Shown piece by piece: positions 1-64,000 of a stretch of DNA of 64,000 nt. Every line of letters begins with the position of its first letter. Position 1 is the stretch's first letter. This DNA is from Flavihumibacter cheonanensis (lineage in GTDB: Bacteria > Bacteroidota > Bacteroidia > Chitinophagales > Chitinophagaceae): assembly GCF_022352215.1 (NCBI RefSeq), contig NZ_JAKRWF010000001.1, positions 1,612,001 to 1,676,000 on the forward strand, written 5' to 3'. The position numbers and the translations under genes are program-made. Below the pieces are notes generated by a model that saw only the letters and a program-made list of their open reading frames with translations, had not been told where the DNA came from and searched no databases.

Positions 1-1
1 T

Positions 2-1066
2 GCCCTCCTTTTTTATATCCAGGAAGTACTGACTGGCAAGGTTCAGATGGCTGCCAGCGAAAATCAGCCCAACCTGGTAGTTTTTGATATACAGCCGTCC
101 CAGAAAGATTCGCTTTTCCAGCTCACCCGGGAATTCAAACTGCCCGTAATCCAGGATGTACCGATTATCACTATGCGCCTGTCAGAAATCAAAGGATACA
201 GTGCAGCAGATCTGAAAGCCGATACTACCATCGACATTCCAAGAAGAGCATTTGACGGCGAAATCCGGGCCACCTACCGCGATACCCTCACCGAAGCTGA
301 AACGATTGTGGAAGGAAAATTGCAGGACTCAGCAAGAGCTGCAGATGATATCCTTATTTCTATCGAGGAAGGTTATGCGAAAAGATTAAAAGTAACACTT
401 GGGGATGAATTAGTTTTCAATGTGCAGGGAGCCCCGATCCGTACCAAAGTAGGCAGCCTTCGCCAAGTCGACTGGAACCGGGTACAAACGAATTTCAGAG
501 TCATCTTTCCGAAAGGAGTGCTGGAGCAGGCGCCCAAGTTTCATGTACTGGTAACCCGGGTACCGTCTGCCGATTATTCAGCCAGGTACCAGCGTGCCCT
601 GGTCGAAAACTTTCCAACTGTATCAGTAATCGATCTCAATCTCATTCTGACAGTAGTGGATGATATACTGGATAAAATCCGGTTCGTCATTCAATTTATC
701 GGGGGATTCAGTATTGTGACCGGCATCATTGTGCTGATTGCATCCATCCTGATCAGTAAATACCAGCGCATGCAGGAAACGGTTTTACTCAGAACACTGG
801 GAGCAACCAGCAAACAGGTATTTGCGATCACTGCCCTGGAGTATTTTTTCCTAGGAGCTCTGGCCGCTTTCACCGGCATTGTGCTGGCTCTGATTGGAGC
901 GGCCTTGCTGGCGCGATTTAGTTTCGATACTGTCTTTATTCCTCCACTGGTGCCAACCTTGCTGATTTTTGTTGCCATCACCGGATTAACTGTATTGATC
1001 GGGCTATTAAACAGCAGAAGTGTTTTGAAAGCGCCCCCTCTTTCAATTCTGAATAGTGGAAGCTAG
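2..1066 (+). CDS. ABC transporter permease, FtsX-like (5' end cut by window)
   Basis: The frame is open from the left edge of the window, so only the C-terminal ~355 residues are present; the first internal Met lies at base 47. A periplasmic, mostly beta region comes first, then a hydrophobic helix around KIRFVIQFIGGFSIVTG, the cytoplasmic coupling motif KYQRMQETVLLRTLGAT, and two more membrane helices. That order is typical of the second half of YbbP-like FtsX permeases, which are paired with an ATPase and act on lipoprotein or envelope substrates. The partner ATPase would lie to the left, outside the window. The gene ends 38 bases before proB. The substrate cannot be told from the sequence. 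Confidence 0.85.
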   Translation, partial: ALLFYIQEVLTGKVQMAASENQPNLVVFDIQPSQKDSLFQLTREFKLPVIQDVPIITMRLSEIKGYSAADLKADTTIDIPRRAFDGEIRATYRDTLTEAETIVEGKLQDSARAADDILISIEEGYAKRLKVTLGDELVFNVQGAPIRTKVGSLRQVDWNRVQTNFRVIFPKGVLEQAPKFHVLVTRVPSADYSARYQRALVENFPTVSVIDLNLILTVVDDILDKIRFVIQFIGGFSIVTGIIVLIASILISKYQRMQETVLLRTLGATSKQVFAITALEYFFLGALAAFTGIVLALIGAALLARFSFDTVFIPPLVPTLLIFVAITGLTVLIGLLNSRSVLKAPPLSILNSGS

Positions 1067-1104
1067 GCAGCCCGCTTTGTAGTATCTTGCAGAAAAACCG
1101 ACGC

Positions 1105-2145
1105 ATGTCGAAGGAAGTTATCGTAATCAAACTGGGAACTGCCGTGATCAGCAAGGCCGATGGAACCATAGATACTGCTATTATTAAAAAAGTGGCGGGA
1201 GAAATTGCAGCATTGAGCAAGCGTTATAATATCGTTCTGGTTTCCAGCGGTGCCGTTGGAAGTGGTAAGAAATACCTGAAAGCTTACAAAGGCAGTTTAC
1301 TGGAAAGAAAGGCTGCTGCTGCTGTGGGCAACCCGATCCTCATACAACTCTATCACAAGTATTTTCAACAGCATTCCATCAATGTTGCACAGGCGCTTTG
1401 TGAACGCGTTCACTTTTCCAATCGCGTACAATTCCTGCAATTAAAACAAACCTTCACTACTTTTTGGGAGAATAATATCGTACCAATTGTAAATGAAAAC
1501 GACCTGGTTAGCAATGTGGAGATAAAATTTTCTGATAACGATGAACTGGCCACACTTATCGCGATTGGCTTTGATGCCAGTCACCTGATCTTGTGCACCT
1601 CTACTGGTGGCGTATTAGACGATCAGAAAAAAATCATCCCATTGGTGGAAAAAGTTGACGGATCAGTTATGAAGTTTATCACCAAAGATAAAAGCGGTCT
1701 GGGCTTAGGCGGTATGTTATCCAAACTAACGTTTACCCGTCTGGCTGCATCTCTTGGCATTGAGGTAACGATTGGAGGCTTGAAAGGCAAGCAGCCACTT
1801 CAAGATGCACTCGCCAGAAAAAATGGAACCAGTTTCCTGGCAAAAAAATCCAATCTGCGGGCCCGACAGAAATGGCTGGCAAGCGGATCGATTACACTAG
1901 GCAAAATAACGGTAGATAAAGGAGCTGCCAAAGCATTGATGAACCGGAAAAGCTTACTCACCCTTGGCATCACTAAAGTGGAAGGGAAATTTGTGGAAGG
2001 AGAAGTCATTCAATTGATGGAAGAGGATAACACAATTTTAGGCGTAGCCAAAGCGAAACTGGATGCAGCCGCCATGGAAACACATCGTGCCAGCAAAAAT
2101 ATAATTGCAGCACATGCGGATGACATTGTACTATTCAACGACTAA
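1105..2145 (+). CDS. proB: Glutamate 5-kinase
   Basis: This cytoplasmic enzyme phosphorylates L-glutamate to gamma-glutamyl phosphate, the first step of proline synthesis. The N-terminal ~250 residues form an amino-acid kinase domain (VIKLGTAVIS near the start, then VLVSSGAVGSG, IVNENDLVS and the loop GLGLGGMLSK). The last ~90 residues form a PUA domain, giving the AAK-PUA layout of E. coli ProB, slightly shorter at 346 residues. The frame opens earlier at a TTG (1087), but the ATG at 1105 starts directly before the first kinase strand and is preferred. proA follows after two bases, so the two are surely co-transcribed. Confidence 0.95.
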   Translation: MSKEVIVIKLGTAVISKADGTIDTAIIKKVAGEIAALSKRYNIVLVSSGAVGSGKKYLKAYKGSLLERKAAAAVGNPILIQLYHKYFQQHSINVAQALCERVHFSNRVQFLQLKQTFTTFWENNIVPIVNENDLVSNVEIKFSDNDELATLIAIGFDASHLILCTSTGGVLDDQKKIIPLVEKVDGSVMKFITKDKSGLGLGGMLSKLTFTRLAASLGIEVTIGGLKGKQPLQDALARKNGTSFLAKKSNLRARQKWLASGSITLGKITVDKGAAKALMNRKSLLTLGITKVEGKFVEGEVIQLMEEDNTILGVAKAKLDAAAMETHRASKNIIAAHADDIVLFND

Positions 2146-2147
2146 TC

Positions 2148-3392
2148 ATGATCAACATAACCAACTCACTGCAAAAAACCCATAAAGCAGCCAGAACACT
2201 ACAAACGCTTTCCAATTCAGCCATTCAAAAGCTGCTACTGGATCTAGCAAAAGCATTGGAAGAAAAACAATCCGCCTTACTCAAAGCCAATGCAAGCGAT
2301 CTTTCCCGTCAGCCAACAGACAATCCGCGGAACGACCGGCTGTTGTTGAATGAACAGCGAATCAAAAACATTGCCGCGAGTATGCGAAAAGTAGCTAAAC
2401 TGCCCGATCCAACCGGCCGGATCCTGGAAGAACGAACCCTCTACAATGGGATCCATCTAAAAAAAATCGCGGTTCCATTGGGAGTGGTTGGTGCGATCTA
2501 TGAATCCCGTCCGAATGTCACCTTTGATATTGCAGCGCTCTGCATTCGTAGCCGGAATGCAGCGGTATTAAAAGGAAGCAGTGAAGCTGTGGAAACCAAT
2601 GCAGCGGCCGTTAAAATCATCCATTCCGTTTTAAAAGCACACGGACTACCTACAGCGCTTGTGAATTTATTGCCACCCGACCGGGAAGTAGTGCAGCAAC
2701 TTTTTGAAGCTACCAACTACCTGGATGTGCTGATTCCCCGTGGCTCGGATCAGCTGATTCAATATGTTCGCCAGCATAGCCGTGTTCCGGTAATTGAAAC
2801 CGGTGCCGGCGTTTGTCATGTGTACGTCGAGAAAAAAGCGAATCTTAAAAAAGCGGTGGATATCATTGTTAACGCAAAGACTTCCCGGCCATCCGTTTGT
2901 AATGCTGCCGATGCTATCCTGCTCGATAAAGCTATTGCGCCAGCAGTACTGAAAGAATTGCAGGCACCCTTCAGTGCTTTTGAAGTGGAAATTTTTGCTG
3001 ACCCTTCAGCTTATAAACTATTAAAGGGGTATCCATTCCTGCGTAAAGCAAGCAAAGCAGATTTCGGCAGGGAATTCCTCAGTTTGAAATGTGCTATTAA
3101 AATTGTGGATGGAATAGATGAAGCGCTGGAACATATTGATACCTATTCCACCAAACATTCGGAAGCTATTGTTTCGGAAGACAAAAAACAATGTGCGCGC
3201 TTTATTCGCGAAGTAGATGCTGCAGCCGTCTATTCCAATGCCTCCACCCGTTTTACAGATGGCGAAGAATTTGGCCTTGGAGCAGAGATTGGAATCTCTA
3301 CACAAAAATTACATGCCCGCGGTCCCTTTGCCTTGGAGAAACTGGTTACGGAGAAATGGATTTTGGAAGGTAATGGACAGATACGAAAATAA
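2148..3392 (+). CDS. proA: Gamma-glutamyl phosphate reductase
   Basis: This NADPH-dependent enzyme reduces gamma-glutamyl phosphate to glutamate semialdehyde, the second step of proline synthesis. It has 414 residues, the usual ProA length, and belongs to the aldehyde dehydrogenase fold. The nucleotide-binding part holds GVVGAIYESRPNVTFD and VLKGSSEA; the catalytic Cys is in KTSRPSVCNAADAILLD; the C-terminal part has the family hallmark TRFTDGEEFGLGAEIGIST. It lies two bases after proB and ends three bases from the convergent DUF3037 gene. No truncation or odd residue is seen. Confidence 0.96.
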   Translation: MINITNSLQKTHKAARTLQTLSNSAIQKLLLDLAKALEEKQSALLKANASDLSRQPTDNPRNDRLLLNEQRIKNIAASMRKVAKLPDPTGRILEERTLYNGIHLKKIAVPLGVVGAIYESRPNVTFDIAALCIRSRNAAVLKGSSEAVETNAAAVKIIHSVLKAHGLPTALVNLLPPDREVVQQLFEATNYLDVLIPRGSDQLIQYVRQHSRVPVIETGAGVCHVYVEKKANLKKAVDIIVNAKTSRPSVCNAADAILLDKAIAPAVLKELQAPFSAFEVEIFADPSAYKLLKGYPFLRKASKADFGREFLSLKCAIKIVDGIDEALEHIDTYSTKHSEAIVSEDKKQCARFIREVDAAAVYSNASTRFTDGEEFGLGAEIGISTQKLHARGPFALEKLVTEKWILEGNGQIRK

Positions 3393-3395
3393 AAT

Positions 3396-3779
3396 TCAAA
3401 GCACCAGCTCTTCAAAAAGTTTTTGCAGCGCCATACCGGGATCTTCACAAAATCCCGGATGTACTTTTGAACTTTGTAGTATCGTACTTCTGGTAGCAGT
3501 CAACCAGCGAAAGCGGCTGGCTTGATCCAATTGTGCAATTTGACCTCCATATTTACTACCATTGCAGATCCTTTCGAAGGATTCCAGGTACTGTTTTAAT
3601 TCTTCAATATCAAGCGCTGCAAACAGTGCTTTTAACCGCGGCTCATCCAGATGAAATTTACATTGCAGAAACCGGGCTTCTTTGCTATACAAAACAACCC
3701 CTATATTGCAGAATTCCTCCCGCTCCACTCTGGGTACCACCCGCAAAACCGCGTATTCAAATAAGCGCTTTCCTTGCAT
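3396..3779 (-). CDS. DUF3037 family protein
   Basis: This is a 127-residue cytoplasmic protein of the DUF3037 type, recognised from the N-terminal LFEYAVLRVVPRVEREEFCN followed by IGVVLYSKE and the helical middle. The function is unknown. The frame has a TTG one codon earlier, but the ATG at 3779 is the better start. It overlaps the end of the upstream HipA-like kinase gene by 23 bases, so the two are translationally coupled. A DUF3037 gene beside a HipA-like kinase gene is a recurring pair in bacterial genomes (from memory, not searched), which suggests that they work together. Confidence 0.85.
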   Translation of the reverse strand: MQGKRLFEYAVLRVVPRVEREEFCNIGVVLYSKEARFLQCKFHLDEPRLKALFAALDIEELKQYLESFERICNGSKYGGQIAQLDQASRFRWLTATRSTILQSSKVHPGFCEDPGMALQKLFEELVL

Positions 3780-4554
3780 CAATCGCCTGGTTTAAAAAGA
3801 TGGATGAATGAGTAAAACGATTCCACAAAAAGGTTTTATAAACAGTCCGTTGTTCATCAAAGCTCAGTTGGTAATCTGTAAATAACCAGGTATCCGGTAT
3901 GAGTTCAACAATAGCATCAAGCACGGATTTATTAATCTTTTTTCTTGCCCATTGGTCTGCTGCCTCCAATTCACTGGCAAACGGCAGAAGCACATGATCT
4001 TTGATCGCAGCAAAAGGTTTCAAACTGTGCGCTTCCCAATCGTCCCAGCTGTGGTGGAAATACAAACAGGCTCCATGATCAATTACCCACAAGTCCTTGT
4101 ACCACATCAGCATATTGGTATTCCTGCAGGTACGATCAACATTGGTCAGGAAGGCATCCATCCAAACAATCCTGGAAGCGGTTTGTGGATCTGGTTGGAT
4201 AACATTCGGATCATAGGTGATAGAACCGGATAAGTAATGAACCCCGATATTCAATCCAACGCTGGCTTTTAGCAGATCCTGAATCTCTTCATCGGGTTCT
4301 GTTCTTCCAAATGCCTCATCGATGTTTGCATATACCAGCTCCGGTACTTTCAGTTCCAATAGTTTGGCAATCATTCCACCAATTAATTCCGCAATCAATG
4401 CTTTTGTTCCCTGCCCGGCTCCCCTGAATTTCAACACGTATAAAAAACCATCATCTCCCTCTGCAATTGCAGGCAAGGATCCTCCTTCACGCAAGGGTGT
4501 AACGTAACGGGTAACCGCTATTGTTCGCATTTCATATGGATTGCTGCCTGTCAT
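3757..4554 (-). CDS. HipA-like kinase family protein
   Basis: This 265-residue protein resembles the HipA-type protein kinase fold without the N-terminal Couple_hipA part of true HipA toxins. The N-terminal TRYVTPLREGGSLPAIAEG and FLYVLKFRGAGQGTKAL form the nucleotide-binding lobe. Further on, WMDAFLTNVDRTCRNTNML has the Asp-Arg-Asn catalytic loop, and LWVIDHGACLYF carries the metal-binding Asp. The ATG at 4554 is used; family likeness begins at the Met at 4530, which is an alternative. It lies 18 bases after the EamA transporter gene and overlaps the DUF3037 gene. The substrate is unknown, and toxicity is not implied because no HipB-like antitoxin is present. Confidence 0.8.
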   Translation of the reverse strand: MTGSNPYEMRTIAVTRYVTPLREGGSLPAIAEGDDGFLYVLKFRGAGQGTKALIAELIGGMIAKLLELKVPELVYANIDEAFGRTEPDEEIQDLLKASVGLNIGVHYLSGSITYDPNVIQPDPQTASRIVWMDAFLTNVDRTCRNTNMLMWYKDLWVIDHGACLYFHHSWDDWEAHSLKPFAAIKDHVLLPFASELEAADQWARKKINKSVLDAIVELIPDTWLFTDYQLSFDEQRTVYKTFLWNRFTHSSIFLNQAIDARKALI

Positions 4555-4572
4555 ACTGCTCAAAAATACCCG

Positions 4573-5472
4573 CTATTTTTTATAATTGGACCAGTTGATC
4601 ATGAGCACACTCAGCAGTATGGTGATTAGGCCAAGCACTTGCCAGCCACTTACTGTTTCATGGGCAAAAATCACTCCCAGCAATACTGCGATAACCGGGT
4701 TAACATACGCATAGGTGCCCGCCTGTGCAGCCGGACGAACAGACAGCAAATAGATATAACTCATAAAAGCGATCACTGAACCAGGAATGGTTAAATACAA
4801 TAAGGACAGCCATCCGCCGGTACTTACCTGGCTCCATTCGAAACCATTCCACTCGCCAGTGAGAAAACTTGGAAATAGTGAAAACAATCCGGCTGAGAAT
4901 AACTGAATTCCTGCGCTGGTGGCAACATCTACTTGAACCGCTTTATATTTCACATACAAGGATCCGATCGTCCAGGCTATACAACCGAGCAAAATCACCC
5001 CGATCCCGATTACCTGCATCCAGCCTTTTTCTGCCTGCAAGCCATTTCTTACGCCCGCTCCGAATAAAAAGAGTATGCCTATAAAACCGAGTATAACACC
5101 CATGATCACCCGCTTATCGCCAAAATAGTAAGGCCATTGTTTCCGATCCAGTAAAACAAACCAGATGGGCAGGGAGGCTACCAGGATGGCAGCTAATCCT
5201 GAACCCAGGTATTGCTGCGACCATAAAACCGAACCACTACCACCAACCAGCATCAGTATACCACCGACACTGTTTACGATTATGGCTCTTTTCCCGGGCA
5301 TAGGTTTTTTACTAAAAAAAGACCACGCAAGCAGGATTAGTCCCGCTATTGCGAAGCGCATCGAACCCATCAGGTAAGGTGGAATAGTTGCCAACCCAAA
5401 CTGTGCAGCGAGGTAGGTAGAACCCCATATAAGGTAAACAGCCGCAAATGCTAAAATTACTTTTACAGGCAA
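4573..5472 (-). CDS. EamA/DMT family exporter
   Basis: This is a 299-residue inner-membrane protein with about ten hydrophobic helices in two homologous halves, the layout of the drug/metabolite transporter superfamily (RhaT/YedA-like). Typical marks are YLIWGSTYLAAQFGL at the start of repeat one and LTIPGSVIAFMSYIYLL then AYVNPVIAVLLG in repeat two. It probably exports a small metabolite such as an amino acid; the substrate cannot be read off. The start codon is TTG, and an in-frame TAA four codons upstream (5482-5484) leaves little room for any other start. It is the first gene of a likely operon with the kinase and DUF3037 genes. Confidence 0.88.
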   Translation of the reverse strand: MPVKVILAFAAVYLIWGSTYLAAQFGLATIPPYLMGSMRFAIAGLILLAWSFFSKKPMPGKRAIIVNSVGGILMLVGGSGSVLWSQQYLGSGLAAILVASLPIWFVLLDRKQWPYYFGDKRVIMGVILGFIGILFLFGAGVRNGLQAEKGWMQVIGIGVILLGCIAWTIGSLYVKYKAVQVDVATSAGIQLFSAGLFSLFPSFLTGEWNGFEWSQVSTGGWLSLLYLTIPGSVIAFMSYIYLLSVRPAAQAGTYAYVNPVIAVLLGVIFAHETVSGWQVLGLITILLSVLMINWSNYKK

Positions 5473-5811
5473 TGGAATGAATTAAAGCGTAATGATACTA
5501 CATTTTAACAATTAACTTATCCACAGCTATACACATGTCTAATTGATTGATTACAATGAAAATACATAAGTTATACAGGAGTCTTTTATTACGCATCGTA
5601 GTTTCCCTTCGTACTTAAACCTTGCAATGCAGGAAGCTGTGCATTATTTTTGCACCATCTTATTTGATCAGGCACCCGGACAATTGAAAAACCTAAACTC
5701 GTCCGCCCCCCGGTTTCCTGATTAATTCATCCAATCTTCCTGTGATTTTCCAGTTCTGATTATTATTATCCATAAGCCTGGGTCGGCATTGTTCATCTTT
5801 AATGTACCCGT
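5473..5811. other. Divergent intergenic region, 339 bp
   Basis: This region separates two outward-facing genes, the EamA exporter (minus) and the lytic transglycosylase (plus). It is AT-rich and has no ORF of note. One sequence fitting the Bacteroidota promoter form is listed separately at 5622-5652. No repeat or RNA gene was seen. Confidence 0.6.
5622..5652 (+). promoter_or_regulatory. Candidate promoter for the lytic transglycosylase
   Basis: TATTTTTG at 5645-5652 fits the TAnnTTTG -7 box exactly, and a TTG lies 20 bases upstream (5622-5624). The start codon is ~160 bases downstream, so the leader would be long. Confidence 0.35.
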
Positions 5812-6525
5812 ATGTTAAGATCTCAATCGCTGAAACTCATTTTGGTTCTTTTTTTGTTCGTGTTCATCAGTGCATCCGCCCGCAATTCCATGCGTTCGCG
5901 AAATGTACAGGCAGAAGCAGCAACCCGCAGCTTAAGCGCTTTCAATGTTTTTGTACCAGAAACCTATTCTTATCATTATGGACTGCAACTGTACATTAGC
6001 AAGTATAATAAAATGCAGTCGGAGCTTTTCACTAAAATTCAAAAAACAGAAAAAGCAAAGCTCAAATTAATTGATAAGATTTTTACATCTTATAAACTAC
6101 CCGGAGAATTAAAATACCTTGCCATTGTTGAATCGGAAATGAAAAGTTCCGCTACATCAAGAGTTGGAGCGCTTGGTGTTTGGCAGCTAATGCCATCAAC
6201 TGCAATGGATCTTGGCCTTCGTGTTGATTCAATAGTTGACGAACGTTTACACCTGCAGAAAAGCACAAAAGCAGCTGCCCTATATCTGCGCGATTTATAC
6301 AGAACCTTTAACGACTGGTCACTCGCTATTGCTGCTTACAACTGCGGCCCCGGCCCCGTTTTTAAAGCCATTAAAAAAGCCGGCTCTAATAACTATTGGG
6401 ATCTTCAACAATACCTCCCGAAAGAAACAAGACATCATGTCAAAAAACTGATGGCTACCCAGGTATTTTTTGAAGGTAAATCAACCTTAGCGGACTACTA
6501 TGATGGTACCCTTGCGAGTAAATAA
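5812..6525 (+). CDS. Lytic transglycosylase, SLT domain
   Basis: This 237-residue exported enzyme cleaves peptidoglycan glycan strands with formation of 1,6-anhydroMurNAc. Residues 1-23 form a signal peptide (hydrophobic LILVLFLFVFIS). The SLT/GEWL domain fills the C-terminal half. The catalytic Glu is E107 in AIVESEM, followed by GALGVWQLMPSTAMDLGL and the substrate-binding AIAAYNCGPGPV, so all signature blocks are intact. No LysM repeats follow, making this a short MltD-like form. The gene ends inside the 3' end of the convergent PKD gene (39-base overlap). Confidence 0.92.
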   Translation: MLRSQSLKLILVLFLFVFISASARNSMRSRNVQAEAATRSLSAFNVFVPETYSYHYGLQLYISKYNKMQSELFTKIQKTEKAKLKLIDKIFTSYKLPGELKYLAIVESEMKSSATSRVGALGVWQLMPSTAMDLGLRVDSIVDERLHLQKSTKAAALYLRDLYRTFNDWSLAIAAYNCGPGPVFKAIKKAGSNNYWDLQQYLPKETRHHVKKLMATQVFFEGKSTLADYYDGTLASK

Positions 6526-9500
6526 TTCACCGGTATCGCAGATGAATTCAGCAAAATAAACATAAGTTCCTGCTGCTGCGGGGTTGCCGGTAATGGTACC
6601 ATCCCATCCCGCCTGTCGTTCACCGATCTGGAAATTTTCTCGCTCAAAGATTACATCACCTAAACGGCTGTAAATCCGAAGGCTTTTAACCTCCCGGATT
6701 CCCTTACCCATCAGGTTAAACCGGTCGTTTTTACCATCGTTATTGGGAGTGAAGGCATTGGGAATGGAAACGTTCTCAGCACATTCCAGCCGGAACCCTA
6801 CGGCATCAGTAGCTACACAACCATATTGGTTCTGTACAGTAATCGTGATTGGGGCATTATCTCTCGGAAATGCAAGTGGCTCCGGACAGGTGGCGCAACT
6901 TACAAACCAGCGGGGCGACCAATTATAACTAACCACATCAGCACTATAGGTTGGTTTTAACTGTACCTGCTCACCGGTTGCAAGGCGGATATCATTACCA
7001 GCTTCTACAGTTGGTAGTTCCCTTACCAAGACCAATACTTCAGCAGTATCTGTGAAGCAATTGTAAGCATCATATCCAACTACTCTATAACGAGTATCCG
7101 TAACCGGACTTGCAATTGGATTCGGACTGGTGGATGAATTCAAGCCTTCTCCACTTATCCATTGATAACTGGAGGCACCACTTACCGGAAGGTTAACAGA
7201 AAATCCCCGACAAACAGCTGTATCGGCTGCGACCTGCAACTGTATCGGCTGTGCTACTGTAACAGTAGTTGAATCCATACTTACACATCCAAACTGATTT
7301 ATTACAGTAGCATGATAGCTCGCACTTACGGTAGGCGATATAAATGGATTAGGAATGTTGAGGTTGGCTATCCCTTGAGCAGGTTTCCATTGGTACTGAA
7401 CCCCATCCCGTACAGACAACTGCACACTATTACCCAAACACAAAACGGGATCCTTTGGTGTTAGTCCGGGTACCGGATTCGGATGCACCGTTAAATTCCA
7501 GTTGACAATATCACGGCAACCATTATGCGCAACAATCAATTGAACAGGATAATTGCCTGCCCTTTCATACCGAATGATTCCGGGTGTGGGTTGCGATGCT
7601 ATCGCTCCATTTCCAAGTGACCATAACCATTCCAGATCCCCTTCCCTGTCGGCACTACCGGTAAAGGTAACGTCCGCATTTTCGCATACTGCCTGCGGAC
7701 CTGCAATTGAGGCCTGTGTCACCCTGTTGACTTTGATATCCACTTCAGAGTTGGCTATGCAGCCAAAAGGCGAAACGATTTCAATTGTTGCGATATATTC
7801 TCCGGGTCGATTTAAATAAAAAGAAGGTTTTTCGGTATTGCTGCTCTGACCATTTCCAGATTGCCAGCGGTAGGTTAACGGTAATCCAAGTTCTGTTGCT
7901 GCGAGGCTGATGGTTGTCGGATCCAACTGAACAAATCCGGAATCACATACCAGGGCTGGCTCCGCTTTTGCGGTTGTTTTAAGCTGATCAATAATTATTT
8001 TATCATCAATCCGGGATGTTCCGGCACAACCGGATGAATCTTTCATAATGAGAGCAGGCTGATAAATACCCGGACTTAAATACCTATGCACGGCGAATGT
8101 ATCGGTGGTTTGCAGGAGTGTACCATCACCAAAATCCCAGGTAAAAGAACTGGCATTTCTTACAACGGCACTCAGTTGAACAGAAAGATCCTGGCATCCG
8201 AAAATGGTATCGGCAGATAAAATCGCATAAGGCCCTTTGATCTCAATAGGTACTTTTAGTGAGTCTACTGAATTATTAAATCCGTATGCATACAAGGTTA
8301 CCGTATAAACGCCCGGCAACTCATAGGTACTGGATACATTGTTCTGATTACCGGCACTTCTGCCATTCCCGAAATCCCAGCGTATATATTGGTAGTTGTC
8401 GGAGGTATTGATAAAGCTGGCTACTACAGGTGGACAACTATTGTTATTAATATAGGAGGTAGTATAGGTAAATCCGGCGGAAACGTCTTTTACGACAACT
8501 ACTTTGTAGGCTGTATCACGGCAACCGGTTATCAGGTCGCGCGCGATCATTCGTACGGTATCATTGGTAACACGGGGGTAATATTTGCTGACAAATGCCC
8601 CCTGGTTGATAGAACCATCCTGGAAGCGCCACCGATAATCCATCGGATTGTATGGATACAAATTGGAGGTACTGAAAAAGCTTACGGTGTTTTGAGGAAT
8701 TACCCGCTGCGGACTGAAATCAAAACTTGCTTTCGGGCCATACACCAGCACCTGTTTCGCATACTCACCCGTAACATGAAAGCAACCCTCTGCATCCGTA
8801 ACTTTCAGGCGTGCATAATAAGGTTGGGGATTTTCATAGAGATGTTTAACCGGATCCGCATTGTTACGGGTAATTGACTGACCATCACCTAACGTCCATT
8901 CCCATTTCACAATTGGAACATTGTTTTGCCCAACAGATCGATCTACCAACTGAACCGAATCTTTGAAACAATAAAAATCCTTCGCCATTTCAAAGTCAGC
9001 AATGGGGCCTTTTATCACCAGTGGCAATAAATTGGTGGTATCATAACATCCGAAGAAATGCGATTGAAGGATCATTTTGATTCCTTTTTTAGCCGGATCC
9101 AGGTTGCGATACCTGGCACTGTAAACAGTAGTCCAGTTAGGAACCAGTTGCTCACTAAATCCCTCCAGGCGGCTGCCATCCTGGTATTGTCCTTCCACAA
9201 TCAGGTAGTGCGAACTATTACTCCAGGTAGATGGCCGGGGGTTGCCTTCCAATCCGTCTATTTTAATATCAATTGCGTCGTTGGAACAAAGTTCTTTGGT
9301 AACTGAACTCAAAACCGGCTGCTGTTTCAATAGCACCGCTGTTTCCACTGAATCACTCACCGTACAACTGCCATTGGTGATCGTAAGCCGTACTTTATAT
9401 GCACCCGTTTTTGTATAGGTATGACGGATTGATTCCTGGCCGGATGTCCATTGAACCGGTGCCGAACCATCTCCAAAATCCCAGGTATAGGTTTCAGCAT

Positions 9501-11418
9501 CCCGGCTATTTTGATAGAGGGTAACTTCTCCTCTTGTATTCTCACAACTATTGGTGAAAAAGCTGATATCAGGGAAACCCTTTTTAATTTCGATGTAATT
9601 TTCTTTCCGAATGGTATCTGCACAGTTTCCATTGACAGCAATTAATTGAATAGAATAAATACCTTCCGTTTGAAACTGGTGAATGGCATTGCTTCCATTA
9701 AACGAAGTTGGACCCCAGTCTCCACCAAAATCCCAGATATAACGGGTAACGGTACCCGTAGTCAAGTTTTCAAATTCTACCGGTGAATTTCCGCAGATAA
9801 TTAACGTGTCGGTAGTAAAATCAGCTGTTGGTTGCCGGTTGATCAGAACTTGAATGGTTTCAGTTCCTTTGCAACCCGATTTAGTAGTGAAGTTCAGTTT
9901 TACAGTGAACACTCCTTCTTTGGTAAAGGTATGAGTTGGTTCCGCATCCGTAGAACTGCCACCATCGCCGAAATCCCATGCATATGTATCAATTTCCTCT
10001 GATGAATTAGTACCAAATTTATTTGTCAGATTGATACAACCTGACAAGGCACCGGATAACAGATTTATTGAAACACTAGGTTTGTAAATATCAATATACC
10101 GTTGAACCGTTGACACACACCCCGAGGCATTTTCAACCTGCAAGCCGATCAGGTAGGAGCGATTGCTTGTAAAAGTATACGACCCTTCTTTTGTTGTTGA
10201 AAATGAATTACCATTGTCCACTGCCCATCTCCATTTAACAGCAGTTGCAGAAGTGTCTTTGAAACGTACTGTTGCCGGAGCTCCGCAGGCAGAACCAAAA
10301 TCCACCACAAAACCTTGTAAATCGGGACCGGTTTTCACTTCCACCTCTTTGGTTACCGTTTGGGAACAGGCTCCAAAATTGGCTGTCATGGACAGTTTCC
10401 GTGTACCGGACTGATTGAATACAAACTGTACAGGTGAATTTCCTGTTGAATAGGCAGCGCTTCCATCATCTGCTGACCAGCTTACATAATCAGGAGTTGG
10501 ACTGCTCGTATTCTGTAATTCAATCACGCTACTGTTACATATCAGATCCGGAAGTTTAAAATCGGCTGTGAAGTCTGCAACCCGGATCGTAACGGGAGCA
10601 CTGGTAGCTGAACATCCCAGCTCATTTTTTACCGTCAACTGTGCTTTAAATTGTCCCTTTTTGCCGTAGGTATGGGTCGGAGATCCGGTAGTTGAGCCAG
10701 CCCCATCTCCAAAATCCCAGCTATAGGTAAGCGTACCCGGACCGTTGCTTGTATTGATGAATGAAACCGGATCCGACTCTTTACAAACAGACGCTTCAGG
10801 CACATTAAATGCGGCAGAAATGGGTTCCAGAATTTCAACAAGGGCCGTTTTTTCAAGCGTACGAAAACAACCAAAACTATTCGTTACAGTAAGACTAACA
10901 GAAGCTTTCTGTGCCGACTGGTAAGTATGGGTTACTTTTTGAAGAGTTGCTCCCTGCTGCAAACCACCATCTCCAAAATCCCAGAAATAACTGGTAATCG
11001 TACCATCTCCGGCTGTGGAATTACTGGTTAGCTCAACAGGGAACGGAGCACAACCTTTTAGAACATTTGCTTCAAAATTAACTTCGGGCTTTTTGTATAC
11101 GGTCAATTCCAATGTTTTGGTGGAAGTCTGGTTTCCGTCACGGGCAGTCAGTGTTACCGTATAAATTTTTTCTTCATTGTACGTGGCACCTGGATTTTTC
11201 AGTGTGGAACTGTTCCCATTTCCAAAGGTCCAGGAATAGGTGGTGGATGAAGTAGTACCGGTGGAGGTATTGGTAAAACCAACGGCATGAGGTGCACATC
11301 CTCCTGGTTTATCAATGGTAAAATCCGCCTTTAACTGACTGTATGCCGGAAGCTTGAAAAGAATCAGCAAAAATGCCAATCCTATAACAATAGGAAGTTT
11401 AGGTCGCGGGGAATCCAT
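6487..11418 (-). CDS. Giant PKD-repeat protein with T9SS type B sorting domain
   Basis: This is a 1643-residue secreted protein. A signal peptide (PIVIGLAFLLILFKLPAYSQ) is followed by roughly 14 PKD/Ig-like repeats, seen from the recurring core W-[DT]-F-G-[DN]-G (for example YAWDFGDGGSS, YTWDFGDGSAP, FTWDFGDGTLLQ). Some copies are degenerate, such as SWSADDGS and WRWAVDNG. The last ~90 residues, beginning at SIPNAFTPNNDGKNDRFN, are the gliding-motility-type C-terminal domain (TIGR04131-like) that directs export and attachment by the type IX secretion system. It is probably a surface adhesin or a protein binding large polymers; no catalytic domain is seen. Many Cys residues suggest disulphides between sheets. 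Confidence 0.93.
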   Translation of the reverse strand: MDSPRPKLPIVIGLAFLLILFKLPAYSQLKADFTIDKPGGCAPHAVGFTNTSTGTTSSTTYSWTFGNGNSSTLKNPGATYNEEKIYTVTLTARDGNQTSTKTLELTVYKKPEVNFEANVLKGCAPFPVELTSNSTAGDGTITSYFWDFGDGGLQQGATLQKVTHTYQSAQKASVSLTVTNSFGCFRTLEKTALVEILEPISAAFNVPEASVCKESDPVSFINTSNGPGTLTYSWDFGDGAGSTTGSPTHTYGKKGQFKAQLTVKNELGCSATSAPVTIRVADFTADFKLPDLICNSSVIELQNTSSPTPDYVSWSADDGSAAYSTGNSPVQFVFNQSGTRKLSMTANFGACSQTVTKEVEVKTGPDLQGFVVDFGSACGAPATVRFKDTSATAVKWRWAVDNGNSFSTTKEGSYTFTSNRSYLIGLQVENASGCVSTVQRYIDIYKPSVSINLLSGALSGCINLTNKFGTNSSEEIDTYAWDFGDGGSSTDAEPTHTFTKEGVFTVKLNFTTKSGCKGTETIQVLINRQPTADFTTDTLIICGNSPVEFENLTTGTVTRYIWDFGGDWGPTSFNGSNAIHQFQTEGIYSIQLIAVNGNCADTIRKENYIEIKKGFPDISFFTNSCENTRGEVTLYQNSRDAETYTWDFGDGSAPVQWTSGQESIRHTYTKTGAYKVRLTITNGSCTVSDSVETAVLLKQQPVLSSVTKELCSNDAIDIKIDGLEGNPRPSTWSNSSHYLIVEGQYQDGSRLEGFSEQLVPNWTTVYSARYRNLDPAKKGIKMILQSHFFGCYDTTNLLPLVIKGPIADFEMAKDFYCFKDSVQLVDRSVGQNNVPIVKWEWTLGDGQSITRNNADPVKHLYENPQPYYARLKVTDAEGCFHVTGEYAKQVLVYGPKASFDFSPQRVIPQNTVSFFSTSNLYPYNPMDYRWRFQDGSINQGAFVSKYYPRVTNDTVRMIARDLITGCRDTAYKVVVVKDVSAGFTYTTSYINNNSCPPVVASFINTSDNYQYIRWDFGNGRSAGNQNNVSSTYELPGVYTVTLYAYGFNNSVDSLKVPIEIKGPYAILSADTIFGCQDLSVQLSAVVRNASSFTWDFGDGTLLQTTDTFAVHRYLSPGIYQPALIMKDSSGCAGTSRIDDKIIIDQLKTTAKAEPALVCDSGFVQLDPTTISLAATELGLPLTYRWQSGNGQSSNTEKPSFYLNRPGEYIATIEIVSPFGCIANSEVDIKVNRVTQASIAGPQAVCENADVTFTGSADREGDLEWLWSLGNGAIASQPTPGIIRYERAGNYPVQLIVAHNGCRDIVNWNLTVHPNPVPGLTPKDPVLCLGNSVQLSVRDGVQYQWKPAQGIANLNIPNPFISPTVSASYHATVINQFGCVSMDSTTVTVAQPIQLQVAADTAVCRGFSVNLPVSGASSYQWISGEGLNSSTSPNPIASPVTDTRYRVVGYDAYNCFTDTAEVLVLVRELPTVEAGNDIRLATGEQVQLKPTYSADVVSYNWSPRWFVSCATCPEPLAFPRDNAPITITVQNQYGCVATDAVGFRLECAENVSIPNAFTPNNDGKNDRFNLMGKGIREVKSLRIYSRLGDVIFERENFQIGERQAGWDGTITGNPAAAGTYVYFAEFICDTGELFTRKGTIIVVR

Positions 11419-11512
11419 GCAAGTTAGTTCTGGGGCAGGTTTACTGCAATATAACCTGATAGAGCAAGAAAGACAAGCGCTTATACAGGTTATTTTTTCA
11501 TTATTTTGCCCA

Positions 11513-13411
11513 ATGGATTATTTCAGGCAACTGGCCCTGGCACTAAAACAGGAATGGCAGGAAGACAAGCTAAACTTTGATGAACAGGTTCGCCGCAGTT
11601 CTGTTCAGGATCGAAGAGCCAACGGATACAGCTGGTATCCTGTGGCCATAAGAGATACCGAATTGGGTAAAGGAGATTACCTTACCGTGCAGTTTGAACG
11701 CACCACACATACCGAAATCTCCCATTTATTCCGTTTTGGGGGAGCTGCTACCCTCTTCTCTCAACACCATCCAGATTCCAACCGGCTGGAAGGCATTATT
11801 ACACATGTTTCGGGTAATACACTGAAAATCAATTTTCGCACCGAAGAACTTCCCGATTGGGCAGATGATGGTAAACTGGGTATTGACCTGGCATTTGACG
11901 ATAACAGCTACGAGGAAATGCGAAAAGCACTTCAGCTGGCAGATTCCTTAAAAGACAAAAAGGAAGAAGGCAGACTGATCCGGATTCTGACAGGAGAAGA
12001 AACTCCCGCCTGGAGAAGAGAACCATCCAGTTTCACCAGTGCTGCGCTGAATGAAAGCCAGCAGGCGGCTGTACGGAAGATTATAGATGCCCAGGACCTG
12101 GCCATTGTTCATGGTCCGCCTGGCACTGGCAAAACCACTACCCTGATTGAAGCCATTAAAACACTCTGCCAAACTGAAAAGGGCCCGCTGCTGGTGGTTG
12201 CGCCCAGCAATGCAGCGGTTGATCTGTTAAGCGAGAAAGCTGCAGATGCCGGATGCTCTGTTCTTCGAATAGGCAATCCCGTTAGAGTATCAGAAAAATT
12301 GCAGGCACTGACACTGGATGAAAAACTGTCAATTCATCCCCGCATGAAAGAAATCCGGCGAATGAAAAAACAGGCGGATGAATACCGAACCATGGCGCAT
12401 AAGTATAAACGGAGTTTCGGCAAAGTAGAATGGGAACAACGAAAAGCATTATTTAAAGAAGCCCGGGCCATCATGAAGGAAGTGGATAACACCATGGAAT
12501 ACATGACCCGCGATATCATTGAAAAATCCCAGGTGATAACAGCCACGCTGGTTGGTGCCGCTCATTACACCATCACCGACCTTCGGTATGCTGCAGTAAT
12601 AATGGATGAAGCTACTCAGGCACTGGAACCCGCAGCCTGGATTCCAATACTGAAAACCAGAAAACTGGTTCTGGCAGGGGATCATCAGCAACTGGCACCA
12701 ACCGTAAAAAGCCAGGGAGCGGCAGCAGCCGGACTCGCCACGTCACTCTTTGAAAAACTGGTACAGCGGTTGCCCGAGACCGTTACCATGTTAACAACTC
12801 AATACCGGATGAATGCCGGTATCATGGAATTCTCAAACCGGAAATTTTATGAAGGTAAATTGTTGGCGGATGCGCTTGTGGCAAACCATACCATATTTCC
12901 GGCCGATGCTCCTTTTCTTTTTATTGATACAGCCGGTTGCGGTTTTGAAGAGAAACAGGTAGGCACCAGTACCAGCAACCCGGAAGAGGCAACCTTCCTG
13001 GTAAACTATTTCACCCGGTACTGGAAGGAAGTAACGGATGCCGGCATACCTGCCAAAGACCTCAGTATCGGGATCATTGCGCCTTATAAAGAACAATTGG
13101 AAGCCATCCGGCAGGCAGTTGAAAATGCAGGTTCAGTTCCTTTTATTCAGCAACTATCCATCAATACCGTGGATAGCTTCCAAGGGCAGGAACGCGATAT
13201 TATCCTCATCAGTATGACCCGCTCCAATCCAGACAGCCGGATTGGGTTTCTTTCTGAAATACGACGCATGAATGTGGCTATGACAAGAGCAAAGAAAAAG
13301 CTGGTCATCATTGGCGATAGCAGCACCCTCGCCCAACATGCCTTTTACAGCGAACTTATTGAACTGGCTGAACAACGTTATGCCTACCAAAGTGCCTGGG
13401 AGTATATGTAA
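11513..13411 (+). CDS. UPF1/IGHMBP2-like SF1 helicase
   Basis: This is a 632-residue cytoplasmic superfamily 1 DNA/RNA helicase. An N-terminal beta-barrel-like region (residues ~1-160) precedes the motor. The motor shows Walker A HGPPGTGKTTT, motif II IMDEATQALEP, motif III LAGDHQQLAP, motif V VDSFQGQERDIILISMTRS and motif VI MNVAMTRAKKKLVIIGD. The order and the DEAT box match the UPF1/IGHMBP2 (Smubp-2) branch. The frame runs upstream to 11354, but that part overlaps the divergent PKD gene's start. The ATG at 11513, beginning MDYFRQLALALKQEW, fits the family start. It is likely a repair or RNA metabolism helicase with no local partner. Confidence 0.9.
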   Translation: MDYFRQLALALKQEWQEDKLNFDEQVRRSSVQDRRANGYSWYPVAIRDTELGKGDYLTVQFERTTHTEISHLFRFGGAATLFSQHHPDSNRLEGIITHVSGNTLKINFRTEELPDWADDGKLGIDLAFDDNSYEEMRKALQLADSLKDKKEEGRLIRILTGEETPAWRREPSSFTSAALNESQQAAVRKIIDAQDLAIVHGPPGTGKTTTLIEAIKTLCQTEKGPLLVVAPSNAAVDLLSEKAADAGCSVLRIGNPVRVSEKLQALTLDEKLSIHPRMKEIRRMKKQADEYRTMAHKYKRSFGKVEWEQRKALFKEARAIMKEVDNTMEYMTRDIIEKSQVITATLVGAAHYTITDLRYAAVIMDEATQALEPAAWIPILKTRKLVLAGDHQQLAPTVKSQGAAAAGLATSLFEKLVQRLPETVTMLTTQYRMNAGIMEFSNRKFYEGKLLADALVANHTIFPADAPFLFIDTAGCGFEEKQVGTSTSNPEEATFLVNYFTRYWKEVTDAGIPAKDLSIGIIAPYKEQLEAIRQAVENAGSVPFIQQLSINTVDSFQGQERDIILISMTRSNPDSRIGFLSEIRRMNVAMTRAKKKLVIIGDSSTLAQHAFYSELIELAEQRYAYQSAWEYM

Positions 13412-13414
13412 CCC

Positions 13415-14116
13415 TTATTGCTGCGCGAATACCTTTTTTAATAATTCGGTAACGCGTGCAGCAGGATCCTTCCGGATTTTCTGCTCCTCCAACGCCAGTT
13501 CATGAAAAATACCTGCAATCGCTTTCTCGGTTACGTAGGCCGTTAAGTCGGTATTGACGGGTGTACGGGAAACTTTATTGTAAGCAGAAAACACATCGTT
13601 CCAGTATTTGGTAGCATCCACCTGCTTCAAAGAGGATTCAATAACAGGGCGAAAGGCTTCCGTTAAGGCCAGATTGGTTTTCTCTTTAAAATAATTCGTA
13701 GCCGCAAAATCCCCACCTTTTAAAATACCGACTGCATCGTTAATAGTCATTTGCTGGATAGCATTTTTAAAAATGGGAAGAGCAGATTTGGATGCTTCCT
13801 CCGCCCCCCTGTTCATGGACTGGATGGCTTTATCTACAACAGAACCCAAACCGATACTCCGCAAGGTAGATTCCACTTTCTGTGCTTCGGGCGGCATCAG
13901 GATTTTCAATGCAGCATTGGAGAAAAATCCATTTACTGCACTAAGGCGACTGGTACTATTGGCTGCGCCAACGCTTAAAGCTTCTTTTAATCCGGCAGCA
14001 ATCTGGGTCGTATTGGTTTCATTACCAGTAGGCAATCCACTCAAAATCTGTTGAGTGCTTTCACACCCTGCTCCTACTACCCATACCATAAATGCTGCCA
14101 GTACTATCTTTTTCAT
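13415..14116 (-). CDS. DUF4197 lipoprotein
   Basis: This 233-residue protein has a lipoprotein signal peptide (KKIVLAAFMVWVVGAGC), so it should be anchored in the envelope. The mature part is mostly helical and matches the DUF4197 pattern: AAGLKEALSVGAANS, KILMPPEAQKVE, a middle DAVGILKGGDFAATNYF and the C-terminal ITEKAI-like TEKAIAGIFHELA. The function is unknown. It sits three bases from the end of the convergent helicase gene and twelve bases after the DUF92 gene on the same strand, probably in one operon with DUF92 and the dehydrogenase gene. Confidence 0.88.
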   Translation of the reverse strand: MKKIVLAAFMVWVVGAGCESTQQILSGLPTGNETNTTQIAAGLKEALSVGAANSTSRLSAVNGFFSNAALKILMPPEAQKVESTLRSIGLGSVVDKAIQSMNRGAEEASKSALPIFKNAIQQMTINDAVGILKGGDFAATNYFKEKTNLALTEAFRPVIESSLKQVDATKYWNDVFSAYNKVSRTPVNTDLTAYVTEKAIAGIFHELALEEQKIRKDPAARVTELLKKVFAQQ

Positions 14117-14127
14117 TTTGTTGGATT

Positions 14128-14850
14128 TTAATTGAAAGCAATACTAAGAAGAATGATGGAAATGGCCGCGATAATGGTATTCAGCACATTCACCCAGTCG
14201 TTGTTTAACAACCCTTTGCGCTGCAAGGCTGCACCAAAGAAAGAATCAGCAAGATTACCCAGGAATCCGGCCAGCACAATCCCCGCAAACTGCCAGCCAA
14301 ATGAATGCATAAACCCATAAACCAGGGCAATTAGCACAGTTCCCAGAAGACCGAAAACAAATCCTTCCAAACTCACTACGCCATCCGCTCCCCGTTGATC
14401 TGCCTTCCAGGTCAGGCAATTGAAAAAACGACGTCCATACAGGGTTCCAAGTTCTGAGGAAAGCGTATCAGAACAGGCAGCAGCGAGTACTGCGACTATT
14501 ATTAGCAACCCTTCCTCCATCCATACCGGAAACATGAGCGCAAGTACAGCCCCCAGACCCGCTATTCCTCCATTTGCCCAAACCTGGCTGGCGGAACGAT
14601 CTGCTTTTGTATGTTGAACTTCGGTTATCCATTGCCGTTTAACTTTCTTTTTCCAGCGTGTTGCTCCTGCGCCGCAGATAAAAAACAGCGCCAAGGACAG
14701 TACGCCAGTCACTCCTGTTCCCAGCCAGATCAGCCAGGCAAGTAATGCACCCGAAGCAGCTGCCGGTTTATTCAGCAAACGGGCTTTTACTGTTAGTCCT
14801 GACAACAGGATAAACAGTAATAAAAAAAGGAGATTAGTAATCCAATCCAT
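14128..14850 (-). CDS. DUF92 (TMEM19-like) membrane protein
   Basis: This is a 240-residue integral membrane protein with about six hydrophobic helices. The pattern LLNKPAAASGALLAWLIWLGTG near the N-terminus, the middle VAVLAAACSDTLSSELGTLYG and the later LAGFLGNLADSFFGAALQ match DUF92. The plant relative VTE6 is a phytyl-phosphate kinase, so an isoprenoid-phosphate kinase role is possible but unproven here. It starts directly before the stop of the upstream dehydrogenase gene (no spacer), so the two are co-transcribed. Confidence 0.85.
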   Translation of the reverse strand: MDWITNLLFLLLFILLSGLTVKARLLNKPAAASGALLAWLIWLGTGVTGVLSLALFFICGAGATRWKKKVKRQWITEVQHTKADRSASQVWANGGIAGLGAVLALMFPVWMEEGLLIIVAVLAAACSDTLSSELGTLYGRRFFNCLTWKADQRGADGVVSLEGFVFGLLGTVLIALVYGFMHSFGWQFAGIVLAGFLGNLADSFFGAALQRKGLLNNDWVNVLNTIIAAISIILLSIAFN

Positions 14851-15837
14851 TTATAGCATTGCTTTCCAGTAATGCAGCCAGTCGAGCATACGACTCGTAT
14901 ACCCATATTCGTTATCAAACCAGGCAATAAGTTTTACTTGTTTGCCAACCACAGATGTGAGACTTCCATCAATAATCAGCGAATGCGTATTTCCCTTAAT
15001 ATCAGCCGAAACCAGTTCATCCTCTGTGTAATCTAACACCGATGCATAATTGCTTTCAGCGGCTTTTTTGAAGATGGCATTTACCTGCTCCCTGCTCACT
15101 TCTTCCTTCATTTGAAGTGTAACATCTGTCAATGCCCCATTGGTAACCGGCACACGGATCGACATGGCTGCCAGTTGACCTTTCAAAGGAAACAGTCTGT
15201 CCAGCGATTTTACCAGGTCAATTTCTACCGGGATGATGGATTCAGCCGCTGCACGCCCCCGCCTGAACTGCGGATGCGCGGTATCCACCAGCTCCTGTCG
15301 GGAAGTGTAGGAATGCAGAATATTAAAGTGTGCGGATTCTATTCCAATGGACTGCATCAGGTACAGGATATGCGTACTGCAATTGGTCATACATCCACCT
15401 GGAGAAACGATATCAACACTGGCATCCAGTTGGTGCTGATTGAAACCAAAAATCAGTAAGGGAATATCTTCTGAACCGGTGGTTGACAGCAATACTTTTC
15501 TTGCTCCGGCTTTCAGGTGTTTTTCTGCTCCGTCCCTGCTGCTAAATCGTCCTGAACATTCCAGTACCATATCAATGCCCAAGCCTTTCCAGTCAAGCCG
15601 CAGAGGATCTTCTTCCTGGAATGCTTGAATCTTTTTGCCGTCAACAGTTATCAATCCATCTTCCCTACTGATTGCCTTATGCAACGGCCCATACAGAGAA
15701 TCGTATTTCAACAGGTATACCAGGTTCACCACCGGCATCACATCGTTTACCGCTACCAGCTCAATACCTTCCTGGTTCAGCAGGCGCCGGAACAACAACC
15801 GGCCAATCCTGCCCATTCCATTGATCGCAACTCTCAT
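14851..15837 (-). CDS. GAPDH-family dehydrogenase, E4PDH/GapB-like
   Basis: This 328-residue cytosolic NAD(P)-dependent dehydrogenase is of the GAPDH family. The N-terminal Rossmann motif is INGMGRIGR. The catalytic Cys falls at residue 149 in GGCMTNC (GapA has SCTTNC), and the general-base His at 175 in ILHSYTSRQ. The Pi-binding TTGAA loop of glycolytic enzymes is replaced by IIPVEIDLVKSL. The segments SIIPVEIDL, LDYTEDELVSAD and HSLIIDGSLTSVVG resemble erythrose-4-phosphate dehydrogenase (Epd) more than GapA. It may therefore be a biosynthetic or gluconeogenic paralogue; the substrate is uncertain. It is divergent from the AraC regulator gene, with only ~60 bases between starts. Confidence 0.85.
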   Translation of the reverse strand: MRVAINGMGRIGRLLFRRLLNQEGIELVAVNDVMPVVNLVYLLKYDSLYGPLHKAISREDGLITVDGKKIQAFQEEDPLRLDWKGLGIDMVLECSGRFSSRDGAEKHLKAGARKVLLSTTGSEDIPLLIFGFNQHQLDASVDIVSPGGCMTNCSTHILYLMQSIGIESAHFNILHSYTSRQELVDTAHPQFRRGRAAAESIIPVEIDLVKSLDRLFPLKGQLAAMSIRVPVTNGALTDVTLQMKEEVSREQVNAIFKKAAESNYASVLDYTEDELVSADIKGNTHSLIIDGSLTSVVGKQVKLIAWFDNEYGYTSRMLDWLHYWKAML

Positions 15838-15897
15838 AAGGGCAATTTTGGGCGCAAAGATCAGTATTTAGTTCGTATTTTACTGAAAACAACCGGC

Positions 15898-16725
15898 TTG
15901 GAAAACAGGTTCTACCTACCTCATCCTCTTTTACAGGACAGTATTCACTGCATCATGCCGGTGCATGCAATTTTTGACACCCCTGATCCTGCAACTCCCT
16001 GTTTTTACCCACCCACACCGCAAAATTCATTGTTCCTCTACCTGCGGGATCCCATCAGTGCTCAAATCGATCCATCCAGGGATTTTATACCACAACCCAG
16101 AGCGGTTATTGTAGGGCCACAAACAAAGCCAGTTTACCTCCAACTTCACCGGGAGCACCTGGCTATCCGGATAGGTTTTCATCCTTCCGGGTTGTATCAT
16201 CTCTTGGGTATGCCCCTGCATGAACTGGTGGATAAAAGTTTTGATGCTACTGAGTTTTTTGGCCGGCCACTTACGCAACTGGTCAATCAGTTGCAGCATT
16301 GCAACGGATTCGACGAAATGGTGCGCCTTGTGGAACTTTTTCTCCTCGATCAAAGGATTTGCCAGAAGGCGATGCTTCCATTCGACCAGGCCATGCAGGT
16401 TATGCTGCAAACCGGTGGTAATTGCAGTATTGATCAGATTGCTTCCCTTGCCTGCCTCAGCAATCGTCAATTTGAGCGGGTTTGTAAAGAAAGGATTGGT
16501 CTTTCTCCCAAATACTTTGCGCGACTCATACGATTTTCCCGCGCTTACCGCATGCACGAGGAACAACCGGAGGCAACCTGGACAACCATCGCACACCATG
16601 TTGGCTATTTTGACCAGATGCATCTGATCCGGGATTTCCGTGAATTCACCTATAAATCACCCCGGGGTATTGAAAAAGAAATCAACCAGGCTCCCTTGAA
16701 AATGCAACGCGACCTCCGCTTATAA
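15898..16725 (+). CDS. AraC family transcriptional regulator
   Basis: This is a protein of about 275 residues with a C-terminal AraC-type double helix-turn-helix (CSIDQIASLACLSNRQFERV for the first helix pair, then the second with IAHHVGYFDQMHLIRDFREF). The N-terminal ~150 residues resemble the sensor domain often seen as DUF6597, which begins around YLPHPLLQ. To include that part the start must be the TTG at 15898; an ATG at 15955 would drop ~19 residues. The frame runs open into the divergent dehydrogenase gene, so the long version starting at 15625 is not credible. It may regulate its divergent neighbour. Confidence 0.82.
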   Translation: MENRFYLPHPLLQDSIHCIMPVHAIFDTPDPATPCFYPPTPQNSLFLYLRDPISAQIDPSRDFIPQPRAVIVGPQTKPVYLQLHREHLAIRIGFHPSGLYHLLGMPLHELVDKSFDATEFFGRPLTQLVNQLQHCNGFDEMVRLVELFLLDQRICQKAMLPFDQAMQVMLQTGGNCSIDQIASLACLSNRQFERVCKERIGLSPKYFARLIRFSRAYRMHEEQPEATWTTIAHHVGYFDQMHLIRDFREFTYKSPRGIEKEINQAPLKMQRDLRL

Positions 16726-16786
16726 TGTCGGATTTGTACTAGTTTTCACACATTTCAAAAGAGATTTTTGCAGTAAATAATTCGTT

Positions 16787-17683
16787 ATGAAATCTTATTT
16801 ACTGTTGCTGCTGACTTTCTTATTGCAAGACCAGGCACAAGCCCAGGATTATTCACGACTCGGTAAACTGGAAAAAGAAAGATTCACTGTTTATTTCAGT
16901 AATGGCTATCAGGCACGTGCAAGCGAAATTTCCAACCTGGTGGATACGGCTTTTACTTATTTTACCAATCAACTCTCCTTTCAACCGAAAGTGGATCTGC
17001 TGGTACTGGCAGAAGCAGACTGGAATACCTATTCCAGGTTTCGAGTGGTATATGGAATGCCACATTATGACGACCAGCGTACACTAATTGTTGCCGCGCA
17101 AGACAACCCCTTCTGGAAAAGTTTTATCCCACCCCTCAGCGAAATCCCGGAACGATGGAAAGTTCCAATAAAGTCCACTTATAGCCGGCCTGATGGTAGT
17201 ATTAGCGCAAGTGCCTTTTTTGATATACTGGCGCTTCATGAACTGTCCCATGCATTTCATATGCAAGCCAATATCAACATGCAACGCAAATGGATGGGTG
17301 AATTATTCTGTAATATCATGACTCATAGTTTTGTTGCAGAAAAAAAACCGCAATTGCTGCCGGCCTTAACGGTCTTTCCCAATTTTATAGTATCCGGAGG
17401 TTATCAGCACTACAAGTTTACCAGCCTGGAAGAACTTGAAAAAAATTATGACCAGATTGGCAAGGAGTATCCGCAAAATTATGGCTGGTACCAATGTAAC
17501 TGGCATAAAGCTGCTGGTCATTTTTATGATCAACATGGACCAGCATTTGGGCAACAAATTTGGAAAGCATTTAAATCCCAGCCTATCAGATTCTCAGATG
17601 CTGACTGGAAAACATTCCTGAAAGCACATCAATTAACACCATTGGTAAAGCTGATGGAAAATTGGCCGGATTTCGGACCTTAG
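16787..17683 (+). CDS. Exported HExxH metalloprotease-like protein
   Basis: This 298-residue protein has a signal peptide (YLLLLLTFLLQDQAQAQ). The middle holds ALHELSHAFHMQ, a textbook HExxH zinc site. A Glu ~18 residues later (WMGELFCN) could be the third ligand, giving a gluzincin-type site. The C-terminal half is helical and aromatic-rich, with no repeats. It probably acts in the periplasm or outside the cell on an unknown peptide substrate. I recognise no named family. It is followed 18 bases later by a dehydrogenase gene in the same direction. Confidence 0.75.
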   Translation: MKSYLLLLLTFLLQDQAQAQDYSRLGKLEKERFTVYFSNGYQARASEISNLVDTAFTYFTNQLSFQPKVDLLVLAEADWNTYSRFRVVYGMPHYDDQRTLIVAAQDNPFWKSFIPPLSEIPERWKVPIKSTYSRPDGSISASAFFDILALHELSHAFHMQANINMQRKWMGELFCNIMTHSFVAEKKPQLLPALTVFPNFIVSGGYQHYKFTSLEELEKNYDQIGKEYPQNYGWYQCNWHKAAGHFYDQHGPAFGQQIWKAFKSQPIRFSDADWKTFLKAHQLTPLVKLMENWPDFGP

Positions 17684-17701
17684 TTGTTCAAATGAACTCA
17701 T

Positions 17702-18550
17702 ATGATCACATTTATTGGAATGGGGTTGCTTGGTTCCAACTTTACCAAAGCGCTCCTGCAACAAGGCAATACTGTACAGGTCTGGAATCGTATGCATAAA
17801 AAAGCAGTAGCTCTTGAATCCGCCGGAGCAAAAGCCATCCAGGATATACAGCAAGCCGTTAAGGGCATCAAACGGATCCACCTCACGCTTTCGGATGATG
17901 CATCCGTGGACAGTGTATTGGCAGCCGCTGAACCGGCACTTGAAAAAGGTTGTTTCATCCTGGATCATACCACCACCTCCATGCAGGGTGCTATCGATCG
18001 CACCAGGAACTGGGCTGAAAAAGGCATCCACTATGTACATGTACCGGTATTCATGGGGCCCGCGAATGCACTCGAAAGCACCGGATATATGCTGATTTCC
18101 GAAGCATCACCTATTCTGGACCAGGTTCTTCCGATGATACTTCCAATGACCGGAAAGGTATTACAATATGGAACCAATCCTGGTCGGGCTGCTGCCATCA
18201 AACTAATGGGCAACTCTTTCCTTATAACCATGACCACTGGCATTGCCGATATGCTGGGCGTTGCCAAATCAATGGGTGTGCCTAATGAAGACATTACCAA
18301 CTTATTTGAGAACTGGAATGCAGGCGCCACTGCTCCTGCGCGCCTAACCCGTATGCTTAGTGGAAAATACGACCAGCCTTCCTGGGAATTGCAAATGAGC
18401 CGGAAAGATGCGCGTCTGATGCTGGAAGTTGCCGAAGCAGCCGGCAAACAGCTCGCTATCTTACCCGCATGCGCAACCGAAATGGATCGCTGGCTTGCAA
18501 AAGGGATGGCGGAAAAAGACTGGACGATTATCGGGTCGGAGCACTTGTAA
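17702..18550 (+). CDS. Beta-hydroxyacid dehydrogenase family (6PGDH-like)
   Basis: This 282-residue NAD(P)-dependent oxidoreductase is of the 3-hydroxyisobutyrate dehydrogenase/6PGDH-like family. The Rossmann motif FIGMGLLGSNF starts the protein, followed by HVPVFMGPANA (the substrate-binding loop, usually PVSGG) and AAAIKLMGNSF, whose Lys is the catalytic residue. The altered PVFMGP loop suggests a substrate different from hydroxyisobutyrate, perhaps a small aldehyde as in GLYR-type enzymes. Its 3' end overlaps the convergent glycosidase-like gene by 23 bases. Confidence 0.86.
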   Translation: MITFIGMGLLGSNFTKALLQQGNTVQVWNRMHKKAVALESAGAKAIQDIQQAVKGIKRIHLTLSDDASVDSVLAAAEPALEKGCFILDHTTTSMQGAIDRTRNWAEKGIHYVHVPVFMGPANALESTGYMLISEASPILDQVLPMILPMTGKVLQYGTNPGRAAAIKLMGNSFLITMTTGIADMLGVAKSMGVPNEDITNLFENWNAGATAPARLTRMLSGKYDQPSWELQMSRKDARLMLEVAEAAGKQLAILPACATEMDRWLAKGMAEKDWTIIGSEHL

Positions 18551-20906
18551 CCGTTTCCTCTTTGCTCAGACCGCTAACCTGAAAATAGAGGACCGGTTTT
18601 TCATCCTCGCTGAACTGGCAGTCCACTGTAATCTTATGTTTACCCGGTACCATCACCGGCAGGTCCCGATCGAGTGTCAGGGTCTGCCGGTGATTTCCTT
18701 TTGCATCATAGACCTGTACCTGCCGTTTGCCTTCTGTAACCAGGGACTCTCCTGCTAACAGTTCTACTGGCAAACTGATTTCGTAATAATCATCCACCTG
18801 TAAACTAATCTTGCCGATTTTCCCTTCCTTGCCTTCGGCATTCATCCGGAACTGAAGTGGTTGTTCTTTCCATTGCTGGCTGAATTCAAACAGGCTATGA
18901 GTTGGTTCACCTGGCTGACGAATAAAATGCTCCCGTTTGAACAAAGGAGATTGTTCATATTGAAATAATTTCCACCTGCCTTCTGCAATTTTTTCCAGGT
19001 GGAAAGCCAGTTGCGTATTTTTTAATCGCTCTTTCTGATCCGCGTTAAATGCACCTGAATTTCTCGCAGCTTCCCATTCACGGATAGCATCCAATAAAAG
19101 GCCGGTTCTTGCATTTTTTCGAAGCGCATCCGGTCTTGCCACCATCGCAAACCCTGCCCCATATCCAGCCGCCCTGGCCAGCATCCATTCCATTTCCGGC
19201 AGTGTAGTACTGGCTGTAAGCAAATACCAACCCAGCATCGGTGGCATCAGGTTACGATGAAACAATCCCTGGTTATCGATCCGGTACTGTTGCATGCTTT
19301 CCTTAAATCCACCATACCAGGGTTCACCCCAGTTATAATAGGATCCGATATGCCAGTAAAAGGTTTTGCTGGTACTGGTACCGGCAATAAAATCATGTTT
19401 CACCTGATCGTACACATCCTTTGCAAACATTTCCAGCGCATAATCACCCTGGCCGGAGGCCAATGCACCTTCATGCCCGTCAAAATCCAGGTGGTTCACA
19501 CCCGTTTCATTCATCAGCTGCGCAATATTGGATGCTACTTCCCGCTGCATATTGAAATCAGGAAAAAATACTTTGTAGCCATGATCAAACAATTTACCTA
19601 CCACTGAACCCGCAGCATGTGCTGTTGGCTTTGTTCCAAAAGCACCCCGTTGGCAATCAAGCAAACGGTAAGGCGCTTCTTTGGTCACTGCCCGATACCG
19701 GATCAGCTCTTTTCCGATTTTAATAGTATGTAATTCATTTCCCTGTTCTGCGTTGAAATATTCGGGAGATCTCACCACCAATTCACTTTCACTGGCATCT
19801 ATAGCCGAAACCAGGATAGAACTACCGGTAACGCTTAACCGATCATCTGGTAGCGGGGTGATGTAGGCATCATTGGTAGTGATGAAATTGGTAAGGGTGT
19901 GTACCCCAAAAAACAAACCGGCCGCTTTTGTTTTTGCGGCAGCTTCCTTCAACCCTTTTCTTCCATTGGGGAATTGGGTACTATCCAGCTCAAAATGTCC
20001 CCAGGTACGGAACGGCCCTTCATGATAGAGCGAGATCAGTCCCGCTCTTTTGGTATACGCAATCATCTCTTCCACATCCTTCTCTCCAAAGGAGGAAATA
20101 AGGTAGGATTTTCCAAAATAGGGCGACTTCTTAAACCATACACCATTTACCGTAGGATGAGGTAATCCCTCAGCCAGTTCAATGGCTCCCAGGCGGTCCA
20201 GGGTTCCCGGCTCCTCGCAACTAAAAAATGCAAGCTTGCTTCCATTTACCGACTCCCCTTTCAATGCAGGAACCGGCATGTTTTTCTGAACACCTACCCA
20301 GGCATCCACGGTTCGGTTTTTATCGCGATTGATGCTATAGGCCTGCATGGTACTACCCCAGGTATACTTACTGGCGGCAATGCCTCTTTCCCAGGTAGTT
20401 CCTTCTTTATTGGGATAATTTCCACCCAGTGTTTTGGGATTCAATACCTGTATGCCAATGGCTACCTGGTCATCGCGCACTACCCCAATCACTTCTCCAA
20501 CCAATTTTGTAACAGTAGTTGGAAAAGGACCCCAGATCACTGCATCCAGCAATTGTTTAGGTTCTGCACGTACCAATTCAACTACCAGGTGGGTAGACCG
20601 GATGCTCACTTTAATATCCGCCTGGCCTTTAATATCCGGATAGAATAAACGAATGGTTTGACTGGCCTTATTCCAGGTCGCTTTGGCTGGCAGGTATTTT
20701 TTATCCCCAATAACCAATTGCATAAGAGGAGCAATCGTATCTGTGGCAAGGTAATTTTGCTGATTCGGCAAATGCGTGATGGCAGTCAGAAATCCCTTTT
20801 CATCCAGCTTAAGTGCCAGTTCTCCCGCCTGGAGATTGACCTGTGCCATTGCAAAGGGACCCGTCAGGAGCAATAAAATACAAAACAGCAATGCGCCTTT
20901 TTTCAT
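18528..20906 (-). CDS. Secreted glycoside hydrolase-like protein, unknown family
   Basis: This is a 792-residue exported protein. The start is the ATG at 20906 (MKKGALLFCILLLLTGPFAMA, a signal peptide), rather than the TTG of the open frame at 20942. The N-terminal ~250 residues look like a beta-sandwich. The centre reads like a TIM barrel: LISLYHEGPFRTWGHFELD, LFFGVHTLTNF, KVFFPDFNM and then VNHLDFDGHEGA, whose acidic cluster sits where GH36/GH27-like barrels keep their nucleophile. The C-terminal ~150 residues are beta-rich and may bind sugar. I cannot assign a GH family; the enzymatic role is inference from fold-like spacing. Confidence 0.65.
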   Translation of the reverse strand: MKKGALLFCILLLLTGPFAMAQVNLQAGELALKLDEKGFLTAITHLPNQQNYLATDTIAPLMQLVIGDKKYLPAKATWNKASQTIRLFYPDIKGQADIKVSIRSTHLVVELVRAEPKQLLDAVIWGPFPTTVTKLVGEVIGVVRDDQVAIGIQVLNPKTLGGNYPNKEGTTWERGIAASKYTWGSTMQAYSINRDKNRTVDAWVGVQKNMPVPALKGESVNGSKLAFFSCEEPGTLDRLGAIELAEGLPHPTVNGVWFKKSPYFGKSYLISSFGEKDVEEMIAYTKRAGLISLYHEGPFRTWGHFELDSTQFPNGRKGLKEAAAKTKAAGLFFGVHTLTNFITTNDAYITPLPDDRLSVTGSSILVSAIDASESELVVRSPEYFNAEQGNELHTIKIGKELIRYRAVTKEAPYRLLDCQRGAFGTKPTAHAAGSVVGKLFDHGYKVFFPDFNMQREVASNIAQLMNETGVNHLDFDGHEGALASGQGDYALEMFAKDVYDQVKHDFIAGTSTSKTFYWHIGSYYNWGEPWYGGFKESMQQYRIDNQGLFHRNLMPPMLGWYLLTASTTLPEMEWMLARAAGYGAGFAMVARPDALRKNARTGLLLDAIREWEAARNSGAFNADQKERLKNTQLAFHLEKIAEGRWKLFQYEQSPLFKREHFIRQPGEPTHSLFEFSQQWKEQPLQFRMNAEGKEGKIGKISLQVDDYYEISLPVELLAGESLVTEGKRQVQVYDAKGNHRQTLTLDRDLPVMVPGKHKITVDCQFSEDEKPVLYFQVSGLSKEETVTSAPTR

Positions 20907-20994
20907 AACAATCGTTTTAGTTGAGAGCTTACCAGGACACAATCTGTGGATTTTTCGGAGTATTCCATCTTTAACAGCTTAATTGGATAAGGAA

Positions 20995-21543
20995 ATGAAA
21001 TCATTTGGTAATTTTCAGGCCATGAAACAGGTATCCTTTGCGCTGCTTATTACCGGGCTTCTGCTGGCCGGTTGCGATAATTCCATGAAACCGAGAACCA
21101 GCAACAGTTTCGAAGAACAGAACCAGAAAAACAGACTGGCCGGCACTCCCCTGCCCTCATTACAACTCGTGAATATTAAAAATGAACCGTTCGACCTGGC
21201 TTCCTTAAAGGGTAAAAAAGTACTGGTAAACCTATGGGCAAGCTGGTGTGCCCCCTGTCGCGAGGAAATGCCCTCGCTTGATGCGCTGTACAAAACCATG
21301 GATCCCGGCAAAGCCACTATTGTGTTGTTGAATGTGGACAAGGATCGCCAGAAGGGAGTTGACTATGCATTGAAAAATAATATCCAGTCGCCCGTCTATT
21401 TTACCGATCAGGCGCTGCCCCCTGTCTTTGAAGTTTCGGGTATTCCGACCACGTTCATCTTCAATGAAAACGGTGAACTCATTGACCGTATTGAAGGTGC
21501 ACGTGATTACAGCACCGCCACTTACCAGCAGTTTTTTCAGTAG
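20995..21543 (+). CDS. TlpA-like thioredoxin lipoprotein
   Basis: This protein of about 182 residues is a periplasmic thiol-disulphide oxidoreductase. Its lipobox LLLAGC marks a lipoprotein. The redox motif WASWCAPCREEMPSL and the cis-Pro stretch SGIPTTFIFNENGEL are intact. The ATG at 20995 is used, with AAGGA directly before it. A second ATG at 21022 gives a textbook 18-residue lipoprotein signal and may be the true start. It heads an operon with the metallophosphoesterase (22 bases on) and the serine hydrolase genes, divergent from the glycosidase-like gene. Confidence 0.88.
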   Translation: MKSFGNFQAMKQVSFALLITGLLLAGCDNSMKPRTSNSFEEQNQKNRLAGTPLPSLQLVNIKNEPFDLASLKGKKVLVNLWASWCAPCREEMPSLDALYKTMDPGKATIVLLNVDKDRQKGVDYALKNNIQSPVYFTDQALPPVFEVSGIPTTFIFNENGELIDRIEGARDYSTATYQQFFQ

Positions 21544-21565
21544 CTTAGGGAAAGCTTTCTGATAT

Positions 21566-22558
21566 ATGAAAAGAAGAGACTGGCTCCAATTACTGGGTGT
21601 TTCTACCCTTGGAGCCTCCCTACCTGCCTGGGCACAACCGCCTGCAACCATGCAATCTAAAAGTAAAGGCAGTTTTTCACTGGATGGCACGCGCCTTCGG
21701 TTTTATCATCCGGATATCAAACAGGCTTTTCAAACCGTCGTGATCGCTGACACTCATTTGTTTCGGGACGATGAGCGCGGTATTCCCTACCAATCCTACA
21801 GTGGCCGAATGGCCAACGCCTATAATCAAACCCAGCATTACCTTACCGGGGAAGCCACCAACCCTGAAAAAAGCCTGGCTGCCGCGCTCAACCTCGCGGC
21901 CGATAAAAAAGCAGCACTGGTTGCCCTGATCGGTGATATTGTCAGCTTTCCATCAGAAGCAGCTGTTGATTTTGTGCTGGATAAGATGAAAACGGCTGGA
22001 TTGCCATATGTATATACGGCTGGCAATCACGACTGGCATTATGAAGGCATGCCCGGCAGTTTATCAAGTTTACGAAGCGAATGGATTCAAAAGCGCTTAC
22101 TCCCGCTTTACCAGCAACAGAACCCCTTGATGCAGGTAACGGAATTGCAGGGTGTACGAATTGTAATCCTCGATAATTCCAATTACCAGATTACAACAGA
22201 GCAGTTGCAGTTTTTCAAACAGCAGCTGCAATACGGGCAACCTGTTGTGCTGATGGTTCATATTCCACTCTATGCACCGGGCAGGTCCGTAGGTTTTGGT
22301 TGCGGCCATCCGGAATGGAATGCCAAATCTGATAAAAATTTCGAATTGGAACGCCGCGAACGATGGCCCGAAACAGGCCATACAACTGCAACCATGGATT
22401 TTCATCATACGGTATTCAATGCACCCAATATGCTCGGTGTAATAGCCGGACATATTCACCGCCCTTCACTGGATATCATTAACGGCATCCCGCAGGTGGT
22501 AAGTGAAGCCAATGCACGTGGTGCCTGCCTGGAAGTTGAATTCATCCCTACATCCTGA
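21566..22558 (+). CDS. Exported metallophosphoesterase
   Basis: This is a 330-residue calcineurin-like phosphoesterase. The N-terminus MKRRDWLQLLGVSTLGAS has a possible Tat-type signal. All five metal-site blocks are present: IADTHL, IGDIVS, TAGNHDWHY, MVHIPLY and AGHIHR. It should hydrolyse phosphomono- or diesters with a two-metal centre outside the cytoplasm. It is sandwiched between the TlpA and the serine hydrolase genes with short spacers (22 and 6 bases), so it is co-transcribed. The substrate is not predictable. Confidence 0.88.
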   Translation: MKRRDWLQLLGVSTLGASLPAWAQPPATMQSKSKGSFSLDGTRLRFYHPDIKQAFQTVVIADTHLFRDDERGIPYQSYSGRMANAYNQTQHYLTGEATNPEKSLAAALNLAADKKAALVALIGDIVSFPSEAAVDFVLDKMKTAGLPYVYTAGNHDWHYEGMPGSLSSLRSEWIQKRLLPLYQQQNPLMQVTELQGVRIVILDNSNYQITTEQLQFFKQQLQYGQPVVLMVHIPLYAPGRSVGFGCGHPEWNAKSDKNFELERRERWPETGHTTATMDFHHTVFNAPNMLGVIAGHIHRPSLDIINGIPQVVSEANARGACLEVEFIPTS

Positions 22559-22564
22559 TCATTT

Positions 22565-24082
22565 ATGTATAAAAAAATCATTCAGCTCTTTATCTGCTCA
22601 TTTATAACAGTGTTCGTACAGGCTCAATCCGTTAATATCAATTCCAACGCTTGGAAAAGTGTAATAAAAGAGACAGATCAGCTTTTTACAGATTTTGCCA
22701 CCAAAAACAACCAGCCAGGATACATCTATGGCATTGTTGCAAATGGGAAACTGGTGCATTTGAAAACTTCGGGTATGGCTAACCGGGAGATGGGAAATCC
22801 GGTTAAACCCGGTTCTGTTTTCCGTATTGCATCCATGTCGAAAAGTTTCGCAGGAGTAGCTATTCTTCAATTACGCGACCAGGGCAAACTGCAACTCGAT
22901 GAACCGGCGCAGCTTTATATACCGGAACTATCTGACATACAGTATCCTACCACCGATGCACCACCGATCACCATCCGGCACCTACTGACACATGCCGCCG
23001 GATTTCCGGAAGACAATCCGTGGGGCGACCGGCAACTGGATATTTCAGAAGATAGCATGCACGCCATGTTCAAAAGAGGGATATCCTTTTCTACAAGTCC
23101 GGGTACCGCTTATGAATACAGCAATATGGGATTTGCCATGCTGGGTGCCATCATTAAAAAAGTATCCGGCATGTCCTACCAGGAATACATTGAAGAATAT
23201 ATCTGGAAACCACTCGGCATGCACCATACCTATTGGGAATACAGTGCTGTACCCGATAGTACACTAGCAATTGGATACCGTTGGCTGAATTCCAGCTGGG
23301 AAGCACAACCGATGGAACACGATGGTGCATATGGCATCATGGGCGGCATCCTTACTACCGCAGAAGATTTTTCAAGGTATATGAACTTCATGCTAAGTGC
23401 CTGGCCGGCCAGAAATGGATCCGATAACAGTCCGCTTCAAAGAAGTTCTTTGCGAGAAATGCAGCAACCCTGGAATTTCGCAGGGCTGAACCCCAACTAC
23501 AAGTACCCGGATGGAAGGATTTGTCCAACTGCAGCCGGCTATGGCTACGGACTTCGCTGGAGCAAGGATTGTGAAGGTCGTATAACGGTGGGGCATAGTG
23601 GCGGATTACCAGGTTTTGGCAGCAACTGGACCATCCTTCCTGAGTATGGAATCGGCATTGTGAGTTTCATCAACCAGACCTATGCACCCGCCACCACTTT
23701 GAATATTCAATCGCTCGACCTGCTGGTAAAGAAAGCCGAACTACAACCCCGGGCTGTTCCACCATCCCCTATCCTATTGCAACGTCAACAGGAACTAACT
23801 GCCTTATTGCCGGATTGGAAAAATGCTGAACAATCGTCCATCTTCGCAGAAAATTTCTTCTTCGATTACCAGGTTGACAGCTTACGGAAAGAAGCCAAAT
23901 CAGTTTTCCAGGCTGCGGGGAAAATTCTCCGGAGTTCTCCGATTATCGCGGAAAACAACCTGCGGGGAACGTTTACCCTTCATGGAGAAAAAGCTGATTT
24001 GAACGTGTATTTTACCTTATCACCCGAGCAACCAGCTAAAATCCAGGCTTATCGTATACGATTGGAACCCCGGGAAAAATAA
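22565..24082 (+). CDS. Serine hydrolase, class C beta-lactamase-like
   Basis: This 505-residue exported enzyme of the penicillin-binding-protein/AmpC fold has a signal peptide at residues 1-21. The active site shows S90-x-x-K93 (ASMSKSF), Y185-S-N187 (YEYSNMGF) and the HxG equivalent of KTG in GHSGGLPGFGS. A C-terminal ~110-residue extension is a small lipocalin-like beta domain often seen in this group. It probably cleaves D-amino-acid peptides or esters; nothing shows beta-lactam resistance. It is the last gene of the TlpA operon and nearly meets the convergent transthyretin-like gene. Confidence 0.88.
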   Translation: MYKKIIQLFICSFITVFVQAQSVNINSNAWKSVIKETDQLFTDFATKNNQPGYIYGIVANGKLVHLKTSGMANREMGNPVKPGSVFRIASMSKSFAGVAILQLRDQGKLQLDEPAQLYIPELSDIQYPTTDAPPITIRHLLTHAAGFPEDNPWGDRQLDISEDSMHAMFKRGISFSTSPGTAYEYSNMGFAMLGAIIKKVSGMSYQEYIEEYIWKPLGMHHTYWEYSAVPDSTLAIGYRWLNSSWEAQPMEHDGAYGIMGGILTTAEDFSRYMNFMLSAWPARNGSDNSPLQRSSLREMQQPWNFAGLNPNYKYPDGRICPTAAGYGYGLRWSKDCEGRITVGHSGGLPGFGSNWTILPEYGIGIVSFINQTYAPATTLNIQSLDLLVKKAELQPRAVPPSPILLQRQQELTALLPDWKNAEQSSIFAENFFFDYQVDSLRKEAKSVFQAAGKILRSSPIIAENNLRGTFTLHGEKADLNVYFTLSPEQPAKIQAYRIRLEPREK

Positions 24083-24083
24083 G

Positions 24084-24491
24084 TTAATTCCCTCTGTACG
24101 TGGAATAACCAAATGCGGATAAAGTAATCGGCACGTGATAATGAGAGTTGTCTTTGATTTCAAAAACTATTTCCACAAAGGGATAAAAGCTTTCCAGCTG
24201 CTGTTTTTTGAAATAGTCGCTGGTCAGAAAAACCAGCTTGTAGATACCTGTATTGGACTTCCCTTCCGGCAAAAAATCACCAACCCGGCCATTTTTATCT
24301 GTTGTTTTTTGATCCACGACTGTCCACGATTTGGCTGCAGGATCCATTTTTTCTAAGCGAATGGGTACACCAGCCGCGGGTGCACCCTTAGCAATATCCA
24401 GGATATGACTCGAAAGCTGGTAGTTATTCGACTGCGAAAAACAAACCATAGAAAAACAGGCAAAACAAACTGCCAGTAGTACTGATTTCAT
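24084..24491 (-). CDS. Exported transthyretin-like (hydroxyisourate hydrolase family) protein
   Basis: This is a 135-residue protein. From the ATG at 24491 a signal peptide is clear (KSVLLAVCFACFSMVCFSQ). The mature part starts YQLSSHILDIAKGAPAAGVP, the N-terminal signature of 5-hydroxyisourate hydrolase, and ends YSTYRGN, close to the family's C-terminal YRGS. The active-site His (SSHILD), Arg (RLEK) and Tyr-Arg-Gly are thus present. The cytosolic enzyme acts in urate breakdown; an exported form fits periplasmic TTR-like proteins. No other urate genes lie nearby. It is 43 bases downstream of chrA. Confidence 0.85.
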   Translation of the reverse strand: MKSVLLAVCFACFSMVCFSQSNNYQLSSHILDIAKGAPAAGVPIRLEKMDPAAKSWTVVDQKTTDKNGRVGDFLPEGKSNTGIYKLVFLTSDYFKKQQLESFYPFVEIVFEIKDNSHYHVPITLSAFGYSTYRGN

Positions 24492-24534
24492 GACGAAGTT
24501 ATTTGGAAGAGAAACAGGAAGGGATGAAAAGAGT

Positions 24535-25689
24535 TTACCGCACAAATGTTAAAATATACCCCAGCAGCGCACCACCCACAATTATCAATGCACTGTTGAC
24601 GCGGGGATAAAAAAAGGAAACCAAAAATCCTGCAACCGCAATTACGATCATTCTCCAGTCGGAAATGGTTTGCTGGCCCATTTCAATCAATACCGCCAGG
24701 ATGATGGCTACCGAAACTACATTTACCGTATCGAGAAAAGCTGCCATAACCGGAGATTTTCGCAGATACGGAACTATTCGCTGTAACAGTGCGACAAACA
24801 AAAAAGAAGGTAGAAAAATGCCAACAGTAGCCGCAACTGCACCTCCAAAACCACCCAATTGCCAACCAATAAAAGTTGCTGCCGAAAATACAGGACCAGG
24901 TGTAAACTGTCCCACAGCAATGGCATCAATCAACACCTGTTTCGATAACCATCCCTTACTTACCAATTCTGCATCCAGAAAAGCAAACAGGACATAACCG
25001 CTGCCATATAAAATAGAACCGATCTTTAAAAACATCCAGAAGATTTTCCCATTCATCAGATCAGGAACTTCCTGAACAATCTGTAATAGTGGAATTGGCA
25101 GAAATCCTTTCAAACTGCGATTGGTGAGTGCATAATACAGTAGTATACCAATTGCCCCGGCTCCAAACAAAACATATACTTCATGCATACCTGCCAGTAC
25201 AGCTATCAGCGCCAATATACCCAACAGTGCCAGCTGTCTGTTTTTCACCGCTTTTTTACCCAGACTGATCATCACCGCCAGCACTACTGATAGTACGGCC
25301 GGTTTGATGCCATAAATAAAAGGAGCTACTTCCGGCAATTGCCCGTATCGCTGATAGGCCCAGGCCAACAGACCTGTTATCAGCACCGCAGGAACGATAA
25401 AGCAAACACCCGCAACTACCAAACCTTTCCAACCTACCCGTTCAAAACCACAGTGCATCGTCATTTCTGTGGAATTGGGACCGGGTATTAAATTGGTGGC
25501 ACCCACCAGGTCGAGGAAATGTTGCGCGGTCATCCAATTGCGCTTGCGCACCACCTCTTCTTCCATCAGGGCGATATGCACAGCCGGACCACCAAACCCG
25601 ATTATTCCAAGTTTCAGAAATACACGCGCCACTTCGGTTAGCCGTTGCCGTTGGTTTGATGCCGGACTGGCTGTTGACTGCTGCTCCAT
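24535..25689 (-). CDS. chrA: Chromate transporter, ChrA family
   Basis: This is a 384-residue membrane protein with two homologous CHR halves, the usual long form. Half one has KLGIIGFGGPAVHIALME and DLVGATNLIPGPNSTEM. Half two has KIGSILYGSGYVLFAFLD and IAVGQFTPGPVFSAATFIG. These FGGP/GSGY and PGPN/PGPV motifs define the family, which exports chromate by anion antiport and in some hosts serves other anions. It follows the TonB receptor gene after 16 bases, so it is part of the same minus-strand transcript. Confidence 0.92.
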   Translation of the reverse strand: MEQQSTASPASNQRQRLTEVARVFLKLGIIGFGGPAVHIALMEEEVVRKRNWMTAQHFLDLVGATNLIPGPNSTEMTMHCGFERVGWKGLVVAGVCFIVPAVLITGLLAWAYQRYGQLPEVAPFIYGIKPAVLSVVLAVMISLGKKAVKNRQLALLGILALIAVLAGMHEVYVLFGAGAIGILLYYALTNRSLKGFLPIPLLQIVQEVPDLMNGKIFWMFLKIGSILYGSGYVLFAFLDAELVSKGWLSKQVLIDAIAVGQFTPGPVFSAATFIGWQLGGFGGAVAATVGIFLPSFLFVALLQRIVPYLRKSPVMAAFLDTVNVVSVAIILAVLIEMGQQTISDWRMIVIAVAGFLVSFFYPRVNSALIIVGGALLGYILTFVR

Positions 25690-25705
25690 AACAGCCGCTA
25701 AAATA

Positions 25706-27724
25706 CTAAAGCCCTGCTTTTAACGGTTCCGAAAACCCGATAATAAGATTCAGAAACAGATTTCTTCCCATACGGGGTATCCTGTTCCAATCAGCAAATG
25801 TGGTATAATACCTGTTGAAGATGTTTTCTACTCCACTTCTAAGCTGAAAGGTATTTTTCTTCCATTTAAATTGGTATCCGGCCCCCAGGCTTGCGATGGT
25901 ATATGCCGGTGCAGCAGTTTCACCAAATAGTGGACTGTACTTCCATTGTTTTACCGCCCCATCCAGGCTGGCCTCTGCAGAGAACGCATTTCTGGCATAT
26001 TGCAAACGAACGCCATAAGAAAATGGCTGCATCATTGGTAAATCCAGCTGCTCATTCGTATATCCTCTGCGGTAAATAGCTTTTCCGGAAACCGATAAAC
26101 CGGAAACAATACCATAACTGGCATTCAAACTGCCGGAGTAAACTGTTGCAAATGGAACCTGTTGATAAATTTTGATGCCGGATGCCCCAATTGTCATGGG
26201 TATCAATCCGGGTGATGGCATTCCTACAATATAATTTCGGATCTGAAACGAGCTACCCTGCCCTTTCAAACTAAACCGATCCGTTGCAAAAGCAACAGTT
26301 CCGTTCAATGAAAATGATTGCTCATTTTTTAAACCGGGATTACCGATATAATCAAACCGGTCAAAACTGTTAAACAGATAAAATCCATAACCCTCCGAAA
26401 CACTGGGTGCGCGTTCGCTGTAGGAAGCCCCAAACGAAAATCGCCAATTGCCGGGATGGTACTGCAAATTCGATCCGAAATTTTTCAGGAATCGGTTTTT
26501 TACAGACTTCATATCCGGGTAAAAAATTTGCAGTGATTTAACTCCGGATTCATCTTTCAAATGATGCTGCTGAAAAGCAACACCGGCTGAACTGTTGAGC
26601 GTCCATTGATGGTGGAACTGAAAATTATCCTCCATAAAAAGTCCGGCATACCAGGTATGCACATCTGGCCAGGTCAGCATAAACATCTCCTTTTCATTCG
26701 GATCATTTGGGTACATGGTCATCTCCGCAAGCGATCGGTTATGATGCGCACTGGCAGTTAGTTTGAACTGATGACGGGATGATTTCCCTTCCATTCGGCT
26801 ATACATGCCCGTTGTTGTACTCCAACCGGGCATATCCATACGAATCGGCACAACCGGACGTTTCGTATCGTCCATGATATGCGTCACTTTGTTATGATAT
26901 AGTTTAGTTTCCCATTCCTGCCAGGTGGTTGACAGGTGGTGACGGGTATACCCAATAGAAGCAATAACTGCTTTTGCGCTGGATACATCCATCGGCAATG
27001 CGGGGTATCCGATATCGCGTGCATCATCAACAATAACAGAAGCTTCCAGCTGCTTATGCTCATTCAATTTAAATCCTGCAGCTGCAGAAAGATTGAATTT
27101 GGAAAATTGACTGTAAAGGATTTCCTGGTTTTTTCCGTCGCGATAATTTTCCGCTTTTCGAATGGTGAAATCAAGATCAGTATACCATCGGTTTCTGCTA
27201 TACGAAATGTCCGAACCCAAAATGCGTTGTTGGTTATTGGACTCAAAACCACTGAAGAGATGGGTCAAAAAAAGATTGTTTCCAAAACCGGATTTTTTTC
27301 GCACCAGGTCCAGACTTCCACCAATGGATGCACCATGCGCATTTCCTGATTGTCCATTTTTTATATCGGACCTCGACAGATTCGTTGTTTCCACATAGGA
27401 ACTGACCGGGTCCATTTTATCGGTACAGGCACCGTAAATGCGCATACCATCAATTGTAATTACAGAACGCTCTGAAGAGAGTCCATTTAACATGGGCTCC
27501 CATGCATAGGCTCCTCTTTTGATCAGATCAACCTGTTCGTGTGAGGAAAGATATTGATCCACGGTACTCAGCAGATTACTGTTTTTATTCCGGCTTGCCT
27601 GGCGGGAAATCACAATTACCTCGGTTAATTCCTGAACTTTTGTAGAATCTTTTTGCGCAGGTACTGTCTGACCTGTGGAGGACAGGCCAGACAGTAACAA
27701 TGCGCAGCATATTAGCTGCTTCAT
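25706..27724 (-). CDS. TonB-dependent receptor, probable copper uptake
   Basis: This 672-residue outer-membrane receptor starts at the ATG at 27724 (MKQLICCALLLSGL, a signal peptide). The plug domain holds TVDQYLSSHEQVDLIKRGAY, VITIDGMRIYGACTDKMDP and GNAHGASIGGSLDL. A ~22-strand barrel follows and ends in an aromatic strand (MGRNLFLNLIIGF). The plug motif ACTDKMDP contains Cys-x3-Met, the arrangement reported for the copper receptor OprC/NosA. The Met-rich and Cys-rich neighbours encoded just upstream support a copper role. No SusD partner and no carboxypeptidase-like N-terminal domain are present, so this is not a glycan-type receptor. Confidence 0.88.
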   Translation of the reverse strand: MKQLICCALLLSGLSSTGQTVPAQKDSTKVQELTEVIVISRQASRNKNSNLLSTVDQYLSSHEQVDLIKRGAYAWEPMLNGLSSERSVITIDGMRIYGACTDKMDPVSSYVETTNLSRSDIKNGQSGNAHGASIGGSLDLVRKKSGFGNNLFLTHLFSGFESNNQQRILGSDISYSRNRWYTDLDFTIRKAENYRDGKNQEILYSQFSKFNLSAAAGFKLNEHKQLEASVIVDDARDIGYPALPMDVSSAKAVIASIGYTRHHLSTTWQEWETKLYHNKVTHIMDDTKRPVVPIRMDMPGWSTTTGMYSRMEGKSSRHQFKLTASAHHNRSLAEMTMYPNDPNEKEMFMLTWPDVHTWYAGLFMEDNFQFHHQWTLNSSAGVAFQQHHLKDESGVKSLQIFYPDMKSVKNRFLKNFGSNLQYHPGNWRFSFGASYSERAPSVSEGYGFYLFNSFDRFDYIGNPGLKNEQSFSLNGTVAFATDRFSLKGQGSSFQIRNYIVGMPSPGLIPMTIGASGIKIYQQVPFATVYSGSLNASYGIVSGLSVSGKAIYRRGYTNEQLDLPMMQPFSYGVRLQYARNAFSAEASLDGAVKQWKYSPLFGETAAPAYTIASLGAGYQFKWKKNTFQLRSGVENIFNRYYTTFADWNRIPRMGRNLFLNLIIGFSEPLKAGL

Positions 27725-27734
27725 TGTAGGTGCT

Positions 27735-28574
27735 TTAAAATTCAACTTCAAAAAACAGGCTGCTGGATTCATTATCACCTGCAACAGGTTCTCCCTTCAC
27801 AACCGTTCCATTTGCATTCAGCAGTTGGAGATTAATTTTCCAGTAACCGGTCATGGTCAGGCTCAGTTTGCCCCGGTACATCTTATCTGCACTCTGTGTA
27901 AGATGGATATTATTGGGGGATCCATGATTACCCATACCAGGCATACGCGGATCAATCTGGATGGTATAGTTATCTACCGGGTCGAATTGCATCATGTTGG
28001 TCATGGTGTAGAGCAACACACTCATATCATTTAATGCAACTTTTGGATTGGAAGGCTCCATCATCGCCAGCACATACCGTTTGTTATCAGATCCCATTAC
28101 AGATTGTACTTTCCTGCGTGTTGGATCTGTAACCTGAATGCGTTCTTTTATCGTATAGGTTTGTCCATTGATCGTATAAGTAAGACTTAATTCCCAATAT
28201 TCCATATCGTTTCCCGGCATTTGGAAAACAATAAATCCCTGGTAGGTGTATTGAGCACCCTGTTTTTTTTCAATTGCTGAAAAAGGACAGGAGTGACTCA
28301 TATTCATCATTTTCATAACCGGCATCCAGCTACTGGTAGCATTGTCAACCAGGCTACCACTGGTGGTTTTTATCTGGAAATAAATGGGATTATATCCGGT
28401 TTCAAACTTTCCATTTGCTGTGTACAGGTCTATAATATGCGTGGCATTCGAGATTGATTTAACGAGAGTAAGGCCTTCCAGTTCATCCGCGGGTGCGGGT
28501 TTTTCATCATTTTTGGAACAGGCGGTAAATAGTAGGGTAAGGGATAACAGTCCCCATATGAACAGAGATTTCAT
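27735..28574 (-). CDS. Met-rich lipoprotein, probable copper-binding partner
   Basis: This 279-residue lipoprotein has signal IWGLLSLTLLFTAC. Two beta-sandwich-like halves follow, reminiscent of FixH/YtkA-type domains. Clusters of potential soft-metal ligands stand out: WMPVMKMMNMSHSCP in the first half and DPRMPGMGNHGSP in the second. The gene ends ten bases before the TonB receptor gene, so it is surely co-transcribed and probably hands metal to or from the receptor. The family is not one I can name with certainty. Confidence 0.75.
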   Translation of the reverse strand: MKSLFIWGLLSLTLLFTACSKNDEKPAPADELEGLTLVKSISNATHIIDLYTANGKFETGYNPIYFQIKTTSGSLVDNATSSWMPVMKMMNMSHSCPFSAIEKKQGAQYTYQGFIVFQMPGNDMEYWELSLTYTINGQTYTIKERIQVTDPTRRKVQSVMGSDNKRYVLAMMEPSNPKVALNDMSVLLYTMTNMMQFDPVDNYTIQIDPRMPGMGNHGSPNNIHLTQSADKMYRGKLSLTMTGYWKINLQLLNANGTVVKGEPVAGDNESSSLFFEVEF

Positions 28575-28616
28575 TTTTATAAATTAAATAATTAGACAAT
28601 AGATGGGTTAGAGTGC

Positions 28617-29006
28617 TTATGCTATTGTCTGCGGAGGGCGATCCGAACGGGAGAGAAATTGAAACTTATATAAATTGGAATATACAGCAACAGGAGCAGG
28701 CTGATCAGTTACCAGAAGAGAGGGTAATTGCAACTTAATTTTTTCGGTTGGTTGAAAAAGCAGGTATTCTGCCTGAAGGGAAACAAGGGTTTCGTTGGCT
28801 TCTTTACATTCTTTTTCTTTCAGCAGCTGGGAGAGTTTACATTTTCCATCACAATGCAACTGCGGCCGGTCTTTATTCACACAGAATGTGTTGATAAAAG
28901 CGGTGGTATCAACCTGGTAATACATTAACAACAGGGAGTTCTTCATTGCTCCAGTAAGCACTACCAGTAATAAAACGCTGGTTACTATGTTGTGAAGTAA
29001 TCGCAC
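28617..29006 (-). CDS. Small Cys-rich membrane-anchored protein
   Basis: This 129-residue protein has one N-terminal hydrophobic helix (NIVTSVLLLVVLTGAM) and an exported Cys/His cluster FCVNKDRPQLHCDGKCKLSQ. The cluster could bind a metal such as copper. It starts with GTG at 29006; the next Met is at residue 21 and would spoil the membrane helix. It is the first gene of the receptor operon, 42 bases ahead of the Met-rich lipoprotein. The function is unknown. Confidence 0.7.
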   Translation of the reverse strand: MRLLHNIVTSVLLLVVLTGAMKNSLLLMYYQVDTTAFINTFCVNKDRPQLHCDGKCKLSQLLKEKECKEANETLVSLQAEYLLFQPTEKIKLQLPSLLVTDQPAPVAVYSNLYKFQFLSRSDRPPQTIA

Positions 29007-29023
29007 CTGACTTATCTACCCTG

Positions 29024-29055
29024 CGAAATTACAACAACAGTACACTTACTCCAAA
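29024..29055 (-). promoter_or_regulatory. Candidate promoter of the copper-receptor operon
   Basis: On the minus strand, TTTG (29055-29052) is followed after 20 bases by TAATTTCG (29031-29024), one mismatch from TAnnTTTG. The predicted start site would lie ~10 bases before the GTG at 29006. Confidence 0.45.
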
Positions 29056-29092
29056 AAGCATTTATCAGGAACAGGAATGATTTTCATCAGGC

Positions 29093-29464
29093 TTATTCAT
29101 GCACCTGACAGGCTTCCAATATATTTCCATCCGGGTCCTGAAAAGTAAAATAAGTAACTGCATGATCAGTAATCAGATCAGAAACCTGCACACCATTTAC
29201 CTTTAATTGGTCAAGAGCAAGCACCGCATTACTAGTTCTGAAAATGGGATAAGAACTAGTAGTTGATTTAGCCGCTATTGGCTGATCTGTCTGCCAGATG
29301 GTTAAACTGGTAGCACTTTTTGTATCCAACACCGCCAGTTGATGGATAGGATCTTCATACATGCAGACAAGCTGTAAATTTTCTAAGTACCAGGATTTTG
29401 ACCTTTCAAGATTCGAAACACGAATAATGATGGTGTCAATTCCCTGAAATAAAGATTCACTCAT
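29093..29464 (-). CDS. VOC family (glyoxalase/dioxygenase-like) protein
   Basis: This 123-residue protein has the vicinal-oxygen-chelate fold. The start is the ATG at 29464 (MSESLFQGIDTIIIRVSN). Typical marks are DTIIIRVSNLERSKSWYLEN at the start and FTFQDPDGNILEACQ near the end, whose Glu is one metal ligand. A single domain of this size works as a dimer. Substrate unknown. The YrdB-like gene lies 11 bases upstream on the same strand. Confidence 0.85.
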   Translation of the reverse strand: MSESLFQGIDTIIIRVSNLERSKSWYLENLQLVCMYEDPIHQLAVLDTKSATSLTIWQTDQPIAAKSTTSSYPIFRTSNAVLALDQLKVNGVQVSDLITDHAVTYFTFQDPDGNILEACQVHE

Positions 29465-29475
29465 AATTAAATTTA

Positions 29476-29832
29476 TTATGAAAGCAACCACCGGATGCGT
29501 TCCCAGGAGATCAGGTAGTGCAATATCGATATAGTCGCAAACAGATTGGCAGCTTTACTAAGATGCAAATTTTTCAGCATCCAATATCCTGCAACGAATA
29601 AAAAGACTTCCAGCAGTATCCGAACCCAACCGGGAATGGCAACGATCGCTTTACCAGGGTCACCGGGAACTTTGAAAATTCCCCAAAGCAGCATACCAGC
29701 GAGTGGTATAAGCAAGCTGAACAGGTATTTTTGAAACCCTTCAAAACTATGCCACGACCAGTAAGCATAGATGCCAACCAGTGCGAGTTCCAGCCCGAAA
29801 CGTAATAGCAGATTAAGCGGATGATTATGCAT
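29476..29832 (-). CDS. YrdB-like (DUF2568) membrane protein
   Basis: This is a 118-residue protein with four hydrophobic helices. The N-terminal LLLRFGLELALVGIYAYWSW and the central MLLWGIFKVPGDPGK followed by RILLEVFLFVAGYW match the YrdB/DUF2568 pattern. The function is unknown. It is the first gene of a two-gene unit with the VOC protein and is divergent from the hydrolase gene. Confidence 0.75.
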   Translation of the reverse strand: MHNHPLNLLLRFGLELALVGIYAYWSWHSFEGFQKYLFSLLIPLAGMLLWGIFKVPGDPGKAIVAIPGWVRILLEVFLFVAGYWMLKNLHLSKAANLFATISILHYLISWERIRWLLS

Positions 29833-29868
29833 ACTACCTCAAACAATAAAGTTAGTAAGAAACAATAG

Positions 29869-29876
29869 TACATTTG
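29869..29876 (+). promoter_or_regulatory. Candidate -7 box of the hydrolase gene
   Basis: TACATTTG fits TAnnTTTG exactly and lies 22 bases before the ATG at 29899. No good -33 TTTG is seen upstream. Confidence 0.4.
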
Positions 29877-29898
29877 CAGTTCCCTAACAGGCACCCAT

Positions 29899-30828
29899 AT
29901 GAAAATAACTGTTTTACTGGCAACCTTTATTTTAGCTACCCTGCTGGCTTTTTCTTCGGATACGACACGAATAATCCAAACATCAGATTCCGTTAATCTT
30001 TTTGTGCATATTAGTGGAAAAGGCGCACCGGTATTGTTTCTCCATGGCGGGCCTGGCTCTAACTCCGGTTATTTTGAACATACCGGGGGAAATATATTTG
30101 AACAGGCCGTTCAAATGGTTTACCTCGACCAACGCGGATGTGGCCGTTCCGGCAAGTCGGAAAGCAGTAACTATTCACTCACAAGAATGGTACAGGACTT
30201 TGAAGAAGTCCGGAAATCACTGGGAATTAAACAATGGATAGTGATGGCGCATTCTTTTGGCGGTATACTGGCAACGGCATATGCAACAGCACACCCTGAT
30301 GCAATTAAAGCGATGGTATACCTGAACTGCACCGTAAATATAGATTCCTCAGCAACTAGTGGAATTGAACATGCAGTAGCACTCCTGGAAAAAAAGGGAA
30401 AAACCTATCCGGAACTAACCAACGATTCTCTTCCATTATTGCAACGATGGGGACAAGCATTTGGAAAGCTTAGAGAAGAAGATTTGTTCTATGGGCTGAT
30501 GTTTAACAGCCGGGAAAATTTTCAGTACCATGATTCAGTTACGCTTGCGTATGGAAAAGAATGGGATTTTGGCAATAAAGTCTGGGGATACAAGGAATAT
30601 TTTGCAGACTTTATACCGGAAACAGCCAGTATTAAATGCCCTGTTTTAATAATAGGCGGAACAAAAGACTACACTATCGGAATCAGGCATCCGGAATTGA
30701 TGCGCTTTCCAAACAAACAAATAAAATATCTGGAAGGGGGGCATGCATTGTATTTGGAAAACCAGAAAAACTTATACAATGCGGTGAAGCCTTTTCTAAA
30801 TAAATACGGTAGAACGAAAACAAAGTAA
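29899..30828 (+). CDS. Exported alpha/beta hydrolase, prolyl iminopeptidase-like
   Basis: This 309-residue protein has a signal peptide (MKITVLLATFILATLLAFS). The alpha/beta hydrolase core shows LFLHGGPGSNSGYF (oxyanion HGGPG), YLDQRGCGRSGKS, the nucleophile elbow VMAHSFGG, the acid region VLIIGGTKDYT and the His near YLEGGHALYLE. HGGPG plus DQRGxGxS is the proline iminopeptidase (S33) signature. It is the last chromosomal gene before the tmRNA scar. It probably releases N-terminal residues from peptides in the periplasm; related esterases share these motifs. Confidence 0.88.
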   Translation: MKITVLLATFILATLLAFSSDTTRIIQTSDSVNLFVHISGKGAPVLFLHGGPGSNSGYFEHTGGNIFEQAVQMVYLDQRGCGRSGKSESSNYSLTRMVQDFEEVRKSLGIKQWIVMAHSFGGILATAYATAHPDAIKAMVYLNCTVNIDSSATSGIEHAVALLEKKGKTYPELTNDSLPLLQRWGQAFGKLREEDLFYGLMFNSRENFQYHDSVTLAYGKEWDFGNKVWGYKEYFADFIPETASIKCPVLIIGGTKDYTIGIRHPELMRFPNKQIKYLEGGHALYLENQKNLYNAVKPFLNKYGRTKTK

Positions 30829-30841
30829 ACGATTGGATTTT

Positions 30842-30999
30842 TTAGCGTGCAGGCGTTTCAACAAATTCAACTCCAAATTCAGCTCCCATAATCAGCCAGG
30901 TCAAGTTTGTGAGGATTCAAAATTTGCCACCACAACATCAATTTCAGATTCAATGTTTCGAAGAATTGTAACTGCTTCATGAATCTTCAAGGCAGTCAT
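30842..30999 (-). pseudogene. Possible gene remnant with one frameshift
   Basis: On the minus strand an ATG at 30999 opens a 32-residue frame (MTALKIHEAVTILRN and onward) that stops at TGA 30903-30901. A -1 shift at that point continues with TWLIMGAEFGVEFVETPAR and a TAA. Both pieces look protein-like, so a decayed short gene is possible. The family is not recognised, and chance cannot be excluded. Confidence 0.25.
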
Positions 31000-31017
31000 T
31001 TTTTTGGAAAATGGTAG

Positions 31018-31094
31018 TCCTTACCTTGTCCTTACCTTATCCTTACCTTTTTCTTACCTCATAGAAACCTCATGGAAACCTCATCCTAACCTCA
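31018..31094. repeat. Seven tandem 11-bp repeats
   Basis: Seven directly adjacent 11-base units start at 31018, 31029, 31040, 31051, 31062, 31073 and 31084. The first three are TCCTTACCTT plus one variable base; the last four end ACCTCA. All keep the core ACCT at the same place. The array lies ~20 bases before the start of the possible remnant on the minus strand. The 11-base period keeps the core on about one face of the helix, so a protein-binding array is possible. Confidence 0.85.
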
Positions 31095-31166
31095 AAGGCA
31101 GGAATAAACTTATCATGAAAGAAATAGGTCATATAATGTATGTGTAATAAATGATCGGAAGCCAGA

Positions 31167-31203
31167 AATTAAAAAGGCGACCCGTTTAGCCACCTTTTTA
31201 ATT
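31167..31203 (-). terminator. Hairpin terminator, probably of ssrA
   Basis: AATTAAAAAGG (31167-31177) pairs perfectly with CCTTTTTAATT (31193-31203) around a 15-base loop. The A/T tracts work in either direction. It lies ~28 bases past the tmRNA 3' end on the minus strand, where an ssrA terminator would be. Confidence 0.65.
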
Positions 31204-31230
31204 GAAGTCGAACATAAATCATTGTGAATG

Positions 31231-31251
31231 TGGAGCTGGGGGGAGTCGAAC
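31231..31251 (-). ncRNA. ssrA: 3' end remnant of tmRNA; attachment-site scar
   Basis: The minus strand reads GTTCGACTCCCCCCAGCTCC plus A. This is a TTCGACT T-loop, the 3' strand of a T-stem and an acceptor end CAGCTCCA, as in tmRNA (whose 5' end GGGGCTG pairs with it). The bases upstream on that strand (CTTT) do not form the 5' T-stem, and no other tmRNA part follows, so only the last ~20 bases are here. Integrases commonly recombine inside such T-loops and leave this scar. Read as one end of an island. Confidence 0.65.
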
Positions 31252-31434
31252 AAAGCTCACAACTAATTAAATATCAATAAGATGGAAATGACAAAACCTA
31301 TTAGTTCAATGAATTATTCAATCACTATTTTTTACTTTGTAGTGTGTGCTGAAAATACATAAATTTTACCAATAGTTTCGAAATCTTGACAAACTACTTT
31401 AGACCGTTTTTATCTTGTTTATCCAAAACAGGAT

Positions 31435-31684
31435 GTGTTAGTTGGAAATTCCGGATAAATTGACCATTGAATTCCGCAAATAATTGATCATTGGATTCTG
31501 GTCTTAATTGATTACTGATTTCCAAGGCTAATTTATAGTTGTTGGTGATATGAACGAGGAGAATTCAGATACTATTTTGAATCTGTCAAGAAAATGATAC
31601 TAACTAGTTAAATACTAAAATGGCACTTACTTTTAGTGGTCAATTTGCCCCGGAATAAAGTGGCCAGTTCGGAGGAATATGCAC
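31435..31684. mobile_element. Remnant ends of an IS21-like element
   Basis: At 31444-31523 a ~24-base unit recurs three times (complement form TGGTCAATTTATCCGGAA, with TGATCAATT and TAATCAATT variants). At 31638-31684 the same motif appears twice on the plus strand (TGGTCAATTTGCCCCGGAAT, then TGGCCAGTTCGGAGGAAT) and ends TGCA. Inverted ends made of repeated TGGTCA...CCGGAAT units are characteristic of IS21-family elements. Only ~115 bases lie between the ends, with no istA/istB genes, so this is an internally deleted relic. Confidence 0.55.
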
Positions 31685-31752
31685 TCCAATATGGTGCCAG
31701 CGTTTATTCTTGCGAATAATTTATCTACTTTTATTTTAAATACAACCCCGTA

Positions 31753-32076
31753 ATGCAAGCTTATATGCCTGGGAAATTTGAATTTCTAATCACTGGTGAC
31801 AATGAATTATCGTCAGAGCAGTTCAACACCTTACTTTTTCCTACCACCTATCAGGTAAAAAAGATTGAGCGAGATGGATGGAGCTATTTTCAAACTGAAG
31901 GTGATGAGTTTTCTTATTCCTGGGAACCACCGGGTATCCAAATGACCTTCAACAAAGAATGCAGCTTCCAAAAAGCAAAGCAAATTGCAGATGAGGTGGT
32001 TCAAAACCTTGTAAAGGCAGGCTTCAATGTTGAATTATTAGTGATTAACAATACGCAAATCACTACATTCCAATAA
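31753..32076 (+). CDS. Hypothetical protein, 107 aa
   Basis: This is a small soluble acidic protein, MQAYMPGKFEFLIT at the start (a second Met at residue 5 is also possible). No signal peptide, membrane helix or known motif is seen. The pattern of short strands and one long helix (FQKAKQIADEVVQNLVKAG) looks like a compact alpha/beta fold. It is followed by the DUF3885-like gene in the same direction. Codon use is AT-rich like the neighbours in the island. Confidence 0.55.
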   Translation: MQAYMPGKFEFLITGDNELSSEQFNTLLFPTTYQVKKIERDGWSYFQTEGDEFSYSWEPPGIQMTFNKECSFQKAKQIADEVVQNLVKAGFNVELLVINNTQITTFQ

Positions 32077-32116
32077 ATATGGGCATGCTTAAATGCTTTT
32101 AAACACCCGCTTTACT

Positions 32117-32776
32117 ATGCATAGTATCCGCCATAAATTAGAAAATTACCTGAAAATATTTTACCCCGATACCCAAATAGATACTGAACATACATTAGGC
32201 GGAAAAATAACCATCCGAATCAATACTTCTGAAGAAGAAACTGTGGAAAATAACAAGAGGATTAGTCAGGCTGCAAGTCGCGCTACCCTCATCTGGAACA
32301 AACTGTTTGGTAAAACCCAAAACCCTTTGTGGATTATATCTTATAAATACGATGGCAAACAACTTATTAAAACCAATGATGAATACTACTTTCAACAATT
32401 TGGATCTGACAGCAATAATAAATTCATCACAACGAACGAAATCGTCCATTCCGGGATGATCAGTTTCGACCAAAATGGAAACGAATATTACGAAAAGATT
32501 GGTGCTACCATATCAATAGGAAAATTTCCAATCGAAAAAATAAATATCGAAAATATACTTACAGGCATAGCGAACCGAGATAATGGGATTGACCCCAAAA
32601 TAGGTCAAAGTGATTATTTCTTAGATGCTGAAAACAATACGGGGTTTCACCTATACGACGATAGAGGTTTTTTCGTATGGGCCGATGAGCCTACCCCTTT
32701 AAGAGAAATATATGAAACACATTTGGATTGGATTTCAAACCACACCAGGGAAGACAATGAAGAATATTTTAATTAA
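32117..32776 (+). CDS. DUF3885-like protein
   Basis: This soluble protein of about 219 residues starts at the ATG at 32117 (MHSIRHKLENYLKIF); an earlier ATG at 32093 adds eight residues. The C-terminal part FHLYDDRGFFVWADEPTPLR with a following ETHLDWI matches the ending of DUF3885 proteins, which are found in polymorphic-toxin and immunity contexts in several phyla. The function is unknown. It sits between two other small unknown genes at the left end of the island. Confidence 0.6.
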   Translation: MHSIRHKLENYLKIFYPDTQIDTEHTLGGKITIRINTSEEETVENNKRISQAASRATLIWNKLFGKTQNPLWIISYKYDGKQLIKTNDEYYFQQFGSDSNNKFITTNEIVHSGMISFDQNGNEYYEKIGATISIGKFPIEKINIENILTGIANRDNGIDPKIGQSDYFLDAENNTGFHLYDDRGFFVWADEPTPLREIYETHLDWISNHTREDNEEYFN

Positions 32777-32782
32777 AACACA

Positions 32783-33235
32783 ATGAATTTATACCCCATT
32801 CAGAAGAACAAGTACAGCACCATTTTCTTTCAATCGCTTGCTGTTAAGGCAATTTTTGTACTAGTTTCCTACCTATTATTAAAAAACGGGCTGGTGTTTA
32901 TCGATACAATTCCTGTATCAAAATTCACCTTACATATTCTCTTTGGAATGATTGCCCTTGCCTGGATACACACCAGTTACCAGAAAAAGCAGCTTTCTAA
33001 AATTCAATCAATAGAGGATTTTGATGTAAGAATGAGTGAATATGAAAAGTTCTACAAATTCAGACTGATCTGGTTCCTGTTCTCCTGTTTTATTTCCTGC
33101 TCAATTGCTTTATTCACTGCCCGATACCTCTTTATCGGATATGCAATAATTGATATTATGATATCACTTCCATTTTATCCCAACCTCCCCCTCTTCAAAA
33201 AAGAACTAAACAATTCAGAAATACTATTCTGCTAA
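32783..33235 (+). CDS. Hypothetical membrane protein, 150 aa
   Basis: This protein has four likely membrane helices (around AIFVLVSYLLLKNGLV, FTLHILFGMIALAWI, LIWFLFSCFISCSIALF and FIGYAIIDIMISLPF) with a charged central loop. It starts six bases after the DUF3885-like gene and is probably co-transcribed. Its last four bases overlap the convergent small membrane gene. I recognise no family. Confidence 0.55.
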   Translation: MNLYPIQKNKYSTIFFQSLAVKAIFVLVSYLLLKNGLVFIDTIPVSKFTLHILFGMIALAWIHTSYQKKQLSKIQSIEDFDVRMSEYEKFYKFRLIWFLFSCFISCSIALFTARYLFIGYAIIDIMISLPFYPNLPLFKKELNNSEILFC

Positions 33236-33561
33236 AACCGTTGCCGTAAACCAATAAAAGCTACAGTAGTTATCAGAAAAATAGTGATACCTGCATATAC
33301 CTGTGGTTCTTTCAGTATGGGTAAAGCAAAACAATACATTGCACCATTAATTGCATTTGTTATTGCTGCTATCCATTTTGTGAACTTTGAACCGCCTCTG
33401 TCTATTGCAACATGGTTAAGTAGTCCTGAAAAAACAATTGCCATACCTGCACCTACAAACCAGAGTGTATCGGTATTCATGTATAGAGGAAAAGCAAATC
33501 TAATATGCACTATTCCGAGAAGAATAATGATGTAAGAAACTATTTTAATAAGGCTATGCAC
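33232..33561 (-). CDS. Small membrane protein, 109 aa
   Basis: This protein has four predicted membrane helices (IVSYIIILLGIVHIRFAF, FVGAGMAIVFSGLLNHVA, the middle AAITNAINGAMYCFAL and the last GITIFLITTVAFIGL). It starts with GTG at 33561, overlapping the stop of the GDCCVxC gene by eight bases, so it is the last gene of the arsR-merTP operon. The role is unknown; the overlap makes a link with metal uptake or efflux plausible. Confidence 0.6.
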   Translation of the reverse strand: MHSLIKIVSYIIILLGIVHIRFAFPLYMNTDTLWFVGAGMAIVFSGLLNHVAIDRGGSKFTKWIAAITNAINGAMYCFALPILKEPQVYAGITIFLITTVAFIGLRQRF

Positions 33562-33769
33562 AACAAGATTTATTCATCTGAATTGGCGGACAAGCTACTG
33601 TGCCGTAACTGCAAAACACACAACAATCTCCCTGCTTTGGTTTTAATATTGTTTCGCAGTTTGTACACTTATAAAAGTATTGACAGGCATCCGTAGGCAT
33701 GGTTTCATCTTTTTGAAAACCGCATTCGGGACAAGTAATAGTAGATTGTAGCGTTAGTGTTTTCTCCAT
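33554..33769 (-). CDS. GDCCVxC-domain small protein
   Basis: This 71-residue soluble protein has ten Cys. Two zinc-ribbon-like pairs (TCPECGFQ and YKCTNCETIL) are followed by the defining motif GDCCVFCSYGTVACPP and a terminal CC. Such proteins occur beside mercury transporters in Bacteroidota and probably bind thiophilic metal in the cytoplasm. The gene follows merTP after six bases in the arsR operon. Confidence 0.88.
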   Translation of the reverse strand: MEKTLTLQSTITCPECGFQKDETMPTDACQYFYKCTNCETILKPKQGDCCVFCSYGTVACPPIQMNKSCCA

Positions 33770-33775
33770 TCTTTA

Positions 33776-35047
33776 TTAGTTTTTATCGCAGCAAGATTTA
33801 CCGCTTCCGGGTGAACATGATTTATCTTTTTCACAACTTTCTTCAGATGCAATACAAAGTTCTACATGAGGCATTTTGCCTTTGCCTACATATTTTTCTC
33901 CGGCTTGTTGTATCTGGCTCTCTACTTTATTATACGCTTCTGTTGTTAAGTCTTTGTAAGAAGAAATTGAAAGAAACAGGTCAGCATAAATCATTTCAAT
34001 ATCCGCCTGAAACTGTTTTTCAAATGATGGCTTTATCAATTTCTTTTCTTTGTAACTGGCAATAGTATTCTTTGCAATAATACCTGCTTCTTCTTTACTT
34101 AATTTATCAACCTCTTTGCCCCTATACCATTCACTGCTATTCGGAAATGTATTAGCATAATCAGTTGCTTCTGTTTGGGCTAAAGTAGTAAGTTCAATAT
34201 TATGATTGGTGCTAACCGTTTTAATAATTTCTACTTTTTTATCTGCTTCGGTTTTAGTATTCCATTTTACTGCTACAACTGTTCCCGTTTTATTTAACCA
34301 TGCCCCTTCTACTGCATCATTATACTTTTCTAAATCAACTAACAAAAACTTTGCTTTACTGCCGCAACCAATTGATGGGGCAGCATGACAAACTAATGGA
34401 GCTTCGTAGAATGAAACGCCTGTATTATCTGCATTCATAAAATCATAGCTTTTTACTTTGTATCCTGTTTTATTAATTGCTGCCTCTATTGTCTTTTCAT
34501 CAACTTTTGATTTATCAAAAGTGACTAAACTGCTCCGGGTGGCATAAGAAGTTTTATAAGCTAATACTCCATTTACTTTAGACAGTTCATTGTTTACATG
34601 TTCCTCGCAACCCTCGCAGGTCATACCTTGTATTGTGAACTTTACCTCTTGTTTGTTATCAACCACTGCAAGTGTTGCCTGCACTTTTGGTTTTGGATAA
34701 AACACTTTTGCATACAATGGAAAAGTCATCATCAGAATAGCAAAGACAGTTACTATTCCCAAAAATGTTTTGGACTGAAGGAATGAAGCCTTCTTAGTTG
34801 TTTCGCAATTGCAATCCATATCATTAGTTTTTATTGCTTTCAATTTTAAATACCATGCAAATGCCAATACAGCAATTGACAGTCCTATTAAATAAGGTCT
34901 TGCTGGTTCTATCCATGAAAAGTTAGCGGCAATGCTGCTGCTACCGGCAAGTAATGCAATAACAGGAGTAATACAGCAAAGTGAAGCTGCAATAGCAGTA
35001 AGAACACCTGCGCCGGTAAATGTGCCTGTAGATTTTATACTTATCAT
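33776..35047 (-). CDS. MerTP-type mercury transporter with C-terminal extension
   Basis: This is a 423-residue protein. Residues 1-120 form a MerT-like part with three helices, including the Cys pair C24-C25 (ASLCCITPVIALLAG) and CNC before the third helix. Residues ~130-200 form an HMA domain with GMTCEGCEEHV (C144, C147). This MerT-MerP fusion is known in Bacteroidota at about 200 residues. The remaining ~220 residues are extra: APLVCHAAPSIGCGS, an alpha/beta part, a helical part and a Cys-rich tail CSPGSGKSCC. The start overlaps arsR by ATGA. No mercuric reductase gene (merA) is visible. Confidence 0.85.
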   Translation of the reverse strand: MISIKSTGTFTGAGVLTAIAASLCCITPVIALLAGSSSIAANFSWIEPARPYLIGLSIAVLAFAWYLKLKAIKTNDMDCNCETTKKASFLQSKTFLGIVTVFAILMMTFPLYAKVFYPKPKVQATLAVVDNKQEVKFTIQGMTCEGCEEHVNNELSKVNGVLAYKTSYATRSSLVTFDKSKVDEKTIEAAINKTGYKVKSYDFMNADNTGVSFYEAPLVCHAAPSIGCGSKAKFLLVDLEKYNDAVEGAWLNKTGTVVAVKWNTKTEADKKVEIIKTVSTNHNIELTTLAQTEATDYANTFPNSSEWYRGKEVDKLSKEEAGIIAKNTIASYKEKKLIKPSFEKQFQADIEMIYADLFLSISSYKDLTTEAYNKVESQIQQAGEKYVGKGKMPHVELCIASEESCEKDKSCSPGSGKSCCDKN

Positions 35048-35421
35048 ACTGTTTCCAGTTTTTGAGTTTGTACATTAATATGTTTGAAGAATGGCTTTAA
35101 TATCTTTAAGTTTTCCTGTATAAGAGAATAATAAATTGTTTGCCCTTCTTTCCTGGTTTCGACAATGTTTCCATCCTTCAACTTTCGCAGATGCTGTGAT
35201 ACGGCAGGTATACTCATGCCTAAAATATCAGCAAGGTCGCAGGGACATAATTCTTTTTCTTCTTCCAATAAATAGATGATCTTCAGCCTTACTTCATTGC
35301 CTGCTAAAGCCAATATATTAGACAGGTTTGCAAAAGACTTCTGTGCAGTCTTCAACTTGCTTTTACAATTCTTTATTTGCTCCTGATCTGCAAATAGCCT
35401 GATGCAAGTATTATTTTCCAT
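35044..35421 (-). CDS. ArsR/SmtB family metal-responsive repressor
   Basis: This 125-residue winged-helix repressor has the recognition region CDLADILGMSIPAVSQHLRK. Helix alpha-3 carries C59-P-C61 (ELCPCDL), the place where ArsR/CadC-type sensors bind thiophilic metals, with extra N-terminal Cys at 6 and 19 that resemble the CadC layout. It should leave the operator when mercury, cadmium or lead binds. The operator at 35445-35468 sits ~25 bases upstream, and the gene leads the merTP operon. Confidence 0.92.
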   Translation of the reverse strand: MENNTCIRLFADQEQIKNCKSKLKTAQKSFANLSNILALAGNEVRLKIIYLLEEEKELCPCDLADILGMSIPAVSQHLRKLKDGNIVETRKEGQTIYYSLIQENLKILKPFFKHINVQTQKLETV

Positions 35422-35426
35422 GAGGG

Positions 35427-35457
35427 CAAAGATAGGATAAATAATTATTTAAGCAAA
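35427..35457 (-). promoter_or_regulatory. Promoter of the arsR-merTP operon
   Basis: On the minus strand TTTG (35457-35454), then 19 bases, then TATCTTTG (35434-35427): a full match to the Bacteroidota consensus. Only five bases separate it from the arsR ATG, so transcription would start at or within the start codon. Confidence 0.7.
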
Positions 35458-35468
35458 TGCTTAAATAA
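35445..35468. promoter_or_regulatory. ArsR operator palindrome
   Basis: A perfect inverted repeat with 11-base arms, TTATTTAAGCA and TGCTTAAATAA, is separated by two bases (AA). This is the size and look of ArsR/SmtB operators. It covers the -33 box, so bound repressor would block polymerase. Confidence 0.8.
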
Positions 35469-35494
35469 TAGAACAAGCTGCATGACATCATCTT

Positions 35495-37480
35495 TTACAC
35501 CTTCATTCTCTGTATTCTCACTGCATTTAAAATAGCCAGTAAAGCCACTCCCACATCAGCTATCACCGCCTCCCATAGAGTGGCTATGCCACCTGCACCC
35601 AAAATCAATACAAATATTTTCACAGTCATCGCCATAATGATATTTTGCCAAACGATGTTCCGGGTTATCTTACCAATTTTGATTGCAGAAACAATCTTAT
35701 GGGGCTGGTCGTTCTGAATAACCACATCTGCTGTTTCAATAGTGGCATCACTGCCTAAACCGCCCATAGCTATTCCTGCATCAGCTAAAGCCACAACAGG
35801 CGCATCATTCACACCATCGCCAACAAAAGCGATATGCCTGCCTTCATCTTTTAGTTTCTGCACTTTCTCAACTTTACCTTCCGGTAACAAATCTCCATAA
35901 GCTTCATCTATACCAATTCTCTTTGCGACTTCATCAACCACAGACTGCTTATCACCAGAGAGCATTACTGTTTTAATATCCAAGCTGTGCATGTCTTTGA
36001 CGGCTTGTACTGCATCTTCTTTTATTTCGTCAGCAATAGTGATATAACCTGCATACTGATTGTTGATTGCCACAACAACGATTGTGTCAACAATCTTTTC
36101 TATTTCCGAAGGGTAAGGTATATTGTACTTCCTCAACAGTTTTGCATTTCCGGCCAGCATATCCTTTCCCTCCACTTTTCCCTTTAAGCCATGACCTGAA
36201 ATTTCTTCTACTGCATCGGCCTTGATATCATTTATTGTATCACCCGCATATTCTGTTACTGCTTTGGCTATCGGGTGGGTGGAGTTCTTTTCCAGTGCGG
36301 CGGTAAGTTTTACCAATTCCTTTTCATCCATATCTACAGGAACAACTTGTTGTACTTTAAATACTCCCTTCGTCAGTGTCCCGGTTTTATCCATCACCAC
36401 CGCATTCACTTTTGTCATTACATCAAGAAAATTTCCTCCCTTAAATAAAATGCCGTTGCGGGATGCAAGACCTATTCCACCAAAATATCCCAACGGAATA
36501 GAAACGACCAATGCACATGGACAACTGATAACTAAGAAAACCAATGCCCGGTAGAACCAGGTTTGAAAATTATAATCATCCACAAAAAAGTAAGGAACAA
36601 AACATACCGCCACTGCAAGAAAGAAAACGATGGGAGTATAAATTTTTGCAAACCGAGAAATGAATAATTGTGTTTGTGATTTTCTTGCGGTAGCATCCTG
36701 TACCATTTCTAAGATCTTACTCAGTTTGCTGTCTCTAAACAGCGCTTTTACTTTAATTTCTGCAACGGTATTGAGGTTGATCATTCCTGCAAGGATAGTC
36801 TCACCTTTGTATTTTGTATCAGGTTTACTTTCGCCGGTCAATGCTGCTGTATTGAAGGAAGCATTCTCTGAAAGTAATTCTCCGTCTAATGCTACTTTTT
36901 CTCCCGGCTTCACCTGGATAGTTTCCTCTAATTCAATAATCGAGGGATCGGCAACAAGCGGTGAGCCATTTCTTATCACCGTTACTTCATCAGGTCTTAC
37001 ATCCAGCAGAGCTTTGATACTTCTTTTTGCATTATTAACCGCTGCATCCTGGAACCATTCCCCGATTTGATAAAATACCATTACTGCCACACCTTCTTCA
37101 TATTCGCCAATTACAAATGCGCCAATGGTGGCAACACTCATCAATACAAACTCATTGAATATATCTCCTCGTTTTGATTTCCTGAAAGCAAGGGCTAAAA
37201 CGTTTCTGCCAGCTAAGAAATAGGCAATACCGTTTATTCCCAGTGACGGTGTTTTAGGTAGTTCAATTTTAAAGCCATATTCCAATATTAACAAAACGAT
37301 TAAAATGAATAGGGCCAATAATAAATCCCAGTGTTTTTTCCATCCCGGGTCTTCTTTGCTTTCTACTTTATGATTGTGTCCATCATCAGCAAAAGGGGTT
37401 CGTTTTTTTTCTTCGTTGGTTTTTATCAAATCACCTTTTTGTATTTCTGTAATCTGATGATCTTCGTGTTTGTGTTCCAT
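35495..37480 (-). CDS. Heavy-metal P1B-type ATPase (Zn/Cd/Pb type)
   Basis: This is a 661-residue metal-exporting ATPase of the inner membrane. A His-rich cytoplasmic N-terminus (EHKHEDHQ, DDGHNHK) takes the place of an HMA domain. The actuator motif TGES, the membrane CPC in VISCPCALVVSIPLG, the phosphorylation loop VMDKTGTLTKG, the SxHP-type loop KNSTHPIAKAV and the hinge GDGVNDAPV are present. The last helix has IADVGVALLAILNA, whose Asp marks the P1B-2 (zinc, cadmium, lead) class. The ATG at 37480 is preferred over a TTG at 37489. It follows the UreH-like gene directly. Confidence 0.93.
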   Translation of the reverse strand: MEHKHEDHQITEIQKGDLIKTNEEKKRTPFADDGHNHKVESKEDPGWKKHWDLLLALFILIVLLILEYGFKIELPKTPSLGINGIAYFLAGRNVLALAFRKSKRGDIFNEFVLMSVATIGAFVIGEYEEGVAVMVFYQIGEWFQDAAVNNAKRSIKALLDVRPDEVTVIRNGSPLVADPSIIELEETIQVKPGEKVALDGELLSENASFNTAALTGESKPDTKYKGETILAGMINLNTVAEIKVKALFRDSKLSKILEMVQDATARKSQTQLFISRFAKIYTPIVFFLAVAVCFVPYFFVDDYNFQTWFYRALVFLVISCPCALVVSIPLGYFGGIGLASRNGILFKGGNFLDVMTKVNAVVMDKTGTLTKGVFKVQQVVPVDMDEKELVKLTAALEKNSTHPIAKAVTEYAGDTINDIKADAVEEISGHGLKGKVEGKDMLAGNAKLLRKYNIPYPSEIEKIVDTIVVVAINNQYAGYITIADEIKEDAVQAVKDMHSLDIKTVMLSGDKQSVVDEVAKRIGIDEAYGDLLPEGKVEKVQKLKDEGRHIAFVGDGVNDAPVVALADAGIAMGGLGSDATIETADVVIQNDQPHKIVSAIKIGKITRNIVWQNIIMAMTVKIFVLILGAGGIATLWEAVIADVGVALLAILNAVRIQRMKV

Positions 37481-37489
37481 ATAGCTCAA

Positions 37490-38101
37490 TTAAATAAAAT
37501 ATGAAATAATACCGGTGACAATTAGAACCAACCCGGTTACAATTCCCGAATTGTGTTCCCATTTATGCCAGTTGAGTTTCAATAAACCTTTGTAAGCAAA
37601 TCGTATCCATATCACCATGCCGGTGATGGTTATAACACCGTACATCATCGCTATCAATCCCAGCATCCACCATCCCTTTGTTCCTGCCAATAAAAAATAG
37701 GCCTCTATTTCCAAACAGGGCGACAAAAACATGGCTATTACCAAAGCACTGATTATTTTGCCTTTCGACTTACCGGCTATTTTTTGTTTTTCCAAATGAA
37801 AGTGATGATGGACATAATGCTGCCTGACAAAAAATAGCCCGATTAGTATCAAAATGGATGGAGCAATAATGCGAGTGAAATGTTCAATGTTTTCATTTAA
37901 TTCAAGCCCAATAAGGCCAAGCAAAATTCCGATTATAATAGTGCTAAGAACATGGGCCAGACCGGAAACAAATGTCACCCTCTCAGTTTCGCCTAAATCC
38001 CAATTCTCCCTTTTGCCTATTGCAAGCACTGGCAGCCAATGACTGGGAATAACAGCATGTAAGAGACTTATTATTAAACTTCCGGTTATGATTGAAAACA
38101 T
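37490..38101 (-). CDS. UreH/NiCoT-like polytopic membrane protein
   Basis: This is a 203-residue protein with about six helices. The first helix SLLHAVIPSHWLPVLAIG has a His-x5-His motif like that of nickel/cobalt and UreH/RcnA-type transporters. A His-rich loop (FFVRQHYVHHHFHLEKQ) and SPCLEIEAYFLLAG follow. It is likely a divalent-metal transporter. It is encoded directly before the P1B ATPase and four bases after a hypothetical gene, so these form one transcript. The metal is unknown. Confidence 0.7.
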   Translation of the reverse strand: MFSIITGSLIISLLHAVIPSHWLPVLAIGKRENWDLGETERVTFVSGLAHVLSTIIIGILLGLIGLELNENIEHFTRIIAPSILILIGLFFVRQHYVHHHFHLEKQKIAGKSKGKIISALVIAMFLSPCLEIEAYFLLAGTKGWWMLGLIAMMYGVITITGMVIWIRFAYKGLLKLNWHKWEHNSGIVTGLVLIVTGIISYFI

Positions 38102-38105
38102 AGAA

Positions 38106-38561
38106 CTACAAATTATCCATTTTTAAAGGCAGGTTTCTAAAAATTTCTTCCACTACAGCTTGTTTATCCTTTGCAAAATGATCAAGCTCTATTTTTATTT
38201 CGCCATTTGATGAAATACCACCACCTAACACTCCTTTTATCTTTTTCAAGCTCTCTTCCAACGGAATACTTATGCCACTAGCATGGTATGGGTCTGCAAT
38301 ACCCGTTACTGATGTGGGCAGGTGAATATTTACTCCAGTGATAGCAGTCTCCGTATTGGTTACTATTAATTCAATTTCGTCAAGCGATGCATTTTTCAAT
38401 TCATAACTAATGTAAATCTGTGCGAATTTTTCATCTTTCCTAATTATCTCTACTTGTTCTGTAGCGCAATAATTTTTCAAGGCAGCTGTAAGATGCTCAT
38501 ACCAGGTGGGATCATTTCCCCTGATAGTCACATTAAAAAAAAGTTGTATCGTTGCCATCAT
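38106..38561 (-). CDS. Hypothetical protein, 151 aa, metal-cluster associated
   Basis: This is a soluble protein without signal peptide. Two alternating strand/helix halves, from IQLFFNVTIRGNDPTWYEHL through LDEIELIVTNTE and then a Gly-rich turn VLGGGISSNGEIKIELD, hint at a ferredoxin-like fold. No Cys-based metal motif is visible. The start has two consecutive ATGs (38561, 38558). It is co-transcribed with the membrane protein and ATPase downstream. Confidence 0.6.
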   Translation of the reverse strand: MMATIQLFFNVTIRGNDPTWYEHLTAALKNYCATEQVEIIRKDEKFAQIYISYELKNASLDEIELIVTNTETAITGVNIHLPTSVTGIADPYHASGISIPLEESLKKIKGVLGGGISSNGEIKIELDHFAKDKQAVVEEIFRNLPLKMDNL

Positions 38562-38568
38562 GTTTTTT

Positions 38569-38640
38569 TTATTTTTTTAAAGCCTGTATTGTGATTGCTC
38601 CACCAAGATTCGCTCTCTTCAATTTCGTACTGTATTCCAT
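38569..38640 (-). other. 23-residue ORF upstream of a metal gene
   Basis: A short frame MEYSTKLKRANLGG ending ITIQALKK ends eight bases before the next gene. Its end resembles the in-frame tail found after the methyltransferase stop (TTTIQALKN at 39521-39589). It may be a real micro-protein or a repeated remnant. Confidence 0.3.
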
Positions 38641-38698
38641 TTTTACTGACAGTGGTTTTTTAGACTGCAGATATGTGTACTTTTTGTGCTGATGCACA

Positions 38699-39496
38699 TT
38701 ACAATTTTAAAATCCTGTAAGCTCCGAATCCGACCAAAATAAATACTATAATACCTATAATTAAATCGGGTAGCTTAGATGATGTAAAATACACTAACGC
38801 CCCTGCTATCATTACGCCTATGTTTACCATTACATCATTTGAAGTAAATATTGTGCTTGCCTGCATGTGGGCCTCTTTGCTCTTTGACTTTTGCAATAAA
38901 TAAAGTGAAACTGCATTACCGATTAGAGCGAAAAATGAAATGCCTATCATAGTTTTAAACTCTGGCGGCTCACCATAACCTAAAAATCTTCTCACTACTT
39001 CTATAAAGCCAAATACTGCAAGAAGCAACTGGAAGTAACCGCTGATATGTGCAATTCTTCTTTTGTGAATTGCCGCTTTGCCTACTACAAAGAGAGCTAA
39101 ACCATATACAATTGAATCGGCAAGCATATCAAGGCTATCTGCCACCAGTCCCATCGAACCGGAAATGAAGCCCGTAACAATTTCAAGAGCGAAAAAGAAA
39201 AAGTTTATTGCCAGAACCTGCCAAAGCAATTTCCTTTCCTGTTTTGTGGTATCTGTGAACAATAATTCTTCTTCATCGTTTATTTCTTCTGTTGCCAAAA
39301 CTGTTGAATTGAAATTCAGGCTGTCAATGGCAGACGTTATAGGCTCGGCTTTGCCTTCATGAATTACATCAAGTTTGCGGCTAGGTATGTCAAACTGCAG
39401 TGATTTAATGCTTTCAAAACCTTCTAATTTCATTCGTACTATGTTTTCTTCCGAAGGGCAATCCATTTTTGAAATCTTGTAAGTCGTCTTGTTCAT
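38699..39496 (-). CDS. Cation diffusion facilitator-like transporter with N-terminal HMA
   Basis: This is a 265-residue protein. Residues 1-75 form an HMA-like domain with a single-Cys motif KMDCPSEENIVRMK. The membrane part has about six helices with the CDF site in GLVADSLDMLADSIVYGLAL and a second site near FTSNDVMVNIGV. The usual cytoplasmic C-terminal domain is missing, as in related Bacteroidota proteins. It probably exports zinc or another divalent metal by proton antiport. It lies between the methyltransferase and the 151-residue hypothetical gene. Confidence 0.82.
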   Translation of the reverse strand: MNKTTYKISKMDCPSEENIVRMKLEGFESIKSLQFDIPSRKLDVIHEGKAEPITSAIDSLNFNSTVLATEEINDEEELLFTDTTKQERKLLWQVLAINFFFFALEIVTGFISGSMGLVADSLDMLADSIVYGLALFVVGKAAIHKRRIAHISGYFQLLLAVFGFIEVVRRFLGYGEPPEFKTMIGISFFALIGNAVSLYLLQKSKSKEAHMQASTIFTSNDVMVNIGVMIAGALVYFTSSKLPDLIIGIIVFILVGFGAYRILKL

Positions 39497-39520
39497 TACA
39501 AACTATTGAATGGTTATAAC

Positions 39521-39589
39521 TTAATTGTGATTGTTTTTCAAAGCCTGAATAGTAGTTGTCTTTCCATGCTTGGCAATCCCTATGCTTCG
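39521..39589 (-). other. In-frame tail after the methyltransferase stop
   Basis: Directly after the TAG of the methyltransferase gene the same frame continues 22 codons (RSIGIAKHGKTTTIQALKN and on) to a TAA. The tail resembles the 38569-38640 peptide. There is no start codon, so it is either read-through sequence or a remnant. Confidence 0.3.
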
Positions 39590-40246
39590 CTAATTAATCT
39601 TTTTGCCCTTGTAGATACAAATACTTCCACCTATTGTACCGAACTTCTTCAATTCATTCACATCATCATAACCACATTCTTTTAAGAACCCGGGAAGTAA
39701 TCCTTTCACATTACTTGTAGTGGTTTTGAACCCGTCCAGGAACTGAACCCAATAAAACAAAAGTCGTGATAAAGAACTTTTCGGTTTTCCCCAATCTGCT
39801 ATACAGAATTCACCTCCTGGCTTTAGCACCCTTAATACTTCTTTAAACGTATTTATTTTGTCTGCATCCATTAAGTGATGAATCATTAAGCTGCTGGTTA
39901 CAACATCAAAATAATTATCAGGGAATGGTAGTTGATAAGACATTCCATGTGTCAATTCAATGTTTATTCCTTGCTGTTGAATTTTGCTTCGTGCTATTGC
40001 TAAAATATTTTCGTCGCCATCAAGTCCTGCAATTTTTGCGTTTGGGTAACTACGCTTCATCATTATTGCCAGCGTTGCCGTACCAGTACCAATATCCAAT
40101 ATCCTCTCAGGCTTTTTATTTGAGAAGCTTTGAATAACGAAAGTTTTCCAGGTTTGTTCTTTCAGGAATCTTTGAATTAGAAAGTCATAAAACTTTGTCA
40201 ACCAGTTATACTTTAATGCTGGTATATATGAAGATTGCATTGTCAT
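39590..40246 (-). CDS. Class I SAM-dependent methyltransferase
   Basis: This 218-residue soluble enzyme has motif I ILDIGTGTATLAIM, an acidic end of strand 2 (AGLDGDENIL), motif IV DVVTSSLMIHHL and the late EVLRVLKPGGEFCIADWG. It is of the UbiE/methyltransf_11 type. The Cys residues of arsenite methyltransferase (ArsM) are absent, so arsenic methylation is unlikely. The substrate is unknown; its place between CDF and RND genes suggests a role in metal or metalloid handling, or simply carriage with the island. Confidence 0.85.
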   Translation of the reverse strand: MTMQSSYIPALKYNWLTKFYDFLIQRFLKEQTWKTFVIQSFSNKKPERILDIGTGTATLAIMMKRSYPNAKIAGLDGDENILAIARSKIQQQGINIELTHGMSYQLPFPDNYFDVVTSSLMIHHLMDADKINTFKEVLRVLKPGGEFCIADWGKPKSSLSRLLFYWVQFLDGFKTTTSNVKGLLPGFLKECGYDDVNELKKFGTIGGSICIYKGKKIN

Positions 40247-40261
40247 AAAATAGTTTTTAGT

Positions 40262-41572
40262 TTATTCTTCTTCCTCGCCACCCTTTGTTTTTGATAAAAT
40301 ATAAAACGCCCCTTTGGTAACTACTCTTGCATTTTCTGGTGCTTTGTCAGCAAATGTGATTTGAATATATCCTAATTCAGCAACACCTGTTATCACTTCA
40401 ACCATTTTAAAAGCCAGTTTATTTTCATCACCTTTCGATTCCTCCTTTTTATCAGTTTTTTCTTCCTTTTCCTCCTGATCTTTATCTTTCACAGATTCCT
40501 GAAGTTCTTCATCTACAATGAAAACGTATTCCTTCCCCTCAGATTTAACCACTGCATCAACAGGTACTGCGGTTACACTCTCGTTTCCAACTTTAATCAA
40601 TGCGGATACATACATTCCGGGAATCAATTTATATTTCGCTCCATCTTTAATAACTGCATGAACTATGACCGCTTTATTTTCGCTTTCAAATGATTGGTTG
40701 ATACCATAGACACGTCCCGTTATCTGGCGATTATCCTGGTTGGTCAAAATGAAATTAACTTCCTGCCCAACTTTCACTTTGAATAAGTCTTTTTCAAAAA
40801 CAAGCAGATCACAATGAATGTTCGAGTTATCTATAATGTCCATTAAGGATTTTGTCACATCAACGTAGGACCCGACATTAATATTTATGTGTCCTATAAC
40901 TCCCCCAATAGGAGCACGAATGGGCAGTTGGGTTACTATATTACCATTCGCTATGGATGCCGGATTTATACCAAATTGTTTCATTTGAGCTTCCAAGCCC
41001 GTTAACCGGGCTTGTTCAGCTAATAAGTTGCTTTCGGCCTGTTGGTAAATTTTTCCCGTTCCGGCATTATTTTCTTTTAACTCTTTTTGTCTTTCAAATT
41101 CCTGCATTGTATAGGTATGGCCTTTTTTAATAGACAGATATTCTTGCTGTAATTTGATAAATTCGGGATTTTCAATCATCGCAAGAGTTTGCCCTTTTTT
41201 TACATAGTTACCTTCCAAAACAAAAATTCTCTTGATAACACCTCCTATTAAAGAAGTAACATCGGCTTTGTTTTGAGGAGGAACTTCAAGCTGGCCACTT
41301 GCTTTAATAACACTGCTAAGGTTTTTTAATTCAACCTTTCCTATTTCTATTCCAACAGCTTTCATCTGTTCTGTAGTAAGTTCAATCGCTTCAGAATGTT
41401 CTTCTTCTGCTTTATCAGAAATTTTCTTTTTATTCGCCGCTGTGCTATCGGATATTTCGACTTCTTGTTTACCGGATGAATTACAGGAGACCATTGTAAA
41501 AGCTGAAATAAGCATGACAATTATTGTAACGCTCATAATAACTATATCTTTAATTTTATTAACTGTGTTCAT
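40262..41572 (-). CDS. CzcB-like periplasmic adaptor of an RND pump
   Basis: This is a 436-residue membrane-fusion lipoprotein (IVMLISAFTMVSCNSSG). It has a barrel-sandwich hybrid part (ADVTSLIGGVIKRIFVLEGN and APIGGVIGHININVGS) flanking a helical hairpin rich in Lys/Gln/Glu (residues ~125-205), then beta-barrel and membrane-proximal domains. A highly charged insert (KDKDQEEKEEKTDKKEESK) sits in the last domain and is unusual. It links the inner pump and outer channel encoded by the fused gene one base upstream. Divalent metals are the likely cargo. Confidence 0.88.
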   Translation of the reverse strand: MNTVNKIKDIVIMSVTIIVMLISAFTMVSCNSSGKQEVEISDSTAANKKKISDKAEEEHSEAIELTTEQMKAVGIEIGKVELKNLSSVIKASGQLEVPPQNKADVTSLIGGVIKRIFVLEGNYVKKGQTLAMIENPEFIKLQQEYLSIKKGHTYTMQEFERQKELKENNAGTGKIYQQAESNLLAEQARLTGLEAQMKQFGINPASIANGNIVTQLPIRAPIGGVIGHININVGSYVDVTKSLMDIIDNSNIHCDLLVFEKDLFKVKVGQEVNFILTNQDNRQITGRVYGINQSFESENKAVIVHAVIKDGAKYKLIPGMYVSALIKVGNESVTAVPVDAVVKSEGKEYVFIVDEELQESVKDKDQEEKEEKTDKKEESKGDENKLAFKMVEVITGVAELGYIQITFADKAPENARVVTKGAFYILSKTKGGEEEE

Positions 41573-41573
41573 A

Positions 41574-44500
41574 TTATTTACCTTTTAGAGAATTTAATTG
41601 GATTATAACTTCATTATATTCACAAACGGTTTCTATATAATTTAATTGAGTTGAAATAGCCTGAGTAATATTTTGGATGAACTCAATGTACCCGATCTCT
41701 CCCTTTTCGTATGAAAAGCGGGAAATCCGCAATAATTCATTTGCCTGGCTATTACCAATTGATTGATAATAATCAATGGCTTGTTGAAGTTTTAAGTATT
41801 CATTTAATAGTTGGTAGTAAGAATTATTTAAATTAGCTGATGCAAGTTGCACTTCGGTCTGGGCAATTTTAGATTGAACTTTTGAAGCCTCTATTTTGGC
41901 CTTTTGAGATTTGGAAAAAATAGGAACTGCAACGCCTAATTGCAAACCTGCAATACGGGTTGATGGCGTGTAGCCCCTGTTAAGTTTAGCCGGGTCAAAT
42001 CCCTTTACAACGAATTGATGGAAATAACCAACATTGAAATCCGGAAGCAATTTTTTCTTTTCTGCATTTATTTCGGCCTCTGCTACAGTAATTCGTTGCT
42101 TATAATAATCAATTATGGGATGATTATACAAACCGGCAGTATCAATTGAAAACTCTTTGGCCAGTTTGTAAAATTCTGACTCTAATGGCACAATAGCATC
42201 AGTGGTATTCACTAATCTTTGCAATGCCAGTTGATTTATAGTTATGTCTATTTCTGCCTGTCTCTTTTGCAATTGAATTTCACGATATCGTGTTTCGGCT
42301 GTAAGCCTTTCAAGGTTCGAGGTTTCACCGGCATTATAACGCACCTGTGCTCTGTCATTAAAATTTCGATACAAACTATCCTGGTAATTCAGCAATTTCA
42401 ATTTTTCCTTTCCGTAGATAAGATTATAATAAGCAAGCTTGACATCTCTGATCAATTCATATTTTGCAACCTCCAGCGACTTTTCGGATAGAATCGTTTG
42501 CTGACGTAAAAAATTACTCTGTGCTTTGTATTTTCCAGGCAAGGAAATTGTTTGAGTAACTCCAATGCTATTGTCAATATTGCCGCCGCTTGTAGGATCT
42601 TGCGTCACCAGGAAATTAGTTTTCTCAATGTCGTAAGCTGTTCTTTGTAGTAATTGATTTTGCCTAATACTTAAGGAAGAAGATTTAAGCTGGTAATTAT
42701 TTTGTACAGCAATATTGATCGTTTCATCCAACGATTTTTGAACTGTTTGGGCTTTGATTATGGTTGCAGGCAGTATGCAAAATAATATCGAAATTATAAT
42801 TGCGGAGGCCGGTGGCGGAGTTTTCATACGTTTCTTTTTGAATTTTATTTTACCGGAAAAAAGGATGTACAAGGCTGGCAATACAAATAAGGTAAGAATG
42901 GTAGCTGTTATTAAGCCCCCGATAACGACCGTCGCCAAAGGCTTTTGAACTTCTGCTCCCGCACCCGTTGATAATGCCATCGGTAAAAAGCCCAATGATG
43001 CTACAGAGGCAGTCATGATTACAGGGCGAAGTCGTACCCTTGTTCCTTCTATTACCCGCTGATATATATCCGTCATACCTTCTTGTTTCAACTGGTTAAA
43101 ATATCCAATCAATACAATACCATTTAATACTGCAACTCCAAAAAGCGCAATAAAACCAACACCTGCAGAGATGCTGAAAGGCATGCCCCTAATCAATAAA
43201 GCGAAAACGCCTCCTATGGTTGCTAATGGAACAGCGGTAAAAATGAGTAGCATTTGTGAAAAAGACCTGAAAGTGATATACAATAGTAAAAGGATCAAAA
43301 ACATAGCGACAGGCACAGCAACCGACAATCGCTGTTTAGCCTCCTTCAGATTTTGAAATTGCCCGCCGTATGTTATATAATAGCCGGTTGGCAATTTTAA
43401 TTTTTGATCAAGAACTTGTTGAATATCTGCAACTGTTCTCTCTACATCCCGTCCACGAACATTAAAGCCAACATAAATCCTTCTTTTACCATCTTCTCTT
43501 GAAACCTGGGCGGGGGCATCTTTAAATTCAACCTTTGCAACCTGGTCTAAAGGCACTTTGCTTCCTGAAGGCAATGGAATATATAAGTTCTCAATATTGA
43601 CAATATTTTCACGCAAGTTTCTTTGCAACCTGACGACCATATCAAATCGCTTTTCACCTTCAAATACAACTCCTGATACATTACCAGCAAAGGCTGTTTT
43701 CAATATCATATTTACATCACTAATGTTTAATCCATATTGCGCCATTTTATCACGGTTATATTCAACTATTACCTGGGGTAAACCCGTCACTTTTTCTACA
43801 AAGGGTTCGCCTACTCCTTTTATTGGTGCAATTAATTTGGCAACTTTATTTGCATGTTGGGTTAATATGTCCAGATCATCTCCATAAATTTTAATAGCTA
43901 CATCCTGTCTTATTCCGGTCATAAGCTCATTAAATCTCATTTGCATGGGCTGTGTTATTTCCATATTCACACCGGGTAATACAGATAATGCTTCTTCCAT
44001 TTTCTCCATCATCTCTTCTTTCGTCTTAGCGGTTTTCCATTCTTCTTTCGGTTTCATAGCTACCATCATATCACCTCTCTCTATTGGCATAGGGTCGGTT
44101 GGAATTTCAGAACTTCCTATTCTTGTAACAACCTGTTTCACTTCAGGAAAGTTTTCCTTTAATATTTTTTCGGCCTTGCCAAACGTTTCTACCACTTGAG
44201 TTAAAGATGTCCCCTGCGCCATACTTATTTCTACAGTTAAATCACCTTCTTCGAGATTGGGAATAAATTCACCTCCCATTTTGCTGAATATCCAAATTGA
44301 TATGGCAAAAAGTAAAACAGCTATAGTAATTGTTAGCTTCTTAAATCTCAATACCGAAGCAAGCATAGGGGTATAGATGCGTTTCAGAAAATCGATTATC
44401 CTGTCTGATATGTTCCGTCTGTGTGTTGTCTTCCTGCTCAGAAATAATGAGCTCATCATGGGAACATAGGTCAGTGAAAGGATAAATGCACCAAGTATGG

Positions 44501-45959
44501 CAAATGCGACTGTTTGTGCCATAGGCTTAAACATTTTGCCTTCAATTCCAATAAGAGATAGCAGGGGTAAATAAACAATTAGAATTATGATTTGTCCAAA
44601 GGCAGCCGAATTCATCATACGCCTTGAACTTTCAAATACTTCATCATCCATTTGTTGTTTGGATAATTTTGGAATTCCCTGGTGATGATGCTTACTCATA
44701 GAAATCCGGTGAACTACACTTTCAACAATAATTACTGCACCGTCTACAATCAATCCAAAATCAATAGCACCTAAACTCATAAGGTTTCCGGATACTCCAA
44801 ATAATTTCATTAATGAAAAAGCGAAAAGCATTGACAGCGGAATTACTGATGCAACAACAAGACCCGCTCTCAGGTTTCCTAAAAGCAATACCAGAATAAA
44901 TATTACAATTAACGCACCTTCAATTAAATTCTTTCTTACAGTGCCGATGGCCCTTCCTACTAATTCTGTTCTGTCTATGAATGGCTCAATGATCACACCT
45001 TCGGGCAGTGATTTTTGAACCTGAGTCATTCGCTCTTTTACATTTTTAATTACCTGGTTAAAATTCTCTCCTTTTAGCATCAAAGTGATACCCGCCACTA
45101 CTTCCCCTTCACCATTTCGGGTGACTGCACCATAACGTGTTGCATTTCCATATTGAACTGTAGCCACATCTCTGATCAAGATGGGTATATTGTTGATATT
45201 TTTAACAACAATCTTTTCAATGTCAGTCAGCGTTTTTATCTGACCCAAGCCCCTGATAAAATATGTATTATTGCGTTGCTCAATGTAAGAGCCGCCGGTA
45301 TTTTCATTGTTTTTCTCCAGTGCTTCAAATATGTCTACAACGGTTAGGTTCAGAGAATTTAATTTCTCATTATCAACAGCTATTTCATATTGCTTTACAT
45401 ATCCACCCCATCCGCTTACTTCAGCAACTCCTGGTGTGCCTGCTAATTGAGTTTTAATGATCCAATCCTGCATGGTTCGCAGATCCATAGCAGAGTATTT
45501 CTTTTCATAACCCGGTTTGGTATGCAGGACATATTGATAAATTTCGCCAAGCCCTGTTGTGATGGGAGCTAAGGAAGGCTCTCCAACACCTTGTGGAATT
45601 TTGGCTTCGGCTTCTTTCAATCTTTCATTTATCTGTGCTCTTGCCCAGTAAACATCCACCTTATCCTTGAATACTATTGTGATAACAGAAATACCAGATC
45701 GGGAAATGGACCTTTTTTCAATTACATCGGGAACATTGGCCATTGATAGTTCAATCGGAGCTGTAATTATTTGCTCAACCTCCTGTGCACCTAATGTGGG
45801 AGCAAGCGTTATCACCTGAACCTGGTTATTCGTTATATCAGGAACAGCATCAATCGGTAGCCTGCTTAAAGAATAAACTCCCCAAATAACTAAGAGGGCA
45901 GTCATGGCTCCAATGGCCATTTTATTTTTTATAGAGAATTTGATGATTTTTTCAAACAT
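41574..45959 (-). CDS. CzcA-type RND metal pump fused to TolC-like outer-membrane protein
   Basis: This is a 1461-residue protein. Residues 1 to ~1045 form a complete CzcA/CusA-type proton antiporter with 12 helices: RLPIDAVPDITNNQVQV at the start, the TM4 proton-relay Asp in FGLIVDGAVIIVES and FIPNLEEGDLTVEISMAQG in the porter domain. Residues ~1050-1461 form a TolC/CzcC-like domain, preceded by an internal signal-like helix (AIIISILFCILPATIIKAQ) and containing two coiled-coil halves. The fusion ties pump and channel in one gene and is known from other Bacteroidota. With the CzcB protein it makes a complete tripartite exporter. Confidence 0.92.
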   Translation of the reverse strand: MFEKIIKFSIKNKMAIGAMTALLVIWGVYSLSRLPIDAVPDITNNQVQVITLAPTLGAQEVEQIITAPIELSMANVPDVIEKRSISRSGISVITIVFKDKVDVYWARAQINERLKEAEAKIPQGVGEPSLAPITTGLGEIYQYVLHTKPGYEKKYSAMDLRTMQDWIIKTQLAGTPGVAEVSGWGGYVKQYEIAVDNEKLNSLNLTVVDIFEALEKNNENTGGSYIEQRNNTYFIRGLGQIKTLTDIEKIVVKNINNIPILIRDVATVQYGNATRYGAVTRNGEGEVVAGITLMLKGENFNQVIKNVKERMTQVQKSLPEGVIIEPFIDRTELVGRAIGTVRKNLIEGALIVIFILVLLLGNLRAGLVVASVIPLSMLFAFSLMKLFGVSGNLMSLGAIDFGLIVDGAVIIVESVVHRISMSKHHHQGIPKLSKQQMDDEVFESSRRMMNSAAFGQIIILIVYLPLLSLIGIEGKMFKPMAQTVAFAILGAFILSLTYVPMMSSLFLSRKTTHRRNISDRIIDFLKRIYTPMLASVLRFKKLTITIAVLLFAISIWIFSKMGGEFIPNLEEGDLTVEISMAQGTSLTQVVETFGKAEKILKENFPEVKQVVTRIGSSEIPTDPMPIERGDMMVAMKPKEEWKTAKTKEEMMEKMEEALSVLPGVNMEITQPMQMRFNELMTGIRQDVAIKIYGDDLDILTQHANKVAKLIAPIKGVGEPFVEKVTGLPQVIVEYNRDKMAQYGLNISDVNMILKTAFAGNVSGVVFEGEKRFDMVVRLQRNLRENIVNIENLYIPLPSGSKVPLDQVAKVEFKDAPAQVSREDGKRRIYVGFNVRGRDVERTVADIQQVLDQKLKLPTGYYITYGGQFQNLKEAKQRLSVAVPVAMFLILLLLYITFRSFSQMLLIFTAVPLATIGGVFALLIRGMPFSISAGVGFIALFGVAVLNGIVLIGYFNQLKQEGMTDIYQRVIEGTRVRLRPVIMTASVASLGFLPMALSTGAGAEVQKPLATVVIGGLITATILTLFVLPALYILFSGKIKFKKKRMKTPPPASAIIISILFCILPATIIKAQTVQKSLDETINIAVQNNYQLKSSSLSIRQNQLLQRTAYDIEKTNFLVTQDPTSGGNIDNSIGVTQTISLPGKYKAQSNFLRQQTILSEKSLEVAKYELIRDVKLAYYNLIYGKEKLKLLNYQDSLYRNFNDRAQVRYNAGETSNLERLTAETRYREIQLQKRQAEIDITINQLALQRLVNTTDAIVPLESEFYKLAKEFSIDTAGLYNHPIIDYYKQRITVAEAEINAEKKKLLPDFNVGYFHQFVVKGFDPAKLNRGYTPSTRIAGLQLGVAVPIFSKSQKAKIEASKVQSKIAQTEVQLASANLNNSYYQLLNEYLKLQQAIDYYQSIGNSQANELLRISRFSYEKGEIGYIEFIQNITQAISTQLNYIETVCEYNEVIIQLNSLKGK

Positions 45960-45964
45960 GATTT

Positions 45965-46147
45965 TTAGTGTTTAGAAACCAATCGGTAGTATTTAATTGC
46001 AATTCCTGCAATAGCCATCAACATAATAATACCAAACAGTATCATTGTAATTATTTTTATAACCCGCATCCACTTTGGCTTTACAGGGTCTTTTATTTTG
46101 CTGTAAACTGTTTTTCTACGTGTTGATGACTTTTTGTTTTTAGCCAT
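45965..46147 (-). CDS. Small membrane protein, 60 aa
   Basis: The start is the ATG at 46147 (MAKNKKSSTRRKTVYSK); an upstream GTG or other start is less likely. A strongly basic N-terminus precedes one membrane helix (IKIITMILFGIIMLMAIAGI). It is encoded five bases before the CzcA-TolC gene and may be a pump-associated small subunit. The family is not recognised. Confidence 0.55.
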   Translation of the reverse strand: MAKNKKSSTRRKTVYSKIKDPVKPKWMRVIKIITMILFGIIMLMAIAGIAIKYYRLVSKH

Positions 46148-46220
46148 AACCACATGGTAAACGAAATGATAAAAATGTAATAGACAGTGCATGATTGATG
46201 CACTGATGCGAATGGGAGAA

Positions 46221-46541
46221 TTAAGCAGCTAATTTGGGTGGCTGCCAGATGGAATAAGAAACTTCTGTATTAAGGTTTTCGTTATGCAGAGGATACTTTT
46301 CTGATTTGAAAAATATTTTTACAACCTGTGTTTTGTTCAAGGGATTATAAAAGGCAGATGCAGCACAACAAGAGCAGGTGCAGAAAGGTGTACAGGCCTC
46401 TTTAGTATGATTATGTTCCTGGTGATTGGTGGAAGCCGAAATTTTTACTTCTGCTTTTGCACTGCACTCTGTACTGTCGCTGCACGGAAGGCATGACAGG
46501 TAGAGCAGGAAAAAAGCCAAAAAGGAGAATAAAAATTTCAT
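46221..46541 (-). CDS. Exported Cys/His-rich small protein (DUF6660-like)
   Basis: This 106-residue protein has a signal peptide (FLFSFLAFFLLYLSCLPC). The mature part has HQEHNHTKEACTPFCTCSCC, a dense Cys/His cluster that should bind soft metals. It resembles small exported proteins annotated as DUF6660 near metal efflux genes. It is the first gene ahead of the small membrane protein and the CzcA-TolC fusion. The region just upstream holds a -7 box and phased repeats. Confidence 0.72.
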   Translation of the reverse strand: MKFLFSFLAFFLLYLSCLPCSDSTECSAKAEVKISASTNHQEHNHTKEACTPFCTCSCCAASAFYNPLNKTQVVKIFFKSEKYPLHNENLNTEVSYSIWQPPKLAA

Positions 46542-46542
46542 T

Positions 46543-46613
46543 GTTGCAAAAGTAACGGGATATGTTGCAAATTCGTATAAAATTGGAGGTTAAAATGGTA
46601 ATATGGTTGCAAA
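46543..46613 (-). promoter_or_regulatory. Phased GTTGCAAA repeats with a -7 box
   Basis: GTTGCAAA (plus strand) occurs at 46543, 46564 and 46606, spaced 21 and 42 bases, i.e. whole helical turns. On the minus strand TACTTTTG (46554-46547) fits the -7 box and overlaps the nearest copy, with five bases to the ATG at 46541. No standard -33 box is seen. This suggests a regulator-binding array at the head of the czc-like operon. Confidence 0.45.
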
Positions 46614-46666
46614 AACCAGTAAATCAAGGAGTTTTTTACGTATTTCGACAGGCAAGCCAAAGTACA

Positions 46667-47899
46667 CTAAAGGACAAGATTCGCCACTTTAATTGTCTTT
46701 TCCTTATCATCCGTCCATGCAAAAACTAAATTGTTACCAGATTTTGTCATCTGGGGAAATCCACTTGACCTCGATTCTGCTGAGGAAGCAATTGTTATAG
46801 AAGCTTCTTTTTTACCATCCTTGTAAACTTTCACTGCTTTTATCACGGCCCCTTCCATCCAACTGACCATTGCGCTTTTATCATCCAGCATAACAACGTC
46901 AACACGGCCAATCCCTTTTCCTTCATCAATACGAACAGGCGCATTAAACGTAGCACCCCCGTCTGCAGAGAAAACGACATTCACCTGTGTTTTTTTATCA
47001 GGAGATGAAAACCATACCACGGCAACAGTATTATCCTGTGCAGCAATTCTGGGTCCATTGACAGGGCATCCCTCAATTTTCCATTTGTCGGAAAAAACAG
47101 GTTTCGGCAATGTCCACTGACCGTTTACAAACCGAACAATAGAGATATCTCTTATTTCTGCTTCTGACCTGTCCCTATAAACTACAACAGGCCCATTTGC
47201 AGTGATGGCAGCACTTGTCTGGCAACAGTCACATACACGGTTATCCAATTCCCACTCACTGGATTTCTTTCCCTGCTTATCTACTATGGCACCACGAATT
47301 GTCATTTGTCCATGATGCCCCTCTTCATGTTTTCCTTCGCCTTCCATTGCAGCATTCCTTCCATCGAGCCATGAAATAAAATAATTGTCTTCGTATGGAA
47401 CTATTGAAACAAAACCATGCTCTGCTTTTTTTCCATCATCATGAAGAATGTTTGGATCACTCCATGTCTTTCCCTGGTCAACAGATGTAGTTATTTTTAC
47501 ATCGTAGGTATAAGTGCCTTTTTCGCTTTTTTCTAAAAAATGTGCAACCATGGCTTTGCCTCCATCGGTAGCCAATTGAGGATAATCCGCCCAATTCACA
47601 AACCAATTATCGCCTGAACTTATCACAATAGGTTCAGACCATTGCTCAATATTTAAAGCAGAAAATTTCAATAAACTTTTCTCCTTTGTTTTCTCTACCC
47701 AGGATAAATAAACCACCCCATTTTTATCAGTAAATAAATACGGTTCTGCGCTTCCTGAATCAGCAGGTGATGAAAGATATTTTAAGTTACTGTTAGCAAT
47801 ATCTGCCGACTCATTTTTTTGACTGTCTGTTTGTTTTGGTGAATTTTTGCAGGAAGACAACGCAACGATAAATAATAAAGTACTTACTAGCTTATTCAT
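46667..47899 (-). CDS. BNR-repeat (sialidase-fold) lipoprotein
   Basis: This is a 410-residue lipoprotein (VSTLLFIVALSSC). Asp-box repeats S-x-D-x-G-x-T-W occur at TSVDQGKTWSDP and FSADGGATFNAP; the whole looks like a six-bladed propeller. A Cys cluster NRVCDCCQTSAAI in the middle and a His-rich loop GKHEEGHHGQM are unusual for a sialidase and could bind metal. No catalytic Arg triad is obvious, so enzymatic sialidase action is doubtful. The TlpA gene just upstream overlaps it by eight bases. Confidence 0.75.
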   Translation of the reverse strand: MNKLVSTLLFIVALSSCKNSPKQTDSQKNESADIANSNLKYLSSPADSGSAEPYLFTDKNGVVYLSWVEKTKEKSLLKFSALNIEQWSEPIVISSGDNWFVNWADYPQLATDGGKAMVAHFLEKSEKGTYTYDVKITTSVDQGKTWSDPNILHDDGKKAEHGFVSIVPYEDNYFISWLDGRNAAMEGEGKHEEGHHGQMTIRGAIVDKQGKKSSEWELDNRVCDCCQTSAAITANGPVVVYRDRSEAEIRDISIVRFVNGQWTLPKPVFSDKWKIEGCPVNGPRIAAQDNTVAVVWFSSPDKKTQVNVVFSADGGATFNAPVRIDEGKGIGRVDVVMLDDKSAMVSWMEGAVIKAVKVYKDGKKEASITIASSAESRSSGFPQMTKSGNNLVFAWTDDKEKTIKVANLVL

Positions 47900-48398
47900 T
47901 TTTATTTACAATTTTAAGTATCATGTCAATATTGCTCTTTTCGTCCCACTTGCGATAACCCGATTCAGAAAACACAAGACTACCGTCAGGATTAAATATA
48001 TAAGTTGTTGGCAAAACCTGGAGGCCTAACTCTTCGCTGTTTTGAATTTGGCAATAAGTGAGATTAAAATTATGAGCTTTTTTGAACGCATCAATTTCTT
48101 CTATTGCTTCGTTGGAAGCGATTAAAAAAACGACTTTTTCCTTATTCAAAATATTCTGTGCTTTTTCAATCGTTGGCATTTCTGCAATACAAGGCTTGCA
48201 CCAGGTAGCCCAAAAATTGAGAAATATTGTTTTCCCTGCATATTTTTTTAAACTGAAAGAATTACTTTTTAAGTCTGCTAATTTTATTTTCTCAAATGTC
48301 GTATCTGGCAGAATAGTAACCGGCTTGTCTTTATTCACTTCTTTGCAGCTTATAAACAACAAAACAACTGAGAGGCTTAATAGCCGGAGAGTATTCAT
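47892..48398 (-). CDS. TlpA-like thioredoxin lipoprotein
   Basis: This 168-residue protein starts at the ATG at 48398 (MNTLRLLSLSVVLLFISC, a lipoprotein signal). It has a thioredoxin fold with redox motif WATWCKPCIAEMP and cis-Pro LPTTYIFNPDGS. It overlaps the BNR lipoprotein gene by eight bases. It may keep the Cys clusters of that protein, or of the other exported metal-binders, reduced. It is a second TlpA-type protein in the window and not closely similar to the one at 20,995. Confidence 0.88.
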   Translation of the reverse strand: MNTLRLLSLSVVLLFISCKEVNKDKPVTILPDTTFEKIKLADLKSNSFSLKKYAGKTIFLNFWATWCKPCIAEMPTIEKAQNILNKEKVVFLIASNEAIEEIDAFKKAHNFNLTYCQIQNSEELGLQVLPTTYIFNPDGSLVFSESGYRKWDEKSNIDMILKIVNKNE

Positions 48399-48421
48399 TT
48401 TTTGTAGTAACATATTTGACA

Positions 48422-48895
48422 TTATGGATGGTGTAAGTTGTGAACATGATGTAAAGAATCCATTGTATGGTGATGACAAATATGATGTCCCGGATGATGT
48501 TCACAGTTAACGTGGTGATGATTGTTGGTTATGGTAACAAGTGAATCATTGAGGTGCCCGGGATATTTGGGATGATGATGGCCATGGTGATTAATAGTTG
48601 GATTATAAGGTACCCATTGATGGCTATGGTCATCATGAATGTATGTGCCATGATGATAGACATTGTGGTGATGCCAGAACAAGGAGTCATGATGATGATA
48701 GACGCTGTCCCAATAAAGACGCTGCGTATGATTCGGAGCGGTTATGAGGCTATTCACTGACTGTCGCATATCGGATAACTCCCCGGTCATAGCAACAGAA
48801 GCAGAAAGATCGTCTTGCTGAATAGTTTCCGTGGACTCATTTTTATTGCAGGACAAAACAAAAACTGCTATAATTAAAACGTAAATCGGTTTCAT
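48422..48895 (-). CDS. Extremely His-rich lipoprotein
   Basis: This is a 157-residue lipoprotein (YVLIIAVFVLSC). I count 33 His, nearly all in the last ~95 residues, in pairs and triplets separated by Asp, Asn, Tyr and Pro (YHHHDSLFWHHHNVYHHG, NHHGHHHPKYPGH, CEHHPGHHICHHH). It should act as an envelope sponge or buffer for Ni, Cu, Zn or Co. No other domain is present. It is encoded ahead of the TlpA and BNR genes on the same strand (24 bases to TlpA). Confidence 0.8.
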   Translation of the reverse strand: MKPIYVLIIAVFVLSCNKNESTETIQQDDLSASVAMTGELSDMRQSVNSLITAPNHTQRLYWDSVYHHHDSLFWHHHNVYHHGTYIHDDHSHQWVPYNPTINHHGHHHPKYPGHLNDSLVTITNNHHHVNCEHHPGHHICHHHTMDSLHHVHNLHHP

Positions 48896-48990
48896 ATTTT
48901 TTTGTTTGGTGTAGTAATATTTTTAATGAGTTGGATTCAGTATATTATCTAAAAGTCTTGAAATGAAAGATAGTTTTTATAATTGATTTC

Positions 48991-49713
48991 TTACAGACTA
49001 GGTATTTCTTTATCGCCGTTTTGTTTTGATTTTGAGATCATTAGGATGACACCAATCAGAATAAAAGGAATACTTAGTATTTGTCCCATATTTATTATCA
49101 TAGTATTTTCAAAAGTCTCCTGGTTTTCCTTTACAAATTCAACTAAAAATCTTACAGAAAACAGCATTATCAGAAAACTTCCAAAAACAAAACCTTGCTG
49201 TACTTTTTCTATTTTCTTTTTATATAGGAACCAGAGAATACCAAAAATAATCAGGTATGATATAGCCTCATACAATTGTGCAGGATGCCGTGGAATCATA
49301 TCAACTCTTTCAAAAATAAAAGCCCAAGCAACATTGGTTGGCTTACCAATAATTTCGGAATTAAAAAGATTACCAATACGGATAAAAAAAGCGGAGAGGG
49401 CTACAACAATTACAAGCCTGTCCATTATCCATAAAAATGATTGTTTATATTTCCAGCAATACCATATAACTGCAATAATTATCCCAATGGCAGCGCCATG
49501 ACTTGCCAATCCCTGGTATCCTGTCAATTCAAATTTTCCGTTTCTAATACTGAATGGTAAAATAATTTCCAGCAAATGATTCTTATAGTAGCCAAATTCA
49601 TAAAACAGTGTGTGACCTAACCGGGCTCCGGCAATCGTTCCAATAAAAATATAGACTGATAATTTATTCAGCAGTGAAAACTCACCGCACTGAGGTCTTA
49701 GGAAACCCGGCAA
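48991..49713 (-). CDS. lgt: Prolipoprotein diacylglyceryl transferase, N-terminally truncated
   Basis: This 240-residue frame covers Lgt from its second membrane helix onward: FIGTIAGARLGHTLFYE, GLASHGAAIGI (catalytic His), FFIRIGNLFNSEIIG (catalytic Arg) and RFLVEFVKENQ are all present. Lgt normally has ~60 more residues at the start. Here they are replaced by MPGFLRPQCGEFSL, encoded by one arm of the 112-bp hairpin. So the gene was cut at its 5' end and now borrows a start codon. It would add diacylglycerol to lipoprotein Cys if active, which is doubtful. The chromosomal lgt is presumably elsewhere. Confidence 0.8.
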   Translation of the reverse strand: MPGFLRPQCGEFSLLNKLSVYIFIGTIAGARLGHTLFYEFGYYKNHLLEIILPFSIRNGKFELTGYQGLASHGAAIGIIIAVIWYCWKYKQSFLWIMDRLVIVVALSAFFIRIGNLFNSEIIGKPTNVAWAFIFERVDMIPRHPAQLYEAISYLIIFGILWFLYKKKIEKVQQGFVFGSFLIMLFSVRFLVEFVKENQETFENTMIINMGQILSIPFILIGVILMISKSKQNGDKEIPSL

Positions 49714-49796
49714 CGATAAGTGCGCCCACGCCGTAGCATGAGCGTTCTCACTTATTGTCCCATTGCCTCTTTGAAAGTTCCTAAGTTTCAGTGCGG
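49685..49796. repeat. 112-bp imperfect palindrome at a module junction
   Basis: The ends CCGCACTGA and TCAGTGCGG are perfect inverted repeats. Inside them pair TTAGGAA/TTCCTAA, GGCAA/TTGCC, ATAAGTG/CACTTAT and ACGC/GCGT, so the whole can fold into one long, bulged hairpin. The left arm fuses to lgt codon sequence. It could be a MITE-like element or the scar of a transposon. Confidence 0.75.
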
Positions 49797-50057
49797 GACT
49801 TAAAGCTAAAACGCTTCAAGAATATTTTGTGCAAAGATATAATTTTAAGCGGATTTCTTTGAAATGTTAGCATAACATCATGGTTAGCACAGTGAAATAA
49901 AGGCGGGGTTTCACGCATGACGGAAATCAGGTTTTCCCGTGATAACGGTCATTCTTTAAACGGCTGTTCACGGTTTACCTTTATGCAAGATTTTATACAA
50001 CCTGGTTTTTAATACAGGACGTTCAAAATGCGAAGTCTATTGCAAGCGTAATAAAGA
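49797..50057. other. Intergenic region before the HMA-AraC gene
   Basis: No gene is seen from the hairpin to the AraC start. Two small inverted repeats are present: ATGTTA-GCA-TAACAT (49864-49878) and GTGAAA...TTTCAC (49892-49914). Either could be an operator. No consensus promoter was found. Confidence 0.45.
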
Positions 50058-50660
50058 ATGAAACAAAATCAGTTATATATCAAAGGCATGTGCTGTGAAC
50101 GTTGTATTGACAAGGTGAAACAACTGCTTGGTGAAGGAAATTACAAGGCCCTGAAAACGACCCTCGGCGAAGTAACGCTTGAAAATAAACTGACAGAAAA
50201 GGATTTGGCGGCTTTAAACCGAAAGCTGGCAACCTGGGGCTTTACCGTGGTGAACTCACATACAGAGCAGGTAGTTGCCAAAGCAAAGACAGCCATTTTT
50301 GAGTATATGAATGAGATGATAGGCAAGACCTCAAAATTGCGGTTATCAGATTATGTAGCAAAAAAAGTCGGCATGAGTTATTACTACATCAGCCGCATTT
50401 TTTCAGAGGCAGAAAAGATAACAATGGAAAAGTTCCTGATCCTGTTAAAAGTGGAACGGGTGAAGGAACTGCTTTTACAGGACGAAACAACAATCAGCAA
50501 TATCGCATACGATTTGGGTTACAGTTCGTCACAAAGCATGTCCTCCCAGTTTAAAAAAGTTACCGGAAAAACACCTGGACAATACCGGCTTAGTCCGGTT
50601 CCGGCGCGTGTTCATCTGGATAAAATAGAGGTGCAAAATTTTATACAAAATCCAAAATAA
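50058..50660 (+). CDS. HMA-AraC fusion regulator
   Basis: This is a 200-residue regulator. Residues 1-70 resemble an HMA fold with the metal motif GMCCERCIDKVKQLL. Residues ~90-190 form an AraC-type DNA-binding domain (RLSDYVAKKVGMSYYYISRI and the second helix pair ISNIAYDLGYSSSQSMSSQFK). The direct fusion suggests that the sensor binds copper or a similar metal and controls the adjacent Cus-like operon. The region begins a plus-strand module of higher GC than the preceding one. Confidence 0.85.
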   Translation: MKQNQLYIKGMCCERCIDKVKQLLGEGNYKALKTTLGEVTLENKLTEKDLAALNRKLATWGFTVVNSHTEQVVAKAKTAIFEYMNEMIGKTSKLRLSDYVAKKVGMSYYYISRIFSEAEKITMEKFLILLKVERVKELLLQDETTISNIAYDLGYSSSQSMSSQFKKVTGKTPGQYRLSPVPARVHLDKIEVQNFIQNPK

Positions 50661-50688
50661 TGCGTACAAAGTTCAAAACACCTAAAAC

Positions 50689-50696
50689 TAACTTTG
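50689..50696 (+). promoter_or_regulatory. Candidate -7 box of the HYC_CC_PP gene
   Basis: TAACTTTG fits TAnnTTTG and lies 29 bases before the ATG at 50726. The -33 region has no clear TTTG. Confidence 0.4.
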
Positions 50697-50725
50697 CTGA
50701 AATTGAAATAGTTGTAAAATAAACA

Positions 50726-51115
50726 ATGAAACCAATAGCCGTCATAGCGTTAATGTTCGTTTACCTGATCGCATCATCAGGTATCAGCGGCTCTATACAC
50801 TATTGCGGCGATACCGTTGCCTCTGTTTCTTTTGGGCACAACCATACCAATAAATGTGCCTGTGGCAGCGAGGATATGAAGGACTGCTGCCATGACAAAG
50901 ATTTTTACCTGCATCTGGATGATGGTCATCAAAAATCAACGCAGGTATCCTTCGACCTGTCCAAAACATTTGACGTTGATATCGCATTGGTACCAGCCTC
51001 TCATTCCGATTTTCAACTATTCTCCTGGTCAGCCAGTCCCAAACCATCCTTCTATCATCCCCCCGACCAGCTACATCCCCGGCTGTATGTTTTAAACCGG
51101 GTTTTCCGGATTTGA
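50726..51115 (+). CDS. HYC_CC_PP family exported protein
   Basis: This 129-residue protein has a signal peptide (IAVIALMFVYLIASSGIS). The defining motifs are present: IHYCGDT, then CACGSEDMKDCCHDKD, and YHPPDQLHPRLY near the end. The Cys/His content points to metal binding in the periplasm, and proteins of this type are common next to copper efflux genes. It follows the HMA-AraC gene. Confidence 0.88.
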   Translation: MKPIAVIALMFVYLIASSGISGSIHYCGDTVASVSFGHNHTNKCACGSEDMKDCCHDKDFYLHLDDGHQKSTQVSFDLSKTFDVDIALVPASHSDFQLFSWSASPKPSFYHPPDQLHPRLYVLNRVFRI

Positions 51116-51358
51116 TGTTCAAAATCATCAACCAACACGCCCGGCTCAGGCAGGTTGATGAGATCCCCCTTGTGTGCGGCGCTGCCGGTCTGTTACATTC
51201 AGACTGAAGATATACTTATGTCTATTCTTCGGTTGGCATGAATGATTTTCCAGTCCTGTTTGCTTTGGTGAATGCTGCCAAAGCTTCCGCAGGCAGCTCA
51301 GCCGTTTGTTATTTCAATTCGTTCATTAATCAATATTTCACAATTAAAATCAAAAACA

Positions 51359-51757
51359 ATGAAAAGGTTCCTTTTCTTTTTTATGCTGGCAGGAAGCCTG
51401 CTGGCATTCTCACAAAATTCAGTAGCACAGAAAAATTCAGTAACGGCTGCAACCGCTACTAAAAAGAACGGCTATACCGTTCTGAACGCCGGGGAGAAAG
51501 TCGTCCTGTATAAATACGAACACAAGGCACATGCGCCCAAACAGGCAGACAAATATCCAATCACCTATTTCTTTACAACGGGAGATTCCGACGTACTGCA
51601 ACCGCTTACAAAGACAAACCTGAAAAAAGCGTTTCCGCAAAACCATCCTTTCCACGACGCTTTGGATCAGACCTTCAAAGAAGACGGAGAACTTACCGCA
51701 TATGACAATTTCCACAAAATGTATAAAGTAAACTGGGTGTTGAAAAACCATCTCTGA
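51359..51757 (+). CDS. Exported hypothetical protein, 132 aa
   Basis: The start is the ATG at 51359 (RFLFFFMLAGSLLAFSQNSVAQ, a signal peptide); the longer frame has no support. The mature part has no Cys and one moderately His-rich stretch (YKYEHKAHAPKQADKY, FPQNHPFHDALDQ). No known family recognised. It is followed by a good terminator hairpin, so it probably ends a short transcript. Confidence 0.65.
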   Translation: MKRFLFFFMLAGSLLAFSQNSVAQKNSVTAATATKKNGYTVLNAGEKVVLYKYEHKAHAPKQADKYPITYFFTTGDSDVLQPLTKTNLKKAFPQNHPFHDALDQTFKEDGELTAYDNFHKMYKVNWVLKNHL

Positions 51758-51763
51758 TTATTC

Positions 51764-51795
51764 AGGGGCTGCCTCTTTGCGGGCGGCAGCCCTTT
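51764..51795 (+). terminator. Rho-independent terminator-like hairpin
   Basis: AGGGGCTGCC (51764-51773) pairs with GGCAGCCCTT (51785-51794), ten pairs with one G-T, an 11-base loop and a short T run. It lies directly after the 132-residue gene and before cusA. Confidence 0.6.
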
Positions 51796-51853
51796 GATTA
51801 AAACCACAACCATCGTAGTGTTATGAAAAGACAACTACTAAAACAGTGATATC

Positions 51854-53131
51854 ATGATAGAAAAAATAATTTCATGGTCTATACGGAACCGGTTCTTTGT
51901 CTGGATCGGCATTATCATGATCGTAGTTGGTGGCATCTACTCCATAAAAGAGACGCCGGTAGATGCATTGCCCGACCTTTCCGAAAACCAGGTGATCATT
52001 TATACAGAATACATGGGGCGAAATCCAAAGATCATGGAAGACCAGATCACCTACCCGTTAGTCTCCAACCTGCAAGGCATACCCAGCATCAAGTCCATCA
52101 GAGCAGCATCCATGTTCGGGATGAGTTTCATATTTGTCGTGTTCAAGGATGACGTGGATGTTTATTGGGCAAGAACCAGGGTTTTGGAAAGGCTCAATTA
52201 TGCGCAGAAATTCCTGCCACAGGGGGTTACGCCTTCTTTGGGGCCGGACGGTACCGGGCTGGGTCATGTTTTTTGGTACACACTCGATGGAAAGGGTTAT
52301 AATCTTGGGGAACTCAGGGCGCTGCAAGACTGGTACGTAAAGTTCGCGCTTCAGAATGTGGAAGGTGTCAGCGAAGTGGCTTCCTTTGGCGGCTTCCAGA
52401 AAGGCTACCAGGTTACAATAGATCCGCATAAGCTGGTGTACTATGGGGTTTCACTCATGGATGTAACCCGTGCCGTCTCCGCCAATAATAAAGATGTCGG
52501 GGGCAGCTTGTATGAGATGAACTCAACCGGCTATTTGATCCGGGGTCAGGGCTATATTACCAGCCTCGACGACATCAAGGAAATCCCTATCGGCACCTAC
52601 AAATCCATACCGATTACACTGAGTGATATTGCGGAAGTGCAAATGAGTCCCGATCTGAGGCTCGGGATCGTTGATGAGAATGGCGAAGGAGAAGTGGTCG
52701 GAGGCATTGTTGTGGCCAGGTTCGGGGAAAACGCGAAGGACGTGATTGAAAGGGCAAAGGCCAAAATGAAAGACATTGAAAAAGGATTGCCTGCCGGTGT
52801 CAAATTCAAAACGGCCTACGACCGCAGCGACCTCATATTGGCTGCAATAGATACCCTCAAAGAGGCCCTTTGGCAGGAAATACTGATTGTTTGTATCGTT
52901 GTCATCTTATTTCTCTTTAGTGGCAAAAGCGGGCTGGTCGCGATTGTTTCCATTCTCCTGTCGGTACTTATCGGATTTATCCTCATGAAATTATTCGGGG
53001 TTACAGCCAATATCCTCTCATTGGGCGGTATTGCGCTTGCCATTGGTGATGTGGTAGATCCCGGTATTGTCATGGCAGAGAATGCCTACAGGATGTTAAC
53101 CAACAGAGTTCTTAACGTAGAAAACAAGTAA
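51854..53131 (+). CDS. cusA: CusA-like RND copper pump, N-terminal part (ends at in-frame TAA)
   Basis: This is a 425-residue frame that matches CusA-type pumps from the N-terminus to just past TM4: ETPVDALPDLSENQVIIYTE, GTGLGHVFWYTLDG and the TM4 proton-relay region IALAIGDVVDPGIVMAENAY. It stops at TAA 53129-53131. The remaining part continues in the same frame from an ATG six bases on. It is one gene by homology, now in two pieces. The porter features (GRADTATD-like, NGWTQPI-like) are in the second part. Confidence 0.88.
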   Translation: MIEKIISWSIRNRFFVWIGIIMIVVGGIYSIKETPVDALPDLSENQVIIYTEYMGRNPKIMEDQITYPLVSNLQGIPSIKSIRAASMFGMSFIFVVFKDDVDVYWARTRVLERLNYAQKFLPQGVTPSLGPDGTGLGHVFWYTLDGKGYNLGELRALQDWYVKFALQNVEGVSEVASFGGFQKGYQVTIDPHKLVYYGVSLMDVTRAVSANNKDVGGSLYEMNSTGYLIRGQGYITSLDDIKEIPIGTYKSIPITLSDIAEVQMSPDLRLGIVDENGEGEVVGGIVVARFGENAKDVIERAKAKMKDIEKGLPAGVKFKTAYDRSDLILAAIDTLKEALWQEILIVCIVVILFLFSGKSGLVAIVSILLSVLIGFILMKLFGVTANILSLGGIALAIGDVVDPGIVMAENAYRMLTNRVLNVENK

Positions 53132-53137
53132 CCAGGT

Positions 53138-55084
53138 ATGGCAAGCGAAAAACAAACGAAAGTAAAAGAACGAATAGGCCACACCAGGGAGATCCCTGAA
53201 GCGGAAAGAGTGGCTATTATAGAAGAATCATCACGGACGGTGGGCCGCTCGGTATTTTTTTCTGTGGTGATCATGGTCATCTCCTTTGCACCCATTCTTT
53301 TCCTGACCGGCCAGGAACGGAAACTCTTTGCACCGCTGGTGCTTACCAAAACGTTTTCCCTGATCGGTGCGGCCATTCTTGCCATAACGGTTGCGCCGAT
53401 GTTAACGCGCACTTTGATGAAATGCCGCTTAGTGCCGGAAAGCAGAAACCCCGTATCCAATTTCTTTATTCTCCTTTATCAGCCGGTGGCAAGATGGTGT
53501 TTGAAATGGCGCAAAACAGTGCTGGCCATGTGTTTCGTACTCATTGCAGGAAGCGTGCCCCTGGTTATGAACCTGGGGACAGAGTTTATGCCACCGCTGG
53601 ATGAAGGCTCTTTGTTATTAATGCCCGTAACCTTACCGGATGTATCCAATTCAGAGGCTAAACGCATCACCCAGTTACAGGACAAGATCATCAAAGACTT
53701 CCCGGAAGTGGATAATGTACTTGGTAAAGCCGGACGCGCCTATACTGCCACAGACAATGCGCCCATCAGCATGATCGAGACGATCATCGTGCTGAAGCCA
53801 AAAAGTCAATGGCGCAGTGGGATGACCAAAGAGAAACTGATCAAGGAAATGAATGAAAAAGTGCAGATACCCGGTGTTGTTGTCGGCTGGACACAACCGA
53901 TCATCAATCGCATCAATATGTTATCCACCGGTATCCGGACAGATGTGGGCGTTAAAATCTATGGAAGTAACCTTGACAGCATTTATAACATAAGCCGTAA
54001 GGTAGAAGCGTCCCTCAAAGGAATTGAGGGTTTGGAAGATCTGTATGTTGAGCAACTCACCGGAGGCAAATATCTTGATATTAAGATCAGGAGAAAGGAT
54101 GCTGCCCGGTATGGATTGAATATTGACGACGTGAACATGGTTATTGAAAGTGCGTTGGGCGGCATGATCCTCACCACCACCGTTGAAGGCCGGGAAAGGT
54201 TCAGTGTAAACCTGAGACTGGCGCAGGAATACCGCAATGATATTGACGAGATCAAACGCATTCCCATCCAAACGATGAAGTACGGGGTATTACCACTTTC
54301 TTCCGTTGCGGATGTAAAAGTATCGGAAGGGCCTCCGATGATCAATTCTGAAAACGCCATGCTCAGGGGCACAGTGCTTTTCAATGTGCGGGGAAGGGAT
54401 ATGGGCAGCGTGGTAAACGATGCCAAAAAAAGGATAGAAGAAACCTTCAAACAACTTCCCCAGGGTTACTATATAGACTGGAGCGGCCAGTATGAGAACC
54501 AGGTAAGAGCAGAGCAGCGGTTAAAGGTAATCATACCGATTGTGATGCTGATCATCGCCTTCATTCTTTACGTCACCTTTAATTCATTCAAGGCAGTGGC
54601 TATTGTGTTTATCAGCGTGCCGGTGGCGCTGATGGGCGGTGTATATTCCCTGTACTACTATAATGTCAATTTCTCGGTGGCTGTAGCAGTGGGTTTTATA
54701 GCATTGTTCGGTGTTGCCGTGGAAACGGGCGTACTGATGATCGCCTATCTGAATGACTCCATCAAAAAGCTTGTAACAGCTAAAGGGAACGGCCCTGAAA
54801 ACATCAGCGATGATGATCTGAAAGAAACTTTCCTGCTGGGTGCTACCCAACGGGTGCGGCCACTGCTCATGACCGTTTTAGCTAATATACTTGGCCTGAT
54901 ACCCGTAATGACCGCTACAGGAACCGGTAGTGATGTGATGAAGCCAATTGCGATTCCCTTTGTATTCGGCCTGATCACCTCCACGCTGTTTGTCCTTATT
55001 GTACTGCCGGTAATCTATAATCTTTTAAAAGAATGGGAACTGAAAAAGCATGGCAAACTGGTGGTGCTTGAAATCAAAGACTAA
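53138..55084 (+). CDS. cusA: CusA-like RND copper pump, C-terminal part
   Basis: This is a 648-residue continuation of the pump in the same frame as the first part: TM5 (RSVFFSVVIMVISFAPIL), the GRAYTATDNAPISMIET and GVVVGWTQPIINRINMLST blocks of the CusA (Cu/Ag) subgroup, and the last membrane bundle (VAVGFIALFGVAVETGVLM). The ATG at 53138 lies two codons after the interrupting stop. Either the TAA is a loss-of-function mutation, or the pump works as two chains cut in the TM4-TM5 loop. With TolC and CusB-like proteins it would make a complete Cus exporter. Confidence 0.85.
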   Translation: MASEKQTKVKERIGHTREIPEAERVAIIEESSRTVGRSVFFSVVIMVISFAPILFLTGQERKLFAPLVLTKTFSLIGAAILAITVAPMLTRTLMKCRLVPESRNPVSNFFILLYQPVARWCLKWRKTVLAMCFVLIAGSVPLVMNLGTEFMPPLDEGSLLLMPVTLPDVSNSEAKRITQLQDKIIKDFPEVDNVLGKAGRAYTATDNAPISMIETIIVLKPKSQWRSGMTKEKLIKEMNEKVQIPGVVVGWTQPIINRINMLSTGIRTDVGVKIYGSNLDSIYNISRKVEASLKGIEGLEDLYVEQLTGGKYLDIKIRRKDAARYGLNIDDVNMVIESALGGMILTTTVEGRERFSVNLRLAQEYRNDIDEIKRIPIQTMKYGVLPLSSVADVKVSEGPPMINSENAMLRGTVLFNVRGRDMGSVVNDAKKRIEETFKQLPQGYYIDWSGQYENQVRAEQRLKVIIPIVMLIIAFILYVTFNSFKAVAIVFISVPVALMGGVYSLYYYNVNFSVAVAVGFIALFGVAVETGVLMIAYLNDSIKKLVTAKGNGPENISDDDLKETFLLGATQRVRPLLMTVLANILGLIPVMTATGTGSDVMKPIAIPFVFGLITSTLFVLIVLPVIYNLLKEWELKKHGKLVVLEIKD

Positions 55085-55095
55085 AACCCGGATTC

Positions 55096-56355
55096 ATGAA
55101 AAGTAATAAGCTATATACAATCTTCCTGCTGCTGATCGCTTCTGTAAATGTTGCGGCACAAGACAGCGTGAAGCTGAGCATGCAGGAAGTTTTTACCGCT
55201 ATAGACAAATCCTATCCCCAGCTTCAGTATTACGACGCTAAAATAGCTTCCATTCGTTCGCTGGTTGACGGTGCAAAAGCATGGATGCCGCCCACCGTGT
55301 CACTGGCCTTTGACCGGTTCCCTTACCGGCTGTCCCTGATAAAGGAAATGATGCCCGATAACCAGGCGGGTATGATGGTGTCCGTGCAACAGATGATTCC
55401 CAACGCTGCCAAATTAAATGCAAAAAAAGATTACCTCGGTTCCCTGGAAAATGTACAGCGCAATGACGCTGAGTGGCAGCGAAACACCCTGCATTTTGCC
55501 GCAAGGCTTTATTACTACCGGCGGTTTATTGCCGAAAACAAACTAAAGACCATTCAACAATACCGCGACCTGTTGAAGATACTGATCCAAACAGCAAAGG
55601 ATAAATACACCTATAACCAGTCTGACCTGCCGGCAATATTCAAGGGGGAAGCCGCGCTGAGCGAACTGGAAAACATGGAAACGATGAGCCTGGCGCAGAT
55701 CGCGGAAAGCAATATCGGCCTTAATACCCTGATGAGCCGTGACGTGAATGCCCCGTTTGCCATTGACACGCTCTTGCTGCCTGTTGACTACCGGGCAGAT
55801 TACCTGATGGTCAACGATACCTCAGCACTTTTGAGAAACGATATTCTTTCTATGGAGAGCCGCATCCGTTCTATGAAATTCAACCAGAAATGGGCCGCTA
55901 CCGGCTCCCGGCCCGACTTCGGTGTGCAAATATCACACGGGCAGATGTTCGGCATGCCCAACCAGTTCTCCATCATGGGAATGATGACCATTCCCATTGT
56001 GCCCTGGTCATCGAAGATGTACAAGTCCGATGTACGGTCTATGGAGTTTGAGATTGATGCCATGCGGAAAGAAAAATCAACCATGCAGCTTATGGCCACA
56101 CAAATGGTAAGGGAAAAGATCACCATGCTGCTCTATGAGACCAGGCAGTTGGATAACTATGATAAAAATGTAGTGCCTTCCTACAAAAAGAACCTGGAAA
56201 GTAACCTTTTGGCCTATCGCCAGAACACAGGTAACTTCTTTGTACTGCTGGATGCATGGAACATGCTGCTCATGAAGGAACTTGAACGTACCGATAAATT
56301 GGGACAGGTGTTTACGATACAATCTGAATACGAATATCAACGGGAAATAAAATAG
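55096..56355 (+). CDS. TolC family outer-membrane channel (CusC-like)
   Basis: This 419-residue protein has a signal peptide (YTIFLLLIASVNVAAQ). It has two long helical halves of the outer-membrane efflux type, with MQEVFTAIDKSYPQLQYYDA at the start and many Met residues in the middle (HGQMFGMPNQFSIMGMMTIP). The Met content fits a copper/silver path. It lies 11 bases after cusA and one base before the first adaptor gene, thus in one operon. Confidence 0.86.
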   Translation: MKSNKLYTIFLLLIASVNVAAQDSVKLSMQEVFTAIDKSYPQLQYYDAKIASIRSLVDGAKAWMPPTVSLAFDRFPYRLSLIKEMMPDNQAGMMVSVQQMIPNAAKLNAKKDYLGSLENVQRNDAEWQRNTLHFAARLYYYRRFIAENKLKTIQQYRDLLKILIQTAKDKYTYNQSDLPAIFKGEAALSELENMETMSLAQIAESNIGLNTLMSRDVNAPFAIDTLLLPVDYRADYLMVNDTSALLRNDILSMESRIRSMKFNQKWAATGSRPDFGVQISHGQMFGMPNQFSIMGMMTIPIVPWSSKMYKSDVRSMEFEIDAMRKEKSTMQLMATQMVREKITMLLYETRQLDNYDKNVVPSYKKNLESNLLAYRQNTGNFFVLLDAWNMLLMKELERTDKLGQVFTIQSEYEYQREIK

Positions 56356-56356
56356 C

Positions 56357-57709
56357 ATGTGTAATCATAATCAACATACCAGCTTCAGCGGGCACAAAAG
56401 CCGGGTATATTTTATATGCATCGGGTTTGCTCTTGTGTTGCTTGCCTGCAACAATCGCAGCGCAGATCATGGTGCGCATTCCGGCGGCGCAGATCATGCC
56501 ACTATGAAGGACAGCAGCGGCATGAAAATGAGCGGGGTAAAGGATAGCAGCAACGCCCATGCTGCGCATGGCAGTATGGCTGGTATGGATATGCCCGGTG
56601 AACAGGCGTCCACTGATACGATAGCGGATGAAACGTACTGGAATACCCTGCCCACCAACCGAACCGTGATCTCTACCCAACAGGCAATAGAACCGCTTGA
56701 CCAACCGGCGAGCTTTACGGTTCACGGTAACGGGTATATTGACTTTGACTACAGGCGCAACCGGAAAGTACCCGTTCGCGTTGGCGGCAGGATTGAAAGG
56801 CTGTATGTAAAATACAATTACCAGTATGTGCGCAAAGGCGAAAAGATACTGGAACTCTACAGCCCCGACATAAGCACTTATATCGAAGAATTGCTTTACC
56901 TGCAAAAGTCTTCCGGCGACAGTATTCTCGCGGGCAGGGCCAGGCAAAAGCTCTTATTGCTCGGGCTTACCTCCAGCCAGGTAAAACAGATTGAAAAATC
57001 AGGGGAAGCGCCTTATACCATAGCCATTTACAGCCCTTTTGAAGGATTTGTGCTTTTTGATCCATCGGCACCGTCAGCTATGGCCGGGGGCGCAGGTAAT
57101 GACGCAGGAATGGGTGGTGGAATGGCCGGCAGTACTGGTTCGTCGGCGGTAAGTCCGGCTACGCGGTTAAGCGATAATAGCATTCGTGAAGGGATGTACG
57201 TGAGTAAAGACCAAACCCTTTTTTGGATCAATGATTTCAGGGAAGCATGGGGCATAGTGGCATTTACCAAAGAGAATGAAAAATATATCCGCAAAGGCCA
57301 ACCGCTGTCCATTACCAGCGAACTGATGCCGGAAAAGAGCTTTACAACCAATGTTCAATTCCTGGAGCTGGTGTATCAGGGCGGGCAAAAATTCAGCCAG
57401 GCAAGGGTGTATTTACCCAATACCTCGGGGATACTTAAACAAAATTCCCTGATCACAGCCACGGCATCCGTAACTGCCAGTTCCCTTACGGTTCCGGCAG
57501 GCAGTGTCTATTATCTTGGAAAGGTAGCCATTGTGTGGGTGCGGGCCGGTGTCACAAAGGACGGAAGCAACATCTTCCAGTCAAGGGTGGTACGGATCGG
57601 TCACCGGGATAACGAACGCGTCGAAATACTGCAAGGACTGCAAAAAGGAGAATGGATAGCCAGGGATGCTGCTTACCTCGCAGACGGGGAGACAATTATC
57701 AAATATTAA
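56357..57709 (+). CDS. CusB-like periplasmic adaptor lipoprotein 1
   Basis: This is a 450-residue lipoprotein (FICIGFALVLLACNN). An N-terminal His/Met-rich stretch (ADHGAHSGGADHATMKDSSG, GMKMSG, MAGMDMPGE) looks like a CusF-like metal receiver. The adaptor core has PVRVGGRIERLYVKYNYQYV and a lipoyl half with SPFEGFVLFD. A Gly/Ala-rich insertion (MAGGAGNDAGMGGGMAGS) is unusual. It is followed eleven bases later by a second adaptor. Confidence 0.86.
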   Translation: MCNHNQHTSFSGHKSRVYFICIGFALVLLACNNRSADHGAHSGGADHATMKDSSGMKMSGVKDSSNAHAAHGSMAGMDMPGEQASTDTIADETYWNTLPTNRTVISTQQAIEPLDQPASFTVHGNGYIDFDYRRNRKVPVRVGGRIERLYVKYNYQYVRKGEKILELYSPDISTYIEELLYLQKSSGDSILAGRARQKLLLLGLTSSQVKQIEKSGEAPYTIAIYSPFEGFVLFDPSAPSAMAGGAGNDAGMGGGMAGSTGSSAVSPATRLSDNSIREGMYVSKDQTLFWINDFREAWGIVAFTKENEKYIRKGQPLSITSELMPEKSFTTNVQFLELVYQGGQKFSQARVYLPNTSGILKQNSLITATASVTASSLTVPAGSVYYLGKVAIVWVRAGVTKDGSNIFQSRVVRIGHRDNERVEILQGLQKGEWIARDAAYLADGETIIKY

Positions 57710-57719
57710 TGCTGTAGGT

Positions 57720-58850
57720 ATGAACAAGAAAATATGGATGATCATTACTGCGCTACCGCTCATTGTTTCCATTGCTTCATGCACCGGAAAGGATGGGGAT
57801 GCACAAAAGCCGGAACATAGCCAACATGGCGCGGACGCACCGGCACCAGAAAAAATGGAGATGGTGACGCTTTCAAAACGGGACGAACAGTATGCCAACA
57901 TTACGGTGGACACGGTAAAGAGGCAGGCTATTTCGGAATATACCACGCTGGTAGGCACTACCAGCATTGACGAACGTAACGTAAGTGTTATCACATCACG
58001 CATCAGGGGAAGGCTCGAAAAATTATTTGTCCGCAATCCGCAGGAAAACATCAGCAAGGGCATGCCCTTATATGCCATCTATAGTGAAGAGTTATTGTCT
58101 GATGAAAATGAACTGCTCAATGTACTGCGGCAGGAGGTGCAACTCGCCGATATGAAGCAGGTAATGGCGCAACTGGTGGAAGCGGCGAGAAAAAAATTAC
58201 TGTTGTGGGGATTATCGAGGGAGCAAATCACACAGATCGAACAAAGCGGCGAAGCCTCCCCTTTGATTACCATCCATAGCCCTATCGGGGGCACGCTGGT
58301 TGACCTTTCTGTAAGCGAGGGTCAGTATGTGGAGATCGGAACCCCGCTTTTCCGGTTGGCAGACCTGTCACAATTATGGATTGAAGCCCAGATGTACACC
58401 GGTGAACTCAGGTGGTTAACGGAACAGCCCATCATTACTGCGGATTTTGATGCCTATCCCAACCAGGTATTTTCCGTTACACCGGTGTTCGATAATCCTT
58501 CCGTGGAACCAGATCAAAAGATCAGCCTTGTAAGATTTCTGATCGGTAACAAAAGCGCTTCGCTAAAGCCGGGTATGATGGCATACGTCAATATTAAACG
58601 GAATCAAAAATATACGATGGTCATTCCCAAGTCTTCCATCCTGGTCGGCAACATGGTAACGGCATGGGTGAAAAAAGGCGATGGGATGTATGAAAACCGG
58701 GTCATTCAATTAGGCATTCAGAATAAAAAGGAAGTGGAGGTGACCGGTGGCCTCAAGGAGGGCGAACTGGTGGTAACCAGTGGCGCTTACCTGTTAAACA
58801 GCGCATTGGTGCTGAAGAAGGGCACCGGCATGGAGGGAATGAAGATGTAA
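57720..58850 (+). CDS. CusB-like periplasmic adaptor lipoprotein 2
   Basis: This 376-residue lipoprotein starts at the ATG at 57720 (MIITALPLIVSIASC). Core motifs are TSRIRGRLEKLFVRNPQENI, SPIGGTLVDLSVSEGQYVEI and the later PKSSILVGNMVTAWVKKGDG. It shares the LLLxGLxxxQ-type hairpin with adaptor 1 (LLLWGLSREQITQIEQSGEA against LLLLGLTSSQVKQIEKSGEA), so the two are a tandem duplication. The two may form mixed hexamers or serve different steps. Confidence 0.86.
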   Translation: MNKKIWMIITALPLIVSIASCTGKDGDAQKPEHSQHGADAPAPEKMEMVTLSKRDEQYANITVDTVKRQAISEYTTLVGTTSIDERNVSVITSRIRGRLEKLFVRNPQENISKGMPLYAIYSEELLSDENELLNVLRQEVQLADMKQVMAQLVEAARKKLLLWGLSREQITQIEQSGEASPLITIHSPIGGTLVDLSVSEGQYVEIGTPLFRLADLSQLWIEAQMYTGELRWLTEQPIITADFDAYPNQVFSVTPVFDNPSVEPDQKISLVRFLIGNKSASLKPGMMAYVNIKRNQKYTMVIPKSSILVGNMVTAWVKKGDGMYENRVIQLGIQNKKEVEVTGGLKEGELVVTSGAYLLNSALVLKKGTGMEGMKM

Positions 58851-59005
58851 CAGCGTCTCCAAATCGCCAACAACAGAAGGAAAGTATTGCGCCAGCCCTG
58901 GACTTCATTGCCAAAGAAAACGGAGACAGACAGGTGCGGATAATTTGTAAACAGTGACTAAAACCGAGCACGTCAGTAATACTGCTTTGACTTAATAAAT
59001 AAGAT

Positions 59006-61705
59006 ATGTTACTACAAGAATTTAATAAGGTGAGCAAACCCTGGTCAGTTGACCGCTCAACCATCCTGAATGAACTGGATACCACGCAGGAAGCCGGGCT
59101 TACTGCGGCGGAAGCCGAACGCAGGCTTTCCATTGCGGGGTACAACAGGATTGAATCGGGGAAAAAAGTAAGCCCGCTCATGATCCTGGTCAACCAGTTT
59201 ATCAGCCCGTTTGTGCTGTTATTGGCCATTGCTGCAGGGCTGTCGTTTTTCTTCCAGGAATGGCTCGATGGGATTGCCATCATCGCCGTGATTGTGATCA
59301 ATGCCGTCATCGGGTTTTTGATGGAGTTTCAGGCGGAACGCTCAATGGAAGCCTTGAAAAAACTAACCACCGTACCGGCCCGCGTGCTGCGAGATGGGAC
59401 GCTTGGTGCAATATCTTCCGAGGAGCTGGTACCGGGTGATATTTTATTTGTGGAAGGCGGAGACATGGTTACAGCAGATGCCAGGCTGATCAGTTCGGCT
59501 CAATTACAATCGGATGAATCCGCACTTACCGGCGAGTCCTTGCCGGTGGAAAAACAGACCGGCCAATTGTTGGAAACAGTTCCCCTGGCCGAACGGGACA
59601 ATATGCTGTACAAAGGCACTTTTGTAACAAAAGGAAATGGTTTTGCCGTTGTGGTGCGCACCGGCATGGCCACCGAATTGGGAACCGTTGCCCGCATGGT
59701 GCAACAGGCGCAGCAATCGGCTACACCGCTTGAAAAGAAAATACAGAAGCTCAGTAAGAACCTGCTATGGATCACCGTGGGGCTTTTGGTTGCCATATTT
59801 ACTGCCGGGATATTAAACGGGAAGGATTTTGTACAGATGCTGGAAACCTCCATTGCCCTTGCCGTTGCCGCAATTCCTGAAGGGCTGCCCATCGTTTCCA
59901 CGTTAGCGCTGGCATTCGGCATGTTACGGATGGCCAGGCACCAGGTCATCGTAAAGAAGCTGTCATCGGTGGAAACCCTGGGTGGTACCAACGTGATCTG
60001 CACCGATAAAACCGGGACACTTACACAGAACAAAATTGAAGCGGCCTTCATTGAATTTAAGGAGGGCAGCTCCCGCATAGAAGTGGACGTTGCAGGCTGT
60101 GTGATACGCTTTAAGGATAATGATCAGTTGCCCCATTATCCGGCTTATGCGCATTTGCACCAGATTGCCGCCCTGTGTAACACCGCAACGTATCAGTATG
60201 ATGCTACCTCGGCCAAAGAATCGGGTGACCCGCTGGAAGTGGGACTACTCAAAATGGTCTATTGTTCACCCGTTAAACCGGATGAATACCAACGAACTTT
60301 TTCAAAAATAAATGAAGTGCCTTTTTCTTCCGATACGAAGGTCATGGCTACCCTTCACCACAAAGACAGTGACTATTATGTAGCCGCAAAAGGAGCAGTG
60401 GAAGAACTATTATCCTGCTGTTCATCCGTACTGGAAGGAAGTGATGTTATTCCACTGACTGAAGAAAGAAAAACAACATGGCTATCCAATGCCGAAAAGC
60501 ACGCCCAATCCGGGTTAAGAATGCTGGCTTTTGCTTTTAGAAGCGCTGATGCGGAAGAAGAAGATTTCTTGCATCATCTTACATTGGTAGGCGTGGTCGG
60601 CTTTTTAGATCCGCCCCGCCCAGAGGTACGTGCGGCCATTCAGGAATGCAGATCAGCAGGCATAAAAGTGGTGATGATCACCGGAGACCACCCGGCCACC
60701 GCTAAGAACATTGCCATGCAATTGGGGCTGGCAGAAGAAAGCGATGAGGTAGTTCACGGAAACAGCATGAAGCCCTACGATCAACTGACGTCGGAGGACA
60801 AGCAAAAGTGGCTGCAATCCCCTGTATTTGCGCGTGTATCTCCGGAACACAAGCTGGACCTGGTGACCCTGTTCCAGGCAAATAAAATGGTAGTAGGGAT
60901 GACCGGCGACGGCGTTAATGACGCTCCAGCCCTGAAGAAGGCAGATATCGGTATCGCTATGGGACAAAGGGGTACGCAGGTGGCGCAGGAAGTAGCAGAT
61001 ATGGTCCTGAAAGATGATGCCTTCTCATCCATCGTCCTGGCCATCAAACAGGGGCGGGTAATTTTCGATAATATCAGGAAATTTGTGATCTACCTGCTGT
61101 CCTGTAATCTCAGTGAACTGCTGATCATTGCCACTGCATCCATTCTGAATTTGCATTTTCAGCTTTTTCCGCTCCAGATACTTTTCATCAATCTTGTAAC
61201 AGATGTATTGCCAGCGCTTGCCCTCGGTGTCACCGAAGCGCCTGCGCATATCATGCAGCGAAAACCTTATTCGGCCGGTACACTGATCATTGATAAAAAA
61301 AGATGGACAGCCATTTTTGCCTATTCTACGGTAATCTCCATTACCACCATCGGCGCGGTACTTACCAGTCACGAGTGGCTGCACAAGCAGGAAGGATGGA
61401 ACGGTGAGCTGTGTAACAATATGCTTTTCTATACCCTTATTTTTTCGCAGATACTCCACGTCTTTAATATGTCATTTGAAAAGGGCGTTGCATTTTATAA
61501 ATCAGAAGTGTTCCGCAACAGGTATGTATGGTATGCAGTGCTGGGATGTATAGTTATAGCGTTGCTCTCTTACTTCCTTGTTCCGTTGAGAAAAGTCCTT
61601 GAAGTTTCAATTTACGGATGGCAGGATTGGTCAATCGTCATTGTGTTCTCCTTTCTTTCACTCATTATCAACCAGGCTTTAAAAAGAAGCCGCTGGATTA
61701 TATGA
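59006..61705 (+). CDS. SERCA-like P2A-type cation ATPase
   Basis: This is an 899-residue P-type ATPase. An N-terminal cation-ATPase domain (GLTAAEAERRLSIAGYNRIE) is followed by the actuator (ALTGESLPVEKQ), TM4 with VAAIPEGLPIVSTLALAF, the phosphorylation site ICTDKTGTLTQN and the hinge MTGDGVNDAPALKKADIG. PEGLP is the mark of calcium-type (P2A) pumps; manganese is possible. No HMA domain. It starts 155 bases after the Cus operon and is followed by the nuclease gene, so it belongs more to the next module. Confidence 0.92.
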   Translation: MLLQEFNKVSKPWSVDRSTILNELDTTQEAGLTAAEAERRLSIAGYNRIESGKKVSPLMILVNQFISPFVLLLAIAAGLSFFFQEWLDGIAIIAVIVINAVIGFLMEFQAERSMEALKKLTTVPARVLRDGTLGAISSEELVPGDILFVEGGDMVTADARLISSAQLQSDESALTGESLPVEKQTGQLLETVPLAERDNMLYKGTFVTKGNGFAVVVRTGMATELGTVARMVQQAQQSATPLEKKIQKLSKNLLWITVGLLVAIFTAGILNGKDFVQMLETSIALAVAAIPEGLPIVSTLALAFGMLRMARHQVIVKKLSSVETLGGTNVICTDKTGTLTQNKIEAAFIEFKEGSSRIEVDVAGCVIRFKDNDQLPHYPAYAHLHQIAALCNTATYQYDATSAKESGDPLEVGLLKMVYCSPVKPDEYQRTFSKINEVPFSSDTKVMATLHHKDSDYYVAAKGAVEELLSCCSSVLEGSDVIPLTEERKTTWLSNAEKHAQSGLRMLAFAFRSADAEEEDFLHHLTLVGVVGFLDPPRPEVRAAIQECRSAGIKVVMITGDHPATAKNIAMQLGLAEESDEVVHGNSMKPYDQLTSEDKQKWLQSPVFARVSPEHKLDLVTLFQANKMVVGMTGDGVNDAPALKKADIGIAMGQRGTQVAQEVADMVLKDDAFSSIVLAIKQGRVIFDNIRKFVIYLLSCNLSELLIIATASILNLHFQLFPLQILFINLVTDVLPALALGVTEAPAHIMQRKPYSAGTLIIDKKRWTAIFAYSTVISITTIGAVLTSHEWLHKQEGWNGELCNNMLFYTLIFSQILHVFNMSFEKGVAFYKSEVFRNRYVWYAVLGCIVIALLSYFLVPLRKVLEVSIYGWQDWSIVIVFSFLSLIINQALKRSRWII

Positions 61706-61766
61706 GCTGTGAACGGATAACAAGTTGTAAGCAACCTTAAAGACAACAGCAAAAACTCAATAGCAC

Positions 61767-62636
61767 ATGCGGGATAACAACAGAAATATAAATGTTACAA
61801 AGGCATCCGGTATCAGGGTGCCCTTCAATAAGAACAAATTGAAACAGTCGCTGCTCCGCTCAGGAGCCAGCAGCCAGCAGGCTGAGGATATTGCCAATGA
61901 AATAGTGAACAGGCTGGTAGATAATATATCTACTAAGGAAATCTACAGGAAAGCTTTCCGGTTATTGAAAGACAGGTCGCGTCCAATGGCTGCAAGGTAT
62001 AAACTGAAGCGTGCCCTGATGGAATTAGGCCCTTCGGGTTTCCCCTTTGAGCAGTTCGTAGCAGAATTACTGACATACAAAGGGTATAAAACTGAAGTTG
62101 GCGTAACCATACAGGGGCATTGTGTGAAGCACGAAATAGATGTTATAGCTGAAAAGGATGACCAGCACTTTATGATCGAGTGCAAGTTTCATAATCAACA
62201 GGGTTATATATGCGATGTCAAGATTCCCCTGTACATACAATCCCGGTTCCTGGATGTGGAGCGCCAATGGAAACAGATCGACGGGCATGACAAGAAGATC
62301 CATCAGGGCTGGGTGGTTACCAACACCCGTTTCTCAGACGATGCCGCACAGTATGGCAGGTGTGTGAACATGAACCTGGTCAGTTGGGATTATCCTAAAA
62401 ATAACGGCATAAAAGACTGGATCAACCTGTCTGGACTCCATCCCGTAACAAGTCTTACCACGCTCACCGGAAAGGAAAAGCAAGCGCTGCTCAACAGGAA
62501 GATTGTTTTATGTAAGGCCCTGCATCATGGTGAGGGTATTTTGGAAAGCATCGGCGTAAGACCACCCAGGTTGCAAAAGGTATTGGAAGAATGCGCTGCA
62601 CTGTGTCAAGCGCTTGAAAAATCATATAGATACTAA
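61767..62636 (+). CDS. ATP-cone/PD-(D/E)XK nuclease-like protein
   Basis: This is a 289-residue protein. Residues ~9-90 form an ATP-cone (VTKASGIRVPFNKNKLKQSL and the later helix RPMAARYKLKRALMEL), a nucleotide-sensing domain known from ribonucleotide reductases and NrdR. Residues ~91-200 form a restriction-endonuclease-like fold: PFEQFVAELL, then HEIDVIAEKDDQHFMIECKF, giving D125 and E138-x-K140 as the catalytic set. The fusion suggests a nuclease gated by ATP or dATP. It lies directly before the MBL RNase gene (10 bases). Confidence 0.82.
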   Translation: MRDNNRNINVTKASGIRVPFNKNKLKQSLLRSGASSQQAEDIANEIVNRLVDNISTKEIYRKAFRLLKDRSRPMAARYKLKRALMELGPSGFPFEQFVAELLTYKGYKTEVGVTIQGHCVKHEIDVIAEKDDQHFMIECKFHNQQGYICDVKIPLYIQSRFLDVERQWKQIDGHDKKIHQGWVVTNTRFSDDAAQYGRCVNMNLVSWDYPKNNGIKDWINLSGLHPVTSLTTLTGKEKQALLNRKIVLCKALHHGEGILESIGVRPPRLQKVLEECAALCQALEKSYRY

Positions 62637-62646
62637 TACAACAGAT

Positions 62647-64000
62647 ATGGAAAAATCAGGTTTAAAAATACAATTTTTAGGTGCTGCGCAAACAGTAACC
62701 GGCTCCAGGCACCTTGTTTCCGCTTATGGCAAAAACATCCTGGTGGATTGCGGCATGTTCCAGGGACTAAAGGAACTCCGGCTGCTTAACTGGCAACCGC
62801 TCTCTTTTCCTGCTAAAGACATTGATATCGTTTTACTGACGCATGGGCATTTAGATCATACCGGTTTCCTCCAGCGTCTCGTAAAGGAAGGCTTTTCAGG
62901 TAAGATCATCGCTACGGCCCCTACACTCCAGATCGCGGAAATTATTTTAAAGGACAGCGCAAAAATCCAGGAAGAGGACGCCTTGCGGGCTAATAAGCAT
63001 AAATACACTAAGCATAGCCCCGCTGTTCCGCTTTACGGGCTGCAGGATGTGGACCATACACTGCCGCTTTTTCAGACCGCGCCATTGAACCAGTGGGTGC
63101 CGTTTGGCGAGCAGATTAGTTACAGGTTCAGGTATAATGGACATATCCTGGGAGCAACCTTTATCGAGCTGCGGATCGGGGAGAAAACGATTGTGTTTTC
63201 AGGCGATATCGGCCGCAAACAAGATCCGCTGCTTTTTCCACCGGAAAAACCTGAGAAGGCGGATATCCTGTTTATCGAATCGACCTATGGTGACCGGCTC
63301 CACCCGAAGGAACCGGCAATGGATATTTTAGAACGCATTATCATTCGGGCTGCATTAAAAAAAGGCACCATCGTCATACCAAGTTTTGCTGTTGAGCGCA
63401 CACAGTTGCTGATGTACCTGTTCTGGCAGTTAAAACAAAAAGGAAGATTGCCCGATATACCGATTTACATGGATAGCCCGATGGGCAAAAATGTACTGGA
63501 GGTATTTCACAAAAATGGCACCTGGCATAAGCTGTCTGTCGATGAATGTTCGCAAATGTGCGATACGATCCGGCGTATAACAACGCTGGAAGAAACAAAT
63601 GCACTGATAAACAGCAAGCAGCCGAAAATTGTGATCGCAGGAAGTGGTATGGCAACCGGCGGACGGGTATTGAGCTACTTTGCAAAGTACCTGGGCGATA
63701 CGAATGCCACAGTACTGCTGGTGGGCTACCAGGCAGAGGGAACACGGGGCCGCGCTTTACTGGAGGGTGCAAACGAAATTAAGTTGTATGGCAAATATTT
63801 CGCGGTCCGCGCAGCCATAGAAAACATCGAAGGCTTATCCGGCCATGCTGATCAGCAGGAACTCATTGAGTGGCTGCAAGAGCTGAAGCAACAGCCTCAA
63901 AAGATATTTATCGTACATGGAGAGCCGACATCTGCAAAGGCGCTGAGTGACAAAGTGAAAGAGGTTTACGGATGGGCGTGCGAAATACCCGCATTAAATG
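62647..64000 (+). CDS. MBL-fold/beta-CASP RNase (3' end cut by window)
   Basis: The ATG at 62647 opens a frame that is still open at the window end after 451 codons, so only a few residues are probably missing. It has the metallo-beta-lactamase motifs LTHGHLDHTGF, NGHILGATFIEL and VFSGDIG, a beta-CASP part with PSFAVERTQLLMYLF and IAGSGMATGGR, and the RMMBL end EGLSGHADQQELIEWL with FIVHGEPTSA. This is the archetype of CPSF-like RNA exonucleases and endonucleases. It should cut RNA with two zinc ions, probably together with the ATP-cone nuclease-like protein. Confidence 0.92.
   Translation, partial: MEKSGLKIQFLGAAQTVTGSRHLVSAYGKNILVDCGMFQGLKELRLLNWQPLSFPAKDIDIVLLTHGHLDHTGFLQRLVKEGFSGKIIATAPTLQIAEIILKDSAKIQEEDALRANKHKYTKHSPAVPLYGLQDVDHTLPLFQTAPLNQWVPFGEQISYRFRYNGHILGATFIELRIGEKTIVFSGDIGRKQDPLLFPPEKPEKADILFIESTYGDRLHPKEPAMDILERIIIRAALKKGTIVIPSFAVERTQLLMYLFWQLKQKGRLPDIPIYMDSPMGKNVLEVFHKNGTWHKLSVDECSQMCDTIRRITTLEETNALINSKQPKIVIAGSGMATGGRVLSYFAKYLGDTNATVLLVGYQAEGTRGRALLEGANEIKLYGKYFAVRAAIENIEGLSGHADQQELIEWLQELKQQPQKIFIVHGEPTSAKALSDKVKEVYGWACEIPALN

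Follow-up and report, generated by a model that had tools for sequence, protein, structure and literature searches.

A 22-bp tmRNA scar in Flavihumibacter as one border of a putative 108-kb CTnDOT-type integrative and conjugative element in ssrA

The principle used here is stated in the Islander work (PMC4383910): the target gene is regenerated at one end of the island and a displaced 3′ fragment, oriented alike, remains at the other, with the integrase inside and tmRNA as the most enriched target. The Flavihumibacter locus shows no difference from such islands in principle. The Dehalococcoides ssrA islands (PMC3146451) have a 20-bp ssrA repeat; they differ from the present locus in using a serine recombinase, in being often arranged in tandem and in being proposed as mobilizable rather than conjugative. 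The 10K island of Riemerella anatipestifer (PMC6764341) likewise belongs to the Bacteroidota and has direct repeats and a tyrosine integrase next to an RNA gene, but it uses tRNA-Arg, has a 53-bp repeat and is 10 kb long. Integrative and conjugative elements (ICEs) are reported from more than half of the Bacteroidetes genomes surveyed in PMC3158045; a literature search of open-licence papers found no such element for the genus Flavihumibacter (Chitinophagaceae). The insertion principle is already known, and the present analysis adds a mapped element, an empty site and a near-identical copy in another species.

The window, which is the whole stretch of 64,000 nt that was analyzed, covers C110:1612001-1676000 of a 4.84-Mb Flavihumibacter assembly with 241 contigs (genome G000). 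The first-pass annotation had read a scar of the tmRNA 3′ end on its minus strand, with the rest of the gene missing, and had proposed it as the left border of a large island. The scar (window 31230-31251, minus strand; GTTCGACTCCCCCCAGCTCCAC) indeed matches the complete ssrA gene base for base over the last 22 bp of its 3′ end, C110:1751295-1751316 on the minus strand, and ARAGORN finds neither a tRNA nor a tmRNA in the 64-kb window. The 20-mer TTCGACTCCCCCCAGCTCCA, located at window 31231-31250 (minus strand), has no match at up to 3 mismatches in 100 shuffles; in the whole genome, at up to 2 mismatches, it has two sites, which are the scar and the 3′ end of the complete ssrA (C110:1751296-1751315, minus strand). 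The two repeats are on the same contig and the same strand with their starts 108,065 bp apart, and the other end of the proposed island lies that far to the right of the scar. We take the repeat to span the last base of the 5′ T-stem strand, the T-loop and the acceptor strand, to one base past the discriminator. Another TTCGACT is present on the minus strand at window 31207-31213, 37 bases beyond the scar's own, and also in the empty site of a relative described below; it may be a chance occurrence or the trace of an older event.

The genome search yields one tmRNA over the family cut-off (C110:1751293-1751668, minus strand, 139.7 bits), and ARAGORN reads a complete tmRNA with the tag GNTQYAMAA at L005:16296-16669 (minus strand); a weak tmRNA match of 19.5 bits elsewhere in the genome is read by ARAGORN as tRNA-Ser. 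The terminator-like hairpin noted beyond the scar folds at window 31167-31203 (minus strand) with −18.9 kcal/mol (56-nt stretch; z = −5.2; none of 200 shuffles folds as well), while a simple consensus terminator scan of 30800-31800 lists no terminator, this hairpin included. Because the same hairpin directly follows the ssrA tail in the relative G005 (contig C226), it is taken to be the native ssrA terminator, displaced 108 kb from its gene. In the window's genome, the complete ssrA is followed by a different hairpin that has a T-rich tail (81 nt, −22.0 kcal/mol; z = −4.0; a single one of 200 shuffles folds as well), which appears to have been brought by the element and whose sequence recurs 3′ of ssrA in G002, G008 and G014 and, more diverged, in G007. 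The first-pass annotation had held that a complete ssrA with a differing 3′ end and terminator would speak against the scar; the 3′ end is identical and the terminator does differ, but a test on the terminator would mislead here, because the original one would have stayed at the scar when the element brought another.

The interval between the repeats is 108,043 bp long and ends at C110:1751294, with window positions 31252-64000 as its part inside the window; its G+C content is 41.5%, compared to 45.0% and 46.2% in the left and right flanks as read. The change in gene content that had been described at the scar is borne out on both of its sides. To the left, 16 of 17 selected ORFs from 14128-30828 are found in the same order in the relative G004, the last of them encoding an alpha/beta hydrolase (29899-30828, plus strand); to the right, the ORFs include metal-efflux families. 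In particular, Pfam assigns to selected ORFs of 33776-45959 (minus strand) an HMA/MerT-like protein, an ArsR-type regulator, a P-type ATPase, a cation-efflux protein, HlyD_D23 and ACR_tran/OEP proteins, and to 51854-61705 (plus strand) a second ACR_tran (two ORFs), OEP and HlyD_D23 proteins and a cation-ATPase. At 41574-45959, the ACR_tran pump and outer-membrane efflux (OEP) domains are combined in one fused protein, and the pump at 51854-55084 is split over two adjacent ORFs that cover profile positions 1-415 and 417-1020. The Pfam scan comprised 60 proteins, 56 of them from the element, which corresponds to 56 of its 100 selected ORFs (indices 27-126). The far end of the element (31252-31443) is common to G014 (100%) and to an otherwise different island in G004 (93% over 215 columns, repeat included). 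Among 396 genomes of the order, 11 have a match to this far end, with full length in its own genome only and 22-47 bases in the others; G004 and G014 are unlisted in this sample and evidently lie outside it.

As the first-pass annotation stated, there is no integrase in the window; it had also predicted a second copy of the repeat beside a tyrosine integrase gene, and this copy is the identical 3′ end of the complete ssrA. The integrase there (L005:14813-16036, minus strand) is inside the interval, has 407 aa and no internal stop, starts 259 bp from the repeat at ssrA and reads away from ssrA. A 22-base scar read by eye can thus reveal an element whose integrase is about 106 kb away. The protein has Arm-DNA-bind_5, Phage_int_SAM_5 and Phage_integrase domains (Pfam), with motifs at residues 287 (QK), 348 (FHIAR) and 374 (LGH...Y), and TGLA at 257 without the usual arginine; a missing arginine at this type of position is common in integrases of this phylum. 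Its best matches among solved structures are IntI4 and XerA, over a C-terminal stretch. A second integrase gene (L005:13351-14543, minus strand) adjoins the first; it is broken, is 46-64% identical to the first in two pieces and may be a relic of an earlier element. At the matching place, G014 has the C-terminal piece of a related gene.

Counted from ssrA, the gene order is integrase, mobilization genes, RteC and tra genes, and metal-efflux cargo toward the scar. Further in from the integrases, Pfam identifies a NikA/MobC-like protein, a relaxase (PF03432) and a coupling protein with YWFCY and T4SS-DNA_transf, then RteC (PF09357, E = 1e-65) and the tra-type families P-loop_TraG, CtnDOT_TraJ, Transposon_TraM, DUF4133, DUF4134 and DUF4138, the last three of which we take to be TraF, TraE and TraN, respectively; the remaining scanned ORFs of the tra cluster have no Pfam match. 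By these family names (TraG, TraJ, TraM, DUF4133, DUF4134, DUF4138, RteC, relaxase and YWFCY coupling protein), the element resembles the CTnDOT-type conjugative transposons of the Bacteroidota. CTnDOT itself integrates at short chromosomal sites outside tRNA genes; the Flavihumibacter element differs in its target, the T-arm of tmRNA, and in having metal-efflux genes as cargo. The proposed island stands as such, and because it carries a conjugation and mobilization gene set, it is better described as a putative CTnDOT-type ICE. At the DNA level, traG is matched in 53 other genomes of the 396-genome order sample, at best with 74% over 1.8 kb, and plasmid records show no match to 12.5 kb of the tra region.

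It is very highly probable that a CTnDOT-type ICE with its own tyrosine integrase inserted in the T-arm of ssrA, regenerating the gene and displacing the host's 3′ end by 108 kb. Directly observed are two repeats of like orientation, a complete ssrA, an integrase reading frame without stops, the tra and mob genes, the empty site of a relative and a near-identical copy in another species. The circular form of the ICE would have recombined into the T-arm through its own integrase, which is presumed to act at this site, with a crossover inside the 22 bp common to host and element; the 7-base T-loop is the most likely place for it. The ssrA 3′ end that the element carried would have made the gene whole at the integrase end, now with an element-borne hairpin terminator, and the host's own 3′ end and terminator would have been pushed 108 kb off and left as the scar. 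If the repeats recombined with each other, the site would be empty again, and the circle would be taken into a new cell by the relaxase and conjugation genes; the element presumably still excises and transfers. Both borders of a 108-kb conjugative element are thereby fixed to within a 22-base repeat.

The same site was compared across 15 genomes of the genus, using the 22-mer at up to 2 mismatches. It is present in 14 of them, with none in G010 (75% complete); G001, G003, G006, G009, G011, G012 and G013 have a single copy, followed by sequence that is, by eye, unlike the element end, and G000, G004, G005, G007 and G014 have two, those of G007 and G014 on different contigs. The GAPDH-like gene of the left flank, named from its sequence without a family search, is about 5 kb downstream of ssrA in G011 and about 14 kb downstream in G006. 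The relative without the island that the first-pass annotation had called for is G005, where on C226 the last 99 nt of ssrA run directly into the beyond-scar sequence, with the 22-mer common to both alignments. The G005 bin is 55% complete, with 490 contigs, and C226 carries just those last 99 nt of ssrA, which was counted against the preferred explanation. Another G005 contig, C161, has a different ssrA allele, and the bin may therefore mix strains; this allele is followed by sequence matching the scar side of G004 (96% over 56 columns and 85% over 152), and C161 resembles an unoccupied version of the G004 site. The G004 repeats, at C11:772623 and C11:826733, enclose a different island of about 54 kb, with host flanks on both sides 89-91% identical to those of the window's genome; at a length of 100 bp or more, this island matches the element nowhere but in the far 215 bp (93%) and a single 144-bp stretch (69%). 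The G004 island (L070-L072, G004:C11:772901-829000) also contains a distant integrase match over residues 8-257 of 407 (33%). Further, the element end follows ssrA in G002 and G008, yet a second 22-mer is absent at up to 2 mismatches, which also counts against the preferred explanation. In G002 (L080, G002:C79:1-12000), the element end extends for about 150 bases after ssrA and the 10 kb beyond contain no integrase match; the element there is perhaps decayed or replaced.

G014, Flavihumibacter sp. UBA7668, has a near-identical copy of the element body. With positions counted from window base 1 and runs of N aside, 8 differences separate the two bodies over about 79.4 kb of alignment (31,227-111,073); segments that seemed variable between G014 and G000 are actually runs of N in G014. 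A diverged patch at about 111.1-112.2 kb (L008, about 7070-8200), in a TonB-receptor gene amid otherwise ~99.99-100% identity, looks like local gene conversion or selection on the receptor. From 112.5 to 118.5 kb the identity is 100.0% per 500 bases, after which it drops through the mobilization genes (from 94 to 68%), and most of 123.3-137.8 kb has no match in G014; the integrase proteins are 95% identical. On the host side of ssrA, identity is 65-76% in 500-base intervals, and the GAPDH-like proteins are 87% identical. The near-identity of the body, set against that of the host DNA, implies that transfer between the species was recent, and the differing mobilization/integrase end implies that one of the two copies is a hybrid. 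At both of its ends, the G014 element passes into host DNA of G014 itself, which argues against contamination. The simplest account would be a recent transfer together with an exchange of the mobilization/integrase end, possibly with two elements in tandem. Excision, target choice and hybrid formation are testable here, because two species have near-identical copies and one genus offers full, empty and otherwise occupied sites.

The broken integrase beside the intact one, the G014 copy that has the body but not the mobilization/integrase end in common, and the G004 island that is otherwise different beyond its far 215 bp would all be consistent with a composite, in which at least two elements entered ssrA successively and the inner repeats were lost, so that the scar is the oldest border and the present integrase that of the youngest element. 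However, no third copy of the 22-mer was found when both strands of 142.5 kb were read at up to 6 of 22 mismatches, and one relaxase and one set of tra families were identified in the 56 of 100 selected element ORFs scanned; a composite is possible but, overall, rather unlikely. It is distinctly less probable that the element integrated in the proposed way long ago and has since lost its ability to excise and transfer. Such a fossil would agree with the broken second integrase, which also weighs against the preferred explanation, but the first is open over all of its 407 aa, and the few differences from the other species' copy indicate recent movement.

That the scar arose by chance, or that a rearrangement unrelated to mobile elements brought part of ssrA here, has almost no probability left. 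Both readings are rejected by the shuffles, with 0 of 100 giving a match, and by the empty site in G005; the repeats also have the same orientation with the integrase at the ssrA side, and a second island is present between the same repeats in G004. Insertion of an ICE by its own integrase is the preferred explanation.

Integrases related to that of the element were compared at 76 loci from named genomes, mostly Flavobacterium and relatives, from which 63 near-full matches were examined and 13 partial ones left out. In 50 of the 63 loci, the integrase begins at a distance of 248-306 bp from the 3′ end of an RNA gene that precedes it on the same strand (31 tRNA-Ser, 11 tmRNA, 7 tRNA-Val and 1 tRNA-Asp); the other 13 have none. 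On an integrase tree of 64 rows, with L126 and L150 left out for stops and rows without an RNA gene set aside in the change counts, the four targets need 3 changes, which is the fewest possible, and the target therefore follows the integrase lineage. The distinction between tmRNA and any tRNA needs 2 changes, or 1 without the long-branch row L145, and separate origins of tmRNA targeting are not required by the tree. A one-clade test rejected a single group of the 12 tmRNA rows (p-AU 1.7e-28), but it is not relied on, because it placed L143, despite its tmRNA tail, and also the second-integrase piece, which is unlabelled, outside the group. For the tmRNA side, 1 of 8 genomes of the Flavobacterium kin has a second full-length repeat copy, and for the tRNA-Ser side 2 of 12 do, in every case on a different contig; this was likewise counted against the preferred explanation.

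A broader reading, offered tentatively and with somewhat more doubt than belief, is that different ICEs dock at ssrA in this genus and reassort there. The body, about 87 kb that include the conjugation and cargo genes, would have moved between species very recently, and its mobilization/integrase end would have been swapped with that of another ssrA element, probably while both were in tandem at the shared repeat, by recombination near the mobilization genes; the integrase family would have shifted among the T-arms of tRNA-Ser, tRNA-Val and tmRNA. At five kin loci (L131, L133, L134, L143 and L156), a partial tRNA-Ser or tmRNA tail, and no whole RNA gene, is seen by eye upstream of the integrase; in L131, L134 and L156 it is a partial tRNA-Ser 3′ tail beside the integrase, as tandem arrays would give.
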